Origin: Fabrea salina
Lineage: Eukaryota; Ciliophora; Heterotrichea; Heterotrichida; Fabreidae
DNA: 64,000 nt
Direction: 5' to 3'
Assembly: GCA_022984795.1 (NCBI GenBank)
Contig: JALIHJ010000040.1
Span: 124,001-188,000 of the forward strand
A program made the position numbers and the translations under genes. The notes below the pieces were generated by a model, which ran no database searches, was not told the DNA's origin, and saw only the letters and a list, made by a program, of their open reading frames with translations. This document shows, piece after piece, positions 1 through 64,000 of the stretch (its first letter is position 1; each line of letters opens with the position of its first letter).

Positions 1-388
1 CTAGTGCTCCTAAAGTTGCAAGGAAGGGATTTAGCAAGTGCAGAGCAGAGGTGCTTGACTTCTTAAACAAAATAAAAGCTAGTGAGTCAAACATGCAAGC
101 CATCACTAAAACTAAAAGTCCACAAAGGAAAAAAAAGTAACACCCCCCAGCTAATTGGTAGGTGTAAGTGTTTTGGCAGGAGTCATTTGAACAGCAAGTG
201 CTTAAAAACTCGGAGTAAGAAGCAAAGACTTCTATGCCGTTTAACTTAAAACTCACTCCACTAAGTCCGAACTTAGAACCCCCTGCTTCAAAGAAAACTT
301 CAAACAAACTACAGCTAGTCAAAAGCAACTGCCCTGAGTAAACAGCTAAGCTAGTGTAAGCGTTAGGCATATTCTTATAAGTTTCCAT
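1..388 (-). CDS. Membrane protein with Cys-rich loop, partial (3' end off window)
   Basis: An uninterrupted reverse-strand frame runs from ATG at 386-388 off the left edge (about 129 residues seen). It begins METYKNMPNAY, has a hydrophobic stretch near residues 13-33, a polar part with a Cys cluster (CCSNDSC), and a second strong hydrophobic stretch (YFFFLCGLLVLVMACMF). This suggests a multi-pass protein with a disulfide-rich extracellular loop. I do not recognise the family; a tetraspan-type protein is possible. It is divergent from the MOK gene, with only 29 bp between the start codons. A forward-strand frame over 3-140 is taken as its antisense shadow. Confidence 0.6.
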   Translation of the reverse strand, partial: METYKNMPNAYTSLAVYSGQLLLTSCSLFEVFFEAGGSKFGLSGVSFKLNGIEVFASYSEFLSTCCSNDSCQNTYTYQLAGGCYFFFLCGLLVLVMACMFDSLAFILFKKSSTSALHLLNPFLATLGAL

Positions 389-417
389 TATCTGACACAT
401 ATTAATAACTTCCATTT

Positions 418-1593
418 ATGCACAGTAAGCCCTAAGTAGAATACCGTCTCATTTCAAAGAAGGGCGAAGGAACCTTTTCAGAGGTGCTGAAGGCCCAAAG
501 CATCAAAACAGGCAAATACGTTGCAATTAAATGCATGAAAAACCATTTCGACTCCCTTGAAAAAGTCAACAACCTCCGCGAGATCCAAGCACTAAGACGC
601 TTGTCACCAAACCCACATATAGTCAAGCTACTCGAAATTCTATAGTAATGCCTAATTAGTGACGAACCCACTGGGAGACTTGCTTTGGTCTTTGAATTGA
701 TGGAATTGAATTTGTACGAGTGGATCCGAGGAAGAAGACACTACTTGCCTGAAACAAAGGTTAAATACTACATGTACCAGTTGTTTAAGTCACTAGACCA
801 CATGCACCGCAACGGTATTTTCCACAGGGACATTAAACCTGAAAACGTTCTGATAAACGAAGAAGTTTTGAAACTTGCAGACTTTGGTTCCTGCAGAGGC
901 ATATACAGCAAGCAGCCCTACACTGAGTACATCAGCACTCGTTGGTACAGACCTCCAGAGTGCTTGCTCACTGATGGTTACTACAACTACAAAATGGATA
1001 TTTGGGGAGCAGGTTGTGTGTTTTTTGAAGTCTTGGCTTTGTTTCCTCTTTTTCCGGGAAATAACGAACTAGACCAAGTCCACAAAATCCACAACGTTTT
1101 AGGAACTCCTAGCAAAGAACTACTTATGGAGTACCAACAAAAAGCTTCCCATATGGACTTCAACTTCCCTTCCAAAGATGGAACTGGAATTGATAAACTG
1201 ATTCCACACGTTTCAGCATTAGCACGTGACTTAATTACCAAGTTACTTACTTACAAGCATGACGACCGAATTTCAGCCCGAAAAGCCCTTAAGCATCCTT
1301 ACTTCAAGGACTTGCGCGAAATGGACAAGCCCAGCAAAGTAACTACTTTAAGGACTCCTGACGCCGATAGTGCTGCTGGTGAAGAGACTAAGCATTCTGA
1401 GCCCCAGCTTCCACCAATTAAAGGCCACTTCACTAGAAAGAAACAAGAATTCCGTCTTAAAAACAATCCCTCCAACAAGTCAATTTCAATTGACCATAGA
1501 ACCAACTACTCTAATAAAAAGATTTCTAATGACACTAGGAAACACTACGTTTCTCCCCATAGGAAAAATCTTTTTAAAAACCATTTTAACTAA
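418..1593 (+). CDS. MOK: MOK-type serine/threonine kinase (RCK family), three exons
   Basis: CDS join(418..424,440..644,660..1593), 381 aa. Splicing two 15-nt introns gives an N-terminus MHKYRLISKKGEGTFSEV that matches the MOK glycine loop closely; without splicing the kinase lacks its N-lobe. Visible motifs are Lys in VAIKCMK, HRDIKPEN catalytic loop, DFGSC, and the activation loop QPYTEYISTRWYRPPE with the TEY dual-phosphorylation site typical of MOK/MAK/ICK. The C-terminus (about residues 300-381) is basic and probably disordered. RCK kinases regulate cilium length and intraflagellar transport in other eukaryotes. A MAK/ICK-type relative lies at 50000-51010. The first exon is only 7 nt. 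Confidence 0.93.
425..439 (+). other. 15-nt intron 1 of MOK (phase 1)
   Basis: GTAAGCCCTAAGTAG, A at position 10. Removal joins ATG CAC A to AA TAC, giving MHKYRLI as in MOK homologues. Confidence 0.88.
645..659 (+). other. 15-nt intron 2 of MOK (phase 2)
   Basis: GTAATGCCTAATTAG, A at position 10. Removal joins LLEILY to DEPTGRLALVFELM and restores kinase homology across the junction. Confidence 0.92.
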
Positions 1594-1641
1594 CAAGGAA
1601 TACCATTCTAGAAAAGTAAATTTACTTGGCTATAAATAAAT

Positions 1642-2379
1642 ATGATAACTTGGCTTGGTCACGCAGGGTTTAAGATTAGGTGCAAAGATCCCGGTTCTGG
1701 GGAGGAAAAGGTAATATTTATTGATCCTTGGCTTAGCTGCCCTACTTGTCCTGAGTCTGAAAAAACCCAAGAAAAAGCTGACCTTATTCTTGTGACTCAC
1801 GGACACTTTGACCACTGTTCTGACTCCCCTGAACTAAGTGCTAAAACAGGTGCACCCATTGTAGCTGTTCGTGAACTTGCAGAAGTACTTTCTGCTAAAG
1901 GAGCAGCCCAAATTACAGGAATGAATAAAGGTGGCACACTCGAGTACGACTACTGCAATGTTACAATGGTAAGTGCAGACCATAGTGGAGGTGGACCTGA
2001 TGGTGTGTACGCAGGAGCCCCCACAGGATTTGTTGTTAGCTTCAAAGACGGTTCGCCTTCAATTTACCACGGAGGAGACACTAACGTTTTCTCAGACATG
2101 AAGATTATTTCGGACCTTTACCAACCCCAAATAGCTCTGTTGCCTATTGGAGGCCACTTTACAATGTCCCCTAGAGAAGCAGCCTATGCTTTGAACCAGT
2201 TCTTATTGAGTGTGAAGACTGTAGTTCCCATGCACTACGGCACCTTCCCTCTTTTGAAGGGAAACCCTGAACAACTTGCAACTGAGTTGCAAAACACCTT
2301 CCCTAACCCTTCAAGAGGTCCACTTAAAATCGAAAACTTGAATATTGGAACTGAAGTGGAGTTAAGTTCTATCGTTTAA
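1642..2379 (+). CDS. Metallo-beta-lactamase-fold hydrolase, UPF0173/YtkL-like
   Basis: 245 aa. It starts MITWLGHAGF, the usual start of UPF0173 metal-dependent hydrolases, followed by FIDPWLS. The metal motif is THGHFDH (residues 52-58), with further ligands in VSADHSGG and the late PMHYGTF motif. Length is close to the bacterial proteins (about 225-245). The substrate of this family is unknown. The ATG is preceded by an A/T-only leader TATAAATAAAT, and the gene converges on the PI4K-like gene with 8 bp between stops. The prokaryote-like family makes an ancient transfer possible, but codon use does not stand out. Confidence 0.85.
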   Translation: MITWLGHAGFKIRCKDPGSGEEKVIFIDPWLSCPTCPESEKTQEKADLILVTHGHFDHCSDSPELSAKTGAPIVAVRELAEVLSAKGAAQITGMNKGGTLEYDYCNVTMVSADHSGGGPDGVYAGAPTGFVVSFKDGSPSIYHGGDTNVFSDMKIISDLYQPQIALLPIGGHFTMSPREAAYALNQFLLSVKTVVPMHYGTFPLLKGNPEQLATELQNTFPNPSRGPLKIENLNIGTEVELSSIV

Positions 2380-2387
2380 TTAACTAT

Positions 2388-4016
2388 TTACGCAAAAGCA
2401 TTACTAATAGAACGAAGTCTACCACCTGGTGCTTCAAAGCGCCTTAGCTGTCTTAATTTGATCTGAATTGACTGCTCCAGAAAAGCTTCAATGTAATAGA
2501 ACAGCTTGTTGTTGAAAGCTTGTTCATCGTTGGTCTCAGCCTTAACAGGAGGTTGCGAGTTAAGCGCGACCAAAGAAGGAAGGGACAAGCTCCTGCCATT
2601 TGAGTCCTTGATAGCGAAGGTTTCTTCCTTGTCTTCCTCTTCAGAAGAAGATAACTCGGATATGGTCATGACCATGTCTAACGGGTCAGATTCGTCAGTG
2701 TCAGCGTTGCAGCGCGGAGAAGCAGGAAAGCAAAACTCCATTTCGTTGACTGAGTAAGCCCTGTCCCGCTTTGCGTGCTTAGGTTCCAGAGACTTCTCTA
2801 TTTTGAGCATTTTAGTAAGTCCTTTATGTATACTTCGATATAGTTTCAAGGCTTTATCTACAACCTGTTCGACAACAGAAGGTTCGTCATCGAAAGAAGG
2901 TCGGTACAGTAAAGAGCCGATGCTGTGCAAGGATAGTCCTGCTTCAGCGCCTTTTTTCAGTAAAGTTGAGGAAATCCTGATGTTTCGGAAGCATGCGTCT
3001 CGAAAAGGCATGGTGTTCCTAAGCAATAAAATGTCGTTTAGGGGATTGAGCTTTTGTACATAGTCTAGGCAAGTCGGAGTAAAGGGATCTTTGGTGTGCA
3101 CCCACTCCATCCAGCACAAGTCATACTGGGATATGTCAAAGCAGTCCGGAATAGTTAACCCGTGGTCTATAGGAACTAGTTCGTAGTTTTCTAAAACTAT
3201 CATGTTGGCTTCATTTCTGTCCATGTTCAGTAACCGAATGTCCAAAATAGCTATTTTCTGCACTTGTTCTTTCGAAAAAAGTGAGTTAGAAAAGTCCTCC
3301 ACACAGCCTTTGTTCTTCACGAACTTCTGCAAAGACCCCTTTTTGGGGTAGAGAGAGTTGCTGTAACAAAAAGTTTCGTGCTGGGCTTCAACCAAGGTAG
3401 TAGGTGGCACTCCTGAAAAGTGCTCGTAGTCTAGCATGTAAGCAGCTACTTCTCTGTAACCGCCTTCTCCTGACAGAACTCCGTTTCTGAACCCTAAGGT
3501 TCCTATTTTCCCTACGTGACCTCTTGGATTCATGCAGGCAAAAGCTTCTTCGTCCAGAGGCTTGAAAACCCCACTTAGCTTTCTAATAGCGTTACGCATC
3601 ATGTAAGTGCCTCCAGTTCCGTCTAGAGTCAAGGTGGGTGCTAAACCCAAAGCTAAGGCTTGGTTAAGTTCAACTACTAACTTAGGCAAAGGAGCTTCTT
3701 CCAAGCTTCCAGGAACAATCCTTACGAAGTTACCGGAAGGCTTCTTAAGTTCAACGTTTATCACACGGTTTATCTTTTCCGAGTCGAAAACGTGGTAGTC
3801 ATTCAACAGGCGAGAGTTGCTGAGCTCTATATGTCCGTAGAAAAGGCGCTGGTCATGGATTGGAACCATAGTAATGCGAGAAATTTCTTGCTTTAAATCT
3901 TTTACTGAAGTCCATTGGAAAATAGTAAGCTTTTCACTGGTTCCAGCTATGCGGACTGTGATATGGCATCGACGAACTTTCCGTATAGCTTTTCGTCCCA
4001 GTGAAGAATAGGACAT
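2388..4016 (-). CDS. Phosphatidylinositol 4-kinase-like protein with ubiquitin-like domain (PI4K gamma/UbDK type)
   Basis: 542 aa from ATG 4014-4016 (MSYSSLGRKAIRK). An upstream in-frame ATG at 4121 would invade the divergent WDR70 coding region and adds an antisense-looking leader, so it was rejected. Residues about 20-95 form a ubiquitin-like fold (TVRIAGTSEKLTIFQW ... LFYGHIELSNSRLL). A PI3/PI4K type II-like domain follows: GTGGTYMMRN nucleotide loop, KPLDEEAFA, GGYREVAAYMLD, catalytic DIRLLNMDRNEANMIV and metal-binding PIDHGLTIP. This order matches plant PI4K gamma proteins, several of which act as protein kinases instead, so lipid activity is not assured. The tail is Ser/Glu-rich with DE(S)D runs. 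Confidence 0.85.
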   Translation of the reverse strand: MSYSSLGRKAIRKVRRCHITVRIAGTSEKLTIFQWTSVKDLKQEISRITMVPIHDQRLFYGHIELSNSRLLNDYHVFDSEKINRVINVELKKPSGNFVRIVPGSLEEAPLPKLVVELNQALALGLAPTLTLDGTGGTYMMRNAIRKLSGVFKPLDEEAFACMNPRGHVGKIGTLGFRNGVLSGEGGYREVAAYMLDYEHFSGVPPTTLVEAQHETFCYSNSLYPKKGSLQKFVKNKGCVEDFSNSLFSKEQVQKIAILDIRLLNMDRNEANMIVLENYELVPIDHGLTIPDCFDISQYDLCWMEWVHTKDPFTPTCLDYVQKLNPLNDILLLRNTMPFRDACFRNIRISSTLLKKGAEAGLSLHSIGSLLYRPSFDDEPSVVEQVVDKALKLYRSIHKGLTKMLKIEKSLEPKHAKRDRAYSVNEMEFCFPASPRCNADTDESDPLDMVMTISELSSSEEEDKEETFAIKDSNGRSLSLPSLVALNSQPPVKAETNDEQAFNNKLFYYIEAFLEQSIQIKLRQLRRFEAPGGRLRSISNAFA

Positions 4017-4047
4017 TTTTACTACTAACGTTGGTAGTTCTAGTAAA

Positions 4048-6204
4048 ATGAGCAATATAGATCCTAGAAAGCCCTCTTGGGCTCCCAAAGAGCCAAGGAG
4101 ACCCCAGGAAGCTTCCGACACTTCAGAAGAAGAAGACCAAGTGTACTTCAGACGAGCTGCTCCCTACGAAGTCAGACTCAGACTAGGTCCAATCACCTAC
4201 GGACAAGATGTTCCTTACTACCAAGACAACCAAGCTTCACTTACAGAACTTACTTACTTGCAAAGGAGCCAACTAGCCACTGACCCCAGCATGTACAGAA
4301 AAGACAAGAAAGGCAGAGTTATCAAAAGCAATGAAGCTGAAAAATTAGAAAGGCGCCTGCAAAAAAAGAAGCAAAGGTTCCAAAAAAAGAAACAAGAAAA
4401 ACTACTGAAAAAACAAGAAGAACTCCAAAAGACCCTAAATTTCCAAGAAGACATGCAAGTCGAGGAACCCCAAATGGAACAGTTGGGTCTTCCAAAACAT
4501 TTTGGCCGGTTTGAACAAGAAAAGACTCTCCCTGAGGAAGAAATTCACTCTGCACTTCAAAGGCCCTTAGTTACCCACAAGCATCAGAACTCTGGATCTA
4601 ACTCTGACGGAACGCATGAAAGTGACTACTTGGATGAGTCTTTCATTGCAATGGAGGACCTTCCTTTAACTCACGAAATTCCGCTAGAAGGCCACACAAA
4701 AGCTGTGTGCTGCATTGATATTGACCCTTCAACTTCTAGAATGGCCACTTCAAGTCTGGACTACACTGTTAAGTTGTGGGACTTCACCAGCATGAACGAA
4801 GCTCTTCAATACTTCAGGTCGTTTGAACCCTTTGAAGGACACCCCGTTAGAGATGCTAAGTTTAGTTTAAACGGAAAGCACTTACTTGTATCTGCAGGAG
4901 ACGTGCAAGCTAAAATCTTTAGCAAAGAAGGAAGGCTTCACTACGAGTGTGTGAAAGGAGACATGTACATTGCAGACATGACTCACACAAAAGGCCACAC
5001 ACAGATGGTAACTGGTGCAGAGTGGCACCCCCAAAAACAGACTTACTTCGGAACTAGTAGTTTAGATGGAACTGTAAGGGTTTGGGACCTCCACGGAAAA
5101 CTCATAGGAATGGACAAGCAACTAAGCCACACTACTCTCCACAAAGCACGCAACTCTAGAAACTTGAAGGTAGGAGTAGACACCCTGTCCTGGAGTCCTT
5201 TTGGAAATCTTATATTTGGAGGTTGCAGTGACGGGTCAATTCAAGTTTGGGAAACCCAGAAAGGCAACTCTCCTTACCCCAAACTAGCTAACTACCAAGC
5301 TCACCACCCAGAAATCACTTGTATAAAGCACTTTGAAGACGGAAACAGGTTTTTAAGCAGAGCACAAGACGACACGCTTAAGTTGTGGGACTTGAGAAGG
5401 TTCAATACACCCATTCACTCTTGGGAAAACTTGCCTTGCAAGAACTACAGGTTTCAGGTAGAGTTGTCTCCTAGCGAAGACATGATTCTTTGCGGAACTT
5501 CAAGTTACGAAAAAAAAGGCCCAGGGTTCCTTAAGATCTTTAAAACAGAAACCTTCGAAGAACTTGGAAAACTCCAAGTAGAGTCTGGGGTAGTGGCTGT
5601 TAAGTGGCAGTCTGCTTTGAATCAAATCATTTTGGGCTGCACCAATGGAAAGGTTATTAGCATGTACAACCCTAAGCAAAGCCAAGGAGGACTAGTTGAG
5701 TGCATCAAAAGACCTGTTCACCAGTACCGGCCACAAGAACTGTTTTTGGACAAGCCTATAATTACTCCTTATAGTTTGCCCCAGTTCAAACAAAACTTCA
5801 CACTGAAGTCCAAAGAACTTGAAAAACAAAGAGAAGACCCCTTCCTCACTCAAAAACCTAAAGAACCCATATTCCCTCCTTCAAGTGACGGACGCATGCT
5901 AGGCATAAACACCCTTACACAATACATCATAAACAGCAGCCAAAAAGCAGCACGTCCAGAAGACGACCCACGAGAAGCACTTTTGAGTTACCACCAAGAA
6001 ACTACCCAAAAACCTGTTTGGGTAGCCCCAGCTTACTCCCAAACCCAGCCTCAACCCCTTTTCGACTACTCTAAAGAAACCTACCAAGAAAGAGAGTACC
6101 TAAGCAAAAACTTAGCTCCTAAGTGCAAGTCTTGTGGGCTTAAGTTCTGCACTTGTTCCAAAAGAAGAACTGGAGACGACCCTGTTTTTAGCATAGAAAA
6201 GTAA
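4048..6204 (+). CDS. WDR70: WD40 protein WDR70
   Basis: 718 aa. Acidic and basic N-terminal third with a Lys/Gln-rich coiled segment (residues about 95-135), then WD40 repeats from about residue 215 (EIPLEGHTKAVCCIDIDP...VKLWDF). WDR70-specific blocks are recognisable: EGHPVRDAKF, CVKGDMYIADMTHTKGHTQMV, TSSLDGTVRVWDL. The C-terminus is CXXC-containing (CKSCGLKFCTC). In fungi and animals WDR70 is nuclear, works with CUL4-DDB1 and promotes H2B ubiquitylation at DNA breaks. Divergent from the PI4K-like gene with a 31-bp spacer. Confidence 0.9.
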   Translation: MSNIDPRKPSWAPKEPRRPQEASDTSEEEDQVYFRRAAPYEVRLRLGPITYGQDVPYYQDNQASLTELTYLQRSQLATDPSMYRKDKKGRVIKSNEAEKLERRLQKKKQRFQKKKQEKLLKKQEELQKTLNFQEDMQVEEPQMEQLGLPKHFGRFEQEKTLPEEEIHSALQRPLVTHKHQNSGSNSDGTHESDYLDESFIAMEDLPLTHEIPLEGHTKAVCCIDIDPSTSRMATSSLDYTVKLWDFTSMNEALQYFRSFEPFEGHPVRDAKFSLNGKHLLVSAGDVQAKIFSKEGRLHYECVKGDMYIADMTHTKGHTQMVTGAEWHPQKQTYFGTSSLDGTVRVWDLHGKLIGMDKQLSHTTLHKARNSRNLKVGVDTLSWSPFGNLIFGGCSDGSIQVWETQKGNSPYPKLANYQAHHPEITCIKHFEDGNRFLSRAQDDTLKLWDLRRFNTPIHSWENLPCKNYRFQVELSPSEDMILCGTSSYEKKGPGFLKIFKTETFEELGKLQVESGVVAVKWQSALNQIILGCTNGKVISMYNPKQSQGGLVECIKRPVHQYRPQELFLDKPIITPYSLPQFKQNFTLKSKELEKQREDPFLTQKPKEPIFPPSSDGRMLGINTLTQYIINSSQKAARPEDDPREALLSYHQETTQKPVWVAPAYSQTQPQPLFDYSKETYQEREYLSKNLAPKCKSCGLKFCTCSKRRTGDDPVFSIEK

Positions 6205-6211
6205 TTGTAAA

Positions 6212-6610
6212 ATGGCTTCGAATTACGACCCAAAAGTAAACAGGTACCGCAGCTTCAGGTTCAACGGGCCTTACCCAGATTACGAGTCCATGCGACTTGA
6301 CAAACCTCAAAATGTTCTTGACAAAGACGAGTACTGCGAGCTTATGGGCCAGGTAGTAAATGCTCGTTTGGACGAGCTCACTATACTATCCCTTGGAATG
6401 GCCTCCCAATACTTGGTTAAGTACCTTAAAGGTTTCAGAACTCTAGGTGGGTATTCCCGAACTGCTGTTCGCTTTGGAATAGCTTTATTGCCCTTTTACT
6501 TGATGAATGAAAAGAACTCTTCCAAATTGAACAACAAGTATGAAGAGTTACTTACCAATAAACTTAAGCAGAACTACGAAAACCCTATTTCGCACCAACT
6601 TAAATTTTAG
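6212..6610 (+). CDS. Small putative membrane protein, unknown
   Basis: 132 aa, no family recognised. N-terminal 40 residues are rich in Tyr/Arg/Pro (FRFNGPYPDYESMRLDKPQ); residues about 58-100 are hydrophobic with a GYSRTAVRFGIALLPFYLM segment; a charged tail follows (KYEELLTNKLKQ). The layout (charged head, hydrophobic middle, KYE..L tail) resembles loosely the two small proteins at 15826-16947. It starts 7 bp after WDR70 with leader TTGTAAA. Possibly mitochondrial, by composition only. Confidence 0.6.
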   Translation: MASNYDPKVNRYRSFRFNGPYPDYESMRLDKPQNVLDKDEYCELMGQVVNARLDELTILSLGMASQYLVKYLKGFRTLGGYSRTAVRFGIALLPFYLMNEKNSSKLNNKYEELLTNKLKQNYENPISHQLKF

Positions 6611-6632
6611 GTAACAGCTTAAGTACTAATTT

Positions 6633-7340
6633 ATGGTGATTTTAGTAGTTAGCGGGTGTCCTGGCTCAGGCAAGTCTACTTTATTGAAGCAAATAGGGGA
6701 AACTATTGAAGCTGATCAGATTTTAAGACAACTTGGAGGCTTTTCAGTGGAGAACTACCATAGAGCCAAGCAAGTTATGCACGAAGCAGCTTTGAACAAA
6801 ATTCAGAACCAACAAGACGCACTCATAGACGACACTAACCACCTTAGAAGCATGGTTAAGTTCTACAGGAACTTAGCCAAAACTCACTGTGTTGGTTGGG
6901 TGCACGTGATAATTGAAGTGCCTCTTGACTTAGCTACTGAAAGAAACAACTCTAGGGGCGACAAAGTTGATGTTGCAACTCTCCAAAAGATTCATTCACA
7001 ACTTTCACAAGAAAACTTTTTCAGAGAAAGCATTAGAATCGGCCCAGAAAACCCACTTGAAAGAGTTAAGGACTTGCTGGAAAGCCCCTTGTACTTAACT
7101 AAAGAACAACAAAAGTTAAGACATTTCAGTTGCCAAAACTTAGTACACCAAGTTGACTTAGCTCTTAGAAAACACATAAAAGAAATCATTCTAAACACTC
7201 AAAAAGACAAAAGACAAAACACTGCAGTTCTTTGTAGTCAGTGCAAAGAGAACACACTAGCTTGCACTAGAAGTGGTTTAAGTTTTAAAGACTCACTTGC
7301 TTACTTTTTTGAAATTCTAGACCAAATTAACCTAAAATAA
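6633..7340 (+). CDS. PSTK: L-seryl-tRNA(Sec) kinase-like P-loop protein
   Basis: 235 aa. P-loop GCPGSGKST at residues 8-16, then LIDDTNHLRSMVKFYRNLAK, EVPLDLATERNNSR and the basic tail expected of PSTK/KTI12-type kinases. PSTK phosphorylates Ser-tRNA(Sec) before conversion to Sec-tRNA. The DD..(L)RSM block and N-SR motif favour PSTK over the related tRNA-modification factor KTI12, but I cannot separate them with certainty by eye. Its stop codon TAA is directly followed by the ATG of the MFS gene. Relevant to the Cys-form SelT at 23352-23912. Confidence 0.72.
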   Translation: MVILVVSGCPGSGKSTLLKQIGETIEADQILRQLGGFSVENYHRAKQVMHEAALNKIQNQQDALIDDTNHLRSMVKFYRNLAKTHCVGWVHVIIEVPLDLATERNNSRGDKVDVATLQKIHSQLSQENFFRESIRIGPENPLERVKDLLESPLYLTKEQQKLRHFSCQNLVHQVDLALRKHIKEIILNTQKDKRQNTAVLCSQCKENTLACTRSGLSFKDSLAYFFEILDQINLK

Positions 7341-8690
7341 ATGACTAGTAACCCTGGCTTAGAGTCTAAAGTTCCTTACTATTCTGAGTTAGGTCAAAAG
7401 AAAAGTACAAGCCAAACACTTTTAGGAATATGCACACTCATAGGGGGGATTCTGCTCAACATAGTAGCTGGGAGCCTGCTAACTTGGGGAATGATTTACC
7501 CCTACATAGGTTCTTACCTTAGGTCCTTGGATTCTTCAGTGAGCTTTTCAGAAGTATACTCAGCACTTCCGCTTTCTTTTCTGATAGAAAATGTAGGAGT
7601 ATTTGCAGCTCCTTTTTTAATCAGGTTAGGTGGAACTAGAAAAACTCTTTTGGAAGGAGGCGCTCTGACTTCTCTGTCGTTTATGATCTGTTCACTCTTG
7701 AAGAGTTCAACTGCTGTAGTTTGGACCTATGCAGTGTTGTTTGGAACAGGTGCAGGCATCATCACTATTACTTCTTTTTTTCCTGCTTGGGACCATTTCC
7801 CTCGCTCTAGGGGAATGGTTACTGGGTTCATCATGTCTGGCTACAGCGCTTCAAACCTTGTTTTTGGACTCTTGTTTACTTATTTAGCCAATCCCACAAA
7901 CAAGGAGCCCAATAACTTGGACTTTGGCGAAGAAGTTAACAGAAACATTCCTTATGTGATGCTTTTGATGGGACTTGTTTTTGCAGGAGTCACAATAGTG
8001 GGAGTTTTTCTGGTAAGAGAAGCTAGAGTCCATACTCAGGCTTTAATGTCTGCTCCTCTTGGAAAGTTTTCAGTCAAGCAAATGCTTAGTGAAAAGCAGT
8101 TTTGGGGAATGTTTTTCCTGGGTTATACAGTGTTTTTTTTCTGGTACTTCTTTGTGGGGGTGTTTAAGTCTTACGGTTTGCAAGTATTTGGAGATGATCA
8201 TTTTTTGACTTACATAGGGTCTGTGGCAGGAGCAGCAGGGGGAGTAGGAAGGGTATTTTGGCCAACTTTGCTGGACTATTTTTCTTTTAGAAAAGTAATG
8301 ACTTGTAGTATGATTCTGCAGCTAGTTGGGTGTAGCAGTTTACACTTTATAGTAAGCGCCAAGTACCTCTATGGGGCTGTAGTGGTAGTTTTGTTCTTTT
8401 GCTGCTCAGCAGTGTACCCCGGTTTAGCCGTTGAAACTAACAATATCTTTCACGCCTATAGTTCCCAAGTCTGGCCTTTTATTTACCTTGCTGCAACCTT
8501 AGCTTCAGTTTCTTCAATAGTGCTTAAGTACATAGGAGAGGCAGTTGGATACTTCTATATCTACGCAGTGTGTTCTTTAGTCATACTAACGAGTATAGTG
8601 CTTTTAGGAACTATCAGGAGAGAGCCTGTGAAGTGGGCAAAGTCCAAAGAAGTCCAAGAAATTCTGCTGGATCAGCTTTTAAAAATTTAA
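7341..8690 (+). CDS. Major facilitator superfamily transporter (monocarboxylate/OFA-like)
   Basis: 449 aa with about 12 hydrophobic segments in two halves, short cytosolic N-terminus and a central loop (residues about 220-255). The loop after helix 2 contains LIRLGGTRKTLLEG, the place of MFS motif A; HFPRSRGMVTGFIMSGYSASNLVFG resembles the helix 4-5 region of oxalate/formate and monocarboxylate-type transporters. Substrate cannot be read from sequence. ATG abuts the upstream stop with zero intergenic bases, so its 5' leader must lie in the PSTK coding region. Confidence 0.85.
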   Translation: MTSNPGLESKVPYYSELGQKKSTSQTLLGICTLIGGILLNIVAGSLLTWGMIYPYIGSYLRSLDSSVSFSEVYSALPLSFLIENVGVFAAPFLIRLGGTRKTLLEGGALTSLSFMICSLLKSSTAVVWTYAVLFGTGAGIITITSFFPAWDHFPRSRGMVTGFIMSGYSASNLVFGLLFTYLANPTNKEPNNLDFGEEVNRNIPYVMLLMGLVFAGVTIVGVFLVREARVHTQALMSAPLGKFSVKQMLSEKQFWGMFFLGYTVFFFWYFFVGVFKSYGLQVFGDDHFLTYIGSVAGAAGGVGRVFWPTLLDYFSFRKVMTCSMILQLVGCSSLHFIVSAKYLYGAVVVVLFFCCSAVYPGLAVETNNIFHAYSSQVWPFIYLAATLASVSSIVLKYIGEAVGYFYIYAVCSLVILTSIVLLGTIRREPVKWAKSKEVQEILLDQLLKI

Positions 8691-8712
8691 GCTTGTAAAT
8701 ATCTTGCAGGTG

Positions 8713-8729
8713 TTTATAAAAATGCTAGG
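8713..8729 (+). repeat. 17-bp start-site repeat, copy 1
   Basis: TTTATAAAAATGCTAGG covers the leader and first codons of the gene at 8722. An exact inverted copy lies at 9636-9652. Confidence 0.8.
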
Positions 8730-9177
8730 CCATTACACCCGGAGGCAAAGCTTACGTCTTGTGCGCAGTTTCACAGGGGGTCGCGAAGACGGAATAAATG
8801 TAAGTCACTCAAGTCAACTGCGAGTGGTGTCCACCAACCAATGGCCAATTCCTTACTACAAGCGCCAATCTTGGGCACCGCGTTCTTTGTACCCAGACAG
8901 TGATTACAATGTCAAGATTATGAACACTGAAGTTGGCTCCCCCGACGACGTCAACGTTTTCATGGCTGAAAAAGAACTTAAGAACAGCGTATGGGGTCGT
9001 GAGGTGCTTGATACTATGCACAAGCTTAACCTCAAAGGCACTCTGAACACCCAAATTGCCTCTCCTGCCAGGGCAGCTGAGGTTTACATGGAAGACTTAC
9101 TTACTCACCTTGACTACCCTCGCAAGGAAAACCGGAGAATTCTTAAGAAGCATAAGTTTGAAGAAGTCTTCAGTTAA
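8722..9177 (+). CDS. Conserved-looking basic protein, probably mitochondrial, unknown
   Basis: 151 aa from ATG 8722 (MLGHYTRRQSLRLVRSF); an in-frame TTG at 8704 is upstream but ATG is preferred. The first 20 residues are Arg-rich without acids, a typical mitochondrial presequence. The body contains QWPIPYYKRQSWAPRSLYPDSDY and a helical C-terminus. Family not recognised. Its start region TTTATAAAAATGCTAGG is repeated exactly at the start of the mitochondrial ATP synthase gene opposite it, and the two genes' stops are 1 bp apart. Confidence 0.7.
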   Translation: MLGHYTRRQSLRLVRSFTGGREDGINVSHSSQLRVVSTNQWPIPYYKRQSWAPRSLYPDSDYNVKIMNTEVGSPDDVNVFMAEKELKNSVWGREVLDTMHKLNLKGTLNTQIASPARAAEVYMEDLLTHLDYPRKENRRILKKHKFEEVFS

Positions 9178-9178
9178 G

Positions 9179-9643
9179 TTAAAGGTTACCTGAAGCATTG
9201 ACTACGTCTTCTCTAACGCTGGTTCCAAGTTTGCGGAGGTAATCGGCCTCTGGCGAAGTGTCTCCAATGGGCTCTTGGCCAAAAACGTCACTTTTTTTAA
9301 GAGCGTCCCAGTCAATGTCTTCTTTTTCATAAGCTTCGAAAAGGGCACAGTCAATAGAACTGTCGGGGTTTTTCTGAATAAGTCCACCTACATGCACTAA
9401 CTTTTTGACACTGCCGCCTTTAAGGTGGACTTCGATGATTCCAGGGTTCAAAGTAGCTTGCATCACCATGAAGTTTGAGTTCAGAATGCCTTTTCCGCCG
9501 TCCAAAGAGTCGTATATGATGGTTTCTACTTCAGGAGAGTTATTGAAGATAGTTTTTGTAGGAGTGTACATACGCACTACAAAGGAGTCTTTGGTGTCTG
9601 CAAACATTCTTCTTCCAGTTCTCAACAAAGCTCTTCCTAGCAT
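9179..9643 (-). CDS. Mitochondrial F1 ATP synthase delta subunit (bacterial epsilon homologue)
   Basis: 154 aa. Basic presequence MLGRALLRTGRRMF, then the beta-sandwich start VRMYTPTKTIFNNSPEVETIIYDSLDG-GKGILNSNFMVMQATLNPGIIEVH that matches the epsilon/delta family (TP...IF, G..GIL, L.PG.v.V). A helical acidic C-terminal part follows. It would be part of the central stalk of F1 in the matrix. Divergence is considerable, as is common in ciliate ATP synthases. Leader ATTTATAAAA directly before ATG. Stops of this gene and the gene at 8722 are separated by one base. Confidence 0.75.
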   Translation of the reverse strand: MLGRALLRTGRRMFADTKDSFVVRMYTPTKTIFNNSPEVETIIYDSLDGGKGILNSNFMVMQATLNPGIIEVHLKGGSVKKLVHVGGLIQKNPDSSIDCALFEAYEKEDIDWDALKKSDVFGQEPIGDTSPEADYLRKLGTSVREDVVNASGNL

Positions 9644-9652
9644 TTTTATAAA
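9636..9652 (-). repeat. 17-bp start-site repeat, copy 2 (inverted)
   Basis: Reverse complement reads TTTATAAAAATGCTAGG, identical to 8713-8729, and again spans the leader and first codons of a mitochondrial-like gene. Confidence 0.8.
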
Positions 9653-9685
9653 TCGTGAATTTCACCCTTTAATTAACTAGGAAAA

Positions 9686-11911
9686 TTACTGTTCGTTGAT
9701 TACTTCGCTGATGCTTGTAAGGTGTCTTTCTTCCAAAGGTACAAACTCAAGCTGCCTCATAGACCTTTCTTTGTCCACATCGGATAACCGTCCATAAACC
9801 TTTTCATTAGCAACGCGTCTGCTCCAGTTGAGTCCCTGAGTCACTTTTGAAGGGCAGTCTGGAATGGCTGCACTTATCAGTAACTTCGCTGCAAACAAAA
9901 GATGTTCTAGCACTAAAAAGCACACCCACCTGTTGCCTGTGCTGCTGAAGTCAAACACGTCTGTTGTGAACAAAATAATCGCAATAGTTGTTCCACACCC
10001 TATGTAAGACAGTGCTTGTATAATGTAGTTCCAAACTCCTATAGACTTGGCCCTCAAAGGAAAAGGCCTTTTGTAGATACTGCACAGTTTCCAAGCGTCT
10101 ACCTTCAACTCAATCACTCCTAAAACCAAACCGAACAACGGACTGAAAGGAAAAGCAACTCCAAACAGCACTATGTACCCATAAGTAATGACTACTTCCA
10201 TGTAGTCATCTAGAGGAGTGTCGTAAACACCCAACTTGTCTTCCCTTTCTTCTACAGTCATAGCTTGGGCTATTCCTAGTTCGTGCATTCTTTTGTTTTC
10301 TTTGCGGATTCTTAACTTCCAAAACACAAAAGGAGTCCCTATTTCTATTGCATTCAAAAACACGTTTGTGATAAAAATAGTTCCTAGCTGCATTGCTAGC
10401 TCGTACATGCAATCGTCGTAAGTGCAGCCTTCGTTGTTTCCTTTGAAAAAAGCAATATAGAACAAAGAGGAGTAACTATTTACAAACTGGAAACAAAACA
10501 GCTTAATAGTTAGCGAGTTGTTGTACTCACTGTCAGTTTCAAAGTTCTCCCAGTCAGTCATTTTGCGTGCAACGTACCTGTAGATAAAGTTGAGGACTTT
10601 AATTTGCAGAGCTGTAAGGATTCCAACTATTCGGATTCCCCAGTCTCCTGACAAACTCGCCCTGTAAAGAAACAAAGCTACCACACAAGCTATCACTACC
10701 CAGACAAACACCACTATAATTCCGTAGCCTATAATCCTTCTGATTCTTACTTTTCTTAAGTCTGAAACAACCTTTTTCATCTTCCCGGTTATTGGGTCTT
10801 TTTGGTAGACTCCTTTAAACTGAGGTCTTTGTTCTTCGTACTCTTCAGAGTAAAACCCCCAGTTCCAAGCTAGAGTGTTTTGATTCCTCAACCAAAGTTG
10901 GTCCAGCAAAGTTGAGTTAACGCTTATAAACACTGCAAACAAAAAGGTGCATACCTCTCCTGCACTCATGTCCCCTGAAGAGTCGTTTAAGTCGTTGGTG
11001 GCATAAATGATTATGCCTAGTAAAAACCCAATTACTGAGGGAATGTAAAGCCACTTAACATAAAAGTTAAGCCAAGCAAAGTACATTGATATCTTTTCGC
11101 CAAAATACAGTCTAACTTCTTCAATATTTTGGTTCTTAAAGAGACTGTAAAAGCTGCCCCAAGTGCTTTTTAACTCTGCTTTGGGTTTGTTCTGGTGCAA
11201 AGGAAACATAGACAACAGGATGCCTTGAAAGTACAACTCCCCTACGTCAAAGACACTTGAAAGCATGCTTTTCATTAGTCTGATTCGGTCGATGTTTCTG
11301 AAAAGAGTGCCTTTTTCCTTTTCGTTTCCGTAGTGGTCATACCTTTTGTAAGGAACGTCTTGGGAGAGTTCTAAGTAACTAAAAACAGGTTTTTCGATTT
11401 TTTTCTCAAAAGGAGCGTAAGGAGCTACTTCTTGGAACGGAAGAGTGTCTTCTGGATCTTCCTTCAACTGGAGTTCGTAGTCAATTAAGTCAGCCTGGAC
11501 TTGGAAGTTTTCTTCTGAAGTTCTTAGTTTCATAAACACTTCGTCAAGGTCTCTTGAAATGTGAGCAACTACGTCCATCTGCAAGCGGTGCTGCAGAGTA
11601 ACTAAGATGGTTTCTAGCTGGAGCTGGGCTATTTTTTTCTTAGTTGGAGAAGAGCCAAGGACTTGGTTTAACTTTTCGTTGATTTCTGAGTACTCTTCTG
11701 ACTCAAAAGACACTCTGAAGCATCTTTCGAAAGCTTTGGAGGCTTCTTCTTTGGATATCTCTACATCCAGGAACTCAGCCGAGTAATTCTTTACTTCAAA
11801 AGGGTTTTTAAACACCATCACTAAGTCATAGGGTTGAATAAACTCAGCACTTAATTTACTAGACAGAAGAGCACGCTGAGCAGAGGGCGATAAGGATTTT
11901 CCACTTTCCAT
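9686..11911 (-). CDS. Anoctamin (TMEM16) family channel/scramblase
   Basis: 741 aa. Cytosolic N-terminus (about 240 residues), then about ten membrane segments typical of anoctamins: YFGEKISMYFAWLNFYVKWLYIPSVIG, LDQLWLRNQNTLAWNWG, KMTDWENFETDSEYNNSL, and DYMEVVITYGYIVLFGVAFPFSPLFGLVLGVIELKVDAWKL. The last stretch carries the calcium-site acids of helices 7 and 8 (EYME reads DYME here, a conservative change; E and D of IELKVDA are kept), suggesting Ca2+ activation. Whether it moves ions or lipids cannot be told. The preceding PGK stop touches its ATG on the same strand with no spacer. Confidence 0.92.
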   Translation of the reverse strand: MESGKSLSPSAQRALLSSKLSAEFIQPYDLVMVFKNPFEVKNYSAEFLDVEISKEEASKAFERCFRVSFESEEYSEINEKLNQVLGSSPTKKKIAQLQLETILVTLQHRLQMDVVAHISRDLDEVFMKLRTSEENFQVQADLIDYELQLKEDPEDTLPFQEVAPYAPFEKKIEKPVFSYLELSQDVPYKRYDHYGNEKEKGTLFRNIDRIRLMKSMLSSVFDVGELYFQGILLSMFPLHQNKPKAELKSTWGSFYSLFKNQNIEEVRLYFGEKISMYFAWLNFYVKWLYIPSVIGFLLGIIIYATNDLNDSSGDMSAGEVCTFLFAVFISVNSTLLDQLWLRNQNTLAWNWGFYSEEYEEQRPQFKGVYQKDPITGKMKKVVSDLRKVRIRRIIGYGIIVVFVWVVIACVVALFLYRASLSGDWGIRIVGILTALQIKVLNFIYRYVARKMTDWENFETDSEYNNSLTIKLFCFQFVNSYSSLFYIAFFKGNNEGCTYDDCMYELAMQLGTIFITNVFLNAIEIGTPFVFWKLRIRKENKRMHELGIAQAMTVEEREDKLGVYDTPLDDYMEVVITYGYIVLFGVAFPFSPLFGLVLGVIELKVDAWKLCSIYKRPFPLRAKSIGVWNYIIQALSYIGCGTTIAIILFTTDVFDFSSTGNRWVCFLVLEHLLFAAKLLISAAIPDCPSKVTQGLNWSRRVANEKVYGRLSDVDKERSMRQLEFVPLEERHLTSISEVINEQ

Positions 11912-13168
11912 TTATTTACTTGCATCTGAAAGATGCTGAACTCCGGGAAGAACTTTACCTTCCATAAGCTCCAAAGAAGCACCGCCTCCAGTAGAAATGT
12001 GACTTATGCAGTCAGCTTCGCTTCCCATGCTTGACACAAAAGCCCCAGTGTCGCCTCCTCCAACTACTGACACAAGGTTTCCGCGTTTGGACCTAGCTAG
12101 GATTTCTTTAAAAACTCCTTCAGACCCGGTTCTGAACTCAGGCACTTCAAACATGCCCATTGGTCCGTTCCAAAAGACGGTCCCAGCTCTCTGAACTGCT
12201 TCTCCAAAGGCACCGAGCGACTTCTGTCCAATGTCAAAGCCCTTTAAGTGCATTGGAATGTCCCCTTCGTATTCTTGCACAGAGGAAAGGTCTTCAGGGG
12301 TCTCTGCACACTTAAAGTCCACTGGCAGGTGGATTTTCACGCCTTTTTCTTGTGCCTTCTTCATAATATCTGGCACTAGTTTGGACCCTTCTTCGTCAAA
12401 CAAACTACTGCCGATGTCATGTCCTGTGACCACTTTTTTAAAGGTAAATGCCATTGCTCCTCCAATTATCATTTCGTCACATTTATCCAACAAGTTGCTG
12501 ATTAGTTGGATTTTGTCTGAAACTTTAGCTCCGCCAAGTATAATCAGCAAAGGCTTATCAGGCTTTTCAAGAACTTTAGAAAAGTAGTCTAGTTCTTTGC
12601 TAAGCAGTTGGCCCGCTGCTCTAGTTGGTAAGTCAACTCCTACCACTGAACTGTGAGCTCTATGAGAAGTACCAAAGGCATCGTTGATATAAATGTCTCC
12701 GTGGGAAGTCAGTGACTTTCTGAACCTTGCAATGGTTTCTTTGTCTTCTTTTTCTTTTTTGCCGTCAATCTTGCGAGAGCCTTCTTCGGCAGCGTGGAAC
12801 CTTAAGTTCTCAAGTAGGATAACAGAGCCATTTTTGGCTTCAGCAGTAGCTTGTTCAATGTGGGGTCCAACACAGTCTGACAGAAACAGAACTTCTCTGC
12901 CAAGCAACTTTTCCAGTTCATTTGCCACAGGACGGAGAGTGTACTTTGAGTTGGGCATCCCGTTAGGTCGTCCAAGGTGCGACATGAGAACTACACTTTT
13001 AGGAGATTGGTCTAAAGCCATTTGGATAGAGGGAAGGGTTTCCTTTATTCTTTTGTTGTCAGTAACCACCTCTTCTTTGACAGGCACGTTGAAGTCAGCT
13101 CGCATTAAAACTCTTTGATTCTTCAACTGGGGCAAAATGCTTTGCATACGCAACTTGGAGGCAAGCAT
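11912..13168 (-). CDS. PGK: Phosphoglycerate kinase
   Basis: 418 aa from ATG 13166-13168 (MLASKLRMQSILPQLKNQRVLMRADFNVPV). A TTG at 13189 extends the frame, but ATG is chosen. Motifs: RADFNVPV, SHLGRPNG, ENLRFHAAEEG, NDAFGTSHRAHSS, GGAKVSDKI, WNGPMGMFE and the C-terminal GGGDTGAF...HISTGGGASLELMEGK. Complete and normal length. It catalyses the 1,3-bisphosphoglycerate/ADP step of glycolysis. The short N-terminal extension MLASKLRMQS could be an alternative start (ATG at 13147) rather than a targeting peptide. Divergent from uL3 with a 52-bp spacer. Confidence 0.96.
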   Translation of the reverse strand: MLASKLRMQSILPQLKNQRVLMRADFNVPVKEEVVTDNKRIKETLPSIQMALDQSPKSVVLMSHLGRPNGMPNSKYTLRPVANELEKLLGREVLFLSDCVGPHIEQATAEAKNGSVILLENLRFHAAEEGSRKIDGKKEKEDKETIARFRKSLTSHGDIYINDAFGTSHRAHSSVVGVDLPTRAAGQLLSKELDYFSKVLEKPDKPLLIILGGAKVSDKIQLISNLLDKCDEMIIGGAMAFTFKKVVTGHDIGSSLFDEEGSKLVPDIMKKAQEKGVKIHLPVDFKCAETPEDLSSVQEYEGDIPMHLKGFDIGQKSLGAFGEAVQRAGTVFWNGPMGMFEVPEFRTGSEGVFKEILARSKRGNLVSVVGGGDTGAFVSSMGSEADCISHISTGGGASLELMEGKVLPGVQHLSDASK

Positions 13169-13220
13169 ATTTCTGATATTAATACTCAAGGCTCTAAAAA
13201 GGGCTAATGGCCATAAATAA

Positions 13221-14399
13221 ATGTCCCACCGTAAATTCGAGGCACCTCGTCACGGGTCTTTAGGTTTCCTTCCCCGCAAAAGAGCAAAGAAGCATAGAGG
13301 CCGCATTCGTAGCTTCCCCAAAGACAACCCATCTCAGCCTCCCCATCTCACAGCTTTTATGGGCTACAAAGCAGGCATGACCCACACTCTGCGCGAAGTA
13401 AACCGCCCTGGTTCCAAAGTCCACAAAAAGGAAATTGTTGAGGCTGTCACTATAGTGGAGACTCCTCCAATCGTAGTTGTGGGTGTTGTGGGATACGTTG
13501 AGACTGCCAATGGTCTTAAAGCCCTTACTACTGTTTGGGCTCAGCACTTAAGTGAAGAGTGCAAAAGAAGGTTTTACAGAAACTGGGTCAAGTCCAAAAA
13601 GAGAGCTTTCACCAAGTACGCCACTAAGTACGACGGCAACGCTGAACAAATCCACAAAGCCCTTAACAGGATCAAGCAGTACGCCCACGTAGTAAGAGTA
13701 CTTGCACACACCCAAACTCAGTTAATAGGCTTTGGGCAAAAGAAAGCCCACATTATGGAAATCCAAGTAAACGGAGGCTCAATTGAACAAAAGGTTGACT
13801 ACGCCTTTAACAAGTTCGAAACTCCAGTGTCAGTGGACGAGGTTTTCCAACCAAACGAGTGCATAGACACCATTGGCGTTTGCAAAGGAAAAGGTTTTGA
13901 AGGAGTTGTGCACAGGTGGGGCGTCAAAAAGCTCCCCGTAAAGACTCACAGAGGCCACAGGAAAGTTGCTTGCATAGGAGCTTGGCACCCAGCTGGAGTC
14001 CAGTTCTCAGTTCCTAGAGCTGGTCAAAACGGTTACCACCACAGAACTGAAATCAACAAAAAGATCTACAGAATCGGCAAAGGAGAAGACCCAGCAAACG
14101 GATGCACTTCCCACGACATCACCAACAAACAAATTACTCCTATGGGTGGATTCCCTCACTACGGAGTGGTCAAAAACGACTTTTTGATGCTGAAAGGAGC
14201 AATTGTGGGCTGCAGGAAGAGAGTCATCACCCTCAGAAAGTCCTTGTTGACTCAGTTCAGCAGGTCTGCCCTTGAAGAGGTGGAACTTAAGTTCATTGAC
14301 ACTGCCAGTAAGTACGGTCACGGACGCTTCCAAACTAAAGAAGAAAAAGACGCCTTTTACGGACCTCTCTACAAGCAAACTCAAAAGGCAGAAGCTTAA
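13221..14399 (+). CDS. RPL3: Large-subunit ribosomal protein uL3 (RPL3)
   Basis: 392 aa, typical eukaryotic length. Hallmarks: [37 protein letters not shown]-terminus, [32 protein letters not shown], and the central-finger region [28 protein letters not shown] that carries the conserved methylatable His context. It is a core cytosolic 60S protein near the peptidyl transferase centre. Codon use is the most C-ending of the window, fitting a highly expressed gene. Leader CATAAATAA before ATG. Confidence 0.97.
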
Positions 14400-14419
14400 C
14401 TTAACTAGTGTTTTAGAAA

Positions 14420-15808
14420 TTAAGCTTTTTCCAGAGCAGCCATTTTAGCTTTTATAGATGACACTATCATATCATTGATTTCCTCAGTTTCCTTAACTAA
14501 CTCTGGGTCGTTGTAGTTTTTAGGAACTCTCATTTCTTTTTTCCTGGCAAGTTCTTCAACTTCACGGGCTTTTTCAGTCACTTGTGAAAGGTCTTCAGCT
14601 TGAAGCATTTTTTTCCAGTTAAGACTATGGTGGCTTTTGGTGTCTTTGCGGTTTTCTTTGAACTCCTTTAAGTAATCAACAACTTTACCTTCTTTTTTAG
14701 GCTTGGGTTTGGGAACCATGGGGTTGACTGGGTACTTTTTGGGTTTCCAACTCATGGACCTTTCGCTCATTGAGGAGTTGTGGGTGACTTCGTCAGTGCT
14801 TTGGTTAGGGTTGTTGACGCTGTACTTCCTCCAAACAGGAAGGGCAGGGTTTTTGAGTCGTTGAATTCTTAGTTTCATTTCTTGTTGTTTGAACCTGTCT
14901 ACTTGGGGAGCATACATGTTTTTAACTAAGTGGGCATACTGAGTTCTTTTTTCAATCATTTTGAGTCTTTCTTGTTTAGCCCTTTCTTTAGCGTCTCCTT
15001 CTGACTTTTCTTTCAAAAGGATTTGTTTGATATGGGTGTTGAAGTAGCTGCTTTGGTTGTTTCTGAATTGGGACCTAGAAGGTGCTTGTACAACGTTGGA
15101 CTTAGAGCGTTCTTTTTCTTTTTTGAGGTTTTCGTACCACTGTTCGTGTTGTTTGATCTTGTCTTTAGAGACAGGTACATAGTTTTCTTTGATCTTGAAG
15201 ATTTCTTGTTTGATTTTTTCTTCTTCTTGCTTTTCGAGTTGTTTGTTTTTTTCTTCGATTTTTTTGTACAAAGGTTTTTTCTGCATGTTTTGTTTGTACT
15301 CTTCTTCTTTGCGTTTTTTTTCTTCCATTTCGAGTCTGCGTTGTTGTTTTTTTTCTTGCATTTTCTGGAGTTCTTGTTTGTACTTTTCAGTGAATTCTTG
15401 GTGTTTTTTAAGCATTTCTTGGTTTTCTTTGGCTTTTTCTTGTTCTTGGAGTTCTTCAAGTTCTTGTATTTTTTGTTTGAGTTTTTTCTCTCTTCTCTTC
15501 TGTTCTGCATACCATTCTTTGATTTTCTTTTTGTTTTCTTCGGCTTTTTGGGTTTCTTCTTTGAAGTACTCTGAGCGGGCTTCTTGGTTTTGCAGGTTGG
15601 GTCTTTGTTTTTTGGGGGGTTGTGTTTGTAGGGGTTTGGGTTGTTTTATGATGTTTTGGATTTTGGCGCTGTTTTGGGGTGCTTTTAGTTGGCCTAGTTT
15701 GTTAGTTATGGAAGTTTGGGCTTTGGAAAGTGCTTCTTTGACGGTTTCTTGGAGTTTATAACTGATTTTAGAAGACTCGAGTTTTGACCTTATATGGGCT
15801 TCTGCCAT
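14420..15808 (-). CDS. Lys/Glu/Gln-rich coiled-coil protein
   Basis: 462 aa. Residues about 70-230 form an almost unbroken charged coiled coil (KKKIKEWYAEQKRREKKLKQ...). N-terminal 70 residues are Gln/Pro-rich; the C-terminal half has a repeated Pro-Lys stretch (PKPKPKKEGKVVDYLKEF) and a helical end (EEINDMIVSSIKAKMAALEKA). No enzyme motif; a cytoskeletal or basal-body-type component is a guess. Its antisense strand is open for long stretches only because of the Lys/Glu/Gln codon bias. It converges on uL3 (20-bp spacer) and is divergent from the gene at 15826 (17 bp). Confidence 0.8.
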   Translation of the reverse strand: MAEAHIRSKLESSKISYKLQETVKEALSKAQTSITNKLGQLKAPQNSAKIQNIIKQPKPLQTQPPKKQRPNLQNQEARSEYFKEETQKAEENKKKIKEWYAEQKRREKKLKQKIQELEELQEQEKAKENQEMLKKHQEFTEKYKQELQKMQEKKQQRRLEMEEKKRKEEEYKQNMQKKPLYKKIEEKNKQLEKQEEEKIKQEIFKIKENYVPVSKDKIKQHEQWYENLKKEKERSKSNVVQAPSRSQFRNNQSSYFNTHIKQILLKEKSEGDAKERAKQERLKMIEKRTQYAHLVKNMYAPQVDRFKQQEMKLRIQRLKNPALPVWRKYSVNNPNQSTDEVTHNSSMSERSMSWKPKKYPVNPMVPKPKPKKEGKVVDYLKEFKENRKDTKSHHSLNWKKMLQAEDLSQVTEKAREVEELARKKEMRVPKNYNDPELVKETEEINDMIVSSIKAKMAALEKA

Positions 15809-15825
15809 TATTATATTCTAAATAA

Positions 15826-16449
15826 ATGCAAACTAACCACAAAGAATATGAAAACTTGCTCACTAAGTGTTTTCTGAGAGGACTGATTGACAAAAAAATA
15901 GACTTTCCTCAGGACTCAACTGATCAGCAATACGTAGAGTGGAAGAAAAACGCCTTCAAAGCCAGTGCAGGGACTTTTTTGCTAGGCACAGTAGGGTCTT
16001 ACTATTTAACTCTAAGTTATCTTCCCAGAAAAATAGGTGAGCGCTTCATCAACTACGCTACTCTGTTTTTGTTTGCGAGTTTGTCACTTACTATCAAAGC
16101 AGCTTCTCTGCCCTTCGAAAGCACCACTGGAGAGGACCTAAAGAAGAAAATAGCTAAGAAGTATGAACCCGAACTTCTTAAGAAATACCCAGAACTCCAA
16201 CAGGCCCAAAAGGAGTCCCAGAAACAACCCCACGAGCAACCCCAAAGCCCCCCAGCTAATTCTGGCATTCATCTTCATAAACAAAACGTAAGGAACTTTG
16301 CATACAACTACGAAGATGTTACTGCCAACAATGACTTCAATATATACGAAGAATTCGAAGAAAAACCAAGTTTCAACTTTTACTTAGTAGACAGAAACAA
16401 AGTCTCAGGAAGTCCCAACCCTTCTATGTACCCAGGAATCCACGGGTAA
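15826..16449 (+). CDS. Small two-TM protein, paralogue A of a tandem pair
   Basis: 207 aa, unknown. Acidic helical head (EYENLLTKCFLRGLIDKK), two hydrophobic hairpin segments (about residues 44-65 and 74-95), a charged KYEPELLKKYPEL block, a Gln/Pro-rich linker and a C-terminus ending PSMYPGIHG. The next gene downstream has the same order and ends PSMYPRIN, so the two look like diverged duplicates. The hairpin plus charged ends would suit an organelle inner membrane, but there is no clear presequence. Confidence 0.7.
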   Translation: MQTNHKEYENLLTKCFLRGLIDKKIDFPQDSTDQQYVEWKKNAFKASAGTFLLGTVGSYYLTLSYLPRKIGERFINYATLFLFASLSLTIKAASLPFESTTGEDLKKKIAKKYEPELLKKYPELQQAQKESQKQPHEQPQSPPANSGIHLHKQNVRNFAYNYEDVTANNDFNIYEEFEEKPSFNFYLVDRNKVSGSPNPSMYPGIHG

Positions 16450-16464
16450 TATAAATACTTAAAT

Positions 16465-16947
16465 ATGCATCCTCACGACGATCCCCAGTTCCAAAAGCAA
16501 CTTTTAAAGGCTTTCTTAAAAGACTACAACAACCAAAAACTAAACCTAACAAATGAACAACTAGAACTAAGGTTTGCTTCAATAAGCAGATCTGCCAAGT
16601 TAAGAGGCGCTGCCGTAGGCTTTCCAGGAGGAATCTTTACTTATGTGCTGGACTCAGGCATTAGATCTGCATACTCAGGGCCAAATGCTTGGTTAGTAAG
16701 GGCTTCTGGAATTTGTTTGGGCTTTACGACAACCATAGTGCTTGCAAACAAACTTAAGTACAGCAAAGAAATTAAAGAAGTTGCTTGGAGCCTAGCACTT
16801 AAGTACGAAGACCAAGTACTGCACCTACACCCAGAACTAGCTACATACTACTACACTTACTTTGGAGACTCCCTTCAAAACAGACAACACTTGTTTTTAG
16901 AAGAAACAAACACAGAAAAACCCTCGATGTACCCTCGAATAAACTAA
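16465..16947 (+). CDS. Small two-TM protein, paralogue B of a tandem pair
   Basis: 160 aa. Head FQKQLLKAFLKDYNNQKLNL, glycine-rich hydrophobic segment RGAAVGFPGGIFTYVLDSG, second segment SGICLGFTTTIVLANK, then KYEDQVLHLHPEL and terminus PSMYPRIN. It shares the LLxxFLxxxxxxK head, the KYExxxLxxxPEL block and the PSMYP end with the gene at 15826, and lies 15 bp behind it on the same strand. Function unknown. Confidence 0.7.
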   Translation: MHPHDDPQFQKQLLKAFLKDYNNQKLNLTNEQLELRFASISRSAKLRGAAVGFPGGIFTYVLDSGIRSAYSGPNAWLVRASGICLGFTTTIVLANKLKYSKEIKEVAWSLALKYEDQVLHLHPELATYYYTYFGDSLQNRQHLFLEETNTEKPSMYPRIN

Positions 16948-16970
16948 AAGTTCTATTAAAGCCATTAAAA

Positions 16971-18068
16971 ATGCAAGATATGCTTTCAGCCTTCAACTTA
17001 ACTGAGCCCAAAGAACTCAGAAGAGTAGAAGCTCTTCAAAACCACAACTTAGAAGTTGACGACGACGAGCAGGAGTTCTTCAACTCTGACATCATGAAAC
17101 TCCGTGAAAAAATACTTTCAGCTATTAAATCTCTTCAAAAAACAAGCGACGAGTCAGTTCGCAAAAAAATCATTGAAAAAACCAAGTCCAGACTCAACAA
17201 CATCAAACAGAAATCCCAAACAGCTAAGTTCGTCAGAACCAGAGACAAACTTTCATTCCTTTTAACCACTGTGCGACTAGTTATAGGAGCTTACATGCTA
17301 GGAAGGTGGCCTTGCTGGTACACTAACTTCCACTTGATTTCTGCAATTGTGCTTCTGGGTCTCAGGCTAGTTTACTATAGGTACCTGCAATACCACTATT
17401 TTTTGTTGGACTTTTGCTACTATGCCAACCTTGTGATGATAATTCACCTGCACTTCTTTCCTGAAAGCACTATGCTGCACAACGTTTCGTTTGCCTTTGC
17501 CAACGGGCCTTTGCTGCTAGCAGTTCCCATGTTCCAGAATTCGCTTGTCCCCCACTCGCTTGACAAAGTGACTAGTAACTTTATTCACCTGTCGCCTGCT
17601 TTGACGTTAATGGGAGTGAGAACTAACTCTTGCGCAGAAAACCCTATTTTGCCGCCTCTTCCCTTTTCGGAGTACTTGGTTTACTCTATTGGGTACTACC
17701 TGCTGTGGGCTGTTCCTTACTACCTTATTATGTTTGTGTTTACTTACGAAAGAAGCATTAGGAAAAACAATGTGACGCTTTACAACTATGCTATGGGCAA
17801 GAAGAAAAGCTTTACTTACAAGTTCTGTGGAGTGTTGGGGGAAAGGTTCAGGCCTGTGATGTTTATGTTCCAGCACTTGTGCTTTTCTTTTACACTGTTT
17901 AGTTTGACCTATGTGTCTATGCTGAACGTGTACATTTGGATAGGCTCGATTATAGTAGCCTCAAGTTGCTGTGTCTGGAATGGAGCCACTTACTACATAG
18001 ACTTCTTTTCTATAAGGTACCAAAAAGACATAGAGCACATAGAAGACCTAGCTAAAGAACTTAAGTAG
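16971..18068 (+). CDS. GPC1: Glycerophosphocholine acyltransferase 1-like (GPC1/DUF2838)
   Basis: 365 aa. A charged helical N-terminus (about 90 residues) precedes RDKLSFLLTTVRL and about eight membrane segments. The DUF2838 signature is clear: YHYFLLDFCYYANLVMI, FANGPLLLAVPMFQNSLVPHSLDKVTSNFIHLSPAL. In yeast and plants GPC1 acylates glycerophosphocholine to lysophosphatidylcholine in the ER, recycling deacylated lipid. The HSLDK...SNFIH block holds the likely catalytic His. Length is slightly shorter than yeast Gpc1. Confidence 0.88.
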   Translation: MQDMLSAFNLTEPKELRRVEALQNHNLEVDDDEQEFFNSDIMKLREKILSAIKSLQKTSDESVRKKIIEKTKSRLNNIKQKSQTAKFVRTRDKLSFLLTTVRLVIGAYMLGRWPCWYTNFHLISAIVLLGLRLVYYRYLQYHYFLLDFCYYANLVMIIHLHFFPESTMLHNVSFAFANGPLLLAVPMFQNSLVPHSLDKVTSNFIHLSPALTLMGVRTNSCAENPILPPLPFSEYLVYSIGYYLLWAVPYYLIMFVFTYERSIRKNNVTLYNYAMGKKKSFTYKFCGVLGERFRPVMFMFQHLCFSFTLFSLTYVSMLNVYIWIGSIIVASSCCVWNGATYYIDFFSIRYQKDIEHIEDLAKELK

Positions 18069-18081
18069 GTTATTTAAATAG

Positions 18082-18606
18082 TTATAATGATATGAACTTT
18101 TTAAAAAAGTAAGAAGCGCGTTTGGACCGGTTAATCGCAAATTTAGAAGACAACTCAAAAGGAGGAGAAGCCTGCTTAGGCTTGAGTTGCCTGATTGGAG
18201 GAGCAACTAAACGGAACTCAGACTTGATAGAGTTTCTTTTGACTGAGCTAGACTTTGTAGGAGTGGGTGAACTTTCATGGCTTTCTTGGCTGCTCAGTCT
18301 GGAGGGTGGCCTTAGTTTGGACTGGTTGTTTGTCATCTTGAGCCGATTGCAGTTAGTGATTAACTGAGACCTGTGTTTGTAGTCCTTTGGAAAGATTAAG
18401 TTAAGTGGAGTGACTGACCTCTTAATATCTGAGTGATTTCTGGGAGGTGTTATTTCTTCTTTGCTACTACTTGGAGTTTGCAGGTTTACGTTTACTCTGA
18501 TTCTGCTTCTTTTGACTCCAACAGTGTCGAGTTTTCTTTTCATCAAAGACAAACTTCTCTTAGTTTCTACGATTCTGTCAATATAGGAATGAGGGTGTTT
18601 GTCCAT
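18082..18606 (-). CDS. Basic, Ser-rich disordered protein, unknown
   Basis: 174 aa from ATG 18604-18606 (MDKHPHSYIDRIVETKRSL). Very basic and low in hydrophobic residues, with many S/T-P sites (TPPRN, SPTPTKSS, ASPP), so probably a phosphorylated disordered protein. No domain recognised. Converges on the GPC1 gene with 13 bp between stops. Upstream lies the only long gene-poor stretch of the window. Confidence 0.55.
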   Translation of the reverse strand: MDKHPHSYIDRIVETKRSLSLMKRKLDTVGVKRSRIRVNVNLQTPSSSKEEITPPRNHSDIKRSVTPLNLIFPKDYKHRSQLITNCNRLKMTNNQSKLRPPSRLSSQESHESSPTPTKSSSVKRNSIKSEFRLVAPPIRQLKPKQASPPFELSSKFAINRSKRASYFFKKFISL

Positions 18607-19418
18607 GTTTCTACTTTACTAATCTTTTGAATAAGTTGCTTAAGGTTAAGTTTTAAATTGTATGAAACTAAAATGTTTAGTTGGAATGAAAACTTTGGGT
18701 TTATTCGGTGGTTAATTGCCCCAGAAGGTATTACTTTTAAGGTTTTATTGGTATCCTCTTCTTCAGCTGTGGAGATGCGAGGTAAGAGGTGGACGCCAAC
18801 AAACACAATTTGGTTTATGGCTAGATAAAGCTGGGGCGTGGTGCCTTGTATTGTAATCCATTGACCCGAAAAACCGTTTGATATCAGTTTCGCCTTTTTT
18901 TTTCTCGCTAGTTCTTTTTTGGCATGTGCACTCCATGGAGTCCCCAACTGAAGCAGCTTTCTGATATGCTTCTGCAAACCCAGGATTGATGCACACCATA
19001 AGGTCCCTTCTTCCGCCAGATCCCTAATTTAGTCAGTTCATCTTCTTCGGTCTCTTTAACCAAGTTGCATAACTGTTCTGCGTTCACCTGCACTTCTTTA
19101 CCATCCTTCGTAAGCGTTTTATTGACGCGTTGAACCAACCCACTCAAAAGGGTCCATTGGTTTGATGTTCTCGTTCTGCATAGTGCTTCAATTACCCCTT
19201 GGTTCTGATGAATTTCGTACAATCTTAATTAAATTGAAATGAAAAACTTAAGGGATGCACACCAAACACCCTAACTTTTCTAAACCCTAATTAAAGTCAA
19301 TCCCAAAAACCTAGTTGCTGAGCAGAAGTCTGAAATTAGGCAGTTTATTAAAAAGTAACGCATAATTTGGCCATATTTACAAGCTTTTCAAAAGTAACGC
19401 CTTTGAGTTTATAAAAAT
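18607..19418. other. Longest gene-poor interval of the window
   Basis: About 810 bp between the basic protein gene and GH16. It contains the relic described at 18690-19222, then about 195 bp of A/T-rich DNA with two short telomere-like words (AACACCCTAAC at 19265-19275 and AAACCCTAA at 19282-19290), two copies of AAAAGTAACGC (near 19354 and 19390) and a TTTATAAAAATATG leader to GH16. No RNA gene or terminal repeat is evident. Confidence 0.6.
18690..19222 (-). pseudogene. Decayed gene-like relic, family unknown
   Basis: Protein-like reading occurs in all three reverse frames over about 530 bp, each covering only a part (for example TSNQWTLLSGLVQRVNKTLT in one, GFSGQWITIQGTTPQLYLAI in another). 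No single frame is intact and 15-nt introns do not explain the switches. This fits an old inactivated gene or element whose parent is not in the window; I cannot name the family. Base use here is less A/G-skewed than in neighbouring genes. Confidence 0.35.
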
Positions 19419-20285
19419 ATGATAGTTGCACTAGTACACTTACTTCTGGGTCTAAAGAGTTCTCTAGGTAGTGAGGACAGGTTCCTGAGAAACCTTAAAG
19501 AGTATACTTACACGCTGGAGTTCCAAGACTTGTTTGAAAACCTTGACAACTGGGTGGTAGACGTGATGCCAGGCATTTCAAGCGGCAACAACGAAATCCA
19601 GCACTACTCTGACTCCCCCGACAACGTGTTCTTGACTAAAATTGACAACCAAAACGTCCTAGTGCTTCGTTCACTTGAACGAAAATATGGAAACTATAAC
19701 TACACATCCGGAAAGGTTTACTCTAAATTACCTTTCGGACCTTATGGTTTCTATAATATCAAGGCAAAAGTTCCAAAAGACAATTGTTTGTTCCCGGCTA
19801 TTTGGATGCTTCCTTTAGAGGAAAGGTATCAGTACGGAAGAAGCCCTTCCTGTGGTGAAATGGACATCATGGAGTCAATTTGTAAAGACAAAAGGGCTTT
19901 TTACGTAGCTCACTACGGAGGAACTTACCCCAACAATGACAAAAGTCCCGATTTCCCTAACAACTTCTTCCAAGTTGAAATCAACTGGGACTACCCTCAC
20001 TACTTTGGAGTAGAGTGGCAGCCTGAGTATATGAAATTCTGGCTAGACGCAAGAGTAGTTAACGGCAAAGTTGAGGGCATTGAAGGAGCAAGAATCTCTT
20101 CTGAAGAGTGGTACTCCTTAACTAACGAAGGTGAGCTACGTCACAAAGGTGCGCCTTTCGACGTTCCTTTCAACCTGATAATGAACTTAGCTGTAGGAGG
20201 CAATTGGGCTAACTCTCTCAATTGCTGCACCAGCATACCTTCCCAAGCCGAGATGCACATCTACCAAGTCGAAGTTTGGAAATAA
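19419..20285 (+). CDS. Secreted glycoside hydrolase family 16 (beta-1,3-glucanase/laminarinase-like)
   Basis: 288 aa. N-terminal signal peptide (MIVALVHLLLGLKSSLGS). The GH16 jelly-roll is evident: NWVVDVMPG, YTSGKVYSKLPFGPYGFYNIKAKVP, FPAIWMLP, the active site GEMDIMES (ExDxxE: nucleophile Glu147, Asp149, acid/base Glu152), HYFGVEWQPEYMKFWLD, PFNLIMNLAVGGNW. All catalytic residues are present, so it is likely active against beta-1,3-glucans of food algae or fungi. The family is common in bacteria and protists. Its leader is TTTATAAAAAT. Converges on cyclin with 7 bp between stops. Confidence 0.92.
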   Translation: MIVALVHLLLGLKSSLGSEDRFLRNLKEYTYTLEFQDLFENLDNWVVDVMPGISSGNNEIQHYSDSPDNVFLTKIDNQNVLVLRSLERKYGNYNYTSGKVYSKLPFGPYGFYNIKAKVPKDNCLFPAIWMLPLEERYQYGRSPSCGEMDIMESICKDKRAFYVAHYGGTYPNNDKSPDFPNNFFQVEINWDYPHYFGVEWQPEYMKFWLDARVVNGKVEGIEGARISSEEWYSLTNEGELRHKGAPFDVPFNLIMNLAVGGNWANSLNCCTSIPSQAEMHIYQVEVWK

Positions 20286-20292
20286 GTTTAAG

Positions 20293-21213
20293 TTACTTTG
20301 CTTTGAAGTTAAGTGTAGCAACCTGGTTAAAGCTTTTACTTGAAAACTTCTTTTTTAAGGATTGCAAGTTTTTGTTGTTTGCGTTCTGCAAAAGCACACA
20401 CAAGTCCTTTGCACAAATCTTTAAGTCACTGTCTCTGTAAGCGGAGTGTTCTCTTAGCACACTAGGCCAGGCTTCTGAGCTCTTCAAAAACTTGTTGGAT
20501 AGGAAAATGGCAGAGGCTGCCAGTAGAGAAGGCTTGTACTTAAGCATTCGGTAGTCTAGAAGTCCTAGTTCTATCATGTACTGGCTTAGGTAAAACCCAT
20601 CTTCTGAGCTCCTTTGAAGTCTGTTGTACCTTTCTAAAAACCTGTAAGGGCTAGTGGTAGTTACGTTGTACTCAAGCACCCTTAGCATTTCTCTTTCTAT
20701 GAAAAGCACTTCTTCAGAGGTGTAAGCGTTGTCTGTAATGTGCACAAAGTCTTTTACCTCAGGTGGGTAGATTTCTTCGTACTTAGTAGCTATCATAAGA
20801 GCACCCACTCCTACTAGTTGAAGTTGCCTTTTCTGGACTTCAACTACAGACAAATACCTGTCAATCAAATTAACAGTCAGGTACAAAGTTTCAGGAATTA
20901 ACTTGAACTTGTAATGCACGTCTATGATCCAGTCTACCAAAATAGCACGCATTTTAGAGTTGATGTCTGACTGGAAGTTGAGGTAGTCGCACGAAGGAAG
21001 GTGCCTAGTTTCAATAGAGTGCAAGTACTCAAAGATCTCTTTGGCGTAGTAGCCCAAGCGCTGGGCATCAGCTTCGTCCTGGATGTCCACTAAGGGCTGC
21101 TGCAGGGTGTTAGTGATGTCTCTTCCAAAAGCCCTTCCTTGGTTCTCTGCCTGCTGTGCTTTTCCGTTGAGGTCGAAGTTTTCTTTGTCCTGTAAGCCAA
21201 CGTTAATATTCAT
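20293..21213 (-). CDS. Mitotic cyclin (A/B type)
   Basis: 306 aa. N-terminal KEN box at residues 10-12 (QDKENFD) and a destruction-box-like GRAFGRDITNTL in which the usual Leu of RxxL is Gly. The cyclin N-box starts near residue 65 (MRAILVDWIIDVHYKFKLIPETLYL; LVGVGALMIATKYEEIYPPEVKDF) and a C-terminal cyclin fold follows (SPYRFLERYNRLQRSSEDGFYLSQYMIEL). It would activate a CDK in the cell cycle; the KEN box suggests APC/C turnover. A-type and B-type cannot be separated safely. Confidence 0.92.
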   Translation of the reverse strand: MNINVGLQDKENFDLNGKAQQAENQGRAFGRDITNTLQQPLVDIQDEADAQRLGYYAKEIFEYLHSIETRHLPSCDYLNFQSDINSKMRAILVDWIIDVHYKFKLIPETLYLTVNLIDRYLSVVEVQKRQLQLVGVGALMIATKYEEIYPPEVKDFVHITDNAYTSEEVLFIEREMLRVLEYNVTTTSPYRFLERYNRLQRSSEDGFYLSQYMIELGLLDYRMLKYKPSLLAASAIFLSNKFLKSSEAWPSVLREHSAYRDSDLKICAKDLCVLLQNANNKNLQSLKKKFSSKSFNQVATLNFKAK

Positions 21214-21260
21214 TTTATATTTCTAAATTTAACGGAACCCTTTTAAATTTTACGCACTTT

Positions 21261-22154
21261 TTACTTTTGTTCTATGAGTTTTTCCATAACCTTCCGCATC
21301 TTCTCGAAACACTTCACAGGGTCAGTTTCTCCAGTTAGGTTCTGGAAGTACTTCTGATCGCTCCGCAAAAAGGGGTTGTAAAGCCTTTCTTCGCTCATAA
21401 CCGACCCAACTGTCATGTTGCCTTTGTTTTGCTTTGCCCATTCCAACTTGTTTTCTATGAACTCGTTTTTTTGCTCAAGCAACTTAGCGTAGGTAAGGTT
21501 TTCAAGGGCGTTTTCGTGGCCAGGAAAAATCATAGTTTCGTTAGGAAGCGTTTTTAACTTTTTCAAACTGGCGTACAAATCCCCATAAGTTCCACTCACC
21601 ACTGGACCACAGCCACCTATGTACAAAGTGTCCCCAGTAAACACAAAAGGAGTTTTGTCCGAGGTCTCTGAAGCTTCAGTGACTACGTAAGAAAAGTCGT
21701 AAGGAGTGTGTCCTGGAGTGTGCATGCAGTAAACACTTAAGTCTCCTACGAAGAAAATGTCTCCGTCTTTGACTACTTTCATTCCACCAAAGAACTCTTG
21801 CCCTCCACAAATCTTGAGGTCAGGGTGTATTCTTTGCCACTCCAGAGCTCCTTGGATGTGGTTGGGATGCCCGTGAGTCAGAAAAAGGTACTCAAAGCCT
21901 CCTCCAGTTTCTTTCATGAGTTTCTCTACGTTGAAGCGAGAGGTTTTGAAGTCCCCGCAGTCAAAAGAAATCATGTTCTTGGTGGCTTTGTCAACTACTA
22001 TGTAGGAGTAGTAGTGCTGGAAGTACTTGTAGATGTAAAGTGACTCTAGCAAAGAGTGCTTAGTAACCTTAGTCACCAACGCTGAAATAATGTCAACTGT
22101 CTTTGTGGCATCTAGTGTTTCGCTGAACTTCCTGGAAACTTTACTTAGAATCAT
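21261..22154 (-). CDS. Glyoxalase II-like metallo-beta-lactamase protein with altered HxHxDH motif
   Basis: 297 aa. MBL fold with YIVVDKATKNMISFDCGDF, the metal motif LTHGHPNHIQG (residues 92-102), HTPGHTPYDF, FTGDTLYIGGCG and FPGHENALENL, which is the usual order of hydroxyacylglutathione hydrolase, followed by the helical C-terminus. The Asp of HxHxDH, a ligand of the second metal, is Asn98 here (codon AAC). The other ligands are intact, so the enzyme may bind one metal or have reduced or changed activity. The N-terminus MILSKVSRKFSETLD could target mitochondria. Confidence 0.85.
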   Translation of the reverse strand: MILSKVSRKFSETLDATKTVDIISALVTKVTKHSLLESLYIYKYFQHYYSYIVVDKATKNMISFDCGDFKTSRFNVEKLMKETGGGFEYLFLTHGHPNHIQGALEWQRIHPDLKICGGQEFFGGMKVVKDGDIFFVGDLSVYCMHTPGHTPYDFSYVVTEASETSDKTPFVFTGDTLYIGGCGPVVSGTYGDLYASLKKLKTLPNETMIFPGHENALENLTYAKLLEQKNEFIENKLEWAKQNKGNMTVGSVMSEERLYNPFLRSDQKYFQNLTGETDPVKCFEKMRKVMEKLIEQK

Positions 22155-22165
22155 TATTTAATTAA

Positions 22166-22750
22166 TCACCTGTGGTAACTAGAGAGTCCTAGTTGGATTT
22201 GTTGCCTCACAGACATAAGGGAACGCGGAACAGTCATGCCTATTTTCATAATAACGTCGTCTTTTTCTTTGTGGAAGTCCTTCATAAGGGAGTCGTTGAT
22301 TTCTTTTTTCCTTTTCTCGTCTTTAACGAATATGTTTTTGTAAAGCTTTTTAGTTGTTCTTTCTCGATGAGACTTGAAGAAGCAAGGGTCAGCTTTGGGG
22401 GACTCGGAAGAGATGCCTTGGATCTTTTTAGTTAGTTCTTTGTAAGTTTGGGTTTCTTGCAGTTGTGACCTTTGAGTTAGCTTCATAGGAGAATTCGAGG
22501 ACCTTCTTGAAGGACAGTTGCTTGATGAAGTAAACGGGTTAGTGGATTTAAAGTAGTTGAACCTCTGCAGGTTTTTTTTTAGTTTTTGATTAAAAGACTC
22601 GTTTAGCTTTCTTTTGAAGGACAACTTTTTAGGCTTGACTCTAAACTTCTTTGAAGGGGTGAAACTGCTTTTACCAGGCGAAGAGGTGTTGGGGCGCAGT
22701 TCCGGAATAGGAGAACGGCTATTGAAGTTGATTCTTCTTATCCTATCCAT
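22166..22750 (-). CDS. Basic disordered protein, unknown
   Basis: 194 aa from ATG 22748-22750 (MDRIRRINFNSRSPIPELRP); an upstream in-frame ATG at 22783 would overlap the divergent ankyrin gene. Very rich in Lys, Arg and Ser with S/T-P sites (SSPGKSSF, SNSPMK); a helical charged part lies near the C-terminus (KKLYKNIFVKDEKRKKEINDSLMKDFHKEKDDV). Ends with TGA. No domain recognised. The start codons of this gene and the ankyrin gene are 19 bp apart. Confidence 0.6.
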   Translation of the reverse strand: MDRIRRINFNSRSPIPELRPNTSSPGKSSFTPSKKFRVKPKKLSFKRKLNESFNQKLKKNLQRFNYFKSTNPFTSSSNCPSRRSSNSPMKLTQRSQLQETQTYKELTKKIQGISSESPKADPCFFKSHRERTTKKLYKNIFVKDEKRKKEINDSLMKDFHKEKDDVIMKIGMTVPRSLMSVRQQIQLGLSSYHR

Positions 22751-22769
22751 TTTCTTGCAAGCAACTAAT

Positions 22770-23351
22770 ATGGAAAGTATCAATCAGAAGGACGAAGACG
22801 GCAGAACAGAACTCCACAATGCCAAAGGCCCTGTTTCGCACTTGCTAGACGAAGGAGCAGACCCTAATGTTCAGGACGAGTCAGGCTGGACTCCTTTGAT
22901 GTGCGCTGCTAGTTCAGGCGATTTCGACAAGGTCCGCACCCTTTTGTGTAGTTCGTCAATAGACGTAAACCTTAGGAACGAGCAAGGCAATACTGCTTTG
23001 CACTACACTGCTAGTAAAGGCCGCAATGACATTATTACCTTACTTTTGCAAAGAGATGACGTGCAGTTGAACTTGCAAGATTACAACTCTAAGTTCACTC
23101 CTTTGATGAGGGCAGTCGTAGCTAACCAGCAAGTCTGTGCAGACAGACTTATCCAGGCAGGGTGCAAACTTAACTTAAGGGACTGTGAAGGAAACACTGC
23201 GCTGCATTTAGCTGTGGAACAAAACAACGTAGATATAGCCTTGGTGTTACTAAGGGGTGGAGCTAAGCATGACATTGAAAACCGCTTTAACCAGACTCCT
23301 TTGGACAATGCGAGTCCTATGATGAGACACAGACTTGAGGAAGAACTGTAG
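22770..23351 (+). CDS. Ankyrin-repeat protein, gankyrin/Nas6 (PSMD10)-like
   Basis: 193 aa from ATG 22770 (MESINQKDEDGRTELHNAKG). About five ankyrin repeats: DESGWTPLMCAASSGDFDKV, NEQGNTALHYTASKGRNDI, KFTPLMRAVVANQQV, DCEGNTALHLAVEQNNVDIA, NRFNQTPLDNA. The spacing and the GNTALHYTASKGR and EGNTALHLA blocks resemble gankyrin, a chaperone for assembly of the 19S proteasome base, but ankyrin repeats are generic and this is a best guess. Its TAG stop touches the SelT stop on the other strand with no base between. Confidence 0.75.
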   Translation: MESINQKDEDGRTELHNAKGPVSHLLDEGADPNVQDESGWTPLMCAASSGDFDKVRTLLCSSSIDVNLRNEQGNTALHYTASKGRNDIITLLLQRDDVQLNLQDYNSKFTPLMRAVVANQQVCADRLIQAGCKLNLRDCEGNTALHLAVEQNNVDIALVLLRGGAKHDIENRFNQTPLDNASPMMRHRLEEEL

Positions 23352-23912
23352 TTACCTAATAAGTCTAATGATTTCCTCTATTTGTGGAACTCTGCCTTCT
23401 TTTAAGCCTGAAAAGACTAATCTTTTGTTTAAGTAAACTTCAAAAGCCCCTGTGCTTGACAGCCAGTTAGTAATTGCATTCAGTCCAAAGAACAAAAAGA
23501 GTCCTACCATTAACTTTCTCTCCTTCAAGTACAGGTACCAGGAAGGGTAGGGCATTTGGAGTTTGGAAAACACAAAATCACCACCTAATAGTAAAAGGAT
23601 GCCTATTAGTCTCAGAAAGCCCAAAAGCTGTATAAGTAAGGGGTAAGGTGGTGGATGTTCATATTCTAGGACTTGCACATAAGGTTTAGTGGCTTCTAGG
23701 ATTGTTTTGATTTCTTGGACTAAAGAGTTGTAGCTGCAGGTCTTGCAATACTCGATAGTTACAGTGTCAGAGTATCTGTTGACTCGAACATCAAAGTCTG
23801 CAGGAGGAGTTTCCTGTTTAGGTTTTGTGCCTACTTGCTCACTGGGCTTTAATGAAATCAAAAACTCAATCAAGCAAGTAGCTAAAAACAAGTACCAAAC
23901 TATTGCTTTCAT
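23352..23912 (-). CDS. SELENOT: Selenoprotein T-like thioredoxin-fold membrane protein, Cys form
   Basis: 186 aa. N-terminal signal anchor (MKAIVWYLFLATCLIEFLIS), then the SelT fold: VTIEYCKTCSYNSLVQEI, with redox motif CKTC at residues 56-59 where animals have CxxU, a membrane hairpin (LLIQLLGFLRLIGILLLLGGDFVFSKLQMPYPSWYL), and the SelT block SSTGAFEVYLNKRLVFSGLKEGRVPQIEEII. SelT is an ER oxidoreductase linked to calcium and redox homeostasis. The second active residue is Cys, so selenium is not used in this copy. Confidence 0.88.
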   Translation of the reverse strand: MKAIVWYLFLATCLIEFLISLKPSEQVGTKPKQETPPADFDVRVNRYSDTVTIEYCKTCSYNSLVQEIKTILEATKPYVQVLEYEHPPPYPLLIQLLGFLRLIGILLLLGGDFVFSKLQMPYPSWYLYLKERKLMVGLFLFFGLNAITNWLSSTGAFEVYLNKRLVFSGLKEGRVPQIEEIIRLIR

Positions 23913-23920
23913 AAAACCCT

Positions 23921-26900
23921 TTATAAGTAAATTAGGTTAATTTCTAAAGAAGCTGCAAACCCGTCCATGAACTTTTTCATTCTGCTTCCGATTTGGTTGC
24001 TGCTTAGGTCAACTGATTTGAGTTTGGAAGTTTTCAGTGCATTAACTAGAAATTCTGCTCCTTTGTTTCCAACAAGGTTGTCTGCTAATCTCAAAAAAAC
24101 AAGTTCAGAACTTGGAAGAACACTGCATATGGTTTTTAGGCCTTCGTCTTTAATCTGGTTACTGCTTAAGTTTAAGTGCTCAAGTTTCGATTCAGGCAAA
24201 GCTTCAGCAATTGCCTTTGCACCAGTGGGGCCTAGTTTGTTAGTTGCTAAGTTCAAATGAGTAATTTGTGAACTTGGAAGAAAAGCCCTAATACTTCTAG
24301 CTCCTTTTTCGCCAACTAAAGCTGCTTGTAAGTTAAGTATTTTTAGTGTACTGTCATGAATGCAACTGTTTATAGCCCGTAATCCACTTTGGTTGTTTTC
24401 TGAACCGCAGATTTTGTTTCCTTTCAAACTCAGCTTTTTAAGTACTTTGACTCCTTGAGCAAGCCCTGTTGTTCCTGTTTCGTGAATTTTATTGAAACTT
24501 AGATTCAAGTGCTTTAGTTTGGAATTCACCAATGACCTACCAATTTCAATAGCTCCAGAGTCTGTAATTCCATTACAACTCAAATTCAGCTTAGTTACTT
24601 CTGAGTTAACGAGGGGTCCTGCAATTGCTTCTATTTTAACTAAGTTGTTTCTGCGTAAGTTTAGTGAAGTAATTGAAGTTTTAGACAGCACTAAAGCTAG
24701 TTCTGCTGCTCCTTTATCTCCGATTCTATTAAAAGCTAAGTTTAAGTGGGTGATTTTAGTTCCAGGTAACAACTTTGCTAGTGCTTTGGCTCCTAAAGCT
24801 CTGATAGAGTTTCCACTTAAATCCAAAAACTTTAATTTCCAAAGAAGTTCAGAAATTGCTTCAGCTGAGTATATGAGGTTAGACTTTAAATTCAGAGCAC
24901 TTAGCTTGGATTTTTTAGCTTTGTCACAAAGTAACTTAATAGGTGCATCTGGGATCATGTTTTTTCCTAAGTCAAGAAAAGTTATGCTTGTTTCAGGTAA
25001 GCAATTTGCTAGTAACTCTACTGCTTTACCTCCTAGGTAGTTTTCTCTAAGGTTTAGGTGTTTTACTTTGGAAGTAACTAACCACGAAGTAAGTGATGCA
25101 ATTCCTTTTTCTTTTATTGAGTTTCTGGCTAAGTTCAGGTAAGTTACCTGGGTAAAGGAAAGTATTTGGGCTAACTGGGCAGTCTGCTTACAAGTAATAT
25201 AACTGCCTTCTAAGTCCAAAGTCTTTAAAACACTTAAATCAAAGCAGCTTAAAAAGGTTTCTGAGTTCTCAAAGTGAATTCCTCTTAAAAGTATATACTC
25301 CGGAGCGCAGGTTTCTATTACTGGTTTTAAGAATTCTAGCATTTCTGAGTCTGAGCCAATTAAGCATATTGAATTTAGCTGAGCTGTAGCTCGGATGTCT
25401 AAAAGTTGGTTAACGGTGGTGTTATTGATAGAAGTTATAAAGCGCATAGAGTTGATCTTAGAAAGTTTAGTGCTTTCACTAAGGAACTTTGCTGCCTCTA
25501 AACAGATTTTGTTTCTTTGTAGGTTCAGACTCACTAATTCAGAGTTAGCCAAGCTTTGACTGATAGCTTGAAGTCCTTTTCTTTTTATGAAGTTTTGCTT
25601 GATTGAAAGGTGAGTTAAGTTTTTTAAACCTTTTGCCAGTGCTATGGCTCCTTGGTCCTTAATTGAATTGCAATCCAGGTTTAGTTTTTTAAGTTTGCTA
25701 TTGAGTAGTGACTCTGCAATTCTTGCTGTTCCATTTGCTTCTATGAAGTTGTTTGCTAAGTTAAGTGAAGTCATTTTGGAGTTAGGAATAGCCAAAGCAA
25801 TATCTAGAGCTCCTTCCTTAGTTATTTGGTTGCTTTTTAGGTTCAAATCACTAAGCTTCGAAAAACTGTTTGCTAATGCTTTTGCACCTTCGTCAGATAC
25901 CATGTTTTTCGCTAGGTTCAATGAAACCACTTTTGAGTCCTCTAAAGACTTTGCGAGAGCTACTACTCCTTCAGAGTACAGAGAATTAGACTTTAAACTG
26001 AGCAAAATAACTCTAGACTTAGGAAGTGCGTCTGCAAGTGCTTGAGCTCCTTCTTGGGCAATTGAGTTAAAGTCCAAATAAAGTACTTTGACAGGGCACT
26101 CAGGAAGAATCTTTGCAATGAAGCTAGCTCCTGAGTCAGAAATTGAGTTCCAGTTTAGGTGCAAGTTTTCAAGTGAGGAATTAGGAAGTACTTTTGACAA
26201 AGCTTCAGTGTCTGAGTCGTTAATGGAGTTTCTGGATAAGTCTAAGAGCTTTAACTTGGAACCCGGGATTCCTGAGAGGAGCGAACTAAGCATAGCACCG
26301 CAAATAGAGTTCCCTTCTAGTTTCAAAGAAGTAAGGTTTGGGTTGCTTAAAGAGTATCCTATTGCTTCAATGCCCCGGATTTCTAAAGAGTTTAAACTTA
26401 AGTCAAGGTAAGAAAGCTCAGAGTTAGCTAGTAACTCTCCTAAGTTAGAAACTCCCTCAGCTATGCTGTTTTCAGCTAAGTTTAAAAACTTCACATGGGA
26501 GTTTTTGACTCCTTCAAACAAACAACCAGCATCTTGAGCTAGGATTGAGTTGCCTCTTAAGTCAACAGAATGAATGTTGCTGCTAGGAAGTACTTCAGAT
26601 ATGATTTTGAGCTCTGCTGAACTTATTGAACTTTCTTTTAAGTCAAGAGAAACCATAACTTTTTCAGGGTTCAGCATTTCAGCAAAGCAGTTTTTCAAAG
26701 CCTGGTTTTGCTCCATAAAGTGGCTGTAATTTTTGGAAATTCGAAGAATGTTGTTGAGTCTAGTTCTTAAGTCTTTTTCTAGCAACACAATGCCTTCGGG
26801 ACACTTCTGCTTTAAGTTCAGAATGAAATCAGAACTTAAGTTTTCAAAGCCCACTAGAGTTTTAACTTGACTGAGTATTCTTTGGAAGTTCAGCTCAGTA

Positions 26901-27232
26901 AAGTTTTCTAAGTAAGTTCGAACTCTAGTTTCTGGGTCAGACAGCTTGTTGAAAAGACTTTCACAGTTATTTTGGATGCTTTGGAGCTTTTGAAGCGAAA
27001 CCTGAGTCGAGTCTAGAATTGCTTGTATGTAGCTTTCAGACTCAGTCACTAGTGAGATTTGTTGAGTTTGGCATTCTTGGTAAGCGGCTTCGCAAGCCTT
27101 CAGCGCTGAGCCTAAAGGCAGTGCTTCAAATCTATGGTTTAAGTGACCCGAGAGAACTTCTGAGTAATCCTCTGTGCAAAGAGGCGGGTCTGAACAACTG
27201 CATCTATAGATAGTTTGGGAATAATTAGCCAT
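23921..27232 (-). CDS. Giant RNI/NOD3-type leucine-rich repeat protein
   Basis: 1103 aa. The first 40 residues hold a small Cys/His cluster (CSCSDPPLC...HLNHRF) like a zinc-binding B-box-type element, then a helical segment to about residue 190. The rest is about 30 repeats of roughly 28 residues of the ribonuclease-inhibitor class (SLDLKESSISSAEL; VDLRGNSILAQDAG; LNLAENSIAEGV). Such LRR solenoids bind proteins; no NACHT or other effector domain is present, so calling it an immune receptor is not justified. The repeats are diverged at DNA level, so the array is old. Confidence 0.9.
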   Translation of the reverse strand: MANYSQTIYRCSCSDPPLCTEDYSEVLSGHLNHRFEALPLGSALKACEAAYQECQTQQISLVTESESYIQAILDSTQVSLQKLQSIQNNCESLFNKLSDPETRVRTYLENFTELNFQRILSQVKTLVGFENLSSDFILNLKQKCPEGIVLLEKDLRTRLNNILRISKNYSHFMEQNQALKNCFAEMLNPEKVMVSLDLKESSISSAELKIISEVLPSSNIHSVDLRGNSILAQDAGCLFEGVKNSHVKFLNLAENSIAEGVSNLGELLANSELSYLDLSLNSLEIRGIEAIGYSLSNPNLTSLKLEGNSICGAMLSSLLSGIPGSKLKLLDLSRNSINDSDTEALSKVLPNSSLENLHLNWNSISDSGASFIAKILPECPVKVLYLDFNSIAQEGAQALADALPKSRVILLSLKSNSLYSEGVVALAKSLEDSKVVSLNLAKNMVSDEGAKALANSFSKLSDLNLKSNQITKEGALDIALAIPNSKMTSLNLANNFIEANGTARIAESLLNSKLKKLNLDCNSIKDQGAIALAKGLKNLTHLSIKQNFIKRKGLQAISQSLANSELVSLNLQRNKICLEAAKFLSESTKLSKINSMRFITSINNTTVNQLLDIRATAQLNSICLIGSDSEMLEFLKPVIETCAPEYILLRGIHFENSETFLSCFDLSVLKTLDLEGSYITCKQTAQLAQILSFTQVTYLNLARNSIKEKGIASLTSWLVTSKVKHLNLRENYLGGKAVELLANCLPETSITFLDLGKNMIPDAPIKLLCDKAKKSKLSALNLKSNLIYSAEAISELLWKLKFLDLSGNSIRALGAKALAKLLPGTKITHLNLAFNRIGDKGAAELALVLSKTSITSLNLRRNNLVKIEAIAGPLVNSEVTKLNLSCNGITDSGAIEIGRSLVNSKLKHLNLSFNKIHETGTTGLAQGVKVLKKLSLKGNKICGSENNQSGLRAINSCIHDSTLKILNLQAALVGEKGARSIRAFLPSSQITHLNLATNKLGPTGAKAIAEALPESKLEHLNLSSNQIKDEGLKTICSVLPSSELVFLRLADNLVGNKGAEFLVNALKTSKLKSVDLSSNQIGSRMKKFMDGFAASLEINLIYL

Positions 27233-27242
27233 TTATTATAGC

Positions 27243-28079
27243 TTAAATGTATTGCTTCATAAGACTTGAAATGTAATCATAAGTTTCTTTTTTCTGAGCT
27301 ACTCTTTCTTCGTAAGCACTTCCTTTGAAGTTTATAATAGTGTCTCTTAAAGCCTTCATCATGTAAAACATTATATTTTTACTTGCGAAGTTACAAAGCC
27401 AGTTAGGCACAAACATCTAGGTAACACTTACAATGTCAGGATTTGCATGCACACAAATCACCACTCGGGTGCTTTGGGGGCCCAAAAACTCTACGTAAAT
27501 GCAACCTACTGGAACCCTTAAAGGAGTTAACCGCTGTGAAAAGGAGTCTCCCATGTAAGCTCCTTGGCAGCTTTTCATAAGGATCATCACTGAGCCTTTG
27601 TGGTAATCAGGAACTCCAAAGAACTCTAAAATGCACTCTCTGTCCGAAATAGGCCAGGGAAAAGAAAAGTGCTGTCTAAGAACCTTTCTGAAAAGAGTAG
27701 GTTGCAGAAGCACTTGGGTACTTTTAATTGAGCTCACCCAAGTGCTCAACAAGTCAGTTTCATAAAGAACCACTAAAGTCTCAAACAAACCTGAGGGGAC
27801 CAAAACGGTGCTTCTGGTGTAAAACTCGTTTCCTGAGCCCATAGACTCTATTTTGATGTCTTCGCTTTCAGTGACCAAATTGAAGTTGGAAGAGCTTAAA
27901 AGGGATTTGCACTCTTCGTAGTCATGAATATTTTCTAAGAACTTTAAGTACTCCTTTGAGTTTTTAACTTCTTGGATGTTGTCCGTCTGAACTAGTTTGT
28001 GGAGTTCTAGTTCTTTCTGGAAGTCGTCTGAGTAAAAAGCAGATTTAAAATTTTCAAGTAAAGAAGTTTCTTCAACCAT
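27243..28079 (-). CDS. START-like lipid-binding domain protein, two exons
   Basis: CDS complement(join(27243..27416,27432..28079)), 273 aa. Splicing a 15-nt intron extends the frame from VCVHANPDI to MFVPNWLCNFASKNIMFYMMKAL, which is the usual C-terminal helix of START domains (P.w..n.....). Upstream parts fit too: ETLVVLYETDLLSTWVSS, FPWPISDRECILEFFG, GSVMILMKSCQGAY. START domains carry sterols or phospholipids between membranes; no targeting domain is seen here. The ligand is unknown. Confidence 0.8.
27417..27431 (-). other. 15-nt intron of the START gene (phase 0)
   Basis: Reads GTAAGTGTTACCTAG on the coding strand with A at position 10; it contains an in-frame stop that would cut the START domain. 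Confidence 0.9.
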
Positions 28080-28110
28080 GAAATTGAGTAATTTCTACTC
28101 ATGATTTTAA

Positions 28111-28992
28111 TTAGTTACTCAAATTAATCATTTCAAATTCTTCAGTGTCTGAAAAACTCATCAAAGTCCTCAAGTGGCTTTCCTCAAACACTTCTTTGAC
28201 CATTCTAGACCTTAAGTAGAGGTATAGTTCCTGTCCTTCTAGTTCCATGATTCTTGCTTTTTTAACATAAAGCATTTTTAGAAGTAAGTCGTACAGAACC
28301 CTTTCGCCTTCTAACAAAAACAAGTCAAAAATCCTAACTGAGATGTCTTTAGGAGTGTCGTACAGGAACACAGTAATTAAGTATTGTGTGAAGCAAGACA
28401 GAAAAGACAAGTCGTGCTTAGCTAAGTGCTCCCACAAGTCTGGGTGTCTCAGTTTAACTTGTTTAGTGAGTTTGTTAATCATAGTCAGTAGTTTGGGTGT
28501 GCCGTTCTTGAACATGAGTCTCCAGTTCATTTCAAACATTACTTGAACGAAGGCCCAAAAAGTAAGCTCTTCGTTCTTGATGTGCGTAAACAAGCACCCT
28601 ACAATAAAGCCCATTCCTTGACAGTAACCTACCTCTGAGTCGTAGTTGGAGTAAGCACACAAAACATTGCTAAGAGCCCGTTGACCTTCCCCCCCTTTTT
28701 CTCGAAACAATTCGGATTCCGGGTAAGTCCTGTGTAAGTCCTTGATGATTTGGGTTTCTATATAAGGGTTGATGCTTTGAATTAAGCGAGTATATACATT
28801 TTTGGAGAACTGGAAACTCAGCTGGTTAGCTTTGGTAATGAAAGCCCAGATCTCTCCTCTGAGCTCGTCTGGAATTCCATCCATCAAGCTTTCTTTGAGT
28901 CTATGTTGTGAAACGTTGTCAAAGTCATTTCTGCGCAGAACTATTTCCCACTCCTTTCTGGTGAAAGACTTGTTTCTTCTAACTCTTGGCAT
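28111..28992 (-). CDS. TBC-domain Rab GTPase-activating protein
   Basis: 293 aa, almost entirely a TBC domain. It shows the signature motifs GIPDELRGEIWAFI, the arginine finger IIKDLHRTYPES and the glutamine finger YDSEVGYCQGMGFIVG, so catalytic function is likely. Later blocks: LLTMINKLTKQVKLRHPDLWEHLAKH, FLYDTPKDISVRIFDLFLLEGERVLYDLLLKML. TBC proteins switch off Rabs in membrane traffic; the Rab target cannot be told. Leader AAAATATAAATG. Confidence 0.93.
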   Translation of the reverse strand: MPRVRRNKSFTRKEWEIVLRRNDFDNVSQHRLKESLMDGIPDELRGEIWAFITKANQLSFQFSKNVYTRLIQSINPYIETQIIKDLHRTYPESELFREKGGEGQRALSNVLCAYSNYDSEVGYCQGMGFIVGCLFTHIKNEELTFWAFVQVMFEMNWRLMFKNGTPKLLTMINKLTKQVKLRHPDLWEHLAKHDLSFLSCFTQYLITVFLYDTPKDISVRIFDLFLLEGERVLYDLLLKMLYVKKARIMELEGQELYLYLRSRMVKEVFEESHLRTLMSFSDTEEFEMINLSN

Positions 28993-29050
28993 TTATATTT
29001 TTAATTGGCCGTTTTAGATATTAAGCTCTAACTTAGTGTAAATGGTTAGA

Positions 29051-29992
29051 TTAAAGTTCGTTCATATCCCCTATGCTTTGGTTAGCCCTTTTGCTTTCTG
29101 AGTCTCTTTGGAACCCTCTGCTTTGGACTCTGCTGCTAGTGGGCCTTTCTGCTCTAGAACTTAAGAAGCCTGAAGGCGAAGCCATCATTCTAGAAGCCAT
29201 TGGTTTGTCCATGCTAGCGAAGAACCCGCTTTTTTCCTTGCCTTCGAATCTGTTGTTTTGGATTTTATGGGAGTTGGTAAGTTCCTTTTTGAGATTTTGG
29301 AACCTTTTGAGTAAGCTTTCTAGTTCAGCTGCGCGTTGTTTTTTGAGTTCATCAAACCCGTTTTTGGCTTTGAGTTTGAAGTTGTTGACTTCTTGCTCTT
29401 GTCGTTTCACGAGAAGGTTGAGTTGTTGTTTGATTTTGGAGTCTCTGCCTGAGCCCCAGTTTTCTCTTTCTTTTTCTTCGAGTTCGTTCATTTGGACCTG
29501 GATGTCATGGGCTTCTTTGTACTCTTTGTTCTTGACAAGAGTAGCTTGGATTCGTCTCAAGTTGAGGTACTGAGTGGAGTGTTTAGGAATCACTGGAATG
29601 GTGTCTTCTAGTTTCTTTTTTTCAGTTTCATACTCGTTTTCGTGCTTCTCTCTCATTCTTTCTTCGGATATTTTGCACTGTTCCTTGTACTTTTGCATTC
29701 TGTCATCCCAGTCTGCGTTGAACTTAGCAAACTCTTCTTGGAAGGTGTTTTCTAAGCCAGAGTATTCTTCTTTTTGTTTTTGGGTGAGTTGCTTTTTCTG
29801 CTGGGTTTTTTGTTGCTTTTTTAATTTGAGAATTCTTTGGTGGACGCGGTCGGCTTCTAGGAACTTAGCTTGTTCTTCGAATTGCTTTCGTTGGCTTTCA
29901 AGGGCTTTTCTGTGTAAAGTTTACATTTCTTCTTCGAGTTGGTTGTCTTCAGCTTCTCCGAAAAACAGTGGAGGGACTTCTTCTTTTGACAT
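29051..29992 (-). CDS. Coiled-coil protein, two exons
   Basis: CDS complement(join(29051..29909,29925..29992)), 308 aa. Removing a 15-nt intron links MSKEEVPPLFFGEAEDNQLEEEI to KALESQRKQFEEQAKF. Mostly heptad-like charged helices with a conserved-looking core (YLNLRRIQATLVKNKEYKEAHDIQVQMNELEEKE) and a Ser/Arg-rich C-terminus (SRMMASPSGFLSSRAERPTSS). Similar coiled-coil proteins with a KEY.EAH.IQ element occur in ciliates, but I cannot assign a function. Start codon is 9 bp from that of the divergent USP gene. Confidence 0.8.
29910..29924 (-). other. 15-nt intron of the coiled-coil gene (phase 2)
   Basis: Reads GTAAACTTTACACAG on the coding strand, A at position 10, ending CAG instead of TAG. 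Confidence 0.85.
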
Positions 29993-30001
29993 ATTTTTAT
30001 T

Positions 30002-32131
30002 ATGCAAAACTGCCAGCATATTGGGTTTGTAACAATAGACTGTCAACTAGCTAAGTTTCAAGACTACAGGTTCGAGGTACTTTTTAAGCAGCAAAACTTG
30101 CAGAACCACTCTTTGTGCTGTGACAGGTGCACTGTTAGGTACCCGAATATTTGGATCTGTTTAAATGTAAGGCACAATTAGGATGAATGCAGTTTTAAAG
30201 GCTGCGGGAGGTATCAGAACAGACATTCTTTAGAACACTTTAAACAAAAAAACCACCCCCTCTTCTTGAATCCTGCGAACTTGTGTGTGTGGTGTTTGGA
30301 CTGCGAAAAAGAGGTTTATGACTCTGAATCAGAAGCTGCAAGTGGAATTTTAATTCCTTTAAGGACTCACTTCACTACCTCTGACAGATACTCTCCCAGA
30401 AAAATCACAACTAACAAGAAAAAAGGCCTTACAGGTCTTAGTAACTTAGGCAATACTTGCTTTATGAGTTCTGCTGTGCAGTGTATCACTAACATTAAAA
30501 GTGTTTCTAGGTACTTCAGAAAACTTTTTAACTCGAACTTACAGTCAATTGACGACAAACTTGCTTTGGAGTTTAAACACCTTGCAGAGCAACTCTGGAA
30601 AAGCAACCAAACTTCTCTTTCGCCTAGAAGGTTCTTAAGTGCTTTGCACAAAGCAGCTCCTTTCTTCCAAGGACTAGGGCAGCACGACTCACAAGAGTTC
30701 CTTAAAATCTTTTTGGACAAAATGCACGAAACTACCAAGCACGAATACGAGTACCAAAAATTCACTTCAATTATTTCAGACACTTTTAAGTCAGACATCA
30801 AAAGCAAAGTAACCTGCCTTGAGTGCAGAAGCACGTTTAGCAAAGTAGAAGAGTACTTTGATATCCCTTTAACTATTCCAAGTGACTCAGAAAGACAGCA
30901 GTACCAACAGTACTCTAGTGAAGTGCTTTCACCTATCGAAAGAATCCAACAAGAAACTGAAAAAAGGTCTATTTGGAGGAACATCAGCAAAATATTTTCA
31001 AGTGACTCTTCTTATGTTAAGCTGTATGAGTGCTTGCTTAACTACTGCCTTCCTGAGAAACTCACTGACCAAGACATGTTTTACTGTGAAAAGTGCAAAC
31101 AAAAATGCGAAAGTCAGCGCGAAATGAAAATAGTTAACCCTCCTAACGTACTTATGCTCATTATTAAGCGGTTCAAGTTCAGCAGAGTTGGGTCTAAAAT
31201 CCTTACTTACGTTCAGTTCCCAATTGAGCTTGATTTAAGGTACTTTTTGGAAAAGCCCAGAAGCTGCACTTACCAGTTAACAGGGATAATCCAGCACATA
31301 GGAGCTTTAGGAGGCGGACACTACATTGCTTACTGCCAAAACTCGCAAAACTTTAACTGGTACGAGTTTAACGACTCAATCGTCACTGAAGTCTCTGAAA
31401 GAGAAGTTCTTGAAAAAGAAGCTTACATACTGTTTTACCACAAAACTATGGACGAAATCAGAAACAAGCTTATAGAACTAGAACCATATGCCTACATTCC
31501 TAGTTACTGGCTCAACAAGTACCTTACGCTTGCCAACCCAGGGCCTATTTACCAGAAGTACCTTTTGTGCAAGCACAGGAACCTTTGGCCCTTCTACAAG
31601 CTTTCGGAGTTCACTCGAATCAGTTACGACAAATACCACAAACTAATAGAAACCTTTGGAATTGACGACGATATTTTAAGAAACATCCAGGAGTGCGGAG
31701 TTTGCGAAGAGCAAATCCGGGAATTAAGCAGTCGAATCAATCAAGAAACAGAGTTGGTTAAGGAGCTAGAAGCTATTAAGAGGTTTGAAGGGCCTTGGTA
31801 CATAGTTTCCACTAAGTGGATTACTAAGTGGAAAAGGTTTTTGTCACTTAGCTCCTCCATAAGCTTGTTTCCAGGCCCTGTAGATAACAGTTGTCTTTTT
31901 TCTAACGAAGAATTAAGGCCTGACTTGAAAAAAGGAACTGATTATAGAGGAGTTAGCAGACACGTTTGGGAAGCCTTAATGGTGTTATACGACGGAGGAC
32001 CTGCCATTACTAGGGGACGTCTAGACATTTACTCACCTTTTGTAGAAGTTCCTGAGTATTCTTCACCTAGTTTGTCAAGCAACCAACTTAGCAGACTGGA
32101 AAACATGAAGAATAAGGGACTAGTGAATTAA
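30002..32131 (+). CDS. Ubiquitin-specific protease of the USP20/USP33 type, two exons
   Basis: CDS join(30002..30166,30182..32131), 704 aa. Splicing yields an N-terminal ZnF-UBP domain (CQHIG...CCDRC...CLN-DECSFKGCGRYQNRHSLEHF). The USP domain has the Cys box GLTGLSNLGNTCFMSS (nucleophile about Cys148), a CXXC pair (TCLEC, YCEKCKQKC) and the His box GGGHYIAYCQ...WYEFNDSIV. Two DUSP-like domains follow (SYWLNKYLTLANPGPI...LLCKH; VSTKWITKWKRFL...PGPVDN). This ZnF-USP-DUSP-DUSP order is that of USP20/33. Catalytic residues are intact. Confidence 0.92.
30167..30181 (+). other. 15-nt intron of the USP gene (phase 0)
   Basis: GTAAGGCACAATTAG, A at position 10. Removal completes the ZnF-UBP domain (WICLN-DECSFKGC). 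Confidence 0.9.
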
Positions 32132-32140
32132 ATAACTACA

Positions 32141-33664
32141 TTATTCATTGATTTCATAGTACTCGTGGGTGTTGGGGTCGTAGTAGCACTTCAAAACAGG
32201 GTCGTAAACAAGTTCCACTGCTTCTTCTTGAGGAGAAACTTCTATGTTTTGCATACTTGAAAGCCCCTGGAAAGGCGGAGTGAAAGGCCTTACTTCGGTG
32301 GCCTGTGTAAGTCCTTGGGCAAAGTAAGTGGGCTGGGGAGCAGGGGAAGCTTGAGTTTGCTTGGGGAAAAAGTCGTGTTCTAGAGAGTCTTGTCTATACA
32401 TTTGGGGGTTGTAAGACTCTTCTTCAATTTCTTCTTGTATAGACATAGTCATTTGGGCAGGTTCGTTGTAGTTGGTGAAGTGCCTAAAGGAGTTTTCGTT
32501 GTCCAAAGGGTTTTCGAGTGAAGCTCTGCTAGATGCTGTTTTTAGTGAGTCTTTTAAATCTAAGCTTCTTTTAGACTCTTCTGGGAACACCAAAGAATCT
32601 TTTAGAGAGTCCTCAAACTCTATTTTATAGGACTCAATTGGGTGACTAGTCTCCTCAGAAACTTTTATAGGGCTGATTTCTGAGTACTTTTCTTCTTCTT
32701 GGAATCCAGAAGCTCTTATGGTGTCTTCTGGGTGTTTTTCTTCTTCCTCAAATATAGTTTCTTCTTCCGTTTTGGGTTCGTACCTTGTAGAGGTAGCTGA
32801 ACTTATTTTGCTCTGTCTCAAAAAGTTGTTTTGAGTGGAGCTAATAGAAGTGGACTGGTTGGGCCGCGAGGACACCTGCGAAGAAAATACAGATGTGTAC
32901 TTAGAAGTTCTTGGTGGACTTGCTTTGCGCTTTGGTTGAGGAATAGGTGCAGTGCCTGCCGGGATCTTTTTTCCAAAAGCTATAGTTGTTTTATTAGAAG
33001 CTGCTTTGGCTTTGGGCTTGGAAACTTCAGGCTGGAGGTTGCCAAGTAAACTCGGAGTTACTAACTGGTTTAAGTAATTGACTCCTCCTAAGAAATTTAA
33101 GTTCTTGGGAACTTCTTCTGAGTTAGTTATGAACTCAGCATTTTCAGTGGTGTCTAGCAAGGGCCCCCGCATAGTGAACACTTTGCGCAATTGACAAAAA
33201 GACCCAATAGAAACAGCTTCAAGCGACAAATAAGTGTTTCCAGGAAAGCAAGCATTTACAAAGCCCACCAAGTCTATAGAAATGTTGGCCCACTCTCCCC
33301 TTATAAAAGGAAAGTTGGGAACCCTAGCGTGCATAGGGTGGGTGGTTATTTCTTTTGCAGCAGAAGAAAACATAATTCTTCTTTTAGCGCCTGAGTTGTC
33401 AGAAACAGTCACTTCAAGGGTGAAACTCTGCGTAGGGTGCAAGTGGCACTGTAGAACTAAATAAGGCTGGACTAGTGCTAACCGCTGTTTTTCGTTGGGA
33501 GGCATGAGTAGTTTTGCTGAGTGGGTGTCTATGTTTATCACAAATCCCTTAACTGCTTTTTCATAGCGTTTCCAGTTCTTTTTGTTGATAGTCCAAGAAG
33601 GATTCTTGTCACCTGAACTTACTACTTCTACAGCTGGCCCGTTTTGGTACGCGTGCTGAAACAT
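32141..33664 (-). CDS. CFAP20DC: CFAP20 domain-containing protein (CFAP20DC-like)
   Basis: 507 aa from ATG 33662-33664 (MFQHAYQNGPAVEVVSSGDKNPSW). The in-frame extension upstream reads through the spacer and into the divergent gene and was dropped. Residues 1-200 are a CFAP20/DUF667 domain: KNWKRYEKAVKGFVINID, LVLQCHLHPTQSFTLEVTVSD, RGEWANISIDLVGFVNACFPG. The remaining 300 residues are acidic, Ser/Pro-rich and probably disordered. CFAP20-type domains bind microtubule doublets in cilia; the short start and layout match animal C3orf67/CFAP20DC. A second CFAP20-domain gene lies at 57255. Confidence 0.85.
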   Translation of the reverse strand: MFQHAYQNGPAVEVVSSGDKNPSWTINKKNWKRYEKAVKGFVINIDTHSAKLLMPPNEKQRLALVQPYLVLQCHLHPTQSFTLEVTVSDNSGAKRRIMFSSAAKEITTHPMHARVPNFPFIRGEWANISIDLVGFVNACFPGNTYLSLEAVSIGSFCQLRKVFTMRGPLLDTTENAEFITNSEEVPKNLNFLGGVNYLNQLVTPSLLGNLQPEVSKPKAKAASNKTTIAFGKKIPAGTAPIPQPKRKASPPRTSKYTSVFSSQVSSRPNQSTSISSTQNNFLRQSKISSATSTRYEPKTEEETIFEEEEKHPEDTIRASGFQEEEKYSEISPIKVSEETSHPIESYKIEFEDSLKDSLVFPEESKRSLDLKDSLKTASSRASLENPLDNENSFRHFTNYNEPAQMTMSIQEEIEEESYNPQMYRQDSLEHDFFPKQTQASPAPQPTYFAQGLTQATEVRPFTPPFQGLSSMQNIEVSPQEEAVELVYDPVLKCYYDPNTHEYYEINE

Positions 33665-33714
33665 TTGAAGAAATATGGATTCTAAGTTTGGTTCTTTATT
33701 TAAGCTGAGTAAAA

Positions 33715-35766
33715 ATGAATTCAAGTAGCGAAGAAGAAAGACCGCCTCCAGTAGCTTCAATTTCAAAACCAACTACAGACGTAGAACAACTCTTAGGAGT
33801 AGCTAACCAACACTTCATATTCCAAGAGTTCGACAAAGCCGTAGAAATACTTCACGAAGTAATCAGAAAAGCCCCTGGCCTGCCTGACCCCTACCACGTG
33901 CTAGGACTCATCCACGACGAAAAAAAAGAACACGAAAAAGCAGTCAACTTTTACTTCTTAGCTGCCCAAATTACCCAGCATGACGCTGACCTCTGGGCAA
34001 AAGTAGCTAACCTTCACAAAGAACTAGGCCACCTCAAAGACGCAGTGTATTGTTTTTCAAGAGCTTTACTTAACAAAAAGCAACCTGACTTAGAACTTAT
34101 GAAAGAAAAGTAAGTTTTACTTAGGGCTGTCTGTTACGAACTCTTAGAAGAGTACAAAAAAGCTGGAAAAACTTATCTTAAAATTCTAAAGTGCTCAGAA
34201 GAGTGCGACCCTGCAATTGCCAAAGCTTTAGTGGAAGTTTACAACATTTTAGAAAACCCACAAAAAGCCATCAAGGACCTGCAAAGCATTATTCACGAGA
34301 AGTTTGACGAAAACTTAGTTAACTTAGTGTGTGACTTGTACATTCAGTTAAAACAGTTCCAAGCTTGCATAGAGTTTTTGGAGTCGCTGGGACAACAGGA
34401 GTTTGCTGTTGACATTGAAACTAAAAGAGGAGTGTGCTTTGCGAAAGTAGGAAGACTTCAAGAAGCTGAAGAGAGTTTTGACAAACTCTACCAACAAAGA
34501 GTTAACTACTACGATGACCTGTATTGGCTAGTGGGGTGTCTTTACCAGGAGCTAGAGTACCCTGAACAAGCTCTTAGGTTTTTGGAGGGCCTTAGAGTAC
34601 TAGATCACAGAGACAAACCCACTCTTTGGATTAAGTGCGGACAACTTTACTTACAAGTAACACACACTTAGATTGCTGACTACGTTTCAGCGGAAGAAGC
34701 CTTAAACGCAGTACTAGAAAGTGACTTTTCTGAGTTGCACACTGAAGCCAGAGTGTTGCTTTCTAAGCTTTACAAAGCCCAAGGAGACCTGCAAAAGTCC
34801 ATTCAAGTACTGAGAAACAACGGCTCTTACGGGTGTTTTGCTGAATTCAAAGAAGAAGCCATTGACGTGTTTGAAGAGTCTGCTAGACTTAAACTTGAAG
34901 AGTCACTGATCCAAATTGAAATTCCACAAACTCTAGAATTCGCAAACCAAATCATAGAACTAGAGCACAAACTCAGCATTGCTAACAAGCCTTCAATAAT
35001 CGTTAGTTTGGGCAAAGACAGAGTAGAAATGCTTTTTGAACAGCTCAAAGAAGTCCTAGTTGAAAAAAACATGCTTGGAGACTGTAAAGACTTTCTATCA
35101 AACATACTTAAACTCTCAGTGTTCAGTGAAACTGATAAAAGAATCAAGCTCAAAAAAGAACTCACTAAAGTCAGCATTAAAGACCAAGACTACCAACAAG
35201 CCATTAACTCCTACAAGTACATTTGTGAAAAAGAAAACTCTCAGGAAAACTGGAGTGTGCTTTCATGCTTACTTCAAAAATGCCCACAAGCCCAAATTCG
35301 TCCTTGGCTCAACAAACTCTGCAACAAGTTCGTTAACCACGAAAGAGTTTCTTTGCTGCTGGCAAATAACTACTTACAGAACGGTTACTACTCACTTGCA
35401 ATCAAGCACTACACTTCTATTTACCCACAGAACGCAACAGACCCATTGTTGAACCTTAACTTAGGTTTGTCTTACTTGTTTTCTTTGTCTTCTCGCAACT
35501 TGACTAAGAAAGAAGAGTATTTTTTACTTGCTTTTGAGCATATTAAAACTTATGTTAGGTTCCGCAAAAAGACTCACTATGCAGAGGCTTACTTTAACTT
35601 AGCTAGGGCTTATCAACACATTAAGTTCCTCAGTAAAGCTGCACACTACTATGAAAAACTTCTTAGGACTTACTTGTCTTTGAGTGTTAAGTCTTCTAGT
35701 TATTCCAAGTATGCAACTAAAGCTGCGCATAATCTTTACTTAATCACTAATGAGTTATGGATTTGA
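33715..35766 (+). CDS. GTF3C3: TFIIIC TPR subunit (GTF3C3/Tfc4-like), three exons
   Basis: CDS join(33715..34109,34125..34656,34672..35766), 673 aa. Two 15-nt introns removed. The protein is a chain of TPRs: VEQLLGVANQHFIFQEFDKAVEILHEVIRKAP, DADLWAKVANLHKELGHLKDAVYCFSRAL, a central gap, and a C-terminal set ending YFNLARAYQHIKFLSKAAHYYEKLL...AAHNLYLI. Order and C-terminus match GTF3C3/Tfc4, which recruits TFIIIB to Pol III genes. It ends with TGA, and its last 12 bases overlap the convergent Lys-repeat gene. Confidence 0.82.
34110..34124 (+). other. 15-nt intron 1 of GTF3C3 (phase 2)
   Basis: GTAAGTTTTACTTAG, A at position 10; identical in sequence to intron 2 of the tetraspanin gene at 45957. 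Confidence 0.93.
34657..34671 (+). other. 15-nt intron 2 of GTF3C3 (phase 0)
   Basis: GTAACACACACTTAG, A at position 10. Removal joins GQLYLQ to IADYVSAEEALNAVL. Confidence 0.92.
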
Positions 35767-36507
35767 GTTTGTTTGCTCACTACCTTGGTCTGCTTCTTGT
35801 AGTGGTTGCGTTTCAGGTTTTGTTCCAGGTTCTGACTGAATTGGAATTTCAGGTTCTACGATAGTTTCAATTCCTGGTCCAGATCTTCCTTGTTCTGGTT
35901 CTTGTTGAGGTTCTAGTTGGAGTTCTTTTTCAACCTCAGGCTTAGTAACAGGTCCATCCTGTATTAAAGGTTCTGGCTCAATCTGAGTTTCTACTGAAGC
36001 CTTTTTTCCATGCTTCTTATTTTTTTTGTGCTTTTTCTTCTTATCCTTCTTCTTATTCTTCTTCTTATCCTTCTTCTTGTCCTTCTTCTTGTCCTTCTTC
36101 TTGTCCTTCTTCTTATCCTTCTTCTTCTTGGCTTTTTCTATTGTTTGGGTTAAAATGCCTACAAGCTCAGTGACACTTTGGTTCATTTCATTAAGTCCAA
36201 CAGTAAGGGTTTTATTGAGTTCGTTAATTTGTTCTTTATTGTCCTCTCTGATCTTGTTAAGTTCAGACTCAAGACGCTCCCTTAAGTCTTCTTCAGTTTG
36301 CTTATATAAAGAATGGAACACAAAACCACTGGCACCAATTCCTAAACCAAGCAAAGAAAACAATGTTCCTTTAGAAACTCTGGAAGCAACTTGTTTTTCT
36401 AAGTGATCGATTCTTTGGTGCAGGTTAGGTTGCTCAGAAAACCTTCTAGAAACAAGGTTTAGTTTTTTCTTGCCTAGCTTTACTGAGTTCTTAACTAGAG
36501 TGTGCAT
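35755..36507 (-). CDS. Single-TM protein with Lys-Asp-Lys repeat, probably mitochondrial
   Basis: 250 aa. Basic presequence-like N-terminus (MHTLVKNSVKLGKKKLNLVSRRF), one hydrophobic segment (GTLFSLLGLGIGASGFVF, residues about 47-64), a coiled coil, then about eight KKDK/KKNK units (residues 125-160) and an acidic Pro/Gln/Glu-rich tail (EPEPLIQDG, QQEPEQG). No family recognised. The opposite charges of the two tail parts could make a self-neutralising or binding region. Its end overlaps the TFIIIC gene by 12 bp on the opposite strand. Confidence 0.72.
   Translation of the reverse strand: MHTLVKNSVKLGKKKLNLVSRRFSEQPNLHQRIDHLEKQVASRVSKGTLFSLLGLGIGASGFVFHSLYKQTEEDLRERLESELNKIREDNKEQINELNKTLTVGLNEMNQSVTELVGILTQTIEKAKKKKDKKKDKKKDKKKDKKKDKKKNKKKDKKKKHKKNKKHGKKASVETQIEPEPLIQDGPVTKPEVEKELQLEPQQEPEQGRSGPGIETIVEPEIPIQSEPGTKPETQPLQEADQGSEQTNSNP
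36034..36130 (-). repeat. 12-bp coding minisatellite (Lys-Lys-Asp-Lys)
   Basis: On the plus strand CTTCTTCTTGTC/CTTCTTCTTATC is repeated about eight times in phase, encoding KKDK units of the gene at 35755-36507. Units vary between GTC and ATC, and one has ATT (Asn). Confidence 0.9.
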
Positions 36508-36517
36508 ATTGTTTTAT

Positions 36518-36991
36518 TTAGAATATAGTCCATACATTATGACTGCTGAAGTACCTTGAGTGTCTAGGCTTCAAACTAGGTGCAGTGCTTTGGATGGTTT
36601 TTTCGTTGTACACTTGAGTGGTCACAACTCCAGTTAAGTTTTTGTTAGCTTTTACTAGTTGTTTGTTAAGTTCTAAAAGTTCTTTCTTTTCTTTTCTTTC
36701 AAATAAAATTTGTTCTTTGAGTTGATTCAGAGACTTAAGTAGTTTGGCTAAAAACTCATCTGTGTTTAGAGGGTTTTTTTGGTGGGGCTTAAGAGTGGCT
36801 TCCATGAGTTGGAGGTTCTCTTCTGAAACTCTTTGAAGTTCAGCTTGGTAAAATTGGAGTTTTTGGAGAATTTGTTTGTTTTGAGAAAGCAAGAACGAAA
36901 TGAGCTCTTGTTCTCTTTGTTGGTAGTTTTCTTTAGCCTCTGTGTAACGAGATTGATAGTTTAAAAGAGTTTCAATTTTTGTTTTTTCCAT
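36518..36991 (-). CDS. Small coiled-coil protein, unknown
   Basis: 157 aa. Nearly all coiled coil: NYQSRYTEAKENYQQREQEL, LLSQNKQILQKLQFYQAELQRVSEENLQLME, LLKSLNQLKEQILFERKEKKELLELNKQL; the end is polar (SLKPRHSRYFSSHNVWTIF). Separated by 10 bp from the Lys-repeat gene on the same strand. No function can be given. Confidence 0.7.
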   Translation of the reverse strand: MEKTKIETLLNYQSRYTEAKENYQQREQELISFLLSQNKQILQKLQFYQAELQRVSEENLQLMEATLKPHQKNPLNTDEFLAKLLKSLNQLKEQILFERKEKKELLELNKQLVKANKNLTGVVTTQVYNEKTIQSTAPSLKPRHSRYFSSHNVWTIF

Positions 36992-37138
36992 TATTTAGAT
37001 TTAATTTAAAACTGGGGATACGCGATATTTATCCCGAGTGCACCCTTACCTCTCGTAGAAATGTTATCTGGTATGGAAATATAACCTTGGAAAAGTAAAG
37101 GATGGTTTGAATTAGACTCAACAAAGGAACTTTTGAAA

Positions 37139-37414
37139 ATGCCTAGTTCTATTGACTGGAAAATTTTAACCCAGTGACTATTGGTTTATTCCATCCTTAC
37201 AGTACTGCTTTACTCCTCTCAATACGACTTCCTTGGCACCCTAACTGGAATGCAAAAAATGTTTTCAAAAGAGATGAACTTGCAGGTTTATGTTCAGTCT
37301 TACGAAAAGTTAGCATTTCTTTTGTTCCTGGATACACCGGTCTTCTGCAGCTACAATAAGCCCGCTTACACCAAAGACATGATTTACAAGTTTATCAAAT
37401 CAGAGCCCTTTTAA
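37139..37414 (+). pseudogene. Small open frame with one in-frame TGA
   Basis: ATG at 37139 gives MPSSIDWKILTQ, then TGA at 37175-37177, then 78 open codons to TAA (LLVYSILTVLLYSSQYDFL...KFIKSEPF) with a hydrophobic start and a protein-like composition. No 15- or 16-nt GT-AG intron removes the TGA. It may be a decayed gene, a read-through gene or, least likely, a Sec codon; the context is not redox-like. The frame is also open for about 50 nt upstream of the ATG. It stops 27 bp before the histidine kinase. Confidence 0.35.
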
Positions 37415-37441
37415 CTAAGTGTCTTAAACGACTAAATAAAG

Positions 37442-39550
37442 ATGAAAAAAGAGTACTGGAAAAAAAGTGTTCTAGAAGCCTATGACTGCACTAGGTTATC
37501 ACTGAAGGCTCCTATGATTCTTATTCTTGCACACCAATTATACTCAGTAATTTCTTGCGAACAAGTCAGCGTTTCTGACGTATTGATTACTGCTAGTCGC
37601 TTAGGCTTAGTGGGATTAATTCTATTACAGACTTTGATTGACATTAAGTCCGCAAGAGTCAAAGCGCTTTGGACCTTCATCGTAATTGAAATCTTTAACT
37701 TAACTGAGTTAGCTGAGTCAATCATACAGAAGAATTTTGACGAACCGTTGTTTCTGATGACAATTACTTTTTACACTATTTGCCTGCAGAGTTCGCTCGT
37801 AGACTCCAGACTTTGGTTTTGGTGCATAATTGGAAAGCAGTACCTGCAGTTTTGCAGTTTTGAGTATTTACTCAATAAAAGCATCCTCAAGAACCTTAGT
37901 TTGGTTCTTGCACTAAGCCTTGGAGTTGCTTATTACAATCGGACTAAGAAAAACAACTACTTTAAACTCCAAACATCCTACATAAACCTTAAGAAGCAAT
38001 ACAAAAAGGACAATTTTCAAAAACTTCCTTTTATTCTGATTGCTTTCAATAGACATCTAGAGTTTAAGTCTGCTTCTGAGTTTACCTATTCAGAACTTGC
38101 CTGCACAGAACACAACTTGATAGAAACCTTGTCAAGTGTGTTACTTAAAGTTGATCACCAAAACACCACTAAGTCTTTAATTGAGGCCATTAAAGAACAA
38201 ACCCAATTAAGCGGAGACCTAGATGCCGAACTAGGAGTCTCAAAAGCCGTCACCAAAAGCTACAACTGGAAACTCAAAAGTGACCAAAAAAGAATTTACT
38301 TACTAGCAACTGAAGTGACACAAGCTCTAGACTGCCAAGCCAGGATTTCTTCCGACAATTGCAAAGCTAAGATTCTGAATTGCGTTTCACACGAACTCCG
38401 CACACCCACTAATGGCATCACTATGCTGATTGAACAGTTAATTGAAAGTGAGTTTTCAGAAGTAAGGGAAAAGTGCTTAGAAAAGCTTTGGATGTTGCGG
38501 GTTTCTTCTAAGATTCTGAATTACATAGTGAACGACATAGTTGACTACTGCCAGTTTATGTCTGGTTCTTTTGCTCTGAAAAAGGAAGAGTTCCCGCTGA
38601 AAGTCACCATTCAGGAGGTGGTGAAGACTATCCAAATCCAAGCTAAACAGAAAGGAATTAGAATCAGACTTAGGTATGATTCTTTGCTACCTGAAGTTGC
38701 CTATACTGATTCAATGAGACTGAGTCAAGTTCTAGAAAACTTACTTAAAAACTCCTTGAAGTACACAAACATAGGCACTATAGAACTTTGTGCGGTACTT
38801 ACTGAGCTAAGCCAACTAAAGGTTTCAATCAGAGACACTGGAGTAGGCATTAACCAAGCCAAAGCTAAGCTTTTGAAAGAGCTGCTTGAAAACAACGAAG
38901 TCCAAGGCCTAAAAACCTGTGGAATAGGACTACAAGTTTCAAACCTAATTGCTCAAGAGCTGGGTGGAACCAAAATAGGGTTTACTTCTACGGAAGGAAA
39001 AGGGTCTATTTTCAGCTTCTATGTTGACATTTTCAGAGAAGTTCCAGAGACTACTCCTTCTTCAGACAATTCAGGTGAGTTTCCTGTGGAACTAAACAGT
39101 TCTATCAAGCTAAAGCACTTAAGTGTCAAAATAAACCAACCCTGCTCACAAGAAGAAACACTAGTAGTGGAAGACAACGACTTCAACCGGGTCATCATAA
39201 CTACCCTCCTCGCAAGCCACGGAATCAAATATCTGGAAGCCAAAGACGGAGTAGAAGCTGTCAAAGTTGTAAAAACTCAAGACAAAAAGGGTTCCCCAAT
39301 TAAAGTAGTACTAATGGACTGCAACATGCCTCGCATGAACGGATGGGATGCCACAAGAACAATCCATAGAATGCACGAAGAGCAAACCCTCAGTTTCCTT
39401 CCTTTTATAGTGGGCTACACTGCTTACAACTCCCAAGAAGACATTAGTCTGTGCTATGAGTGCGGTATGGTAACACACCTTATTAAACCTGCTAAAGCAG
39501 AGGAAATACTCAAGGTTGTACATAGATACCTGCACCAAGTTTCTAGGTAA
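37442..39550 (+). CDS. Hybrid sensor histidine kinase with receiver domain
   Basis: 702 aa. Residues 1-165 hold several membrane segments without a large external sensor. Then a DHp domain with NCVSHELRTPTNG (phospho-His317), an HATPase domain with N-box NLLKNSLKYTN, G1 RDTGVGI and G2 TCGIGLQVSNLIAQELGG, and a C-terminal receiver: LVVEDNDFNR, VLMDCNMPRMNGWDA (phospho-Asp626), GYTA, and the Lys motif LIKPAK. All phosphorelay residues are kept. Ciliates are known to have many such hybrid kinases. Input signal and downstream phosphotransfer partner are not in the window. Confidence 0.95.
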   Translation: MKKEYWKKSVLEAYDCTRLSLKAPMILILAHQLYSVISCEQVSVSDVLITASRLGLVGLILLQTLIDIKSARVKALWTFIVIEIFNLTELAESIIQKNFDEPLFLMTITFYTICLQSSLVDSRLWFWCIIGKQYLQFCSFEYLLNKSILKNLSLVLALSLGVAYYNRTKKNNYFKLQTSYINLKKQYKKDNFQKLPFILIAFNRHLEFKSASEFTYSELACTEHNLIETLSSVLLKVDHQNTTKSLIEAIKEQTQLSGDLDAELGVSKAVTKSYNWKLKSDQKRIYLLATEVTQALDCQARISSDNCKAKILNCVSHELRTPTNGITMLIEQLIESEFSEVREKCLEKLWMLRVSSKILNYIVNDIVDYCQFMSGSFALKKEEFPLKVTIQEVVKTIQIQAKQKGIRIRLRYDSLLPEVAYTDSMRLSQVLENLLKNSLKYTNIGTIELCAVLTELSQLKVSIRDTGVGINQAKAKLLKELLENNEVQGLKTCGIGLQVSNLIAQELGGTKIGFTSTEGKGSIFSFYVDIFREVPETTPSSDNSGEFPVELNSSIKLKHLSVKINQPCSQEETLVVEDNDFNRVIITTLLASHGIKYLEAKDGVEAVKVVKTQDKKGSPIKVVLMDCNMPRMNGWDATRTIHRMHEEQTLSFLPFIVGYTAYNSQEDISLCYECGMVTHLIKPAKAEEILKVVHRYLHQVSR

Positions 39551-39562
39551 ACTATAATAAAC

Positions 39563-40738
39563 ATGGATTCGTTTGAAGACATAATGCAAGACCCAGAGAC
39601 TGTTCATTCTTTGAAAACCGAACTAAAAGCCCACACATACTGGTCGGACTACAAGTACATTCCAGAAGACCTAATTGTAAACATTCAGTTCCTCACGTTA
39701 TCTCCGTGCCTGACTTCTTTGCAAGACGAGCTCTTCTCTAAAGTTTCTGGAGAAAGCAACTTGTACCAAGTAATAGCTGGAACTCACACTGGGAAATCTT
39801 TAGGAGTAGGGGTACTAGCTGCAACCCTTGCTTACCAGTCAAGGTTCGGCACCAGTGTGTTGTGGATCAGTGCTTCTGACTGCAGAACTTTACTTGCCAA
39901 AAGCATGTTTGGAGCGCTAATTCCCCAAATAGACCTAAGAATTGAAGCATCCCCAAAGATAGGGTTGTTTTCACTAGCTTCACAAAAAAAGAACCTATGG
40001 AACCTTGCTTGCTCCAAAAAAGAGAAAATCAAAATGATAGTTTTAGACGAGTCAGAAGAAATCATGGAAGAAGCTGAAAACAGAAAGTTCCTGGGGAGTC
40101 TTATTTTGGAAGTTGTTTTTGCACAAAGCAACCCCCAGATCTTTTTACTCTCGGAAATGAACACTGTGAACATAGGAAACTTTGTGCACGAGTTAGAACA
40201 GTTTAGCAGAGCTAAAGGAATCCAACTCAGTTCAAGTATGGTTTGTGAATACAGCGACTGCCTTAAAGAAATCCATTTGTATTATATCACGCCTAATCAG
40301 GCCTTAAACAAGATTTTGAGTTCAGACAAAGTTGAGTTCAACAAAGGAGTACTTATATACTGCAGAAACAAAGAACAAGTCAAACTAACTCTTGAAAGTG
40401 AACTGATTAGTTACAGAGAATTGGACTATGGAGAAGAAGAAACAAGTGTACTTAAGAAACTCAAAGCACTTAAAGAAGGAACTTTTAAGGCACTGGTTAC
40501 TACTTCAGAGCTTCCTAAGCAGTTCCAGAGTTTAGGAGTTGACTGTGTAATACATATGAGTCTTCCGTTGGACTCTGAGTCGAAAATCAACATTTTGGAG
40601 TTTGAACAAAGAGTTTTAAGGGTCAGTACTCCTAGTTACAAAGGAATCTCAGTAATGGTAGTAGAAAGTGGACAGTTGAACTTAGTTCACGAACTAGAAA
40701 GAGAAAGAGGAATCTCAATACAGCCATTTCCTAATTAG
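39563..40738 (+). CDS. Degenerate DEAD-box ATPase-like protein (Dbp5/DDX19-like)
   Basis: 391 aa. Two RecA-like halves in DEAD-box order. Walker A reads AGTHTGKS (residues 72-79) with Lys/Ser kept. Motif II is DESE instead of DEAD (162-165), motif III LLSEMN instead of SAT, and the HRIGRTGR motif VI is replaced by EFEQRVLRVS. The layout ALVTTSELPKQFQSLGVDCVIHMSLPLDSES and the end VVESGQLNLVHELERERGISIQPF recall Dbp5, the mRNA-export helicase. It may still bind ATP but is unlikely to be a normal helicase. Its last four bases overlap the protease gene's stop on the other strand. Confidence 0.75.
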   Translation: MDSFEDIMQDPETVHSLKTELKAHTYWSDYKYIPEDLIVNIQFLTLSPCLTSLQDELFSKVSGESNLYQVIAGTHTGKSLGVGVLAATLAYQSRFGTSVLWISASDCRTLLAKSMFGALIPQIDLRIEASPKIGLFSLASQKKNLWNLACSKKEKIKMIVLDESEEIMEEAENRKFLGSLILEVVFAQSNPQIFLLSEMNTVNIGNFVHELEQFSRAKGIQLSSSMVCEYSDCLKEIHLYYITPNQALNKILSSDKVEFNKGVLIYCRNKEQVKLTLESELISYRELDYGEEETSVLKKLKALKEGTFKALVTTSELPKQFQSLGVDCVIHMSLPLDSESKINILEFEQRVLRVSTPSYKGISVMVVESGQLNLVHELERERGISIQPFPN

Positions 40739-41988
40739 TCTAAAAGGTAAGACTTAAACTCTTGAATAGTGTTGAACTGAGTTTCTTCGAGGGACTTGAA
40801 CTTTTCGAGAGCTGCTTTCACAGTTTTGAAGGATGGGTTGTGCTTCACTGGTATTGCTGAGTTGAAACAAAGACTTCTGGGGTTAGGATATTCACTTATC
40901 AAGTCAAATATAAGCAAGTACAAGTTTTCGGTTACTTGGATCTTGAATCTGTAAATCAAGGTCCTTTCGTTTTTGAACTTTTTACTGAATTTTTTGATTA
41001 CTTCCAAACTAGCTTCTTTTTCGATGTTCAAGTAGTACTTGCAAAGAGCCTCAGTCATCAACAAGAGCTCTTGTACTTGCTCCTGGATTTCTTCGCTTGC
41101 GTCAAATATCAAAGAGTCCCTTTTTCGGTTGAGCTTGTCAAGCACGTAAAGATAGTTCTCTTCTAAGAGTCCTTTGTAGAGCTTGTAAAGGGCGTTTTGG
41201 CCTCTAACAGGAGGTCCTCCGACATAGATTCCTGCTAGTTTTTGGTTTACTAAAACAGGACTTCCTGACATTCCGTTAGTACCAGAGCAATTTATTTCTA
41301 GCAAATGGATTCCGTCGCCTTCGCTAAGAACTAAACCCTCTGACCTTACAGGGCCTTTAAACCCGTTAAAAAGGACTTCGATTGCTGTTTCAGGGCTTTC
41401 CTCTAATTCTTGAATAGCTGGGGATGAGTAGAACATGTTTTCTGGCTTTTCAGGAAACCCGTAGACTGAGCAAAGTTCTTGGTTAATGCAAGTTTCGTCG
41501 TCTATGAGCTCAAGTTCTTTGATCGGAAAAGAAAGTTCTTTTTGGGTTGAAGTTACTAAACCAAGCACTAAGTCCTGCCCTAAGACATTCTTTACTCCTT
41601 CACTTGAAATCATTGACTTGGTTCCTTCCAAAAAGTTTTTCAGAGGTATGAACTGGAAGTGCATTTTGGAGTCTACACAGAAGTTGTGGATGCTTTCCAA
41701 AACTCCAAAAGGAAGTTCGAAGATACAGTGCGCAGCTGTAAGAGCCAGGCCAGTTACCCTAAAACCTTCAACTAAAATGGTATCTTGAGCTTTGGCCACG
41801 AAAAACAAAGTGCCTCCTCCAGAAAACCTACCTATGGTAACAGAGTGATAATCTTCAAACGGAAAAGTAGAGTTAAAGTCCTGGATATGAAGAGGGCCTG
41901 GAGTGTACTTGTTCTTGAGAACAGCTATATCTCCTAAGCCTTTGATCTTCATATGCAAAGGATACCTGATTTCAGAAATGGACTCCAT
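40735..41988 (-). CDS. Trypsin-like serine protease domain protein
   Basis: 417 aa from ATG 41986-41988 (MESISEIRYPLHMKIKGLGD). Chymotrypsin-fold signs: TGLALTAAHCIF (His87), a likely Asp in LGQDLVLGLV (Asp139) and the serine motif NGMSGSPVLVNQKLAGIYVGGP (Ser241). The first 50 residues carry no signal peptide, so it is probably intracellular. A helical C-terminal third (about residues 290-417) has no known domain. Substrate unknown. Confidence 0.8.
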   Translation of the reverse strand: MESISEIRYPLHMKIKGLGDIAVLKNKYTPGPLHIQDFNSTFPFEDYHSVTIGRFSGGGTLFFVAKAQDTILVEGFRVTGLALTAAHCIFELPFGVLESIHNFCVDSKMHFQFIPLKNFLEGTKSMISSEGVKNVLGQDLVLGLVTSTQKELSFPIKELELIDDETCINQELCSVYGFPEKPENMFYSSPAIQELEESPETAIEVLFNGFKGPVRSEGLVLSEGDGIHLLEINCSGTNGMSGSPVLVNQKLAGIYVGGPPVRGQNALYKLYKGLLEENYLYVLDKLNRKRDSLIFDASEEIQEQVQELLLMTEALCKYYLNIEKEASLEVIKKFSKKFKNERTLIYRFKIQVTENLYLLIFDLISEYPNPRSLCFNSAIPVKHNPSFKTVKAALEKFKSLEETQFNTIQEFKSYLLD

Positions 41989-41992
41989 ATTA

Positions 41993-43303
41993 TTAAAACT
42001 TAAATCGACTAGGATCAAAAGGAGTAGGATTCAGTATAGGAACTTGTCCTAAAAGAATCTGAACTAACAACTCAGCACTAGAAAAAAGCATAATGGAGCC
42101 TCTAGTTCCGTGTCCAGAGTTGATATAAACGTTGTCCAACTGGGGGAATTTCCCTATTATAGGCATGTCATCACTACTTACAGGTCTGAACCCAGTCCAG
42201 TAGTTTTTAAACTCTAAGTTTTCTACTCCAGTGTTTGACTTTACCTTAGACTCCATAAGGGACTTTTTGCTTTCTTCAATTTGATTGTCTTCCAAAGTGG
42301 TGAACTCGACAAAGGCACTGTACCTCACTCCGTCCTTCAAAGGAATAAAGTACAGAGGAAACCTTCCTCCGTAGTGAATTGGCCTCTGCAAATCCAATCC
42401 GAGAATATTGCAAGATATCCCTTTCACAGGCCAAATCGGAGGCTTCCACCCTAGTTGTTTGCCTAAAGCACTTGAATGAACTCCAGCACAAATCACCCAC
42501 TTTTCAGCCTCCACAATTCTACCATCAGTTAGTTCTGCTTGGACTACAGAGTTTTGGTGTTTTTTGAAGTTTGAAATTTCAGCCCCCAAAAGGAAAACAA
42601 CACCTTCCTTTTTAGCAATATCAGCTAAAGACTTAGTTAAGTCCAAAGAGTTAGTTCCTGTAAGTGTGTCTAGCTCGTTCAAGAGACAACCTATAACTTC
42701 TCCTTTCCAGTGTTTAAGAGAAGGCTCGAAGTTAATGCATGCTTGTCTGGTGGTATAAGTTCTGACTAACTGGTTGAACCTAGAGTTCATGTAAAGACAG
42801 TACTGTTTCTGGCCTTGCAATTCAGGCTTATTAGCTGCAACATCCAAAAGGTAAGTATCCACAGTTTCGTAGTTCTTAAGTTCTTTAGGGTACTTCTTGG
42901 AGTACTCTTCCCGCAAAGTCTTGTGTAGAAGTGTGCTTCTTTCACTCATGCTAAATATAATGTCGTCTTTTTCTTTTGGGTCTTCAAACAAACAAGCATA
43001 CATGAACCTGAAACTCCACTCCCAAAACTCAAAGGAAGTTAGTGCTTTCCAAGAAACACTTCCAAAACCTTGTTTGTCCAAAAAACTACTGTATAGCCCT
43101 CCCAGAAGAAACTTAGACCTTGCCCAGGACTTGTGGTATGAGTAACCTATTAAACCCCCATTCTGGAAACTAGTTCCTTGTGCTACCTCCGGGTGCTTTT
43201 CAAGAACCAACACTTGTGAAGAAGGACTGTTGCGTTTAAGCATCAAAGCAGTAGCTACACCTACCATGCCTCCCCCTATAATTACCACTCGCTCTCCTTC
43301 CAT
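41993..43303 (-). CDS. FAD-dependent amino-acid oxidoreductase (DadA-like)
   Basis: 436 aa. N-terminal dinucleotide fold RVVIIGGGMVGVATALMLKR with the acidic residue of VLVLEKHPEVAQGTSFQNGGLIG, then ...EKWVICAGVHSSALGKQLG, and the C-terminal FAD contact YWTGFRPVSSDDMPIIGKFPQLDNVYINSGHGTRG. This is the D-amino-acid dehydrogenase/DAO family, mostly known from bacteria; substrate not certain. No obvious targeting peptide. Its start codon is only 5 bp from that of divergent RRS1. Confidence 0.9.
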   Translation of the reverse strand: MEGERVVIIGGGMVGVATALMLKRNSPSSQVLVLEKHPEVAQGTSFQNGGLIGYSYHKSWARSKFLLGGLYSSFLDKQGFGSVSWKALTSFEFWEWSFRFMYACLFEDPKEKDDIIFSMSERSTLLHKTLREEYSKKYPKELKNYETVDTYLLDVAANKPELQGQKQYCLYMNSRFNQLVRTYTTRQACINFEPSLKHWKGEVIGCLLNELDTLTGTNSLDLTKSLADIAKKEGVVFLLGAEISNFKKHQNSVVQAELTDGRIVEAEKWVICAGVHSSALGKQLGWKPPIWPVKGISCNILGLDLQRPIHYGGRFPLYFIPLKDGVRYSAFVEFTTLEDNQIEESKKSLMESKVKSNTGVENLEFKNYWTGFRPVSSDDMPIIGKFPQLDNVYINSGHGTRGSIMLFSSAELLVQILLGQVPILNPTPFDPSRFKF

Positions 43304-43308
43304 TTATA

Positions 43309-43959
43309 ATGCATTACGAAGAAAACCTTACCTTTGACCTTGGCCACTTGGCAGCTTACGACATCTCTTCCATTACTCCAGAGAGTATTGAAACCCTCAC
43401 ACAGACCAACGCACTTAAACTCCTATCTAAAATCAGAGGACTCGAAAAAGAAGAAACAGCAGAAGCAGTTTTTATAAAGGTGCCTCCTCCGATTCTGGAA
43501 CTCCCCAGAGAAAAGCCTCCTCCCGAAGAACAGCCCCTCAGCAAGTGGGAAAAGTTCAGACTCAAGAAAGGCTTAGGCAGAAGGCGCAAAAGGTCCCGTA
43601 TGGTTTACGAACCTACTGTTGACGACTGGGTGCCTAGGTGGGGTCCTTATTCAGCTAAGAAGATCCAAGAAAAACAAGAGCCAGTGCTAGAGTCCAAAAA
43701 CGGAGAAGACCCCTTTGAAAAGAAGTCGATTGAAAAGCAACAAAACAAACTCCAACAACAAAAAGCCAAACTGCAAAACGAACTTGACCAAAAAAAAGCA
43801 GTCGACAAAAAATTGAAAATTGCAAAGTCATCCACAGCTGCACTTGAAACTCCACAAAAGAAAAGAAAGATCCCCAGGAACGACTCCACTCCTGCTGAAG
43901 AAAAACAACACAACTTAGCTATTCTCTCGCAAATAAGCAAAAAGTCTAAAAATAAGTAA
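43309..43959 (+). CDS. RRS1: Ribosome biogenesis protein RRS1
   Basis: 216 aa. It has the full RRS1 pattern: LTFDLGHLAAYD, VFIKVPPPILELPREKPPPEEQPLSKWEKFRLKKGLGRRRKRSRMVYEPTVDDWVPRWGPYSAKK. A Lys/Gln-rich coiled C-terminus with basic patches follows. RRS1 recruits 5S RNP to the pre-60S particle with Rpf2 in the nucleolus. Only TTATA separates its ATG from the neighbouring reverse-strand ATG. The next gene starts one base after its stop. Confidence 0.93.
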   Translation: MHYEENLTFDLGHLAAYDISSITPESIETLTQTNALKLLSKIRGLEKEETAEAVFIKVPPPILELPREKPPPEEQPLSKWEKFRLKKGLGRRRKRSRMVYEPTVDDWVPRWGPYSAKKIQEKQEPVLESKNGEDPFEKKSIEKQQNKLQQQKAKLQNELDQKKAVDKKLKIAKSSTAALETPQKKRKIPRNDSTPAEEKQHNLAILSQISKKSKNK

Positions 43960-43960
43960 A

Positions 43961-44929
43961 ATGGGATGCGACAATGAGCCTGAGCTTAGCGTGTTTTTTG
44001 GAGTAGCTGGGGGACTTTGGAGCTTGTTCACTCTGGGCTGGATTGTAAACACTTGGATCATCAACAGACGCCACACTAAACCTATTCACAAACTCATATG
44101 CTTTGTGTTGGTGTTCCGGTCGCTATACGACATATTCCTTAGCTGCCTTTTGATCACCTGCAGTGACTCCCCTGCGGGGGCTTACTGGGCACTTGCAACT
44201 ACCACTTCTTACACTCTCTACAACACTTTTGTATTCACAACTTTTGTGCTGATTAGTAAAGGGTTCTGTGTAACCAGAGACATGCTTGACAGAAGCGAAG
44301 TAACTGTAGTGGCCATGACTATGGGTGCAGTGTACTTGGGTTTTAGCGCTTTTATGATTGAACCAACTCAGTTGGGTCTGTTGCTTGTGATTATGTTGTT
44401 TGCTTTGTTTTACTTAACGATTAAGTTTACACTTAGTAACATAAAAGCACTGCAAACCCACTTGATGAATTTGATGAACTCAAACATCCAAGCCATGCTT
44501 CCGCCAGTTTGGAAGAAACTCAAGATGCTAAGGTGGTTTTTTTACCTTGCTCAGTTCTTTTACATTCAAAAGCTGTTTATTTTGTTGGTTCTAGGACTAA
44601 TCATTCCCCTCATAGTGAGTGTTCACTGGGAGTACCGATTCACAACAAACGTGCTGGATGAAACCTGGGAAATCATAGTGCTGTTTTGGATCTTCATAGT
44701 GTTTAGGTCTAAAAACCAAGGTCAGTTCTTCAATATACACGTGATGGGAATGAACTCTCAGATTACGCCTATAGCTCCTTTTTTGCAAGCAAGACTTCCA
44801 GAGTCCTTTTCAGTGGAGCTTTCTTCTGTCAATCAAGACCGTCCTGTGATAGTGCAGCCTCCTTCTGAGTTTGACAGAGAAAATCCTTATCACCGTTTGA
44901 TGGTGGCAACTTGCATGACGTCTGAGTAA
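43961..44929 (+). CDS. Seven-transmembrane protein, GOST/lung-7TM-like
   Basis: 322 aa. Seven hydrophobic segments at about residues 12-34, 42-65, 74-101, 113-132, 138-158, 205-225 and 238-254, then a polar C-tail. The third helix end VLISKGFCVTRDMLDRSEV recalls the LLLAKGW.ITR motif of the GPR107/GPR180/TMEM87 (GOST) group, but the luminal GOLD-like domain is absent. It could be a divergent member or an unrelated 7TM protein. MGC at the N-terminus could be myristoylated, although it lies directly before a membrane segment. Confidence 0.65.
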   Translation: MGCDNEPELSVFFGVAGGLWSLFTLGWIVNTWIINRRHTKPIHKLICFVLVFRSLYDIFLSCLLITCSDSPAGAYWALATTTSYTLYNTFVFTTFVLISKGFCVTRDMLDRSEVTVVAMTMGAVYLGFSAFMIEPTQLGLLLVIMLFALFYLTIKFTLSNIKALQTHLMNLMNSNIQAMLPPVWKKLKMLRWFFYLAQFFYIQKLFILLVLGLIIPLIVSVHWEYRFTTNVLDETWEIIVLFWIFIVFRSKNQGQFFNIHVMGMNSQITPIAPFLQARLPESFSVELSSVNQDRPVIVQPPSEFDRENPYHRLMVATCMTSE

Positions 44930-44952
44930 TGTAAACTGGTGATTTAATAATA

Positions 44953-45132
44953 ATGGAAGTCGTTAAACTTACAGGCAGTTTGCGTCAGAAAGACAAAACT
45001 CAAAGGAAAAAAGTCAGGTTCAGGGACGAGTGCTCTTTGAACTTAACTGAAGTGTACGAAGTAGAGAGTTTCAAGAGTGTAAATATTCTAGAACCCTATC
45101 AAGGGAGTTGCTTTAACTGTGTTACTTTTTAG
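44953..45132 (+). CDS. 59-residue protein with PP1-docking motif
   Basis: ATG 44953 to TAG 45132. Sequence contains KKVRFRDE, a canonical RVxF-type protein phosphatase 1 docking motif, followed by SLNLTEVYEVESFKSVN, the phi-phi-like spacing found in many PP1 regulators. The frame fills the gap between two genes on the same strand with 23 bp before and 11 bp after, and has the same A/T leader (TAATAATAATG). A small PP1 regulator is the best guess (inference from the motif). Too short for family assignment. Confidence 0.6.
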   Translation: MEVVKLTGSLRQKDKTQRKKVRFRDECSLNLTEVYEVESFKSVNILEPYQGSCFNCVTF

Positions 45133-45143
45133 CTTTAATAAAA

Positions 45144-46046
45144 ATGTGCCTTCCACTAACTCTAGTAAGGATAGTGGTGATAGCCTCAAACATACTAATT
45201 ACAGTAAAATATACTTAGTTTGCAGGACTTTTGATAGTTCTCCAAGGGTATTTTTTGGAGGACCACCCCATTACTGAGTTTTTAGATTACTCTTTTATCG
45301 GAAAAGTCATTATAGCAACTGGGTTTGTAGTGACTTTCTATGGAATTTTAGGACTTGTAGGGACTCTTCTAAGAAGTAAACTTGCTTTGTGCTGTTATAT
45401 TCCCAAAATACTCTCAGTATCAGTTCTGTTAATGATGCTAAGTATTTCGGGACTCTACATACTGGACCAAGTGTCAGAACTCATGAAGACTGAAGAATCC
45501 TGCAGCGACTCTTACCTATTCAACGACGCCAACGACGTTTACATAGACGCAAACAAAGTTTTTTGCTCCCACTCTTGTCCTTGCTCAGCTCAGCCCGAAA
45601 AAAGCGGGTACTCCTCTGGAGAATTCGTGGAAGGGTCTGCCAGAAACATCTTTGAGTGCAACCCTTGCGAGAGTTTGGACGCCTTGATGGTGGACTTGTG
45701 CATGCAGGGCAAAACGGAGTCAAACCGCTTTACTCAGAGTTACTTTGGAAAGGACCAGCAGCAGTACTTTAAGTTTTTGGAGTGGATGGAAACAGAGTTC
45801 AGTTGTGCTGGACTATGCACAAAGGTTGAGTCTTACACTTTCAGTGATGTAAATAACGGGGATCCCGAAGGCTCTTGCAGAGAAAAACTTAAAAACTGGA
45901 TAGAAGAAACACTCATGACTTACTTTATCGTTTCAGGAATTATCAGTGTCTTTTTGGTAAGTTTTACTTAGTTCGCAAACTCCATACTGGCGTTATGCAT
46001 CATTTACAACCCAAAAGACAAGTACAAGTCCACAGATTCTTCTTAA
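45144..46046 (+). CDS. Tetraspanin-like four-TM protein, three exons
   Basis: CDS join(45144..45203,45219..45956,45972..46046), 290 aa. Two 15-nt introns removed. TM1 VRIVVIASNILITFAGLLIVL, TM2 VIIATGFVVTFYGILGLVG, TM3 ILSVSVLLMMLSISGLYIL, a large Cys-rich loop (CSHSCPC, CNPC, CAGLC), and TM4 FIVSGIISVFLFANSILALCIIY with a short cytosolic tail. This is the tetraspanin layout, although the exact CCG motif of animals is replaced by a CPC-type one. Likely surface or vesicle membrane organiser. Confidence 0.82.
45204..45218 (+). other. 15-nt intron 1 of the tetraspanin gene (phase 0)
   Basis: GTAAAATATACTTAG, A at position 10. It interrupts TM1; removal makes the helix continuous. Confidence 0.92.
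45957..45971 (+). other. 15-nt intron 2 of the tetraspanin gene (phase 0)
   Basis: GTAAGTTTTACTTAG, A at position 10, same sequence as GTF3C3 intron 1. Removal completes TM4 and the tail. Confidence 0.93.
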
Positions 46047-46060
46047 TGTAAATAGAAATT

Positions 46061-47044
46061 ATGTCCGAAAACTTCTCAGACTTCAATCCATCTTTCACGG
46101 AGTGTCATTATTCAGCGAGTTACATAAAAGAACTAGAGAAAAAAGTAGCTTACCTCAAAGAAGAAAACAGGCACCTTAAGTCCTACTCAAACTTAGTTTC
46201 AGAAGTAGACCGTTTAAAGCTTGAACTCAAGCACGAAACTTCACTCAGGGAAAAGTATGAACAAAAGTACAACGATGCCTACGCCAAACTTATCTACTTA
46301 GAAAACGAAGACAGTTTAGTTTATGAAGAAAACGAACAAATCAGCACTCTTAACCAAAAAGTAGACATGCTTGTCAAAGCCAACGAGCAACTCCAAAACG
46401 AAATTTCTAAGTACTACCAGAAACTCCAAAAAGCCACTCAAGAAAAAGAACACTATGAACAAGAACTCATTCCTAAACTTAAAAATGAACTAGAGACCCT
46501 TAAACACTCACAGTACAACAAAGAACAATCACTCGAAAGAGAAAAAAACACACTTATCAACAATGCCCTTAAAGAAAGAGACCACTACAAAAGCGAAGCT
46601 TCCAAACTCCAAAAGCAACTAGAAATTCTTTCTAAAGAGGAGCCCCAAAACTACATACAAATCAAGCAAAAACTCAAATCTCTACAAGCAGAAAAAAAAG
46701 CCTTCACCAAGCAAGTTGTAAACAGGCCAAAAAGAATGCACTCGCCTGACTTTCCCAAAGTTTCTTCTGAAGAAACCCTTGAAGACGTTCCTCAAGAAAC
46801 CTCTGAAGACTTAAAAACCCAAAATGAACTAAGAGACTCCTTACAACTCAAAAACCCCCTCCAAACCTTCACACCTCCAAAGAATGCCCCCAAAAAAGTA
46901 CCTAGAACTATACTTACTCCTAAAAGAAGACCTTCGCCCTCTTCCCTTAGAAACTCCCAAAAAACCTTTTACTACCCTAGTTTTCTAAGGAACAAAAAAG
47001 TAGTTAAGAGACTTAAAAAAGGCGAAAAGCCTAATCTAATATAG
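46061..47044 (+). CDS. Long coiled-coil protein
   Basis: 327 aa. Continuous coiled coil from about residue 24 to 225 (IKELEKKVAYLKEENRHLKS... LQAEKKAFTKQV), followed by a Ser/Thr/Pro-rich region and a basic end (RNKKVVKRLKKGEKPNLI). No motor or enzyme motif. It is the first of three coiled-coil genes on the same strand with spacers of 4 and 8 bp; the other two have acylation-type N-termini. Confidence 0.75.
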   Translation: MSENFSDFNPSFTECHYSASYIKELEKKVAYLKEENRHLKSYSNLVSEVDRLKLELKHETSLREKYEQKYNDAYAKLIYLENEDSLVYEENEQISTLNQKVDMLVKANEQLQNEISKYYQKLQKATQEKEHYEQELIPKLKNELETLKHSQYNKEQSLEREKNTLINNALKERDHYKSEASKLQKQLEILSKEEPQNYIQIKQKLKSLQAEKKAFTKQVVNRPKRMHSPDFPKVSSEETLEDVPQETSEDLKTQNELRDSLQLKNPLQTFTPPKNAPKKVPRTILTPKRRPSPSSLRNSQKTFYYPSFLRNKKVVKRLKKGEKPNLI

Positions 47045-47048
47045 ATAA

Positions 47049-47402
47049 ATGGGCTGTTGCTGTTCTAATACTCCTAATGAACTCAAAGAAGAAAACGAAA
47101 AACTCATAGCTGAAATATCCAACTTAAGGAACTTAATCAGGCTTTCTGGGGAAATCAGCACCCCCAGAGAACTACTAAACCTCAACAAAAAAGTAAGAGA
47201 ACTCAACATTCAATTCCAAACCCAAGAAAAAGCACTTTCGAACAAAGAAAAAGAACTAAGTTATTTGCAGGAAACTTTAAAAGACAAACACTCTGCAAAT
47301 TCTGAGTTAGAGCACTTAATAAATACTCAAAGGAGCTTACTTAAACAGCTTAGACAAGAGAGTTCTTTAAACTCAACCAAGGAATCCTTTAACTCAGAGT
47401 AG
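47049..47402 (+). CDS. Small coiled-coil protein with MGCCCS acylation N-terminus
   Basis: 117 aa. Begins MGCCCSNTPNELKEENEKL: Gly2 with Ser6 fits N-myristoylation, and Cys3-5 would be palmitoylated, so membrane anchoring is expected (motif knowledge). The rest is coiled coil. The next gene begins MGCGKS and is also coiled coil, so the two form a pair of different length. Leader ATATAGATAA. Confidence 0.75.
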   Translation: MGCCCSNTPNELKEENEKLIAEISNLRNLIRLSGEISTPRELLNLNKKVRELNIQFQTQEKALSNKEKELSYLQETLKDKHSANSELEHLINTQRSLLKQLRQESSLNSTKESFNSE

Positions 47403-47410
47403 TAATAAAT

Positions 47411-48574
47411 ATGGGTTGTGGTAAGTCTAAAGAAACTATCATCCAAGACCTTGAATCAGAAATTTCTCGGCTTAAAAGCCAAAACTCCAAACTACAAAGA
47501 GACTTAGAAAACTTAAAGTCAAGTGCACAAACCAGCAACGGAACAGCTGTTTCACGCGGCACTCATCTAGAAACCCTTAGAGAAGCTAACAAAGACTTAG
47601 CTACTCAAATCGAAGACGCCAAAAGAGAAAGTTCTCGAATTAAGTCTTCTCAGCCCACTGACGAACAAGCCCAAGAACTCAGCAGCCTTTCAGAAAAGTT
47701 CTCAGAATTACAGCAAAGTTTAAACCAAAAATCCGAGGCTGTAAACGCCCTTACTCAAGAACTAGACACTAAATACCAAGAAGAAACTCAACTGCAACAA
47801 GAAATCCAAGAAACCCAACACAAGCTCCAAGAGAACCAAATAAGCTTAGAGCAACTTACTCAGAAATTAGAAGACTACAAAAACTCTACTGAGGAAATCA
47901 ACCAACTTGAAGAGCATAACTCCAAAATTCAAGAAAAAATCAACCATCTCAACAGCCAAATTCCAGAACTAAAAGAAAAGATTCAGCAAGCTAAGGCAAA
48001 CTCTAATGTCGAAGAGTCTTTTTCCGAAGAAATTGACAAAGCTGAGAACCAAAAGGTAACTCTTAAAGACCAAATAGACTTAGTTGAAGAACAAATCAAC
48101 GGACTAGATAACCTAAAAACAGTTATTGACGGGCTAAAGGAGCACATCCAAGAATTATCTGAAAAAGTAGATAAGAAAAATGAAAAAACCCAAAACTTAC
48201 AAGATGAAATAAACCAACTCACTGAAAAAAAAACCCAAAAAGAAACAAATGAATCACTAAATTCCCAAAAACGGAACGAATACCAACAACTAAAAGAACA
48301 AGTTAAGTCTTTGAAAGACCAAATTCACAAAATCCACGAACTCGAAGAAGCCAATGAAAAACTAACTAAAGAAAAGCAAAAAACCCAAGAAAAACTCTCT
48401 GAAGTCCAAGAAAAGTTCGACAAGAAAACTCAAAAATTGTCTTCTAAAGAAGAAAAAGCCCAAAACGACCTTAATGAAACCCAACAAGAACTAAACCAAC
48501 TAGAAACCCAAAAGCAAGAAGCTCTGGAACTCAAACAACAACTAGAGTCTAAACTAAACCAACTTAAACAGTAA
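47411..48574 (+). CDS. Long coiled-coil protein with MGCGKS acylation N-terminus
   Basis: 387 aa. MGCGKSKETIIQDLESEISRL: Gly2 and Ser6 fit N-myristoylation, Cys3 palmitoylation. The remaining protein is one coiled coil to the end, with Gln- and Asn-rich heptads (IQELSEKVDKKNEKTQNLQDEI). Such a shape would give a membrane-anchored filament or tether at the cell cortex or on vesicles (inference). Ends one base before the stop of the convergent gene. Confidence 0.75.
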   Translation: MGCGKSKETIIQDLESEISRLKSQNSKLQRDLENLKSSAQTSNGTAVSRGTHLETLREANKDLATQIEDAKRESSRIKSSQPTDEQAQELSSLSEKFSELQQSLNQKSEAVNALTQELDTKYQEETQLQQEIQETQHKLQENQISLEQLTQKLEDYKNSTEEINQLEEHNSKIQEKINHLNSQIPELKEKIQQAKANSNVEESFSEEIDKAENQKVTLKDQIDLVEEQINGLDNLKTVIDGLKEHIQELSEKVDKKNEKTQNLQDEINQLTEKKTQKETNESLNSQKRNEYQQLKEQVKSLKDQIHKIHELEEANEKLTKEKQKTQEKLSEVQEKFDKKTQKLSSKEEKAQNDLNETQQELNQLETQKQEALELKQQLESKLNQLKQ

Positions 48575-48575
48575 C

Positions 48576-49961
48576 TTACGGTTCACTTCTTTTAGGCGTG
48601 GCGGACCTCATAGTATTTCTCAATTGAAACCTTTTAAAAAGTCTTTTTCCAGAAGAGTTACAGATCTCAGCAGCCTTTTCTTTCATTTTGTTTAAACTAA
48701 TAGGGGCAGTGCTCATCATTGAGTCCGAGTCTTCAAACTCCTCTTCATCTAGTAGTGAAACCTAAGTATTTCTTACGTCTATTATAGTCCTTTTAACTGG
48801 TTTTTCAGGCACTTTAGGAAGTATATTTTTGTTTTGGACTATTTTCATCTTCCGAATAAACTCTTCTATCTGTCCTAGGTACTCTGTTAAGTCTTTTTCA
48901 CTTAAGTGCTCATCTTGGTCGTCTTCGAACTGCACACGGTCAGAAAAACTCAGTTCTATAGGAGTTTTGTAGCAGAGTTTCAGCATTTCTTCTGCTTTGT
49001 CTTTTGCTTTCATGAGTTCTTTAGTTAAAGTTGAGTTTTTTTCTATGTATGAGGAGAGTTGGTTTGTTTGTTCCAAGTGTTTTGGCTCAGGAAGTGCTTG
49101 TGTTGGAGTTTGGGCTTTTCTGTTGAGTTTGGCTTCTAGTGTTTCGGCTTTGGCTAGGAGCTCGTTGAGATACACTGTAATGGAACTTTGCTGCTCAGTA
49201 GACTTTATAAAAGCGTCAGCAATTTCTTTTGGACTTGAAGTGCCTGTGGCGTACTTGATTTCTTTAAAAGCATGTTTTAGGAAGCGTACTTGTTTTAGGT
49301 AGGAGTCTAGGTTTTGTTTTTGTTGGAGTGTTTTTTCTCTCCATTTGGATTCTAAAGCCTTGGTGAGTTTTGAAGAGTGTACTAGTCTCACAGGTTTGTT
49401 TGTTTTGAAGTTATTGTAAGTTTGTCTGAGAATGCTTGACTTGTTAAGTTTGTCTTCTTTCATAAACTTAGACAAAGCAGTAGCTTTTTGAGTCATTCTT
49501 CTTCTGAAATTAAAGGTTCTGGTTAAACTTTTGGACCTGGTAAAGGATAGTTGTTCTTTTTGGTTTTGACACCTAGCAATTTTGTCTTGGTTCTCAACTG
49601 ATTTTTCTTTAGTGTCTTCTAACTGTTCTTTCATAGTTTTGATTGAGTTTCTGTAGCCTAAGATTTCTTTTCTTAAGTTGTCTATTTGGTTCCTTAAATC
49701 TCTGTTGTGGATCTTTTGTCTGCTGTGCTGGTTTTTAGCAAACTCAAGTTGTTTTTCTAAGTTAGTGACTTCTGAAGTTTCTTTCGACTCCAAAGGACTT
49801 TTGCTTCTTCCAAGTCTTTTTTGGGCTGCTTTTATTTGCTCGTCAAGGAACTGAGACTTTTTTCTTTCTTTTTCGAATTTTGAAACTAAAGCTTCTAGTT
49901 GCTTTTCTAGTCTTTTTGCTTCAGGTTCGTGCAAAGTACTGTTTAAACTACCTGTTAGCAT
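48576..49961 (-). CDS. Coiled-coil protein, two exons
   Basis: CDS complement(join(48576..48761,48777..49961)), 456 aa. Splicing a 15-nt intron adds VSLLDEEEFEDSDSMMSTAPISLNKMKEKA and a basic tail to the 395-residue first exon. The N-terminal 115 residues are coiled coil, then a basic region (RSKSLTRTFNFRRRMTQKATAL), more helices (LNELLAKAETLEAKL), and an acidic segment (DDQDEHLSEKDLTEYLGQIEEF). Function unknown. Confidence 0.78.
48762..48776 (-). other. 15-nt intron of the coiled-coil gene (phase 0)
   Basis: GTAAGAAATACTTAG on the coding strand, A at position 10. Removal extends the frame to TAA at 48576, one base from the convergent stop. Confidence 0.9.
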
Positions 49962-49999
49962 TTAATTTATTCAAAACCATTACTCAAGTTACTTTTACA

Positions 50000-51010
50000 C
50001 TAAAAACGGTGCCTCCCCATGCCTATTTGTTTGTTCGACCTAGTAATAATTGAAGCACCGTACTGGCCCAAAGAAGCGTGCTTGGCTGGTCTTAGTCGGT
50101 TTTCAGGGGACTCAGCACGCATTCTGTTCATAACAGGAGGAGCAATTTGCCTCTGCATTGAAGGAGGAGAAAAAAAAGAATGCTCCAAACAGGCTTCAGC
50201 CGATGGCCTTTGGGAGGGGTCCCATCTTAATACACTTCTTAAGAAGTCAAGGGCTACAGGTGATGCATTTGGAATTAAGCTTTGGAGTGGAGTGCTTACG
50301 TACTGTGGAAAGCAGTAGTTCTTAGCACTAGCTAGCCTTTCTCCTTCAGGCCATGAAGGAGTGCCTAGCACTGAACACAACCTGTTGAGCTGGTCCACTT
50401 CGTTAGTTCCTGGAAACAAAGGCCTGAGCAAGTACAGCTCAGCCATGATGCAACCCACTGCAAACAAGTCTACTTGGGTTGAGTAGCGCAAACTGTGCAG
50501 TAGGATCTCTGGAGCTCGGTACCACCTAGTACTTACATACTCTGTGTAAGGCGGTTGGCTTCTGATTTCTCGTGCAAGTCCGAAGTCAGCGATCTTGTAA
50601 GTAGAGTTGCTAACTAAAACGTTGTCAGGCTTCATGTCCCTGTGGAAAAACCCTGCTTTGTGCAAAGCTGTGAGCCCACGAAGTATCTGGGTTATGATTT
50701 CTTGTATTTGCGGTTCCGGGAGAGGACTAGTGCGTTCCTGCATAAGCTCCACTAGGTTCTTTTCGCAGTATTCAAATATCAAGTGGAGCTCGTCCTGTGC
50801 CCGGATGACCTCTTTGAGTTTAACGATGTTTGGGTGGGTAACCTTCCTGAGGACCTTGATTTCCCGGAGTTCCAGGCATTCTTCCCAACTGAAGAACTTT
50901 TTTTTCATCTTCTTGATTGCAACTACTTCTCCTGAGGTCTTAACTACTCCTCTGCTCACACTTCCGTAAGTTCCATTTCCGAGCAGTTTTGTAACCTGAT
51001 ATCTTTCCAT
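50000..51010 (-). CDS. MAK/ICK-type ciliary kinase (RCK family)
   Basis: 336 aa. MERYQVTKLLGNGTYGSVSRG, Lys in VAIKKMKKKF, FFHRDMKPDNVLV, ADFGLAREI and the activation loop PPYTEYVSTRWYRAPE with the TEY dual site. FSWEECLELREIKVL also fits MAK/ICK/LF4. The C-terminal extension after the kinase domain is only about 50 residues, much shorter than in animal MAK. Family members limit cilium length. Together with MOK at 418 this makes two RCK kinases in 50 kb, in different neighbourhoods. Confidence 0.92.
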   Translation of the reverse strand: MERYQVTKLLGNGTYGSVSRGVVKTSGEVVAIKKMKKKFFSWEECLELREIKVLRKVTHPNIVKLKEVIRAQDELHLIFEYCEKNLVELMQERTSPLPEPQIQEIITQILRGLTALHKAGFFHRDMKPDNVLVSNSTYKIADFGLAREIRSQPPYTEYVSTRWYRAPEILLHSLRYSTQVDLFAVGCIMAELYLLRPLFPGTNEVDQLNRLCSVLGTPSWPEGERLASAKNYCFPQYVSTPLQSLIPNASPVALDFLRSVLRWDPSQRPSAEACLEHSFFSPPSMQRQIAPPVMNRMRAESPENRLRPAKHASLGQYGASIITRSNKQIGMGRHRF

Positions 51011-51061
51011 TATTTATTTCTGTATTTAAATTCTAAGCTAGCTTCATATTTATAAATCGTT

Positions 51062-51544
51062 ATGACCAGGAACAGCTTTTTCTTCGAAGAACCACCTAAG
51101 GTACTCAACGCCAACGACATCCCTTCCAGGCCTAAGCAAGCAGTGCACTTAGTGACTTACCCTAACTTTTTAACGGCTGACTTTGACCACTCCAGTGACA
51201 GACCTTTTACTAACAGTAAACCCCACAAAAGCCGCAGGAACTTTGAAAGGCCTGATCTTTACCACAGTAGAGACGAAGACCCTCAACTTTTCCAAGAAAA
51301 GCCGACTTACAAAAAACAACTACCCCAAACCCAAGAAACCAATAAAAGTTCTTACAACCTTATAGCTTTTGAGCCTGGCCAACAAGAAACCAGGCCTACC
51401 CAACGCCCTTTAGGCCCTAAAGGAACCTCCTCTTTGCAAGGGTGTTCTGCACAGCCTCAACTCTACCAACCCGAAAGACCTACTAAAAGACAGATTCCCA
51501 AAGAAGAAGGAGTAGGCGTCAGAATGTCTTTGTTTTATAGTTAA
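51062..51544 (+). CDS. Polar Pro/Gln-rich protein, unknown
   Basis: 160 aa, largely disordered: many Pro, Gln, Arg and Lys, no hydrophobic core. N-terminus MTRNSFFFEEPPKVLNANDIPSRP; C-terminus basic with EGVGVRMSLFYS. No family recognised. Divergent from the MAK-type kinase with a 51-bp spacer. Confidence 0.55.
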   Translation: MTRNSFFFEEPPKVLNANDIPSRPKQAVHLVTYPNFLTADFDHSSDRPFTNSKPHKSRRNFERPDLYHSRDEDPQLFQEKPTYKKQLPQTQETNKSSYNLIAFEPGQQETRPTQRPLGPKGTSSLQGCSAQPQLYQPERPTKRQIPKEEGVGVRMSLFYS

Positions 51545-51550
51545 AATTAA

Positions 51551-52891
51551 ATGAAGTATCTGTTAGGTCTTTTGTCTTTAGTTTTGGCAGAAAACTCAGT
51601 CACTCAACTTCAAAAAGAAAACGAGAAACTCCGCATAGCTAACTCAATACTCCACAAACAACTACTATCTTTTGCACATCTAAGCGATTTAACTTCACAC
51701 ATCACAGAAGATTACTCTTCTAACAAACAAATTCTTAACCAGCTACTTACACAACTTGCATCTGAAATCCAGCCTGAACTGCGGATTTCTCTAAGTGAAG
51801 AAGTGCTTCACTACTTAAAAGTACTTTCAGAAGACCTGAACTTACTTGGAGGAGTTGCTGAAGGCACAGAAGACTCAACCCTCCAAAAAGCCATTCAAGA
51901 GTTCGAAGACTACTTAAACAACCTAAAGCAAGCCCAAATAGACACTGAACATTCTAAAACTTTTTACGAGTTCAAAAAGTCTTTAAATGCAAAAGAACAA
52001 AGCATTAGGAACCTACAACTAGAAAACTCAAAACTAATAGGCAAACTCGACTACTCAGAAGCCACTATCCAAGACATGAAACAAAGGCTCCAAGACCTCA
52101 AAAAGACTTCAGACCAAAAAACACTTGAACTCAACAACGCGAAAACTCAACAAGAGTCCTGGATTTCCCAAATGCGAGAAAGCATCCAAAGCGAAGAACA
52201 ACTAATCAGAACCAAAGAAGCTGAAGAGTTCAAGCACATCCAAGACTCCCAAGACCAGTTCATTCTTGAACTCCAACAACAAAGTGCAGACCAAAAAGCA
52301 CTTATTGAACAACTTTCTTTAGAAAAAAACAACTTGTCAGTTAGACTGAAGTACCTAAACAACACTGTTGAAAGACTACAAAAAGAACTAGACGCAAGAA
52401 ACACTCAGCTTAGTTTTGCTCAGAAGCAGTTTGAAGAGTTCAGAAACAAAGTAGAAACTGACTCTAGCAACGAAATGGCTTTTTTACAGAACTCTGAAAC
52501 ACAAATGCGAGAAGAAATAAACTCACTCCAAAATAAAGAACTAGAACTGCTCCAGAACTTAGCTAACTGCACTCAAGACTCAGACCAACTCAGCTTTTTA
52601 AACAAACAAAAAGAAAACAAACTCAAAGAACTCAACTTGCAGCTTAAAGAAGCCCAAAGAAACATTGAACTTGCCAAAACTTCTAAAGAAGAAGAAGTCC
52701 AGAAACTCTTAACACAAATTCAAGACCTAAAACAACAAATTGAATACACACAAAAGCAACTTGATGAAGCTTTAGAAAACTTATCCACTCAAAGTAACCA
52801 GAAACCCAAGTCAAACCCACAACCAAGTAGTCCCTATCAAAACTTTCGAGAGTTTGGTGGGTTCAGAGACTACATTCCTTTAATAAGTTAA
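51551..52891 (+). CDS. Coiled-coil protein with N-terminal signal peptide
   Basis: 446 aa. MKYLLGLLSLVLAENSV is a signal peptide with a likely cut near residue 14. The rest is coiled coil from about residue 18 to 410 (SIRNLQLENSKLIGKLDYSEATIQDMKQRLQ), ending in a Ser/Pro-rich tail (PKSNPQPSSPYQNFREFGG). A secreted or luminal coiled coil is unusual; it might be a component of secretory granules or alveoli, as granule-lattice proteins in ciliates are acidic coiled coils with signal peptides (inference). Confidence 0.72.
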   Translation: MKYLLGLLSLVLAENSVTQLQKENEKLRIANSILHKQLLSFAHLSDLTSHITEDYSSNKQILNQLLTQLASEIQPELRISLSEEVLHYLKVLSEDLNLLGGVAEGTEDSTLQKAIQEFEDYLNNLKQAQIDTEHSKTFYEFKKSLNAKEQSIRNLQLENSKLIGKLDYSEATIQDMKQRLQDLKKTSDQKTLELNNAKTQQESWISQMRESIQSEEQLIRTKEAEEFKHIQDSQDQFILELQQQSADQKALIEQLSLEKNNLSVRLKYLNNTVERLQKELDARNTQLSFAQKQFEEFRNKVETDSSNEMAFLQNSETQMREEINSLQNKELELLQNLANCTQDSDQLSFLNKQKENKLKELNLQLKEAQRNIELAKTSKEEEVQKLLTQIQDLKQQIEYTQKQLDEALENLSTQSNQKPKSNPQPSSPYQNFREFGGFRDYIPLIS

Positions 52892-52893
52892 AA

Positions 52894-53281
52894 ATGGATG
52901 ACTTAGGAAGTAGTGCTGAACTATCAAGGAGTTAAGTGTTACTGTAAAGACTCTAGCCATTCTTTAGTTTACTTTGTGATTATGCGAGTGAAAGGAAGAT
53001 GGGAAGAGTATCTAGATCATGTTTCAGATTTCACTAGTTTGACAAGTACTCTTGACGACTATCTGATGCCTGCTTTAGACAAAAACCCATATGGAAGGGT
53101 GTACTGCTTCAACTGCATAATTAGCCTCACAAAGAGACTATTAAACTTCATTCATGAAAGTTTGGATTCTAAGTGTCTTTTCCAAGAGTCTGTTTGGAGA
53201 ACCACACTCAAGGATTTCTGGAACATAGCACCAATAGCTATGTTTCATCCCTGGATTAATTTAATCCTAAACCTTAATTAA
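52894..53281 (+). CDS. Small unknown protein, possible 16-nt intron
   Basis: Tentative join(52894..52912,52929..53281), 123 aa. The long frame (VKCYCKDSSHSLVYFVIMRV...) has no ATG at its start, but ATG 52894 lies in another frame and a 16-nt GT-AG segment GTGCTGAACTATCAAG with A six bases from its end would connect them. The 5' splice site is GTGC rather than GTAA, so this is weak. The protein has Cys pairs and aromatic residues (FNCIISLTKRLLNFI) and no known domain. An ATG at 52984 (MRVKGRWEEYLDHV) is an alternative start. Confidence 0.4.
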
Positions 53282-53448
53282 CTTTTAACTAAACGTGAGG
53301 CTATTAGAACTTCCATGGAAGAAGTGCGCTTGATAAGTTTCCTAGAGGGGCAAAAAGGCTCTTAAAGTTCACTAAACTATGCAAAGACCATCACCTTTAA
53401 TAACCTAAAAGCCACTAACATTTCGGAACTTATAAAAATACATTCACC
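53282..53448 (+). other. Short A/T-rich spacer
   Basis: 167 bp with no frame of use. It holds the ACTTATAAAAATACATTCACC leader of the next gene; otherwise nothing seen. Confidence 0.5.
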
Positions 53449-53979
53449 ATGGAGTCTTTTGACACAACTTACAAAAACGAGTCATACGAGGAATCCCAAT
53501 CTTATATTAATACAGCTTACTCTTTAAAGGCTTCGTTTGTGTTCCAGTCCAAAGGAAGCTTTTTAGAGTCTCAAGAAAAACTCAGCAAAAACCGAGGAAG
53601 CGAGATTACTCAGTGTTCAGACACTTACAACCTTTCGTCACAACATAGACAAGTAGGCAACTTCCACAGCAAATACCTAAAGTTCGGCCAGTGGCCTGAA
53701 ATGGACTATCAAAGGCAAAAACACTTGAAGAAATCTTACCGGAATTTAAAAAACAAGTTAAGCAAAGCTGAAAATGAAAAGCAACACCTTATTTTGCAGC
53801 CTTGTGCTAACTGTGAAGTACTCGAAGAAAAGCAACGAAACACTGAAAAGGCCTTAGCTGATGCCATGCAACTTAGCAACATTCTGCTGAAACAGGTCTA
53901 TAATTTGGATAACCAAATTAACCAGCCTCAAGAATCCAAGCACGAAGAAAACGAGTTTACTTTTTCTAAGATTGAGTGA
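53449..53979 (+). CDS. Polar protein with short coiled coil, unknown
   Basis: 176 aa ending in TGA. N-terminal half is Ser/Tyr/Gln-rich (SYEESQSYINTAYSLKASFV); residues about 80-150 are a coiled coil (RQKHLKKSYRNLKNKLSKAENEKQ; NTEKALADAMQLSNILLKQVYNLDNQI) with a Cys pair CANCEVL between the helices. No family recognised. Confidence 0.6.
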   Translation: MESFDTTYKNESYEESQSYINTAYSLKASFVFQSKGSFLESQEKLSKNRGSEITQCSDTYNLSSQHRQVGNFHSKYLKFGQWPEMDYQRQKHLKKSYRNLKNKLSKAENEKQHLILQPCANCEVLEEKQRNTEKALADAMQLSNILLKQVYNLDNQINQPQESKHEENEFTFSKIE

Positions 53980-54029
53980 AGGTTAAATATGGTATTTTAC
54001 TTTGGTACCAGTTAATTAACTATAAACAA

Positions 54030-54557
54030 CTATAAAAGTTCTGGGTCTAAGTCTGAAGTCTCCGACAACAAGCTGAGGTCGTCTCTGCTTATGTCGCTAG
54101 AATCTTCTGTGTGAAGCTTTACAGCGTGCTTCGAAACCATGTCTTTGACCTTGAGTTTGTAGTCTTCTGGACTCTTAAGCAACAAACCTGCTGCTTCTCC
54201 GTTCAAAGGGTCTGAAGCGTTGGGGTACAGCAACAACTGGGGCAAAAATGTTTCAAAGATGTTTCCGAGCCCAAACATTGGACTCCAGGTTTGGTTGATC
54301 ACGTCCAAACAGACACTTCCTGAAGCTTCGTCTATGTTAGGGTGGAATATTTTAGTTTCAAAGCCTATAGAAGGACTTTTGTAGGGGTACTGGTCTGGAA
54401 TCTCTACGTGGATCTGCCAAGACCCTCCTTCGTAAAGGGACCCTTGAGGCCCTGGGAACTCTACATATATGCTGTTCGTCATTTCTCCGTGCAGGCTCAC
54501 TTTGTACTTCATCATGAGCCTCAACACATCCATGTCCCTTCTCTTGTTAGCTTTCAT
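54030..54557 (-). CDS. UBE2H: Ubiquitin-conjugating enzyme E2 H
   Basis: 175 aa. UBC fold with [94 protein letters not shown]. The active Cys is in SVCLDV, and WSP.F.L.NIF...LPQLL.YPN is specific for UBE2H/Ubc8. An acidic Ser-rich tail follows, as in other UBE2H. In yeast and animals it is the E2 of the GID/CTLH ligase. Confidence 0.95.
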
Positions 54558-54568
54558 TTATTAATTAC

Positions 54569-57247
54569 TCAGCCTAAGCTTTCGTATATGAGTCTTGTTT
54601 TAGATCGGTACGCAAATATTAGCTCGTCTTTTTTCTGAGCTAACTTTTCACTGAAGAGGTCCTTAAAATCTAGGTCTTTGGCACCTTTTTTCCGTGCAGC
54701 AACTTTTAGTATCCGGTCAAAGCAGCTCTGCACGGCTAGGCTGTCTCCCATGACTTCCTTGAAGAACTCAATCTCTGTCCAAACCTGGACTAAGTCTTCT
54801 TGTTTAAGGGTCTTTCTAAGGTCCTTGATGGTTCTTCTCCAAGAGTTAGCGCATTCTGCGGCTAAGTTTTCCATGACTTCTTGGGCAATTTGAGGACAGT
54901 ACCTAGAGGTAGCTTCTTTTGCCTTTACTAGTTTTTGGAGTATTTTGAAAACGTAAGGTCTGAGTTGGTTTAGTTGAACCTGGGACTCTATTATTCTCTT
55001 GTACATCACAGAGATGTCCACACCTAAGTCTTCGAAGTTGTAGGACAACCCTTGGGTTATGACTTTTGTGAACGTTCCAGATTTGTTGTCTACGAAGTAC
55101 TTGAGTAAGCTGTTTTGGAACTTAGTGAGGTCTTCCACCACTTGCTACATAAACTTTACAGATTTTTCTTGTAATAGTTTTTGAGAAAGTTCAGTTTCAA
55201 AAACTTCTTGGAAGGCTTTAAACAGGTTGTCAACTATAAAGTTCTTTAGGTAAATAGTGTTGCTTATGCTCAAAAGGATCTTTTCAGACTTAGTAACTTT
55301 AACTTGGCAAGTAGTGTTTAAAGCAGTTTGCATAGCTACAAGCATTGCATTTAGGCAACTTTTGATTCCTTGGCCCATTACGTCGTAGTACCCTGTAATT
55401 TGTGGTAGTTTATGTTTCATTTCCTTCATTTTCTCGATAACTACTATTTGGAATATCCTTGGCAAGCATGTTCCATACCTGTTTTCGAAGTCTTTGCTCC
55501 AAAGTTCTTCTTTGTAGAGCTCTGAAATCTGCTTTTCGGTGTTTGCGATCTCTGTGATTATAAGCCTCCGAGTGAACTCGTTGGTGAATTCTTTGAACTT
55601 GTCAACTGGAATGATTGCTGAAAGTCGTTTAACGTACTCCGAAAACTCTAAAATACAAATGGACCTCAAAGGGTTCTTGGGGTCATTTTCGAAAAGGTAA
55701 CTAGCTAGTTTGTTGGCTAGGTGCACAGAGGCGTTCTTAACCTTTTTCAAAGCTTTAGAAGCAAGGTCTAACTTGGGGTGGCTGAGTAAGCTACAAAGGA
55801 CTTCAAATATCTTAGCAGACTTATCCAGAATGTTCATGATGAACTGGTCTGAAGCTTGTTTTTCAACTCGGTTTTCGTTGCTGAGTCTAACTCCTTTTTT
55901 GAGCCAAGGCAACTCTACTTGGGTGTTGATTTTGGCAAACATTTTGTCAACGTTGGACTTGATTCTGGCACTCACAAGGTTCATAACTGTGTACACAGGG
56001 TTGTTTTCGGAGTCGATGATGCTTAGGTGGTTGATGCTTCTTTCAAGGGTGTCTTTGCAGAAGAGTCTGTCTTTTTTAAGGTTTTCAAGGATAAGGTTTT
56101 TAGTTTGTTTTAGAGTTTCTTGGAGCTGACTCATTAGCTTTGAGAAGAGGGGCAAGTGGGAGTGCTCTTTGATGACATTTAAGTTTTTAGAGCACAACTC
56201 CACTACGCTGTCAAAGTCCGAGTTTGTTAAGTAGCTCTGAAGCAAGTTTGGAAGTTTAAATAAGTAACTGTACTTGTTTGACAGGTGAATCAGTCGTTTG
56301 ACTCTTTCCATCTCAGCTTTTTGCTTGACTAAAGGGTTCAGCATAGAGTTTTCTACTTCTGCTGCGTTTTTAAGTGCTTCGTGGGCCTTTGCTGCGTTTC
56401 CTTGGAGTTCTTGCTGGGCTAGGTTGGTTTTAAGGTCCTCAAGCATGTTGTGGCACTCCCCAAAGACTTCAGAGTTCTCAGTTACTAGTTGGTGGTAGTT
56501 GCTTTTTTTTTCTTCAAGTGTCTTTTTGAGGTTCTGGAGGCCTTGTTTCAAGTCACTTATGCTTGTTTTAGAGTGGAACTTGTTGAGGAACAGCAGTGGC
56601 TTGAAGTTGCCTGATTTGATGTCTAACTGGTCAGTTGAGATAAGAGCTTTGCCTGTTGAAAGCACTGGGTATATTCCTAGGTGGTCCTGGACTTGGGGTT
56701 CTACCCACTGACTCCACCTTTCTGGCTCTTCTTCGGTTTTAGTGCTAGGTTCTTTTTTTTCAAGCCACTTTAAAAACCTTTCTTGGTAAACTTGTCTAGT
56801 AATGTATGCTTCAACAGGTAGAGCTGGCTTGACTTGTTTAATTCGCATGCACAAGTAAAAAATATCTTCTTTGCGGCTTGACTCTGCTGCTTTAAAGTGC
56901 TTGTCTATTTTCATCTGTTTCAATATTAGTCGGTCAGTAGCCCCTAGCACGTGCATGGCGTCTTGTGAGTTAGGCGACTTCTCTATGATCTTAACTATTA
57001 ACTGCAGAGCGTAGTGTGCTGAGTTCTTAAGGCTCTTTCTTATGTGGTTTTCGCCTCCAGTGGTTCCGAGGAGTCCTTTTTTGGACTCGTATCCCATCAT
57101 GACTAGGTTGACTTCGCGGCTGTTGAGTTTAAGGTTTTCTGAGCCAAACAGCGTTTCTTCAAGCAGCTCTAAAGCCTTCATCTTTTTGCCTCTTGTGTGG
57201 AGGTTCATCATAGTCACTATGTCTTTAAGCTTCTCAAACCTACTCAT
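54569..57247 (-). CDS. EXOC2: Exocyst subunit Sec5 (EXOC2), two exons
   Basis: CDS complement(join(54569..55144,55160..57247)), 887 aa; the animal protein is about 920. Without splicing the gene breaks into 700- and 190-residue pieces. It is a long all-helical CATCHR-type protein: GLLGTTGGENHIRKSLKNSAHYAL region, coiled coil around residue 230-320, ...RICILEFSEYVKRLSAIIP, ITGYYDVMGQGIKSCLNAMLVA, and a C-terminal bundle with SRYCPQIAQEVMENLAAECANSWRRTI. The TIG domain that binds Ral in animals is absent. Sec5 tethers secretory vesicles. Assignment rests on length and general pattern. Confidence 0.72.
55145..55159 (-). other. 15-nt intron of Sec5 (phase 0)
   Basis: GTAAAGTTTATGTAG on the coding strand, A at position 10. 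Joins LLQEKS to QVVEDLTKFQNSLLK. Confidence 0.9.
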
Positions 57248-57254
57248 TTTAATA

Positions 57255-58247
57255 ATGTTCAGAAGTGGCCACTTATACAGAGAAGTTTTGTACGTAGAGC
57301 ACCAGTTGTCCTTGCAACAAACAGCTACTATAAGTCAGGTTTCTAAAGTAAACGACCATCTGTGCAGAAGCAAAGTACTCAGACTGGCAAACGAAGGCAA
57401 ACTTTACATTCCTCCAACTGAGTCCAGGACTTTAAGGATTCCTATGTCTTTTTTGGTGTTCCAGCTTTTCATCCCTGAAAACAAGCCATTTAAACTCCAA
57501 GTTACCTGCACTGATTCCAACTACACTAAGTTCACTTTAGAGTTTACTGAGACTCAAGAAGTCAAAGTACTAGAAAAAAGAGTACTCATACCCTTCCACA
57601 TACTACAAATGGATATTTGGAATAACCTTTGCATAGACGTAATAGGGATACTTCGTAACTGCTTTAAGACCAACATTGACTATGTAGAAACAATTAAGCT
57701 CTTTGCCAACTCACGAGTTAGAATGATATTTGCACTTAAGTTTCCTCTTAAACAAAACCTAAAAGACTACGAACAGGTTTTACCAACCCACTGCATGCTT
57801 CCAGAAGGCCTTTACACTGTCCAAGTAGTCAACATGGAAATGCTTGGCAGAGTATTGGGGTTCTCCAAAGCAGAACAAACACTTATCAAAAGCCCTAACA
57901 AGCGCAAAAAGGTGCAAAAAAGAAAGTACTCAGGGGAACTTAGAATCTATGACAAAGTAATCAAAGCACAACTAGGCCCGAAACTGTACAGAGACTGTAA
58001 GTAACATTCAGACATAATCTCCAAGCACTTTTTCAGCTCTGAGTCTCCTCAACCCTTAAAAGCCCAGTTCATGCCTAAAACCTCCAAAAAGACTCAACAG
58101 TCCCCTGTTCCTAACTTCTATGAAAATATGGTTGCTAAACTCACTGCTTTCAGAGCTTCCACTCCTCCTTTTGTGGGCTTAGACCACTCAAAGTTAACTT
58201 ACGACCCCCTAGCTAAAAACTATTCTCAAAATTCAAACTATAGTTAA
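57255..58247 (+). CDS. CFAP20-domain protein, two exons
   Basis: CDS join(57255..57996,58012..58247), 325 aa. ATG 57255 (MFRSGHLYREVLYVEHQ); longer in-frame starts upstream overlap the divergent Sec5 gene and were rejected. The first 190 residues look like a CFAP20/DUF667 domain: LRIPMSFLVFQLFIPENKPFKLQVTCTDSNYTKFTLEF, VLIPFHILQMDIWNNLCIDVIGILRNCF. Splicing a 15-nt intron adds an 80-residue polar tail (SSESPQPLKAQFMPKTSKK). It is a more divergent relative of the gene at 32141, probably also a ciliary microtubule protein. Confidence 0.75.
57997..58011 (+). other. 15-nt intron of the CFAP20-domain gene (phase 1)
   Basis: GTAAGTAACATTCAG, A at position 10, ends CAG. Removal opens the frame to TAA at 58245-58247. 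Confidence 0.85.
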
Positions 58248-58262
58248 ATAAGTTAACCGGAG

Positions 58263-58889
58263 TCACTTAGCACCCCTATACAACTTGAAACCGTATATTC
58301 TAGGTATATACATGTTTTTGCTAGGACTAGGGATTAACTCGGGGTAGTTCATCAACACTAAGTGAGCAACTGACTTTCCGAAGTAAGCCCCGTCAATATC
58401 TCCACACTTAGGTTTAGGAAAATAAAGCTCTTCGCACCTAGGACAAAACACCTTTACTCTGCTGACTTCTAGTTCTTCTGAAGTTCCTATTGGCAGTAAG
58501 TTTTGCCTTTCACACAGGATTCTGGGGCACGTTCCATACTCCCCAACTAAGTATTTTTCCTTTACCAAAGACAACCCTGGTGGGCTTTGTATATACCTAG
58601 CATGTATAAGTCCGTAGAGGTCTGAACACTCTTTGTAGAACTCAATGTATTTTTGGTCCTGGAAGTCTTCTTCTTCAGGAATGTCGTCTGAAAGGATTGT
58701 TTGGAGTGCTTGCTTGAAGTTAGGAAACACAGGTCTGAGTCCGTAAAGGTTAAATGCGTCCCGGATGTAGTCTTCGTCCACCTCAACCAAAAATTCGTTT
58801 CCTTCAAGTGAGCAAAACCACTGAATCCAACTTCCAATAAACATCTCTTCGTCTTCTGAGCTTTCTAAGTAAACTTTACCTATTTCCAT
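58263..58889 (-). CDS. CSNK2B: Casein kinase 2 regulatory beta subunit
   Basis: 208 aa, ends TGA. SWIQWFCSLEGNEFLVEVDEDYIRDAFNLYGL, an acidic loop-like stretch, LIHARYIQSPPGLSLVKEKYLVGEYGTCPRILCERQNLLPIG, and the zinc finger CPRILC...VKVFCPRCEELYFPKPK, then DGAYFGKSVAHLVLMNYPEL and GFKLYRGAK. All hallmarks of CK2 beta and normal length. It forms the tetrameric CK2 holoenzyme with the catalytic alpha subunit (not in this window). Confidence 0.96.
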   Translation of the reverse strand: MEIGKVYLESSEDEEMFIGSWIQWFCSLEGNEFLVEVDEDYIRDAFNLYGLRPVFPNFKQALQTILSDDIPEEEDFQDQKYIEFYKECSDLYGLIHARYIQSPPGLSLVKEKYLVGEYGTCPRILCERQNLLPIGTSEELEVSRVKVFCPRCEELYFPKPKCGDIDGAYFGKSVAHLVLMNYPELIPSPSKNMYIPRIYGFKLYRGAK

Positions 58890-58894
58890 ATTAA

Positions 58895-59929
58895 TTAAAT
58901 GGACCTACTCCAGAACTTTGTGTAGCAGTCTTTGCTTCCAGAAGCAACTAAGTGTCCTAAAGGGTGCCAAGCCACGTCTCTAATTACAGCTGTGTGGGCG
59001 TTTTCTACGAACCAAGCGCATTCTTCGTACTCAGCTAGCCAAAACCCTAGACTTCCGTCGAACCCTCCAGTCACGAAAAGTTCAGGGTGGAAAGGGTGCC
59101 AAGCTACACTACTTACTTCTTTTTGGTGCTTCCGGTACACCTTCATTTCTTTCATAGTTCGGATGTCGTAAAGCTTCACCAAAGTATCTCTGGAAGCCGT
59201 TAGCAAGTAGTTCCCGTTCAAACTCCACTTAACTTTAGTAACTGCGTTGTTGTGAGCGTGCACGTTGCAGAGTTCCCTTGAAGTTTTAGGGTCCCACAGC
59301 TTCACTAAGCTGTCCTTACTTCCAGTAGCTATCAGTGACTTGTAAGGGTGCCAGTCAGCACACTTAACGTCCCAGCCGTGCCCAGAAAGCTCCCTTTCAA
59401 CCCTCATGCTGCTGAAGTCCCAGACCTTCCCTAGTCGGTCGTCAGAACAAGACACAAACTTGACTCCTTCGCCTGGCGAAAACGAAAGGTCCCTTACAGC
59501 TTCGTCGTGTCCGTGTTCTTTTTTAAGGGTCTTCATGTTGCTTTTGGACACTATGATGAACCCTTGGTTGTCGCCTGATATTATGAACTGGTAGTTTTTG
59601 GTCCACTTCATCACTCGAATTCCGTAGTTGTGCACCTGGATAAGACTGTCGTACTTAAAGTTAGTTCCGCTCCACAACAAGAACTCCCCCGACTCGCAGC
59701 CAATTATAGCTCGTTTGCCATGCCAAGTCCAAGCCAGTGCAAACACTGGAGAGGGTTTTTTGTTTTTAAAGGCACAAGCAAGGTTCCTGCATATAGCTTG
59801 TTGCGGAAGAGGCTCTGCAAAGGCAGGAAGTTGTCTGTGGAAGCCTAAACTGTAAGGCCGGGAGTGCAAGTAGTTCACAATAGAAGGTTGGGGTTCTATT
59901 ATTTTACGCTCGGCTTTGTCATCTGCCAT
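58895..59929 (-). CDS. WDR33: WD40 mRNA 3'-end processing factor WDR33/Pfs2
   Basis: 344 aa. Short N-terminus with DYxxxSxYxLxxQRxW-like RPYSLGFHRQLPAF, then seven WD repeats: SPVFALAWTWHGKRAIIGCESGEFLLWSG, GHDEAVRDLSFSPGEGVKFVSCSDDRLGKVWDF, GHGWDVKCADWHPYKSLIATGSKDSLVKLWDPKT, and so on. These are typical of WDR33/Pfs2, which reads the AAUAAA signal in CPSF. The long collagen-like tail of animal WDR33 is absent, as in yeast Pfs2. Stop lies 5 bp behind the CK2 beta start. Confidence 0.92.
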   Translation of the reverse strand: MADDKAERKIIEPQPSIVNYLHSRPYSLGFHRQLPAFAEPLPQQAICRNLACAFKNKKPSPVFALAWTWHGKRAIIGCESGEFLLWSGTNFKYDSLIQVHNYGIRVMKWTKNYQFIISGDNQGFIIVSKSNMKTLKKEHGHDEAVRDLSFSPGEGVKFVSCSDDRLGKVWDFSSMRVERELSGHGWDVKCADWHPYKSLIATGSKDSLVKLWDPKTSRELCNVHAHNNAVTKVKWSLNGNYLLTASRDTLVKLYDIRTMKEMKVYRKHQKEVSSVAWHPFHPELFVTGGFDGSLGFWLAEYEECAWFVENAHTAVIRDVAWHPLGHLVASGSKDCYTKFWSRSI

Positions 59930-59931
59930 AT

Positions 59932-61167
59932 CTAATTACTTAATCTTTCTAGGATCTCTGCAAACGAAGGTCTTGAACGAGGCTCTGAGCTGCGGCACTC
60001 TTCAATTAGAGTAGAGTACTTCCTAGAGATGGGAATTGGCAGATCTAGTTTGTAGTTGCCTCCAAGAACTTTTTCGCGGATTCCAGCAGGTTCCAGTCCG
60101 TCGTAAGGAACTTCTCTAGACATGATCTCCCAAAACACAGTTCCAAACGCAAAAACATCTACTTTTTCGTCGTAAGCTTGTTTGCGGAACAACTCAGGAG
60201 CCATGTAGGAAGGGGTTCCTGAGAACTGCATAGACCCCTTGTTAAGTTCGGTTTTGAACCTTGCAAGTCCAAAATCGCATATTTTGACGTTGTAACTGTT
60301 GTCTAAGAGTACGTTCATGGTTTTGAGGTCCCTGTGTACAACTCCGCTTTGGTGGTAAAACATAAACACCCTAGCTATTTGTGTAGCTATTCTTAGTTTG
60401 GTTTCTTCAGGCACTGCTTCGCGGGACTTGTGTAGTAAGTCAAACAAACTCCCCTGCTCAGCAAAGTCAGTTACAATAGTAAGGTGAGGTCTGCTGCATA
60501 TAGACATAAGAAGAACAGTGTTGGGGTGCCTTAAGTACCCAAGCATTGAAATTTCGTTTTCAAACTCTTCTTGGAGTTCAGGGGTTATTATGGGGTCCAC
60601 TATTACTTTGACTGCTACTGGGGACCCCCTCCAAGATCCTTTGTGGACTACACTGAAACCTCCTTGACTAACTATTTCGCCGAGTTCCAACTCTTCGTAG
60701 TCAATTTCTGTTACGCCTTTGTGAGCGTTTTTGACAACTGCACTCCTGACGTTTTCGGTTTGTTTGTTTTCTTCTTTGAAGTGTTTAGGGAACTCAGAGG
60801 GCTTGCGGGGTTCTGGAAGACTAGTTCCTAAGTACTCTGAGAGTCGGCCTTTCAAAGAAGGCCCTGAAAGCACGCCCAAATTAATAGGATTGCCTTCTAG
60901 GTTTAAGAATTCAAGGTTTGGAAGGCTTAGAATTTCCTGTGGAATAGAAGATATTGAGTTGCACGAAAGGTCCAAGTGCACCAGGTTTTCTAGTTCCTGT
61001 ATAGAACCCGGTACTTGAGTTAGTGAGTTCCCAGATAAGTTAAGTTTTTCGAGCGACTTGATTTTGAACAGGTCTTGTGGCCAGTTGCTGATATTTCGGT
61101 TTGAAATTTCTAGTGAAGTTTGGTTCCCGCGTCTTGCTCTGCGAATTGTTAAGGAAACTTCGTCCAT
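59932..61167 (-). CDS. LRR plus tyrosine kinase-like (TKL) protein kinase
   Basis: 411 aa. Residues 15-100 are four leucine-rich repeats of the plant/ROCO type (LEKLNLSGNSLTQVPGSIQEL; LVHLDLSCNSISSIPQEIL), then a TKL kinase: LELGEIVSQGGFSVVHKGSWRG, VAVKVIVD, VVHRDLKTMNVLLDNSYNVKICDFGLARF, SGTPSYMAPELFRKQAYDEKVDVFAFGTVFWEI. All catalytic residues are present. The glycine loop reads SQGGFS. No membrane segment, so a cytosolic signalling kinase. Start codon is 11 bp from the next gene's. Confidence 0.93.
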   Translation of the reverse strand: MDEVSLTIRRARRGNQTSLEISNRNISNWPQDLFKIKSLEKLNLSGNSLTQVPGSIQELENLVHLDLSCNSISSIPQEILSLPNLEFLNLEGNPINLGVLSGPSLKGRLSEYLGTSLPEPRKPSEFPKHFKEENKQTENVRSAVVKNAHKGVTEIDYEELELGEIVSQGGFSVVHKGSWRGSPVAVKVIVDPIITPELQEEFENEISMLGYLRHPNTVLLMSICSRPHLTIVTDFAEQGSLFDLLHKSREAVPEETKLRIATQIARVFMFYHQSGVVHRDLKTMNVLLDNSYNVKICDFGLARFKTELNKGSMQFSGTPSYMAPELFRKQAYDEKVDVFAFGTVFWEIMSREVPYDGLEPAGIREKVLGGNYKLDLPIPISRKYSTLIEECRSSEPRSRPSFAEILERLSN

Positions 61168-61178
61168 TTTATATACTT

Positions 61179-63269
61179 ATGCAGGAACTAGCAACTAACT
61201 TTATTTCAGCTGTGAAGAACCTTAAGCATGAGGAGAACTTAGACTTGGTACTGGAAGTTTTAAAGCAGCACTTGCCAGTGCCCAAAGCCTTTATAAGCCA
61301 AGTTCTTTTGCAGTGTGCTCAAATGCAAGCACACACTACAGAAGTAACCCTTAAGTCCTTAGAAGTGCTTGAGTTTGTTTCAGAAAACTATCAAATAGAC
61401 TCCCAAGAACAACTTATCTTGCTAAATACAGTCTTCAACCTCTGTGCAACTAGGAACTCCAAAGTTAAAAAGTCTTCTTGGAAAGTATTGGAAAAGTTAC
61501 TTAGAGTTTTAAGTGAACAAACTAAAAAAGACTCCTTTCCAGGACTACTGAAACTTGTTGCTGAAGAAACTAAGCTTTTTAGAAACCAAGGAGTTGGTGC
61601 TTCAGAGGTTTCTTTTAAGCTTGCTTTGAGTTGCTTGGAAAGTTTGTGTGGCTTGCTAGTCGGCAGTAGTGCTTGGAGTAAGTATGCACTAAGCAAATCA
61701 GAGCCTTTGTTAAGCAGCATACTTAGAAACTTAGTGTGGGTTTGGGAGTCTGGAATGGAATGTAGTTTGGAGTACCTAAGAGTAGTGGAGTTTTTTTACA
61801 GGAACTTTAATGAGCCTAAAAACTTGTTAGAAATAATACTTACTGTAAGTGCCAAGCACCAAGTAAGTATAGAATTGCAAGACCAAAGACTCGAAAGTAC
61901 TATACTTGAGCTATTCAAGAAGCTGAAGTGTTTGTCTAAAGACCAAAAGGGTATTTACCTAGAGTCTATACTCAGTGGCATTGCTTCAGTAGACTTACCT
62001 TGCTTTGTGTTTTTAAACAAAGACTTTCTTCTACAAGAACTGTTTAGTATCTTAGAACTTACCCAAACACTGCCTTTTGAACCAAAAACTTTTTTAGCGT
62101 TTAGTTTCTTTGAAAACAGTTTTGAAGTTTGGACTTCTTTCAAAAAGCTAATGAAGGTGTTAGTAAACTACGAACTCCAGGATGAGTTATTGTCACTCAG
62201 TAAAACTCTAGAGTCTTTTGAAGAAATGCTTAAAGTGTCTTTGCTTTTAAGCTTCAACTGCATTGAGGTGTCTGTAAATATCCTTGAACAACTTTTATTC
62301 AGGCAAGGCAACTCGTTAATCGGCCACTGCAAGCTTGTTTACTACAACTTAATTCAAATTCAGTTTAAGCATCAAAGTATAAGTGAACTAAGCTACATAG
62401 AGGGGTTGCTGCACTCAGGAGACTACCCTTGTATTAAAGACACCCTTTCTGAACTAGTTCCCAAACACAAAACTGACTTGACTCAACTCCTCCTAAACAA
62501 ACAAAAAGTTACGACTCTAGACAGAATAGCTCACTCCATCACTAGTTACACACACTTCCAAAAACAAGACACTCACCTGTTTTTGCAAGAAGCTCTTCAC
62601 CAACTAGACCAGACTCCTAAGCACTCTTATGCTTTTAAGCTTACTTACTTAGACTTTTTTCTAAAAGTGACTCCTCACTTAAACACTCCAAAAGCCAACA
62701 TTTACAGGCACATGTTGCTAGCAATCAGACCTAACCTTTCCTCCAGAGTTTCTTCTCTTGACAACAGAAAACTAGTACTTAAGACCCTCCAAGTTTTCAA
62801 AGAAAGTATGCCTCAGATCCACAACAAAGAAATTGACTTAAACGAAAAAGGCACCTTTTCAGTTGAAGAAGAACCTAACGTAAGGATTCCTAATGCTTTG
62901 GCTTACTTAGCTTGTGAGTACTTGCCTGCTTTAGTAAGGTGCTTTAAGTGCTTGATAGAAGCCAACTGTTTAGGGATCTCAGCAGTGTGCATTGAGATTT
63001 TTAAGATACTAGCAAAACTCCAGCCTGAGTTTTGGGTCACTGAGCAAAGGTTTTACAAAAAGGTTTACCCACAAGTTAAGTTTTTCCTAACAAAAGTCCC
63101 TAGCTCACAGCATTTCCAAATTGAAATTAAAAAGAAACTTTTTGAGTTACTCCACTTAGTCGACAAAAGATGCATTGACCACACAGAGTTACTCCAAATA
63201 CTCCAAAGTTACCAGTCCCCAAAGTTAAGCTACTTGACAGGGCCTTTCTTAACTCTAAAAAATAATTAA
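61179..63269 (+). CDS. Large alpha-helical repeat protein (ARM/HEAT-like), unknown
   Basis: 696 aa from ATG 61179 (MQELATNFISAVKNLKHEENLDLVLEVLKQHLPVPKAF); an upstream in-frame ATG would run into the divergent LRR-kinase. The protein is Leu-rich and helical throughout, with helix pairs that look like ARM/HEAT repeats but no clear signature. The last base of its TAA stop is the first base of the next gene's ATG (TAATG). Family not identified; a nuclear/trafficking scaffold is only a guess. Confidence 0.7.
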   Translation: MQELATNFISAVKNLKHEENLDLVLEVLKQHLPVPKAFISQVLLQCAQMQAHTTEVTLKSLEVLEFVSENYQIDSQEQLILLNTVFNLCATRNSKVKKSSWKVLEKLLRVLSEQTKKDSFPGLLKLVAEETKLFRNQGVGASEVSFKLALSCLESLCGLLVGSSAWSKYALSKSEPLLSSILRNLVWVWESGMECSLEYLRVVEFFYRNFNEPKNLLEIILTVSAKHQVSIELQDQRLESTILELFKKLKCLSKDQKGIYLESILSGIASVDLPCFVFLNKDFLLQELFSILELTQTLPFEPKTFLAFSFFENSFEVWTSFKKLMKVLVNYELQDELLSLSKTLESFEEMLKVSLLLSFNCIEVSVNILEQLLFRQGNSLIGHCKLVYYNLIQIQFKHQSISELSYIEGLLHSGDYPCIKDTLSELVPKHKTDLTQLLLNKQKVTTLDRIAHSITSYTHFQKQDTHLFLQEALHQLDQTPKHSYAFKLTYLDFFLKVTPHLNTPKANIYRHMLLAIRPNLSSRVSSLDNRKLVLKTLQVFKESMPQIHNKEIDLNEKGTFSVEEEPNVRIPNALAYLACEYLPALVRCFKCLIEANCLGISAVCIEIFKILAKLQPEFWVTEQRFYKKVYPQVKFFLTKVPSSQHFQIEIKKKLFELLHLVDKRCIDHTELLQILQSYQSPKLSYLTGPFLTLKNN

Positions 63270-63619
63270 TGGAAGCATACTACCATAAACTTTCACCAGA
63301 AGAAAAACAAATACTTAAAGACTACCAGCAAAGACTAACTGCTTCTAAAAGCTCCCCTAGGTACACCTTAAACACTCCACGTTCTCACAGAGTGTTAACT
63401 GAACCAGCTTCACCTAGAGTCTCTTTTTCAAAGCACCTTCCTTCTACAGTAGTCTCTTCAGAACCATCTTTGTACACCCAAGAAGGTCCTAACTTAAACC
63501 ACCCCCAACTTAAAACTGAACTAGTGAAACTTCTGCAACTAGCTAACAGTCACTTGCACTTGCAAACTGAACTAAACAAACAAGGAAGCAAACTACTCAG
63601 TAACTTTAACTACGCTTAG
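63269..63619 (+). CDS. Small Ser/Pro-rich protein, unknown
   Basis: 116 aa. Starts MEAYYHKLSPEEKQILKDYQQRL, a charged helix, then S/T-P-rich middle (SSPRYTLNTPRSHRVLTEPASPRVSF) with possible proline-directed phosphosites, and a helical C-terminus (LKTELVKLLQLANSHLHLQTELNKQ). Overlaps the upstream stop by one base; its end overlaps the convergent gene by 14 bp. Confidence 0.6.
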   Translation: MEAYYHKLSPEEKQILKDYQQRLTASKSSPRYTLNTPRSHRVLTEPASPRVSFSKHLPSTVVSSEPSLYTQEGPNLNHPQLKTELVKLLQLANSHLHLQTELNKQGSKLLSNFNYA

Positions 63620-64000
63620 GTGTGCCTGCTTGGTGTGGGTAAGGAATTATTTCTTGTGAGGTGTCTAAAGGCCCCACACTTCTGCTTGACAAGTCTCCGT
63701 AAGAAACGTCACTTCGGTCAGTGTCTAAGTCCAACTCTGCCCTTAAAGGCCTAACTCCCAACTCAAAGTTGTCTTTATTCTTTTGAGCCATATCAGTGTA
63801 CATCTTTTTGTACTTTTGTAACTCGCGTTTGCACATCCTCATCTGCTGCTTAACGTACTTAAGTTCTGACTCCAAAAGCCTGACTTTGCGTTTTTCTCCA
63901 GTGGCTTCCCTTCCGCTTTCACTGTCGCTCGAAAAAGAAGAGTCTATGTTGTCTTCTTGGGCACTTTCATTCTGAGTAGAGTCGACGTCTGACACTGACC
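63606..64000 (-). CDS. Acidic/basic coiled-coil protein, partial (5' end off window)
   Basis: Frame open to the right edge; about 131 residues seen, no ATG within view at the upstream side (the first possible start seen is GTG). It has an acidic Ser-rich start (DSSFSSDSESGRE), a basic coiled coil (KVRLLESELKYVKQQMRMCKRELQKYKKMYTDMAQ) and a polar tail to TAA. The coil resembles a leucine zipper dimeriser, without a recognisable DNA-binding basic region. Family unknown. Confidence 0.6.
   Translation of the reverse strand, partial: SVSDVDSTQNESAQEDNIDSSFSSDSESGREATGEKRKVRLLESELKYVKQQMRMCKRELQKYKKMYTDMAQKNKDNFELGVRPLRAELDLDTDRSDVSYGDLSSRSVGPLDTSQEIIPYPHQAGTPKRS

Follow-up and report, generated by a model that had tools for sequence, protein, structure and literature searches.

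How are two genes transcribed in opposite directions when their start codons lie 5 bp apart? A locus in Fabrea salina raises this question within a stretch of 64,000 nucleotides that we analysed as a whole (here, the window). On the minus strand, positions 41993..43303 hold a single-exon gene of 436 codons that encodes a DadA-like FAD-dependent oxidoreductase (PF01266), and on the plus strand positions 43309..43959 hold a single-exon gene of 216 codons for the ribosome biogenesis factor RRS1 (PF04939). The junction reads CAT (43301-43303), TTATA (43304-43308) and ATG (43309-43311), exactly the opposed start codons with a 5-bp spacer (43304..43308) described in the initial annotation. We favour, with a probability of roughly 65%, the reading that this is a near-leaderless divergent pair in a hyper-compact genome, in which one A/T element is common to both starts. 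Downstream of RRS1, a gene on the same strand (43961-44929) begins one base past the RRS1 stop codon; judged from its sequence, its product has the look of a multi-pass membrane protein, and it gave no Pfam match.

Both N-termini are backed by homology, as had been claimed. PF01266 (DAO) covers residues 5-415 of the DadA-like protein from profile position 1 (E 4.1e-40), and PF04939 (RRS1) covers residues 7-157 of RRS1 from profile position 2 (E 7.3e-34). Alignments of the DadA-like protein to solved structures begin at its residue 5 for 8w75 chain D and at residue 6 for glycine oxidase 7cyx, the latter with a weak N-terminal segment of only 4.6 bits; for sarcosine oxidase beta 3ada the alignment begins at residue 18. 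Residue 2 of RRS1 pairs with residue 27 of the solved chain 8fkp_ST, which we take to be the human RRS1 chain, and the N-terminus of the Fabrea protein is shorter than that of its best solved homologue by about 25 residues. The lack of these residues, which precede the match in the homologue, is the point that speaks for a misassigned start codon, whether because an exon went unseen, because translation begins downstream or at a non-ATG codon, or because spacer sequence was lost in the assembly. We therefore weighed this explanation against the sequence upstream of both genes, allowing GT-AG introns of 13-59 nt. For RRS1, an in-frame TAA lies at -30 (43279..43281, plus strand), there is no AG from that codon to the ATG, and no acceptor fits within the allowed range. 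In the DadA-like gene, an in-frame TAA immediately ahead of the ATG (-3 to -1; 43304..43306, minus strand) closes the frame, and no upstream exon with an intron of the local 15-nt size fits; all of the acceptors found lie past the ATG and require introns of at least 21 nt. The unseen upstream exon that the initial annotation had named as one outcome that would undo the pair is thus one for which RRS1 offers no acceptor and the DadA-like gene no intron of 15 nt. With homology from residues 5 and 7 and no fitting upstream exon, both start codons hold as far as the sequence shows. Searches for relatives on which a conservation test could be based returned none for RRS1 in viral contigs and none for the DadA-like gene in genome contigs.

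The Fabrea genome has reportedly been called extremely streamlined in the title of one paper, and in the window 58 gene models occupy 95% of the 64 kb. This count, and that of the 57 starts used below, was made after one model (41163-41988) had given way to the full ORF 40735-41988, with three further ORFs (35755-36507, 44953-45132 and 63269-63619) added by hand. Gaps above 150 bp were set aside, namely three of the 13 divergent gaps (299, 450 and 812 bp) and one of the 31 tandem gaps (557 bp). The ten resolved divergent gaps measure 5, 7, 9, 11, 17, 19, 31, 50, 51 and 52 bp, with a median of 18, and the medians are 11 for tandem gaps (30 of 31) and 7 for convergent gaps (n=13). Among resolved gaps, both divergent (P = 0.011) and tandem gaps (P = 0.033) were longer than convergent ones, and the difference between divergent and tandem gaps was not significant (P = 0.11). 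Convergent gaps shorter than divergent ones would follow if a few bases were enough for each start. The spacer between the DadA-like gene and RRS1 is the smallest of the ten, which agrees with its earlier description as the tightest case of a pattern seen across the window. Given divergent spacers of 5-52 bp, a minimum of 5 bp or less is to be expected, and an exponential fitted to the other nine gaps gave P = 0.84 for the smallest of ten being at most 5 bp. The 5-bp pair is a real feature, extreme yet ordinary for this window. With nine other resolved divergent spacers of 7-52 bp no assembly error is needed to explain it; this, the conserved domains that begin at residues 5 and 7 and the lack of a fitting acceptor for RRS1 make a misassigned start improbable.

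The second tightest divergent spacer, TTTAATA (7 bp; 57248..57254), separates a Sec5-like gene on the minus strand (start 57247) from a CFA20-domain gene on the plus strand (start 57255). The domain match of the Sec5-like protein begins at residue 207, so its N-terminus is without support, and the domain of the CFA20 protein begins at residue 11, at profile position 13. The 9-bp divergent pair at 29992/30002 had no domain support in the family scan. Among the 20 proteins or exons scanned, six had a domain that begins no later than residue 14 and close to the start of its profile (gene starts at 57255, 13168, 13221, 33664, 51010 and 6633). Neighbouring genes also meet closely in other arrangements. 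Two tandem genes share one base at 63269 (TAATG, 63267-63271) and two others abut with zero spacing at 7340/7341 (TAA then ATG, 7338-7343), which places the 3' end signals of the first gene in or before the start of the next. Convergent coding sequences overlap by 12 nt (35755-35766), 4 nt (40735-40738) and 14 nt (63606-63619). Near the 57 modelled stop codons TAGTTA was enriched (11 regions vs 2.8 expected), as were TAACT and AGTTA (18 each vs about 8 expected), and these words are a possible 3'-end signal. Three larger apparent gaps (18606-19419, 36991-37442 and 52891-53449) may hold short or intron-bearing genes, and no tRNA or Rfam matches were found in the window.

The predicted introns bear on the kind of genome to which the window belongs. 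When lengths of 12-40 nt were allowed, six of ten predicted introns were 15 nt long and the remaining four measured 13, 13, 17 and 32 nt; when only 15 or 16 nt were allowed, nine of ten were 15 nt long, and the one 16-nt intron lies in a model that was later replaced. One predicted 15-nt intron, GTAAAATATACTTAG, lies at 45204 in a gene judged from its sequence to be tetraspanin-like (45144-45971). Counts of GTA...TAG spacings in the window showed no peak at 15 nt (31, like neighbouring lengths); the commonest spacing was 25 nt (49, vs 23 to 38 for the other lengths from 12 to 29). About 95% of heterotrich introns are reported to be 15 bp long (PMC11441545), and those of 15 nt here suggest a ciliate of this group, in which untranslated regions are short. 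The window most likely derives from a macronuclear heterotrich genome. Blepharisma offers a likeness in its gene density, its introns of 15 and 16 bp and its short intergenic and untranslated regions, but it is described as reading UGA as tryptophan (PMC9942806), whereas five of the 57 modelled stops in the Fabrea window are TGA. Our gene calling assumed all three stops and yielded 40 TAA, 12 TAG and 5 TGA. TGG alone accounts for 155 tryptophans in the 15,634 codons of 44 single-exon models, an ordinary rate, and reading through the five TGA stops would add no more than 3 to 35 codons. TGA is therefore plausible as a stop, and the Blepharisma code fits poorly.

We examined the sequence before start codons in two sets, one of 57 starts from models that reward an A/T context and one of 47 starts chosen without a context rule, from which four ORF starts judged to be internal (30464, 35029, 29698 and 45432) were left out. 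Over the 57 starts, A+T rises from 59% far upstream to 72% at -12 to -10, 82% at -9 to -7, 89% at -6 to -4 and 94% at -3 to -1, with z of 6.3, 8.1 and 9.2 for the last three 3-nt bins. In the 47 context-free starts the same three bins reach 80%, 89% and 92%. The enrichment thus lies mainly in the last 10-12 nt or so before the ATG, and smaller A+T rises occur over all starts at -30 (z 3.6) and -45 (z 3.2). The signal also has word structure: at -10 to -6 there are 8 TATAA starts vs 0.2 expected, TATAAA-type words exceed column shuffles in the 47 starts, and ATAAA is present in 23 of these 47 start regions vs 13.3 in the shuffles, none of 300 of which reached 23. AGTAA was found in 8 of the 47 regions vs 2.1 expected (0 of 300 shuffles) and often sits right at upstream stop codons. 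As a general rule we rejected a TATA box at -30, which is suggestive at most: the A+T rise there is small and TATA words are scarce, with 4 TATA starts at -35 to -26 vs about 1.4 expected. A matrix of the last 12 bases told the 47 starts apart from 1264 other ATGs (leave-one-out AUC 0.917). At the divergent pair, the context of RRS1 is weak (leave-one-out rank 38 of 47, with 8.8% of other ATGs scoring as well) and that of the DadA-like gene is middling (rank 27 of 47), which is expected if one short element is shared but also limits the claim that it is.

The distribution of upstream ATGs bears on leader length. Over the 57 starts, a small test, there were none at -3 to -10, vs 3.5 expected from column composition or 4.7 from the window rate. 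From -11 outward the counts per 10-nt bin were 6, 7, 6, 4 and 7 against a window rate of 5.8; compared with column composition these outer bins are low as well (expected 9.9, 10.7, 8.2, 9.4 and 10.2), so that 3.5 is too high a yardstick. The result is also partly built in, as the choice of starts excludes in-frame upstream ATGs; out-of-frame upstream ATGs alone numbered 0 in the 47 starts vs 2.0-2.4 expected, which is not significant by itself. At the junction an out-of-frame ATG lies at -11 of the DadA-like start (43312..43314, minus strand, antisense of RRS1 codon 2) and opens an ORF of 10 codons that overlaps the true start. Under ordinary scanning, this would favour a DadA-like leader shorter than 11 nt. 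Taken together, the A/T signal and the upstream-ATG pattern suggest leaders of about 10 nt or less.

The same observations weigh on the rival explanation that transcription of each gene starts more than 15 nt inside the coding sequence of the other, which would give overlapping, mutually antisense leaders. The spacer leaves no room for a separate promoter, the small A+T rises at -30 and -45 would suit deeper starts, and the stretch next to the ATG could be a signal for translation only and would then say nothing of where transcription starts. An element at -32 of the RRS1 ATG, TATAATTA (43277..43284, plus strand), lies within the DadA-like coding sequence and is a possible TATA-type element; noticed after the fact, it is suggestive only, and an ordinary TATA distance would put the start near the ATG. 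Against deep starts stand two out-of-frame ATGs, one at -11 of the DadA-like start and one at -43 of RRS1 (43266..43268, plus strand; a 23-codon ORF overlapping the start), both with ORFs that run past the true starts, and the place of the strongest A/T signal, which over the starts as a set is the last 10-12 nt or so. We regard deep starts in both genes as unlikely. The initial annotation had held that neither gene has room for a separate promoter or leader, and that transcription must start inside the neighbour or leaders must be near zero. The first statement is true of the spacer but goes too far for the promoter, since the neighbour's coding sequence can itself carry core elements. Between the two options of the second, near-zero leaders are favoured by the A/T enrichment, by the empty interval from -3 to -10 in the 57 starts and by the ATG at -11 of the DadA-like gene; the two options overlap in part, as a leader of 6-10 nt already starts within the first codons of the neighbour.

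A further alternative is that the 5' end of one of the two mRNAs comes from elsewhere, by way of trans-splicing or of a polycistronic transcript. Polycistronic units on one strand would be in keeping with the tandem gaps of -1 to 1 nt in the window, but two divergent genes cannot lie on the same transcript. Going upstream, the first AG is 54 nt from RRS1 and 23 nt from the DadA-like gene, and over the 57 starts the median distance to an AG was 11 vs 7 at random positions, so that acceptors are not enriched. We rejected spliced-leader trans-splicing, which calls for an AG acceptor close upstream of starts that was not found here, and we consider a 5' end from elsewhere very improbable.

For the favoured near-leaderless pair, the mechanism that we propose takes as its start signal an A/T run some 10 nt long (of the TATAAA or AAATAA type) that ends at the ATG. 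The 5-bp spacer and the two start codons would provide this element for both strands: the ATG follows TATAA on the minus strand, and TATA on the plus. RNA polymerase II would most likely initiate within about 0-10 nt of each ATG, so that both mRNAs would be nearly leaderless, and further core-promoter parts, if any, would lie within the neighbour's first codons. Because the initiation complexes would overlap, the two genes would be expected to fire alternately from one shared open region. A fuller version of this model holds that the ATG-touching A/T element is both initiator and translation-start signal, that the two genes have no non-coding promoter beyond a single 5-bp copy, which the start codons complete, that opposed polymerase II complexes alternate on it, and that the remaining promoter information lies inside the neighbour's coding sequence; we offer this version tentatively and think it somewhat doubtful as a whole. 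The A/T signal could in part or whole serve translation. The spacer and the A of the RRS1 ATG form a palindrome, TTATAA (43304-43309), that reads alike on both strands. We discarded it as a special feature, as by our own estimate an A/T-only spacer of this size is palindromic about 1 time in 4 by chance. We also discarded it as proof of two-way firing, as the symmetry of the Giardia consensus is reported not to predict bidirectional starts (PMC3792122).

Starts of this kind have been described in other compact genomes. In the microsporidian Encephalitozoon cuniculi, RACE on a few genes is reported to give 5' UTRs of less than 7 nt, and a signal lies immediately ahead of the coding sequence (PMC2803860). 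The likeness lies in a very compact genome with a short signal at the coding start, and E. cuniculi is also said there to transcribe both strands; unlike this parasite and its CCC-like signal, Fabrea is a ciliate with an A/T signal seen in the sequence. In Giardia lamblia, an A/T-rich and somewhat symmetric consensus spans the transcription start, most 5' UTRs are shorter than 20 nt, and some pairs of adjacent genes start in both directions at the same nucleotide (PMC3792122). The authors suggest that much of the bidirectional activity reflects two separate starts and does not follow the symmetry of the consensus (PMC3792122). Giardia resembles Fabrea in its A/T-rich start element, but it is a diplomonad and Fabrea a ciliate. 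The concentration of signal in the last nucleotides before the ATG that marks these two systems was found in the window as well.

Among ciliates, Halteria is reported to have leaders of about 18 nt on average and a TATA-like motif about 17 bp before the transcription start (PMC7858049), and Pseudokeronopsis an A/T element that sits downstream of the transcription start and ahead of the start codon (PMC8899921). Both share with Fabrea short leaders, which we predict for it, and A/T or TATA-like motifs in the vicinity of the start codon, but their chromosomes are gene-sized and mostly carry one gene each, unlike the Fabrea window. The Pseudokeronopsis element is the nearest match in position to the ATG-touching element of Fabrea, whereas the Halteria motif lies further from the coding sequence. 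With the Halteria spacing, a TATA box that touches the ATG would place the transcription start inside the gene, which argues that the Fabrea element acts as an initiator or in translation. We found no transcription-start map for a heterotrich among the titles and abstract openings of the open-licence literature.

Near-leaderless starts and A/T initiators are already known elsewhere, and the Fabrea pair would be a further case, probably in a free-living ciliate. If capped ends confirm it, the window would provide a group of divergent promoters whose non-coding DNA amounts to 5-52 bp, in a eukaryote that is probably free-living and not a parasite. Two questions could then be put to direct test: the minimum of non-coding DNA with which RNA polymerase II can work, and the way in which a single site serves two opposed initiation complexes. 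For annotation, the A/T element could help to call start codons.
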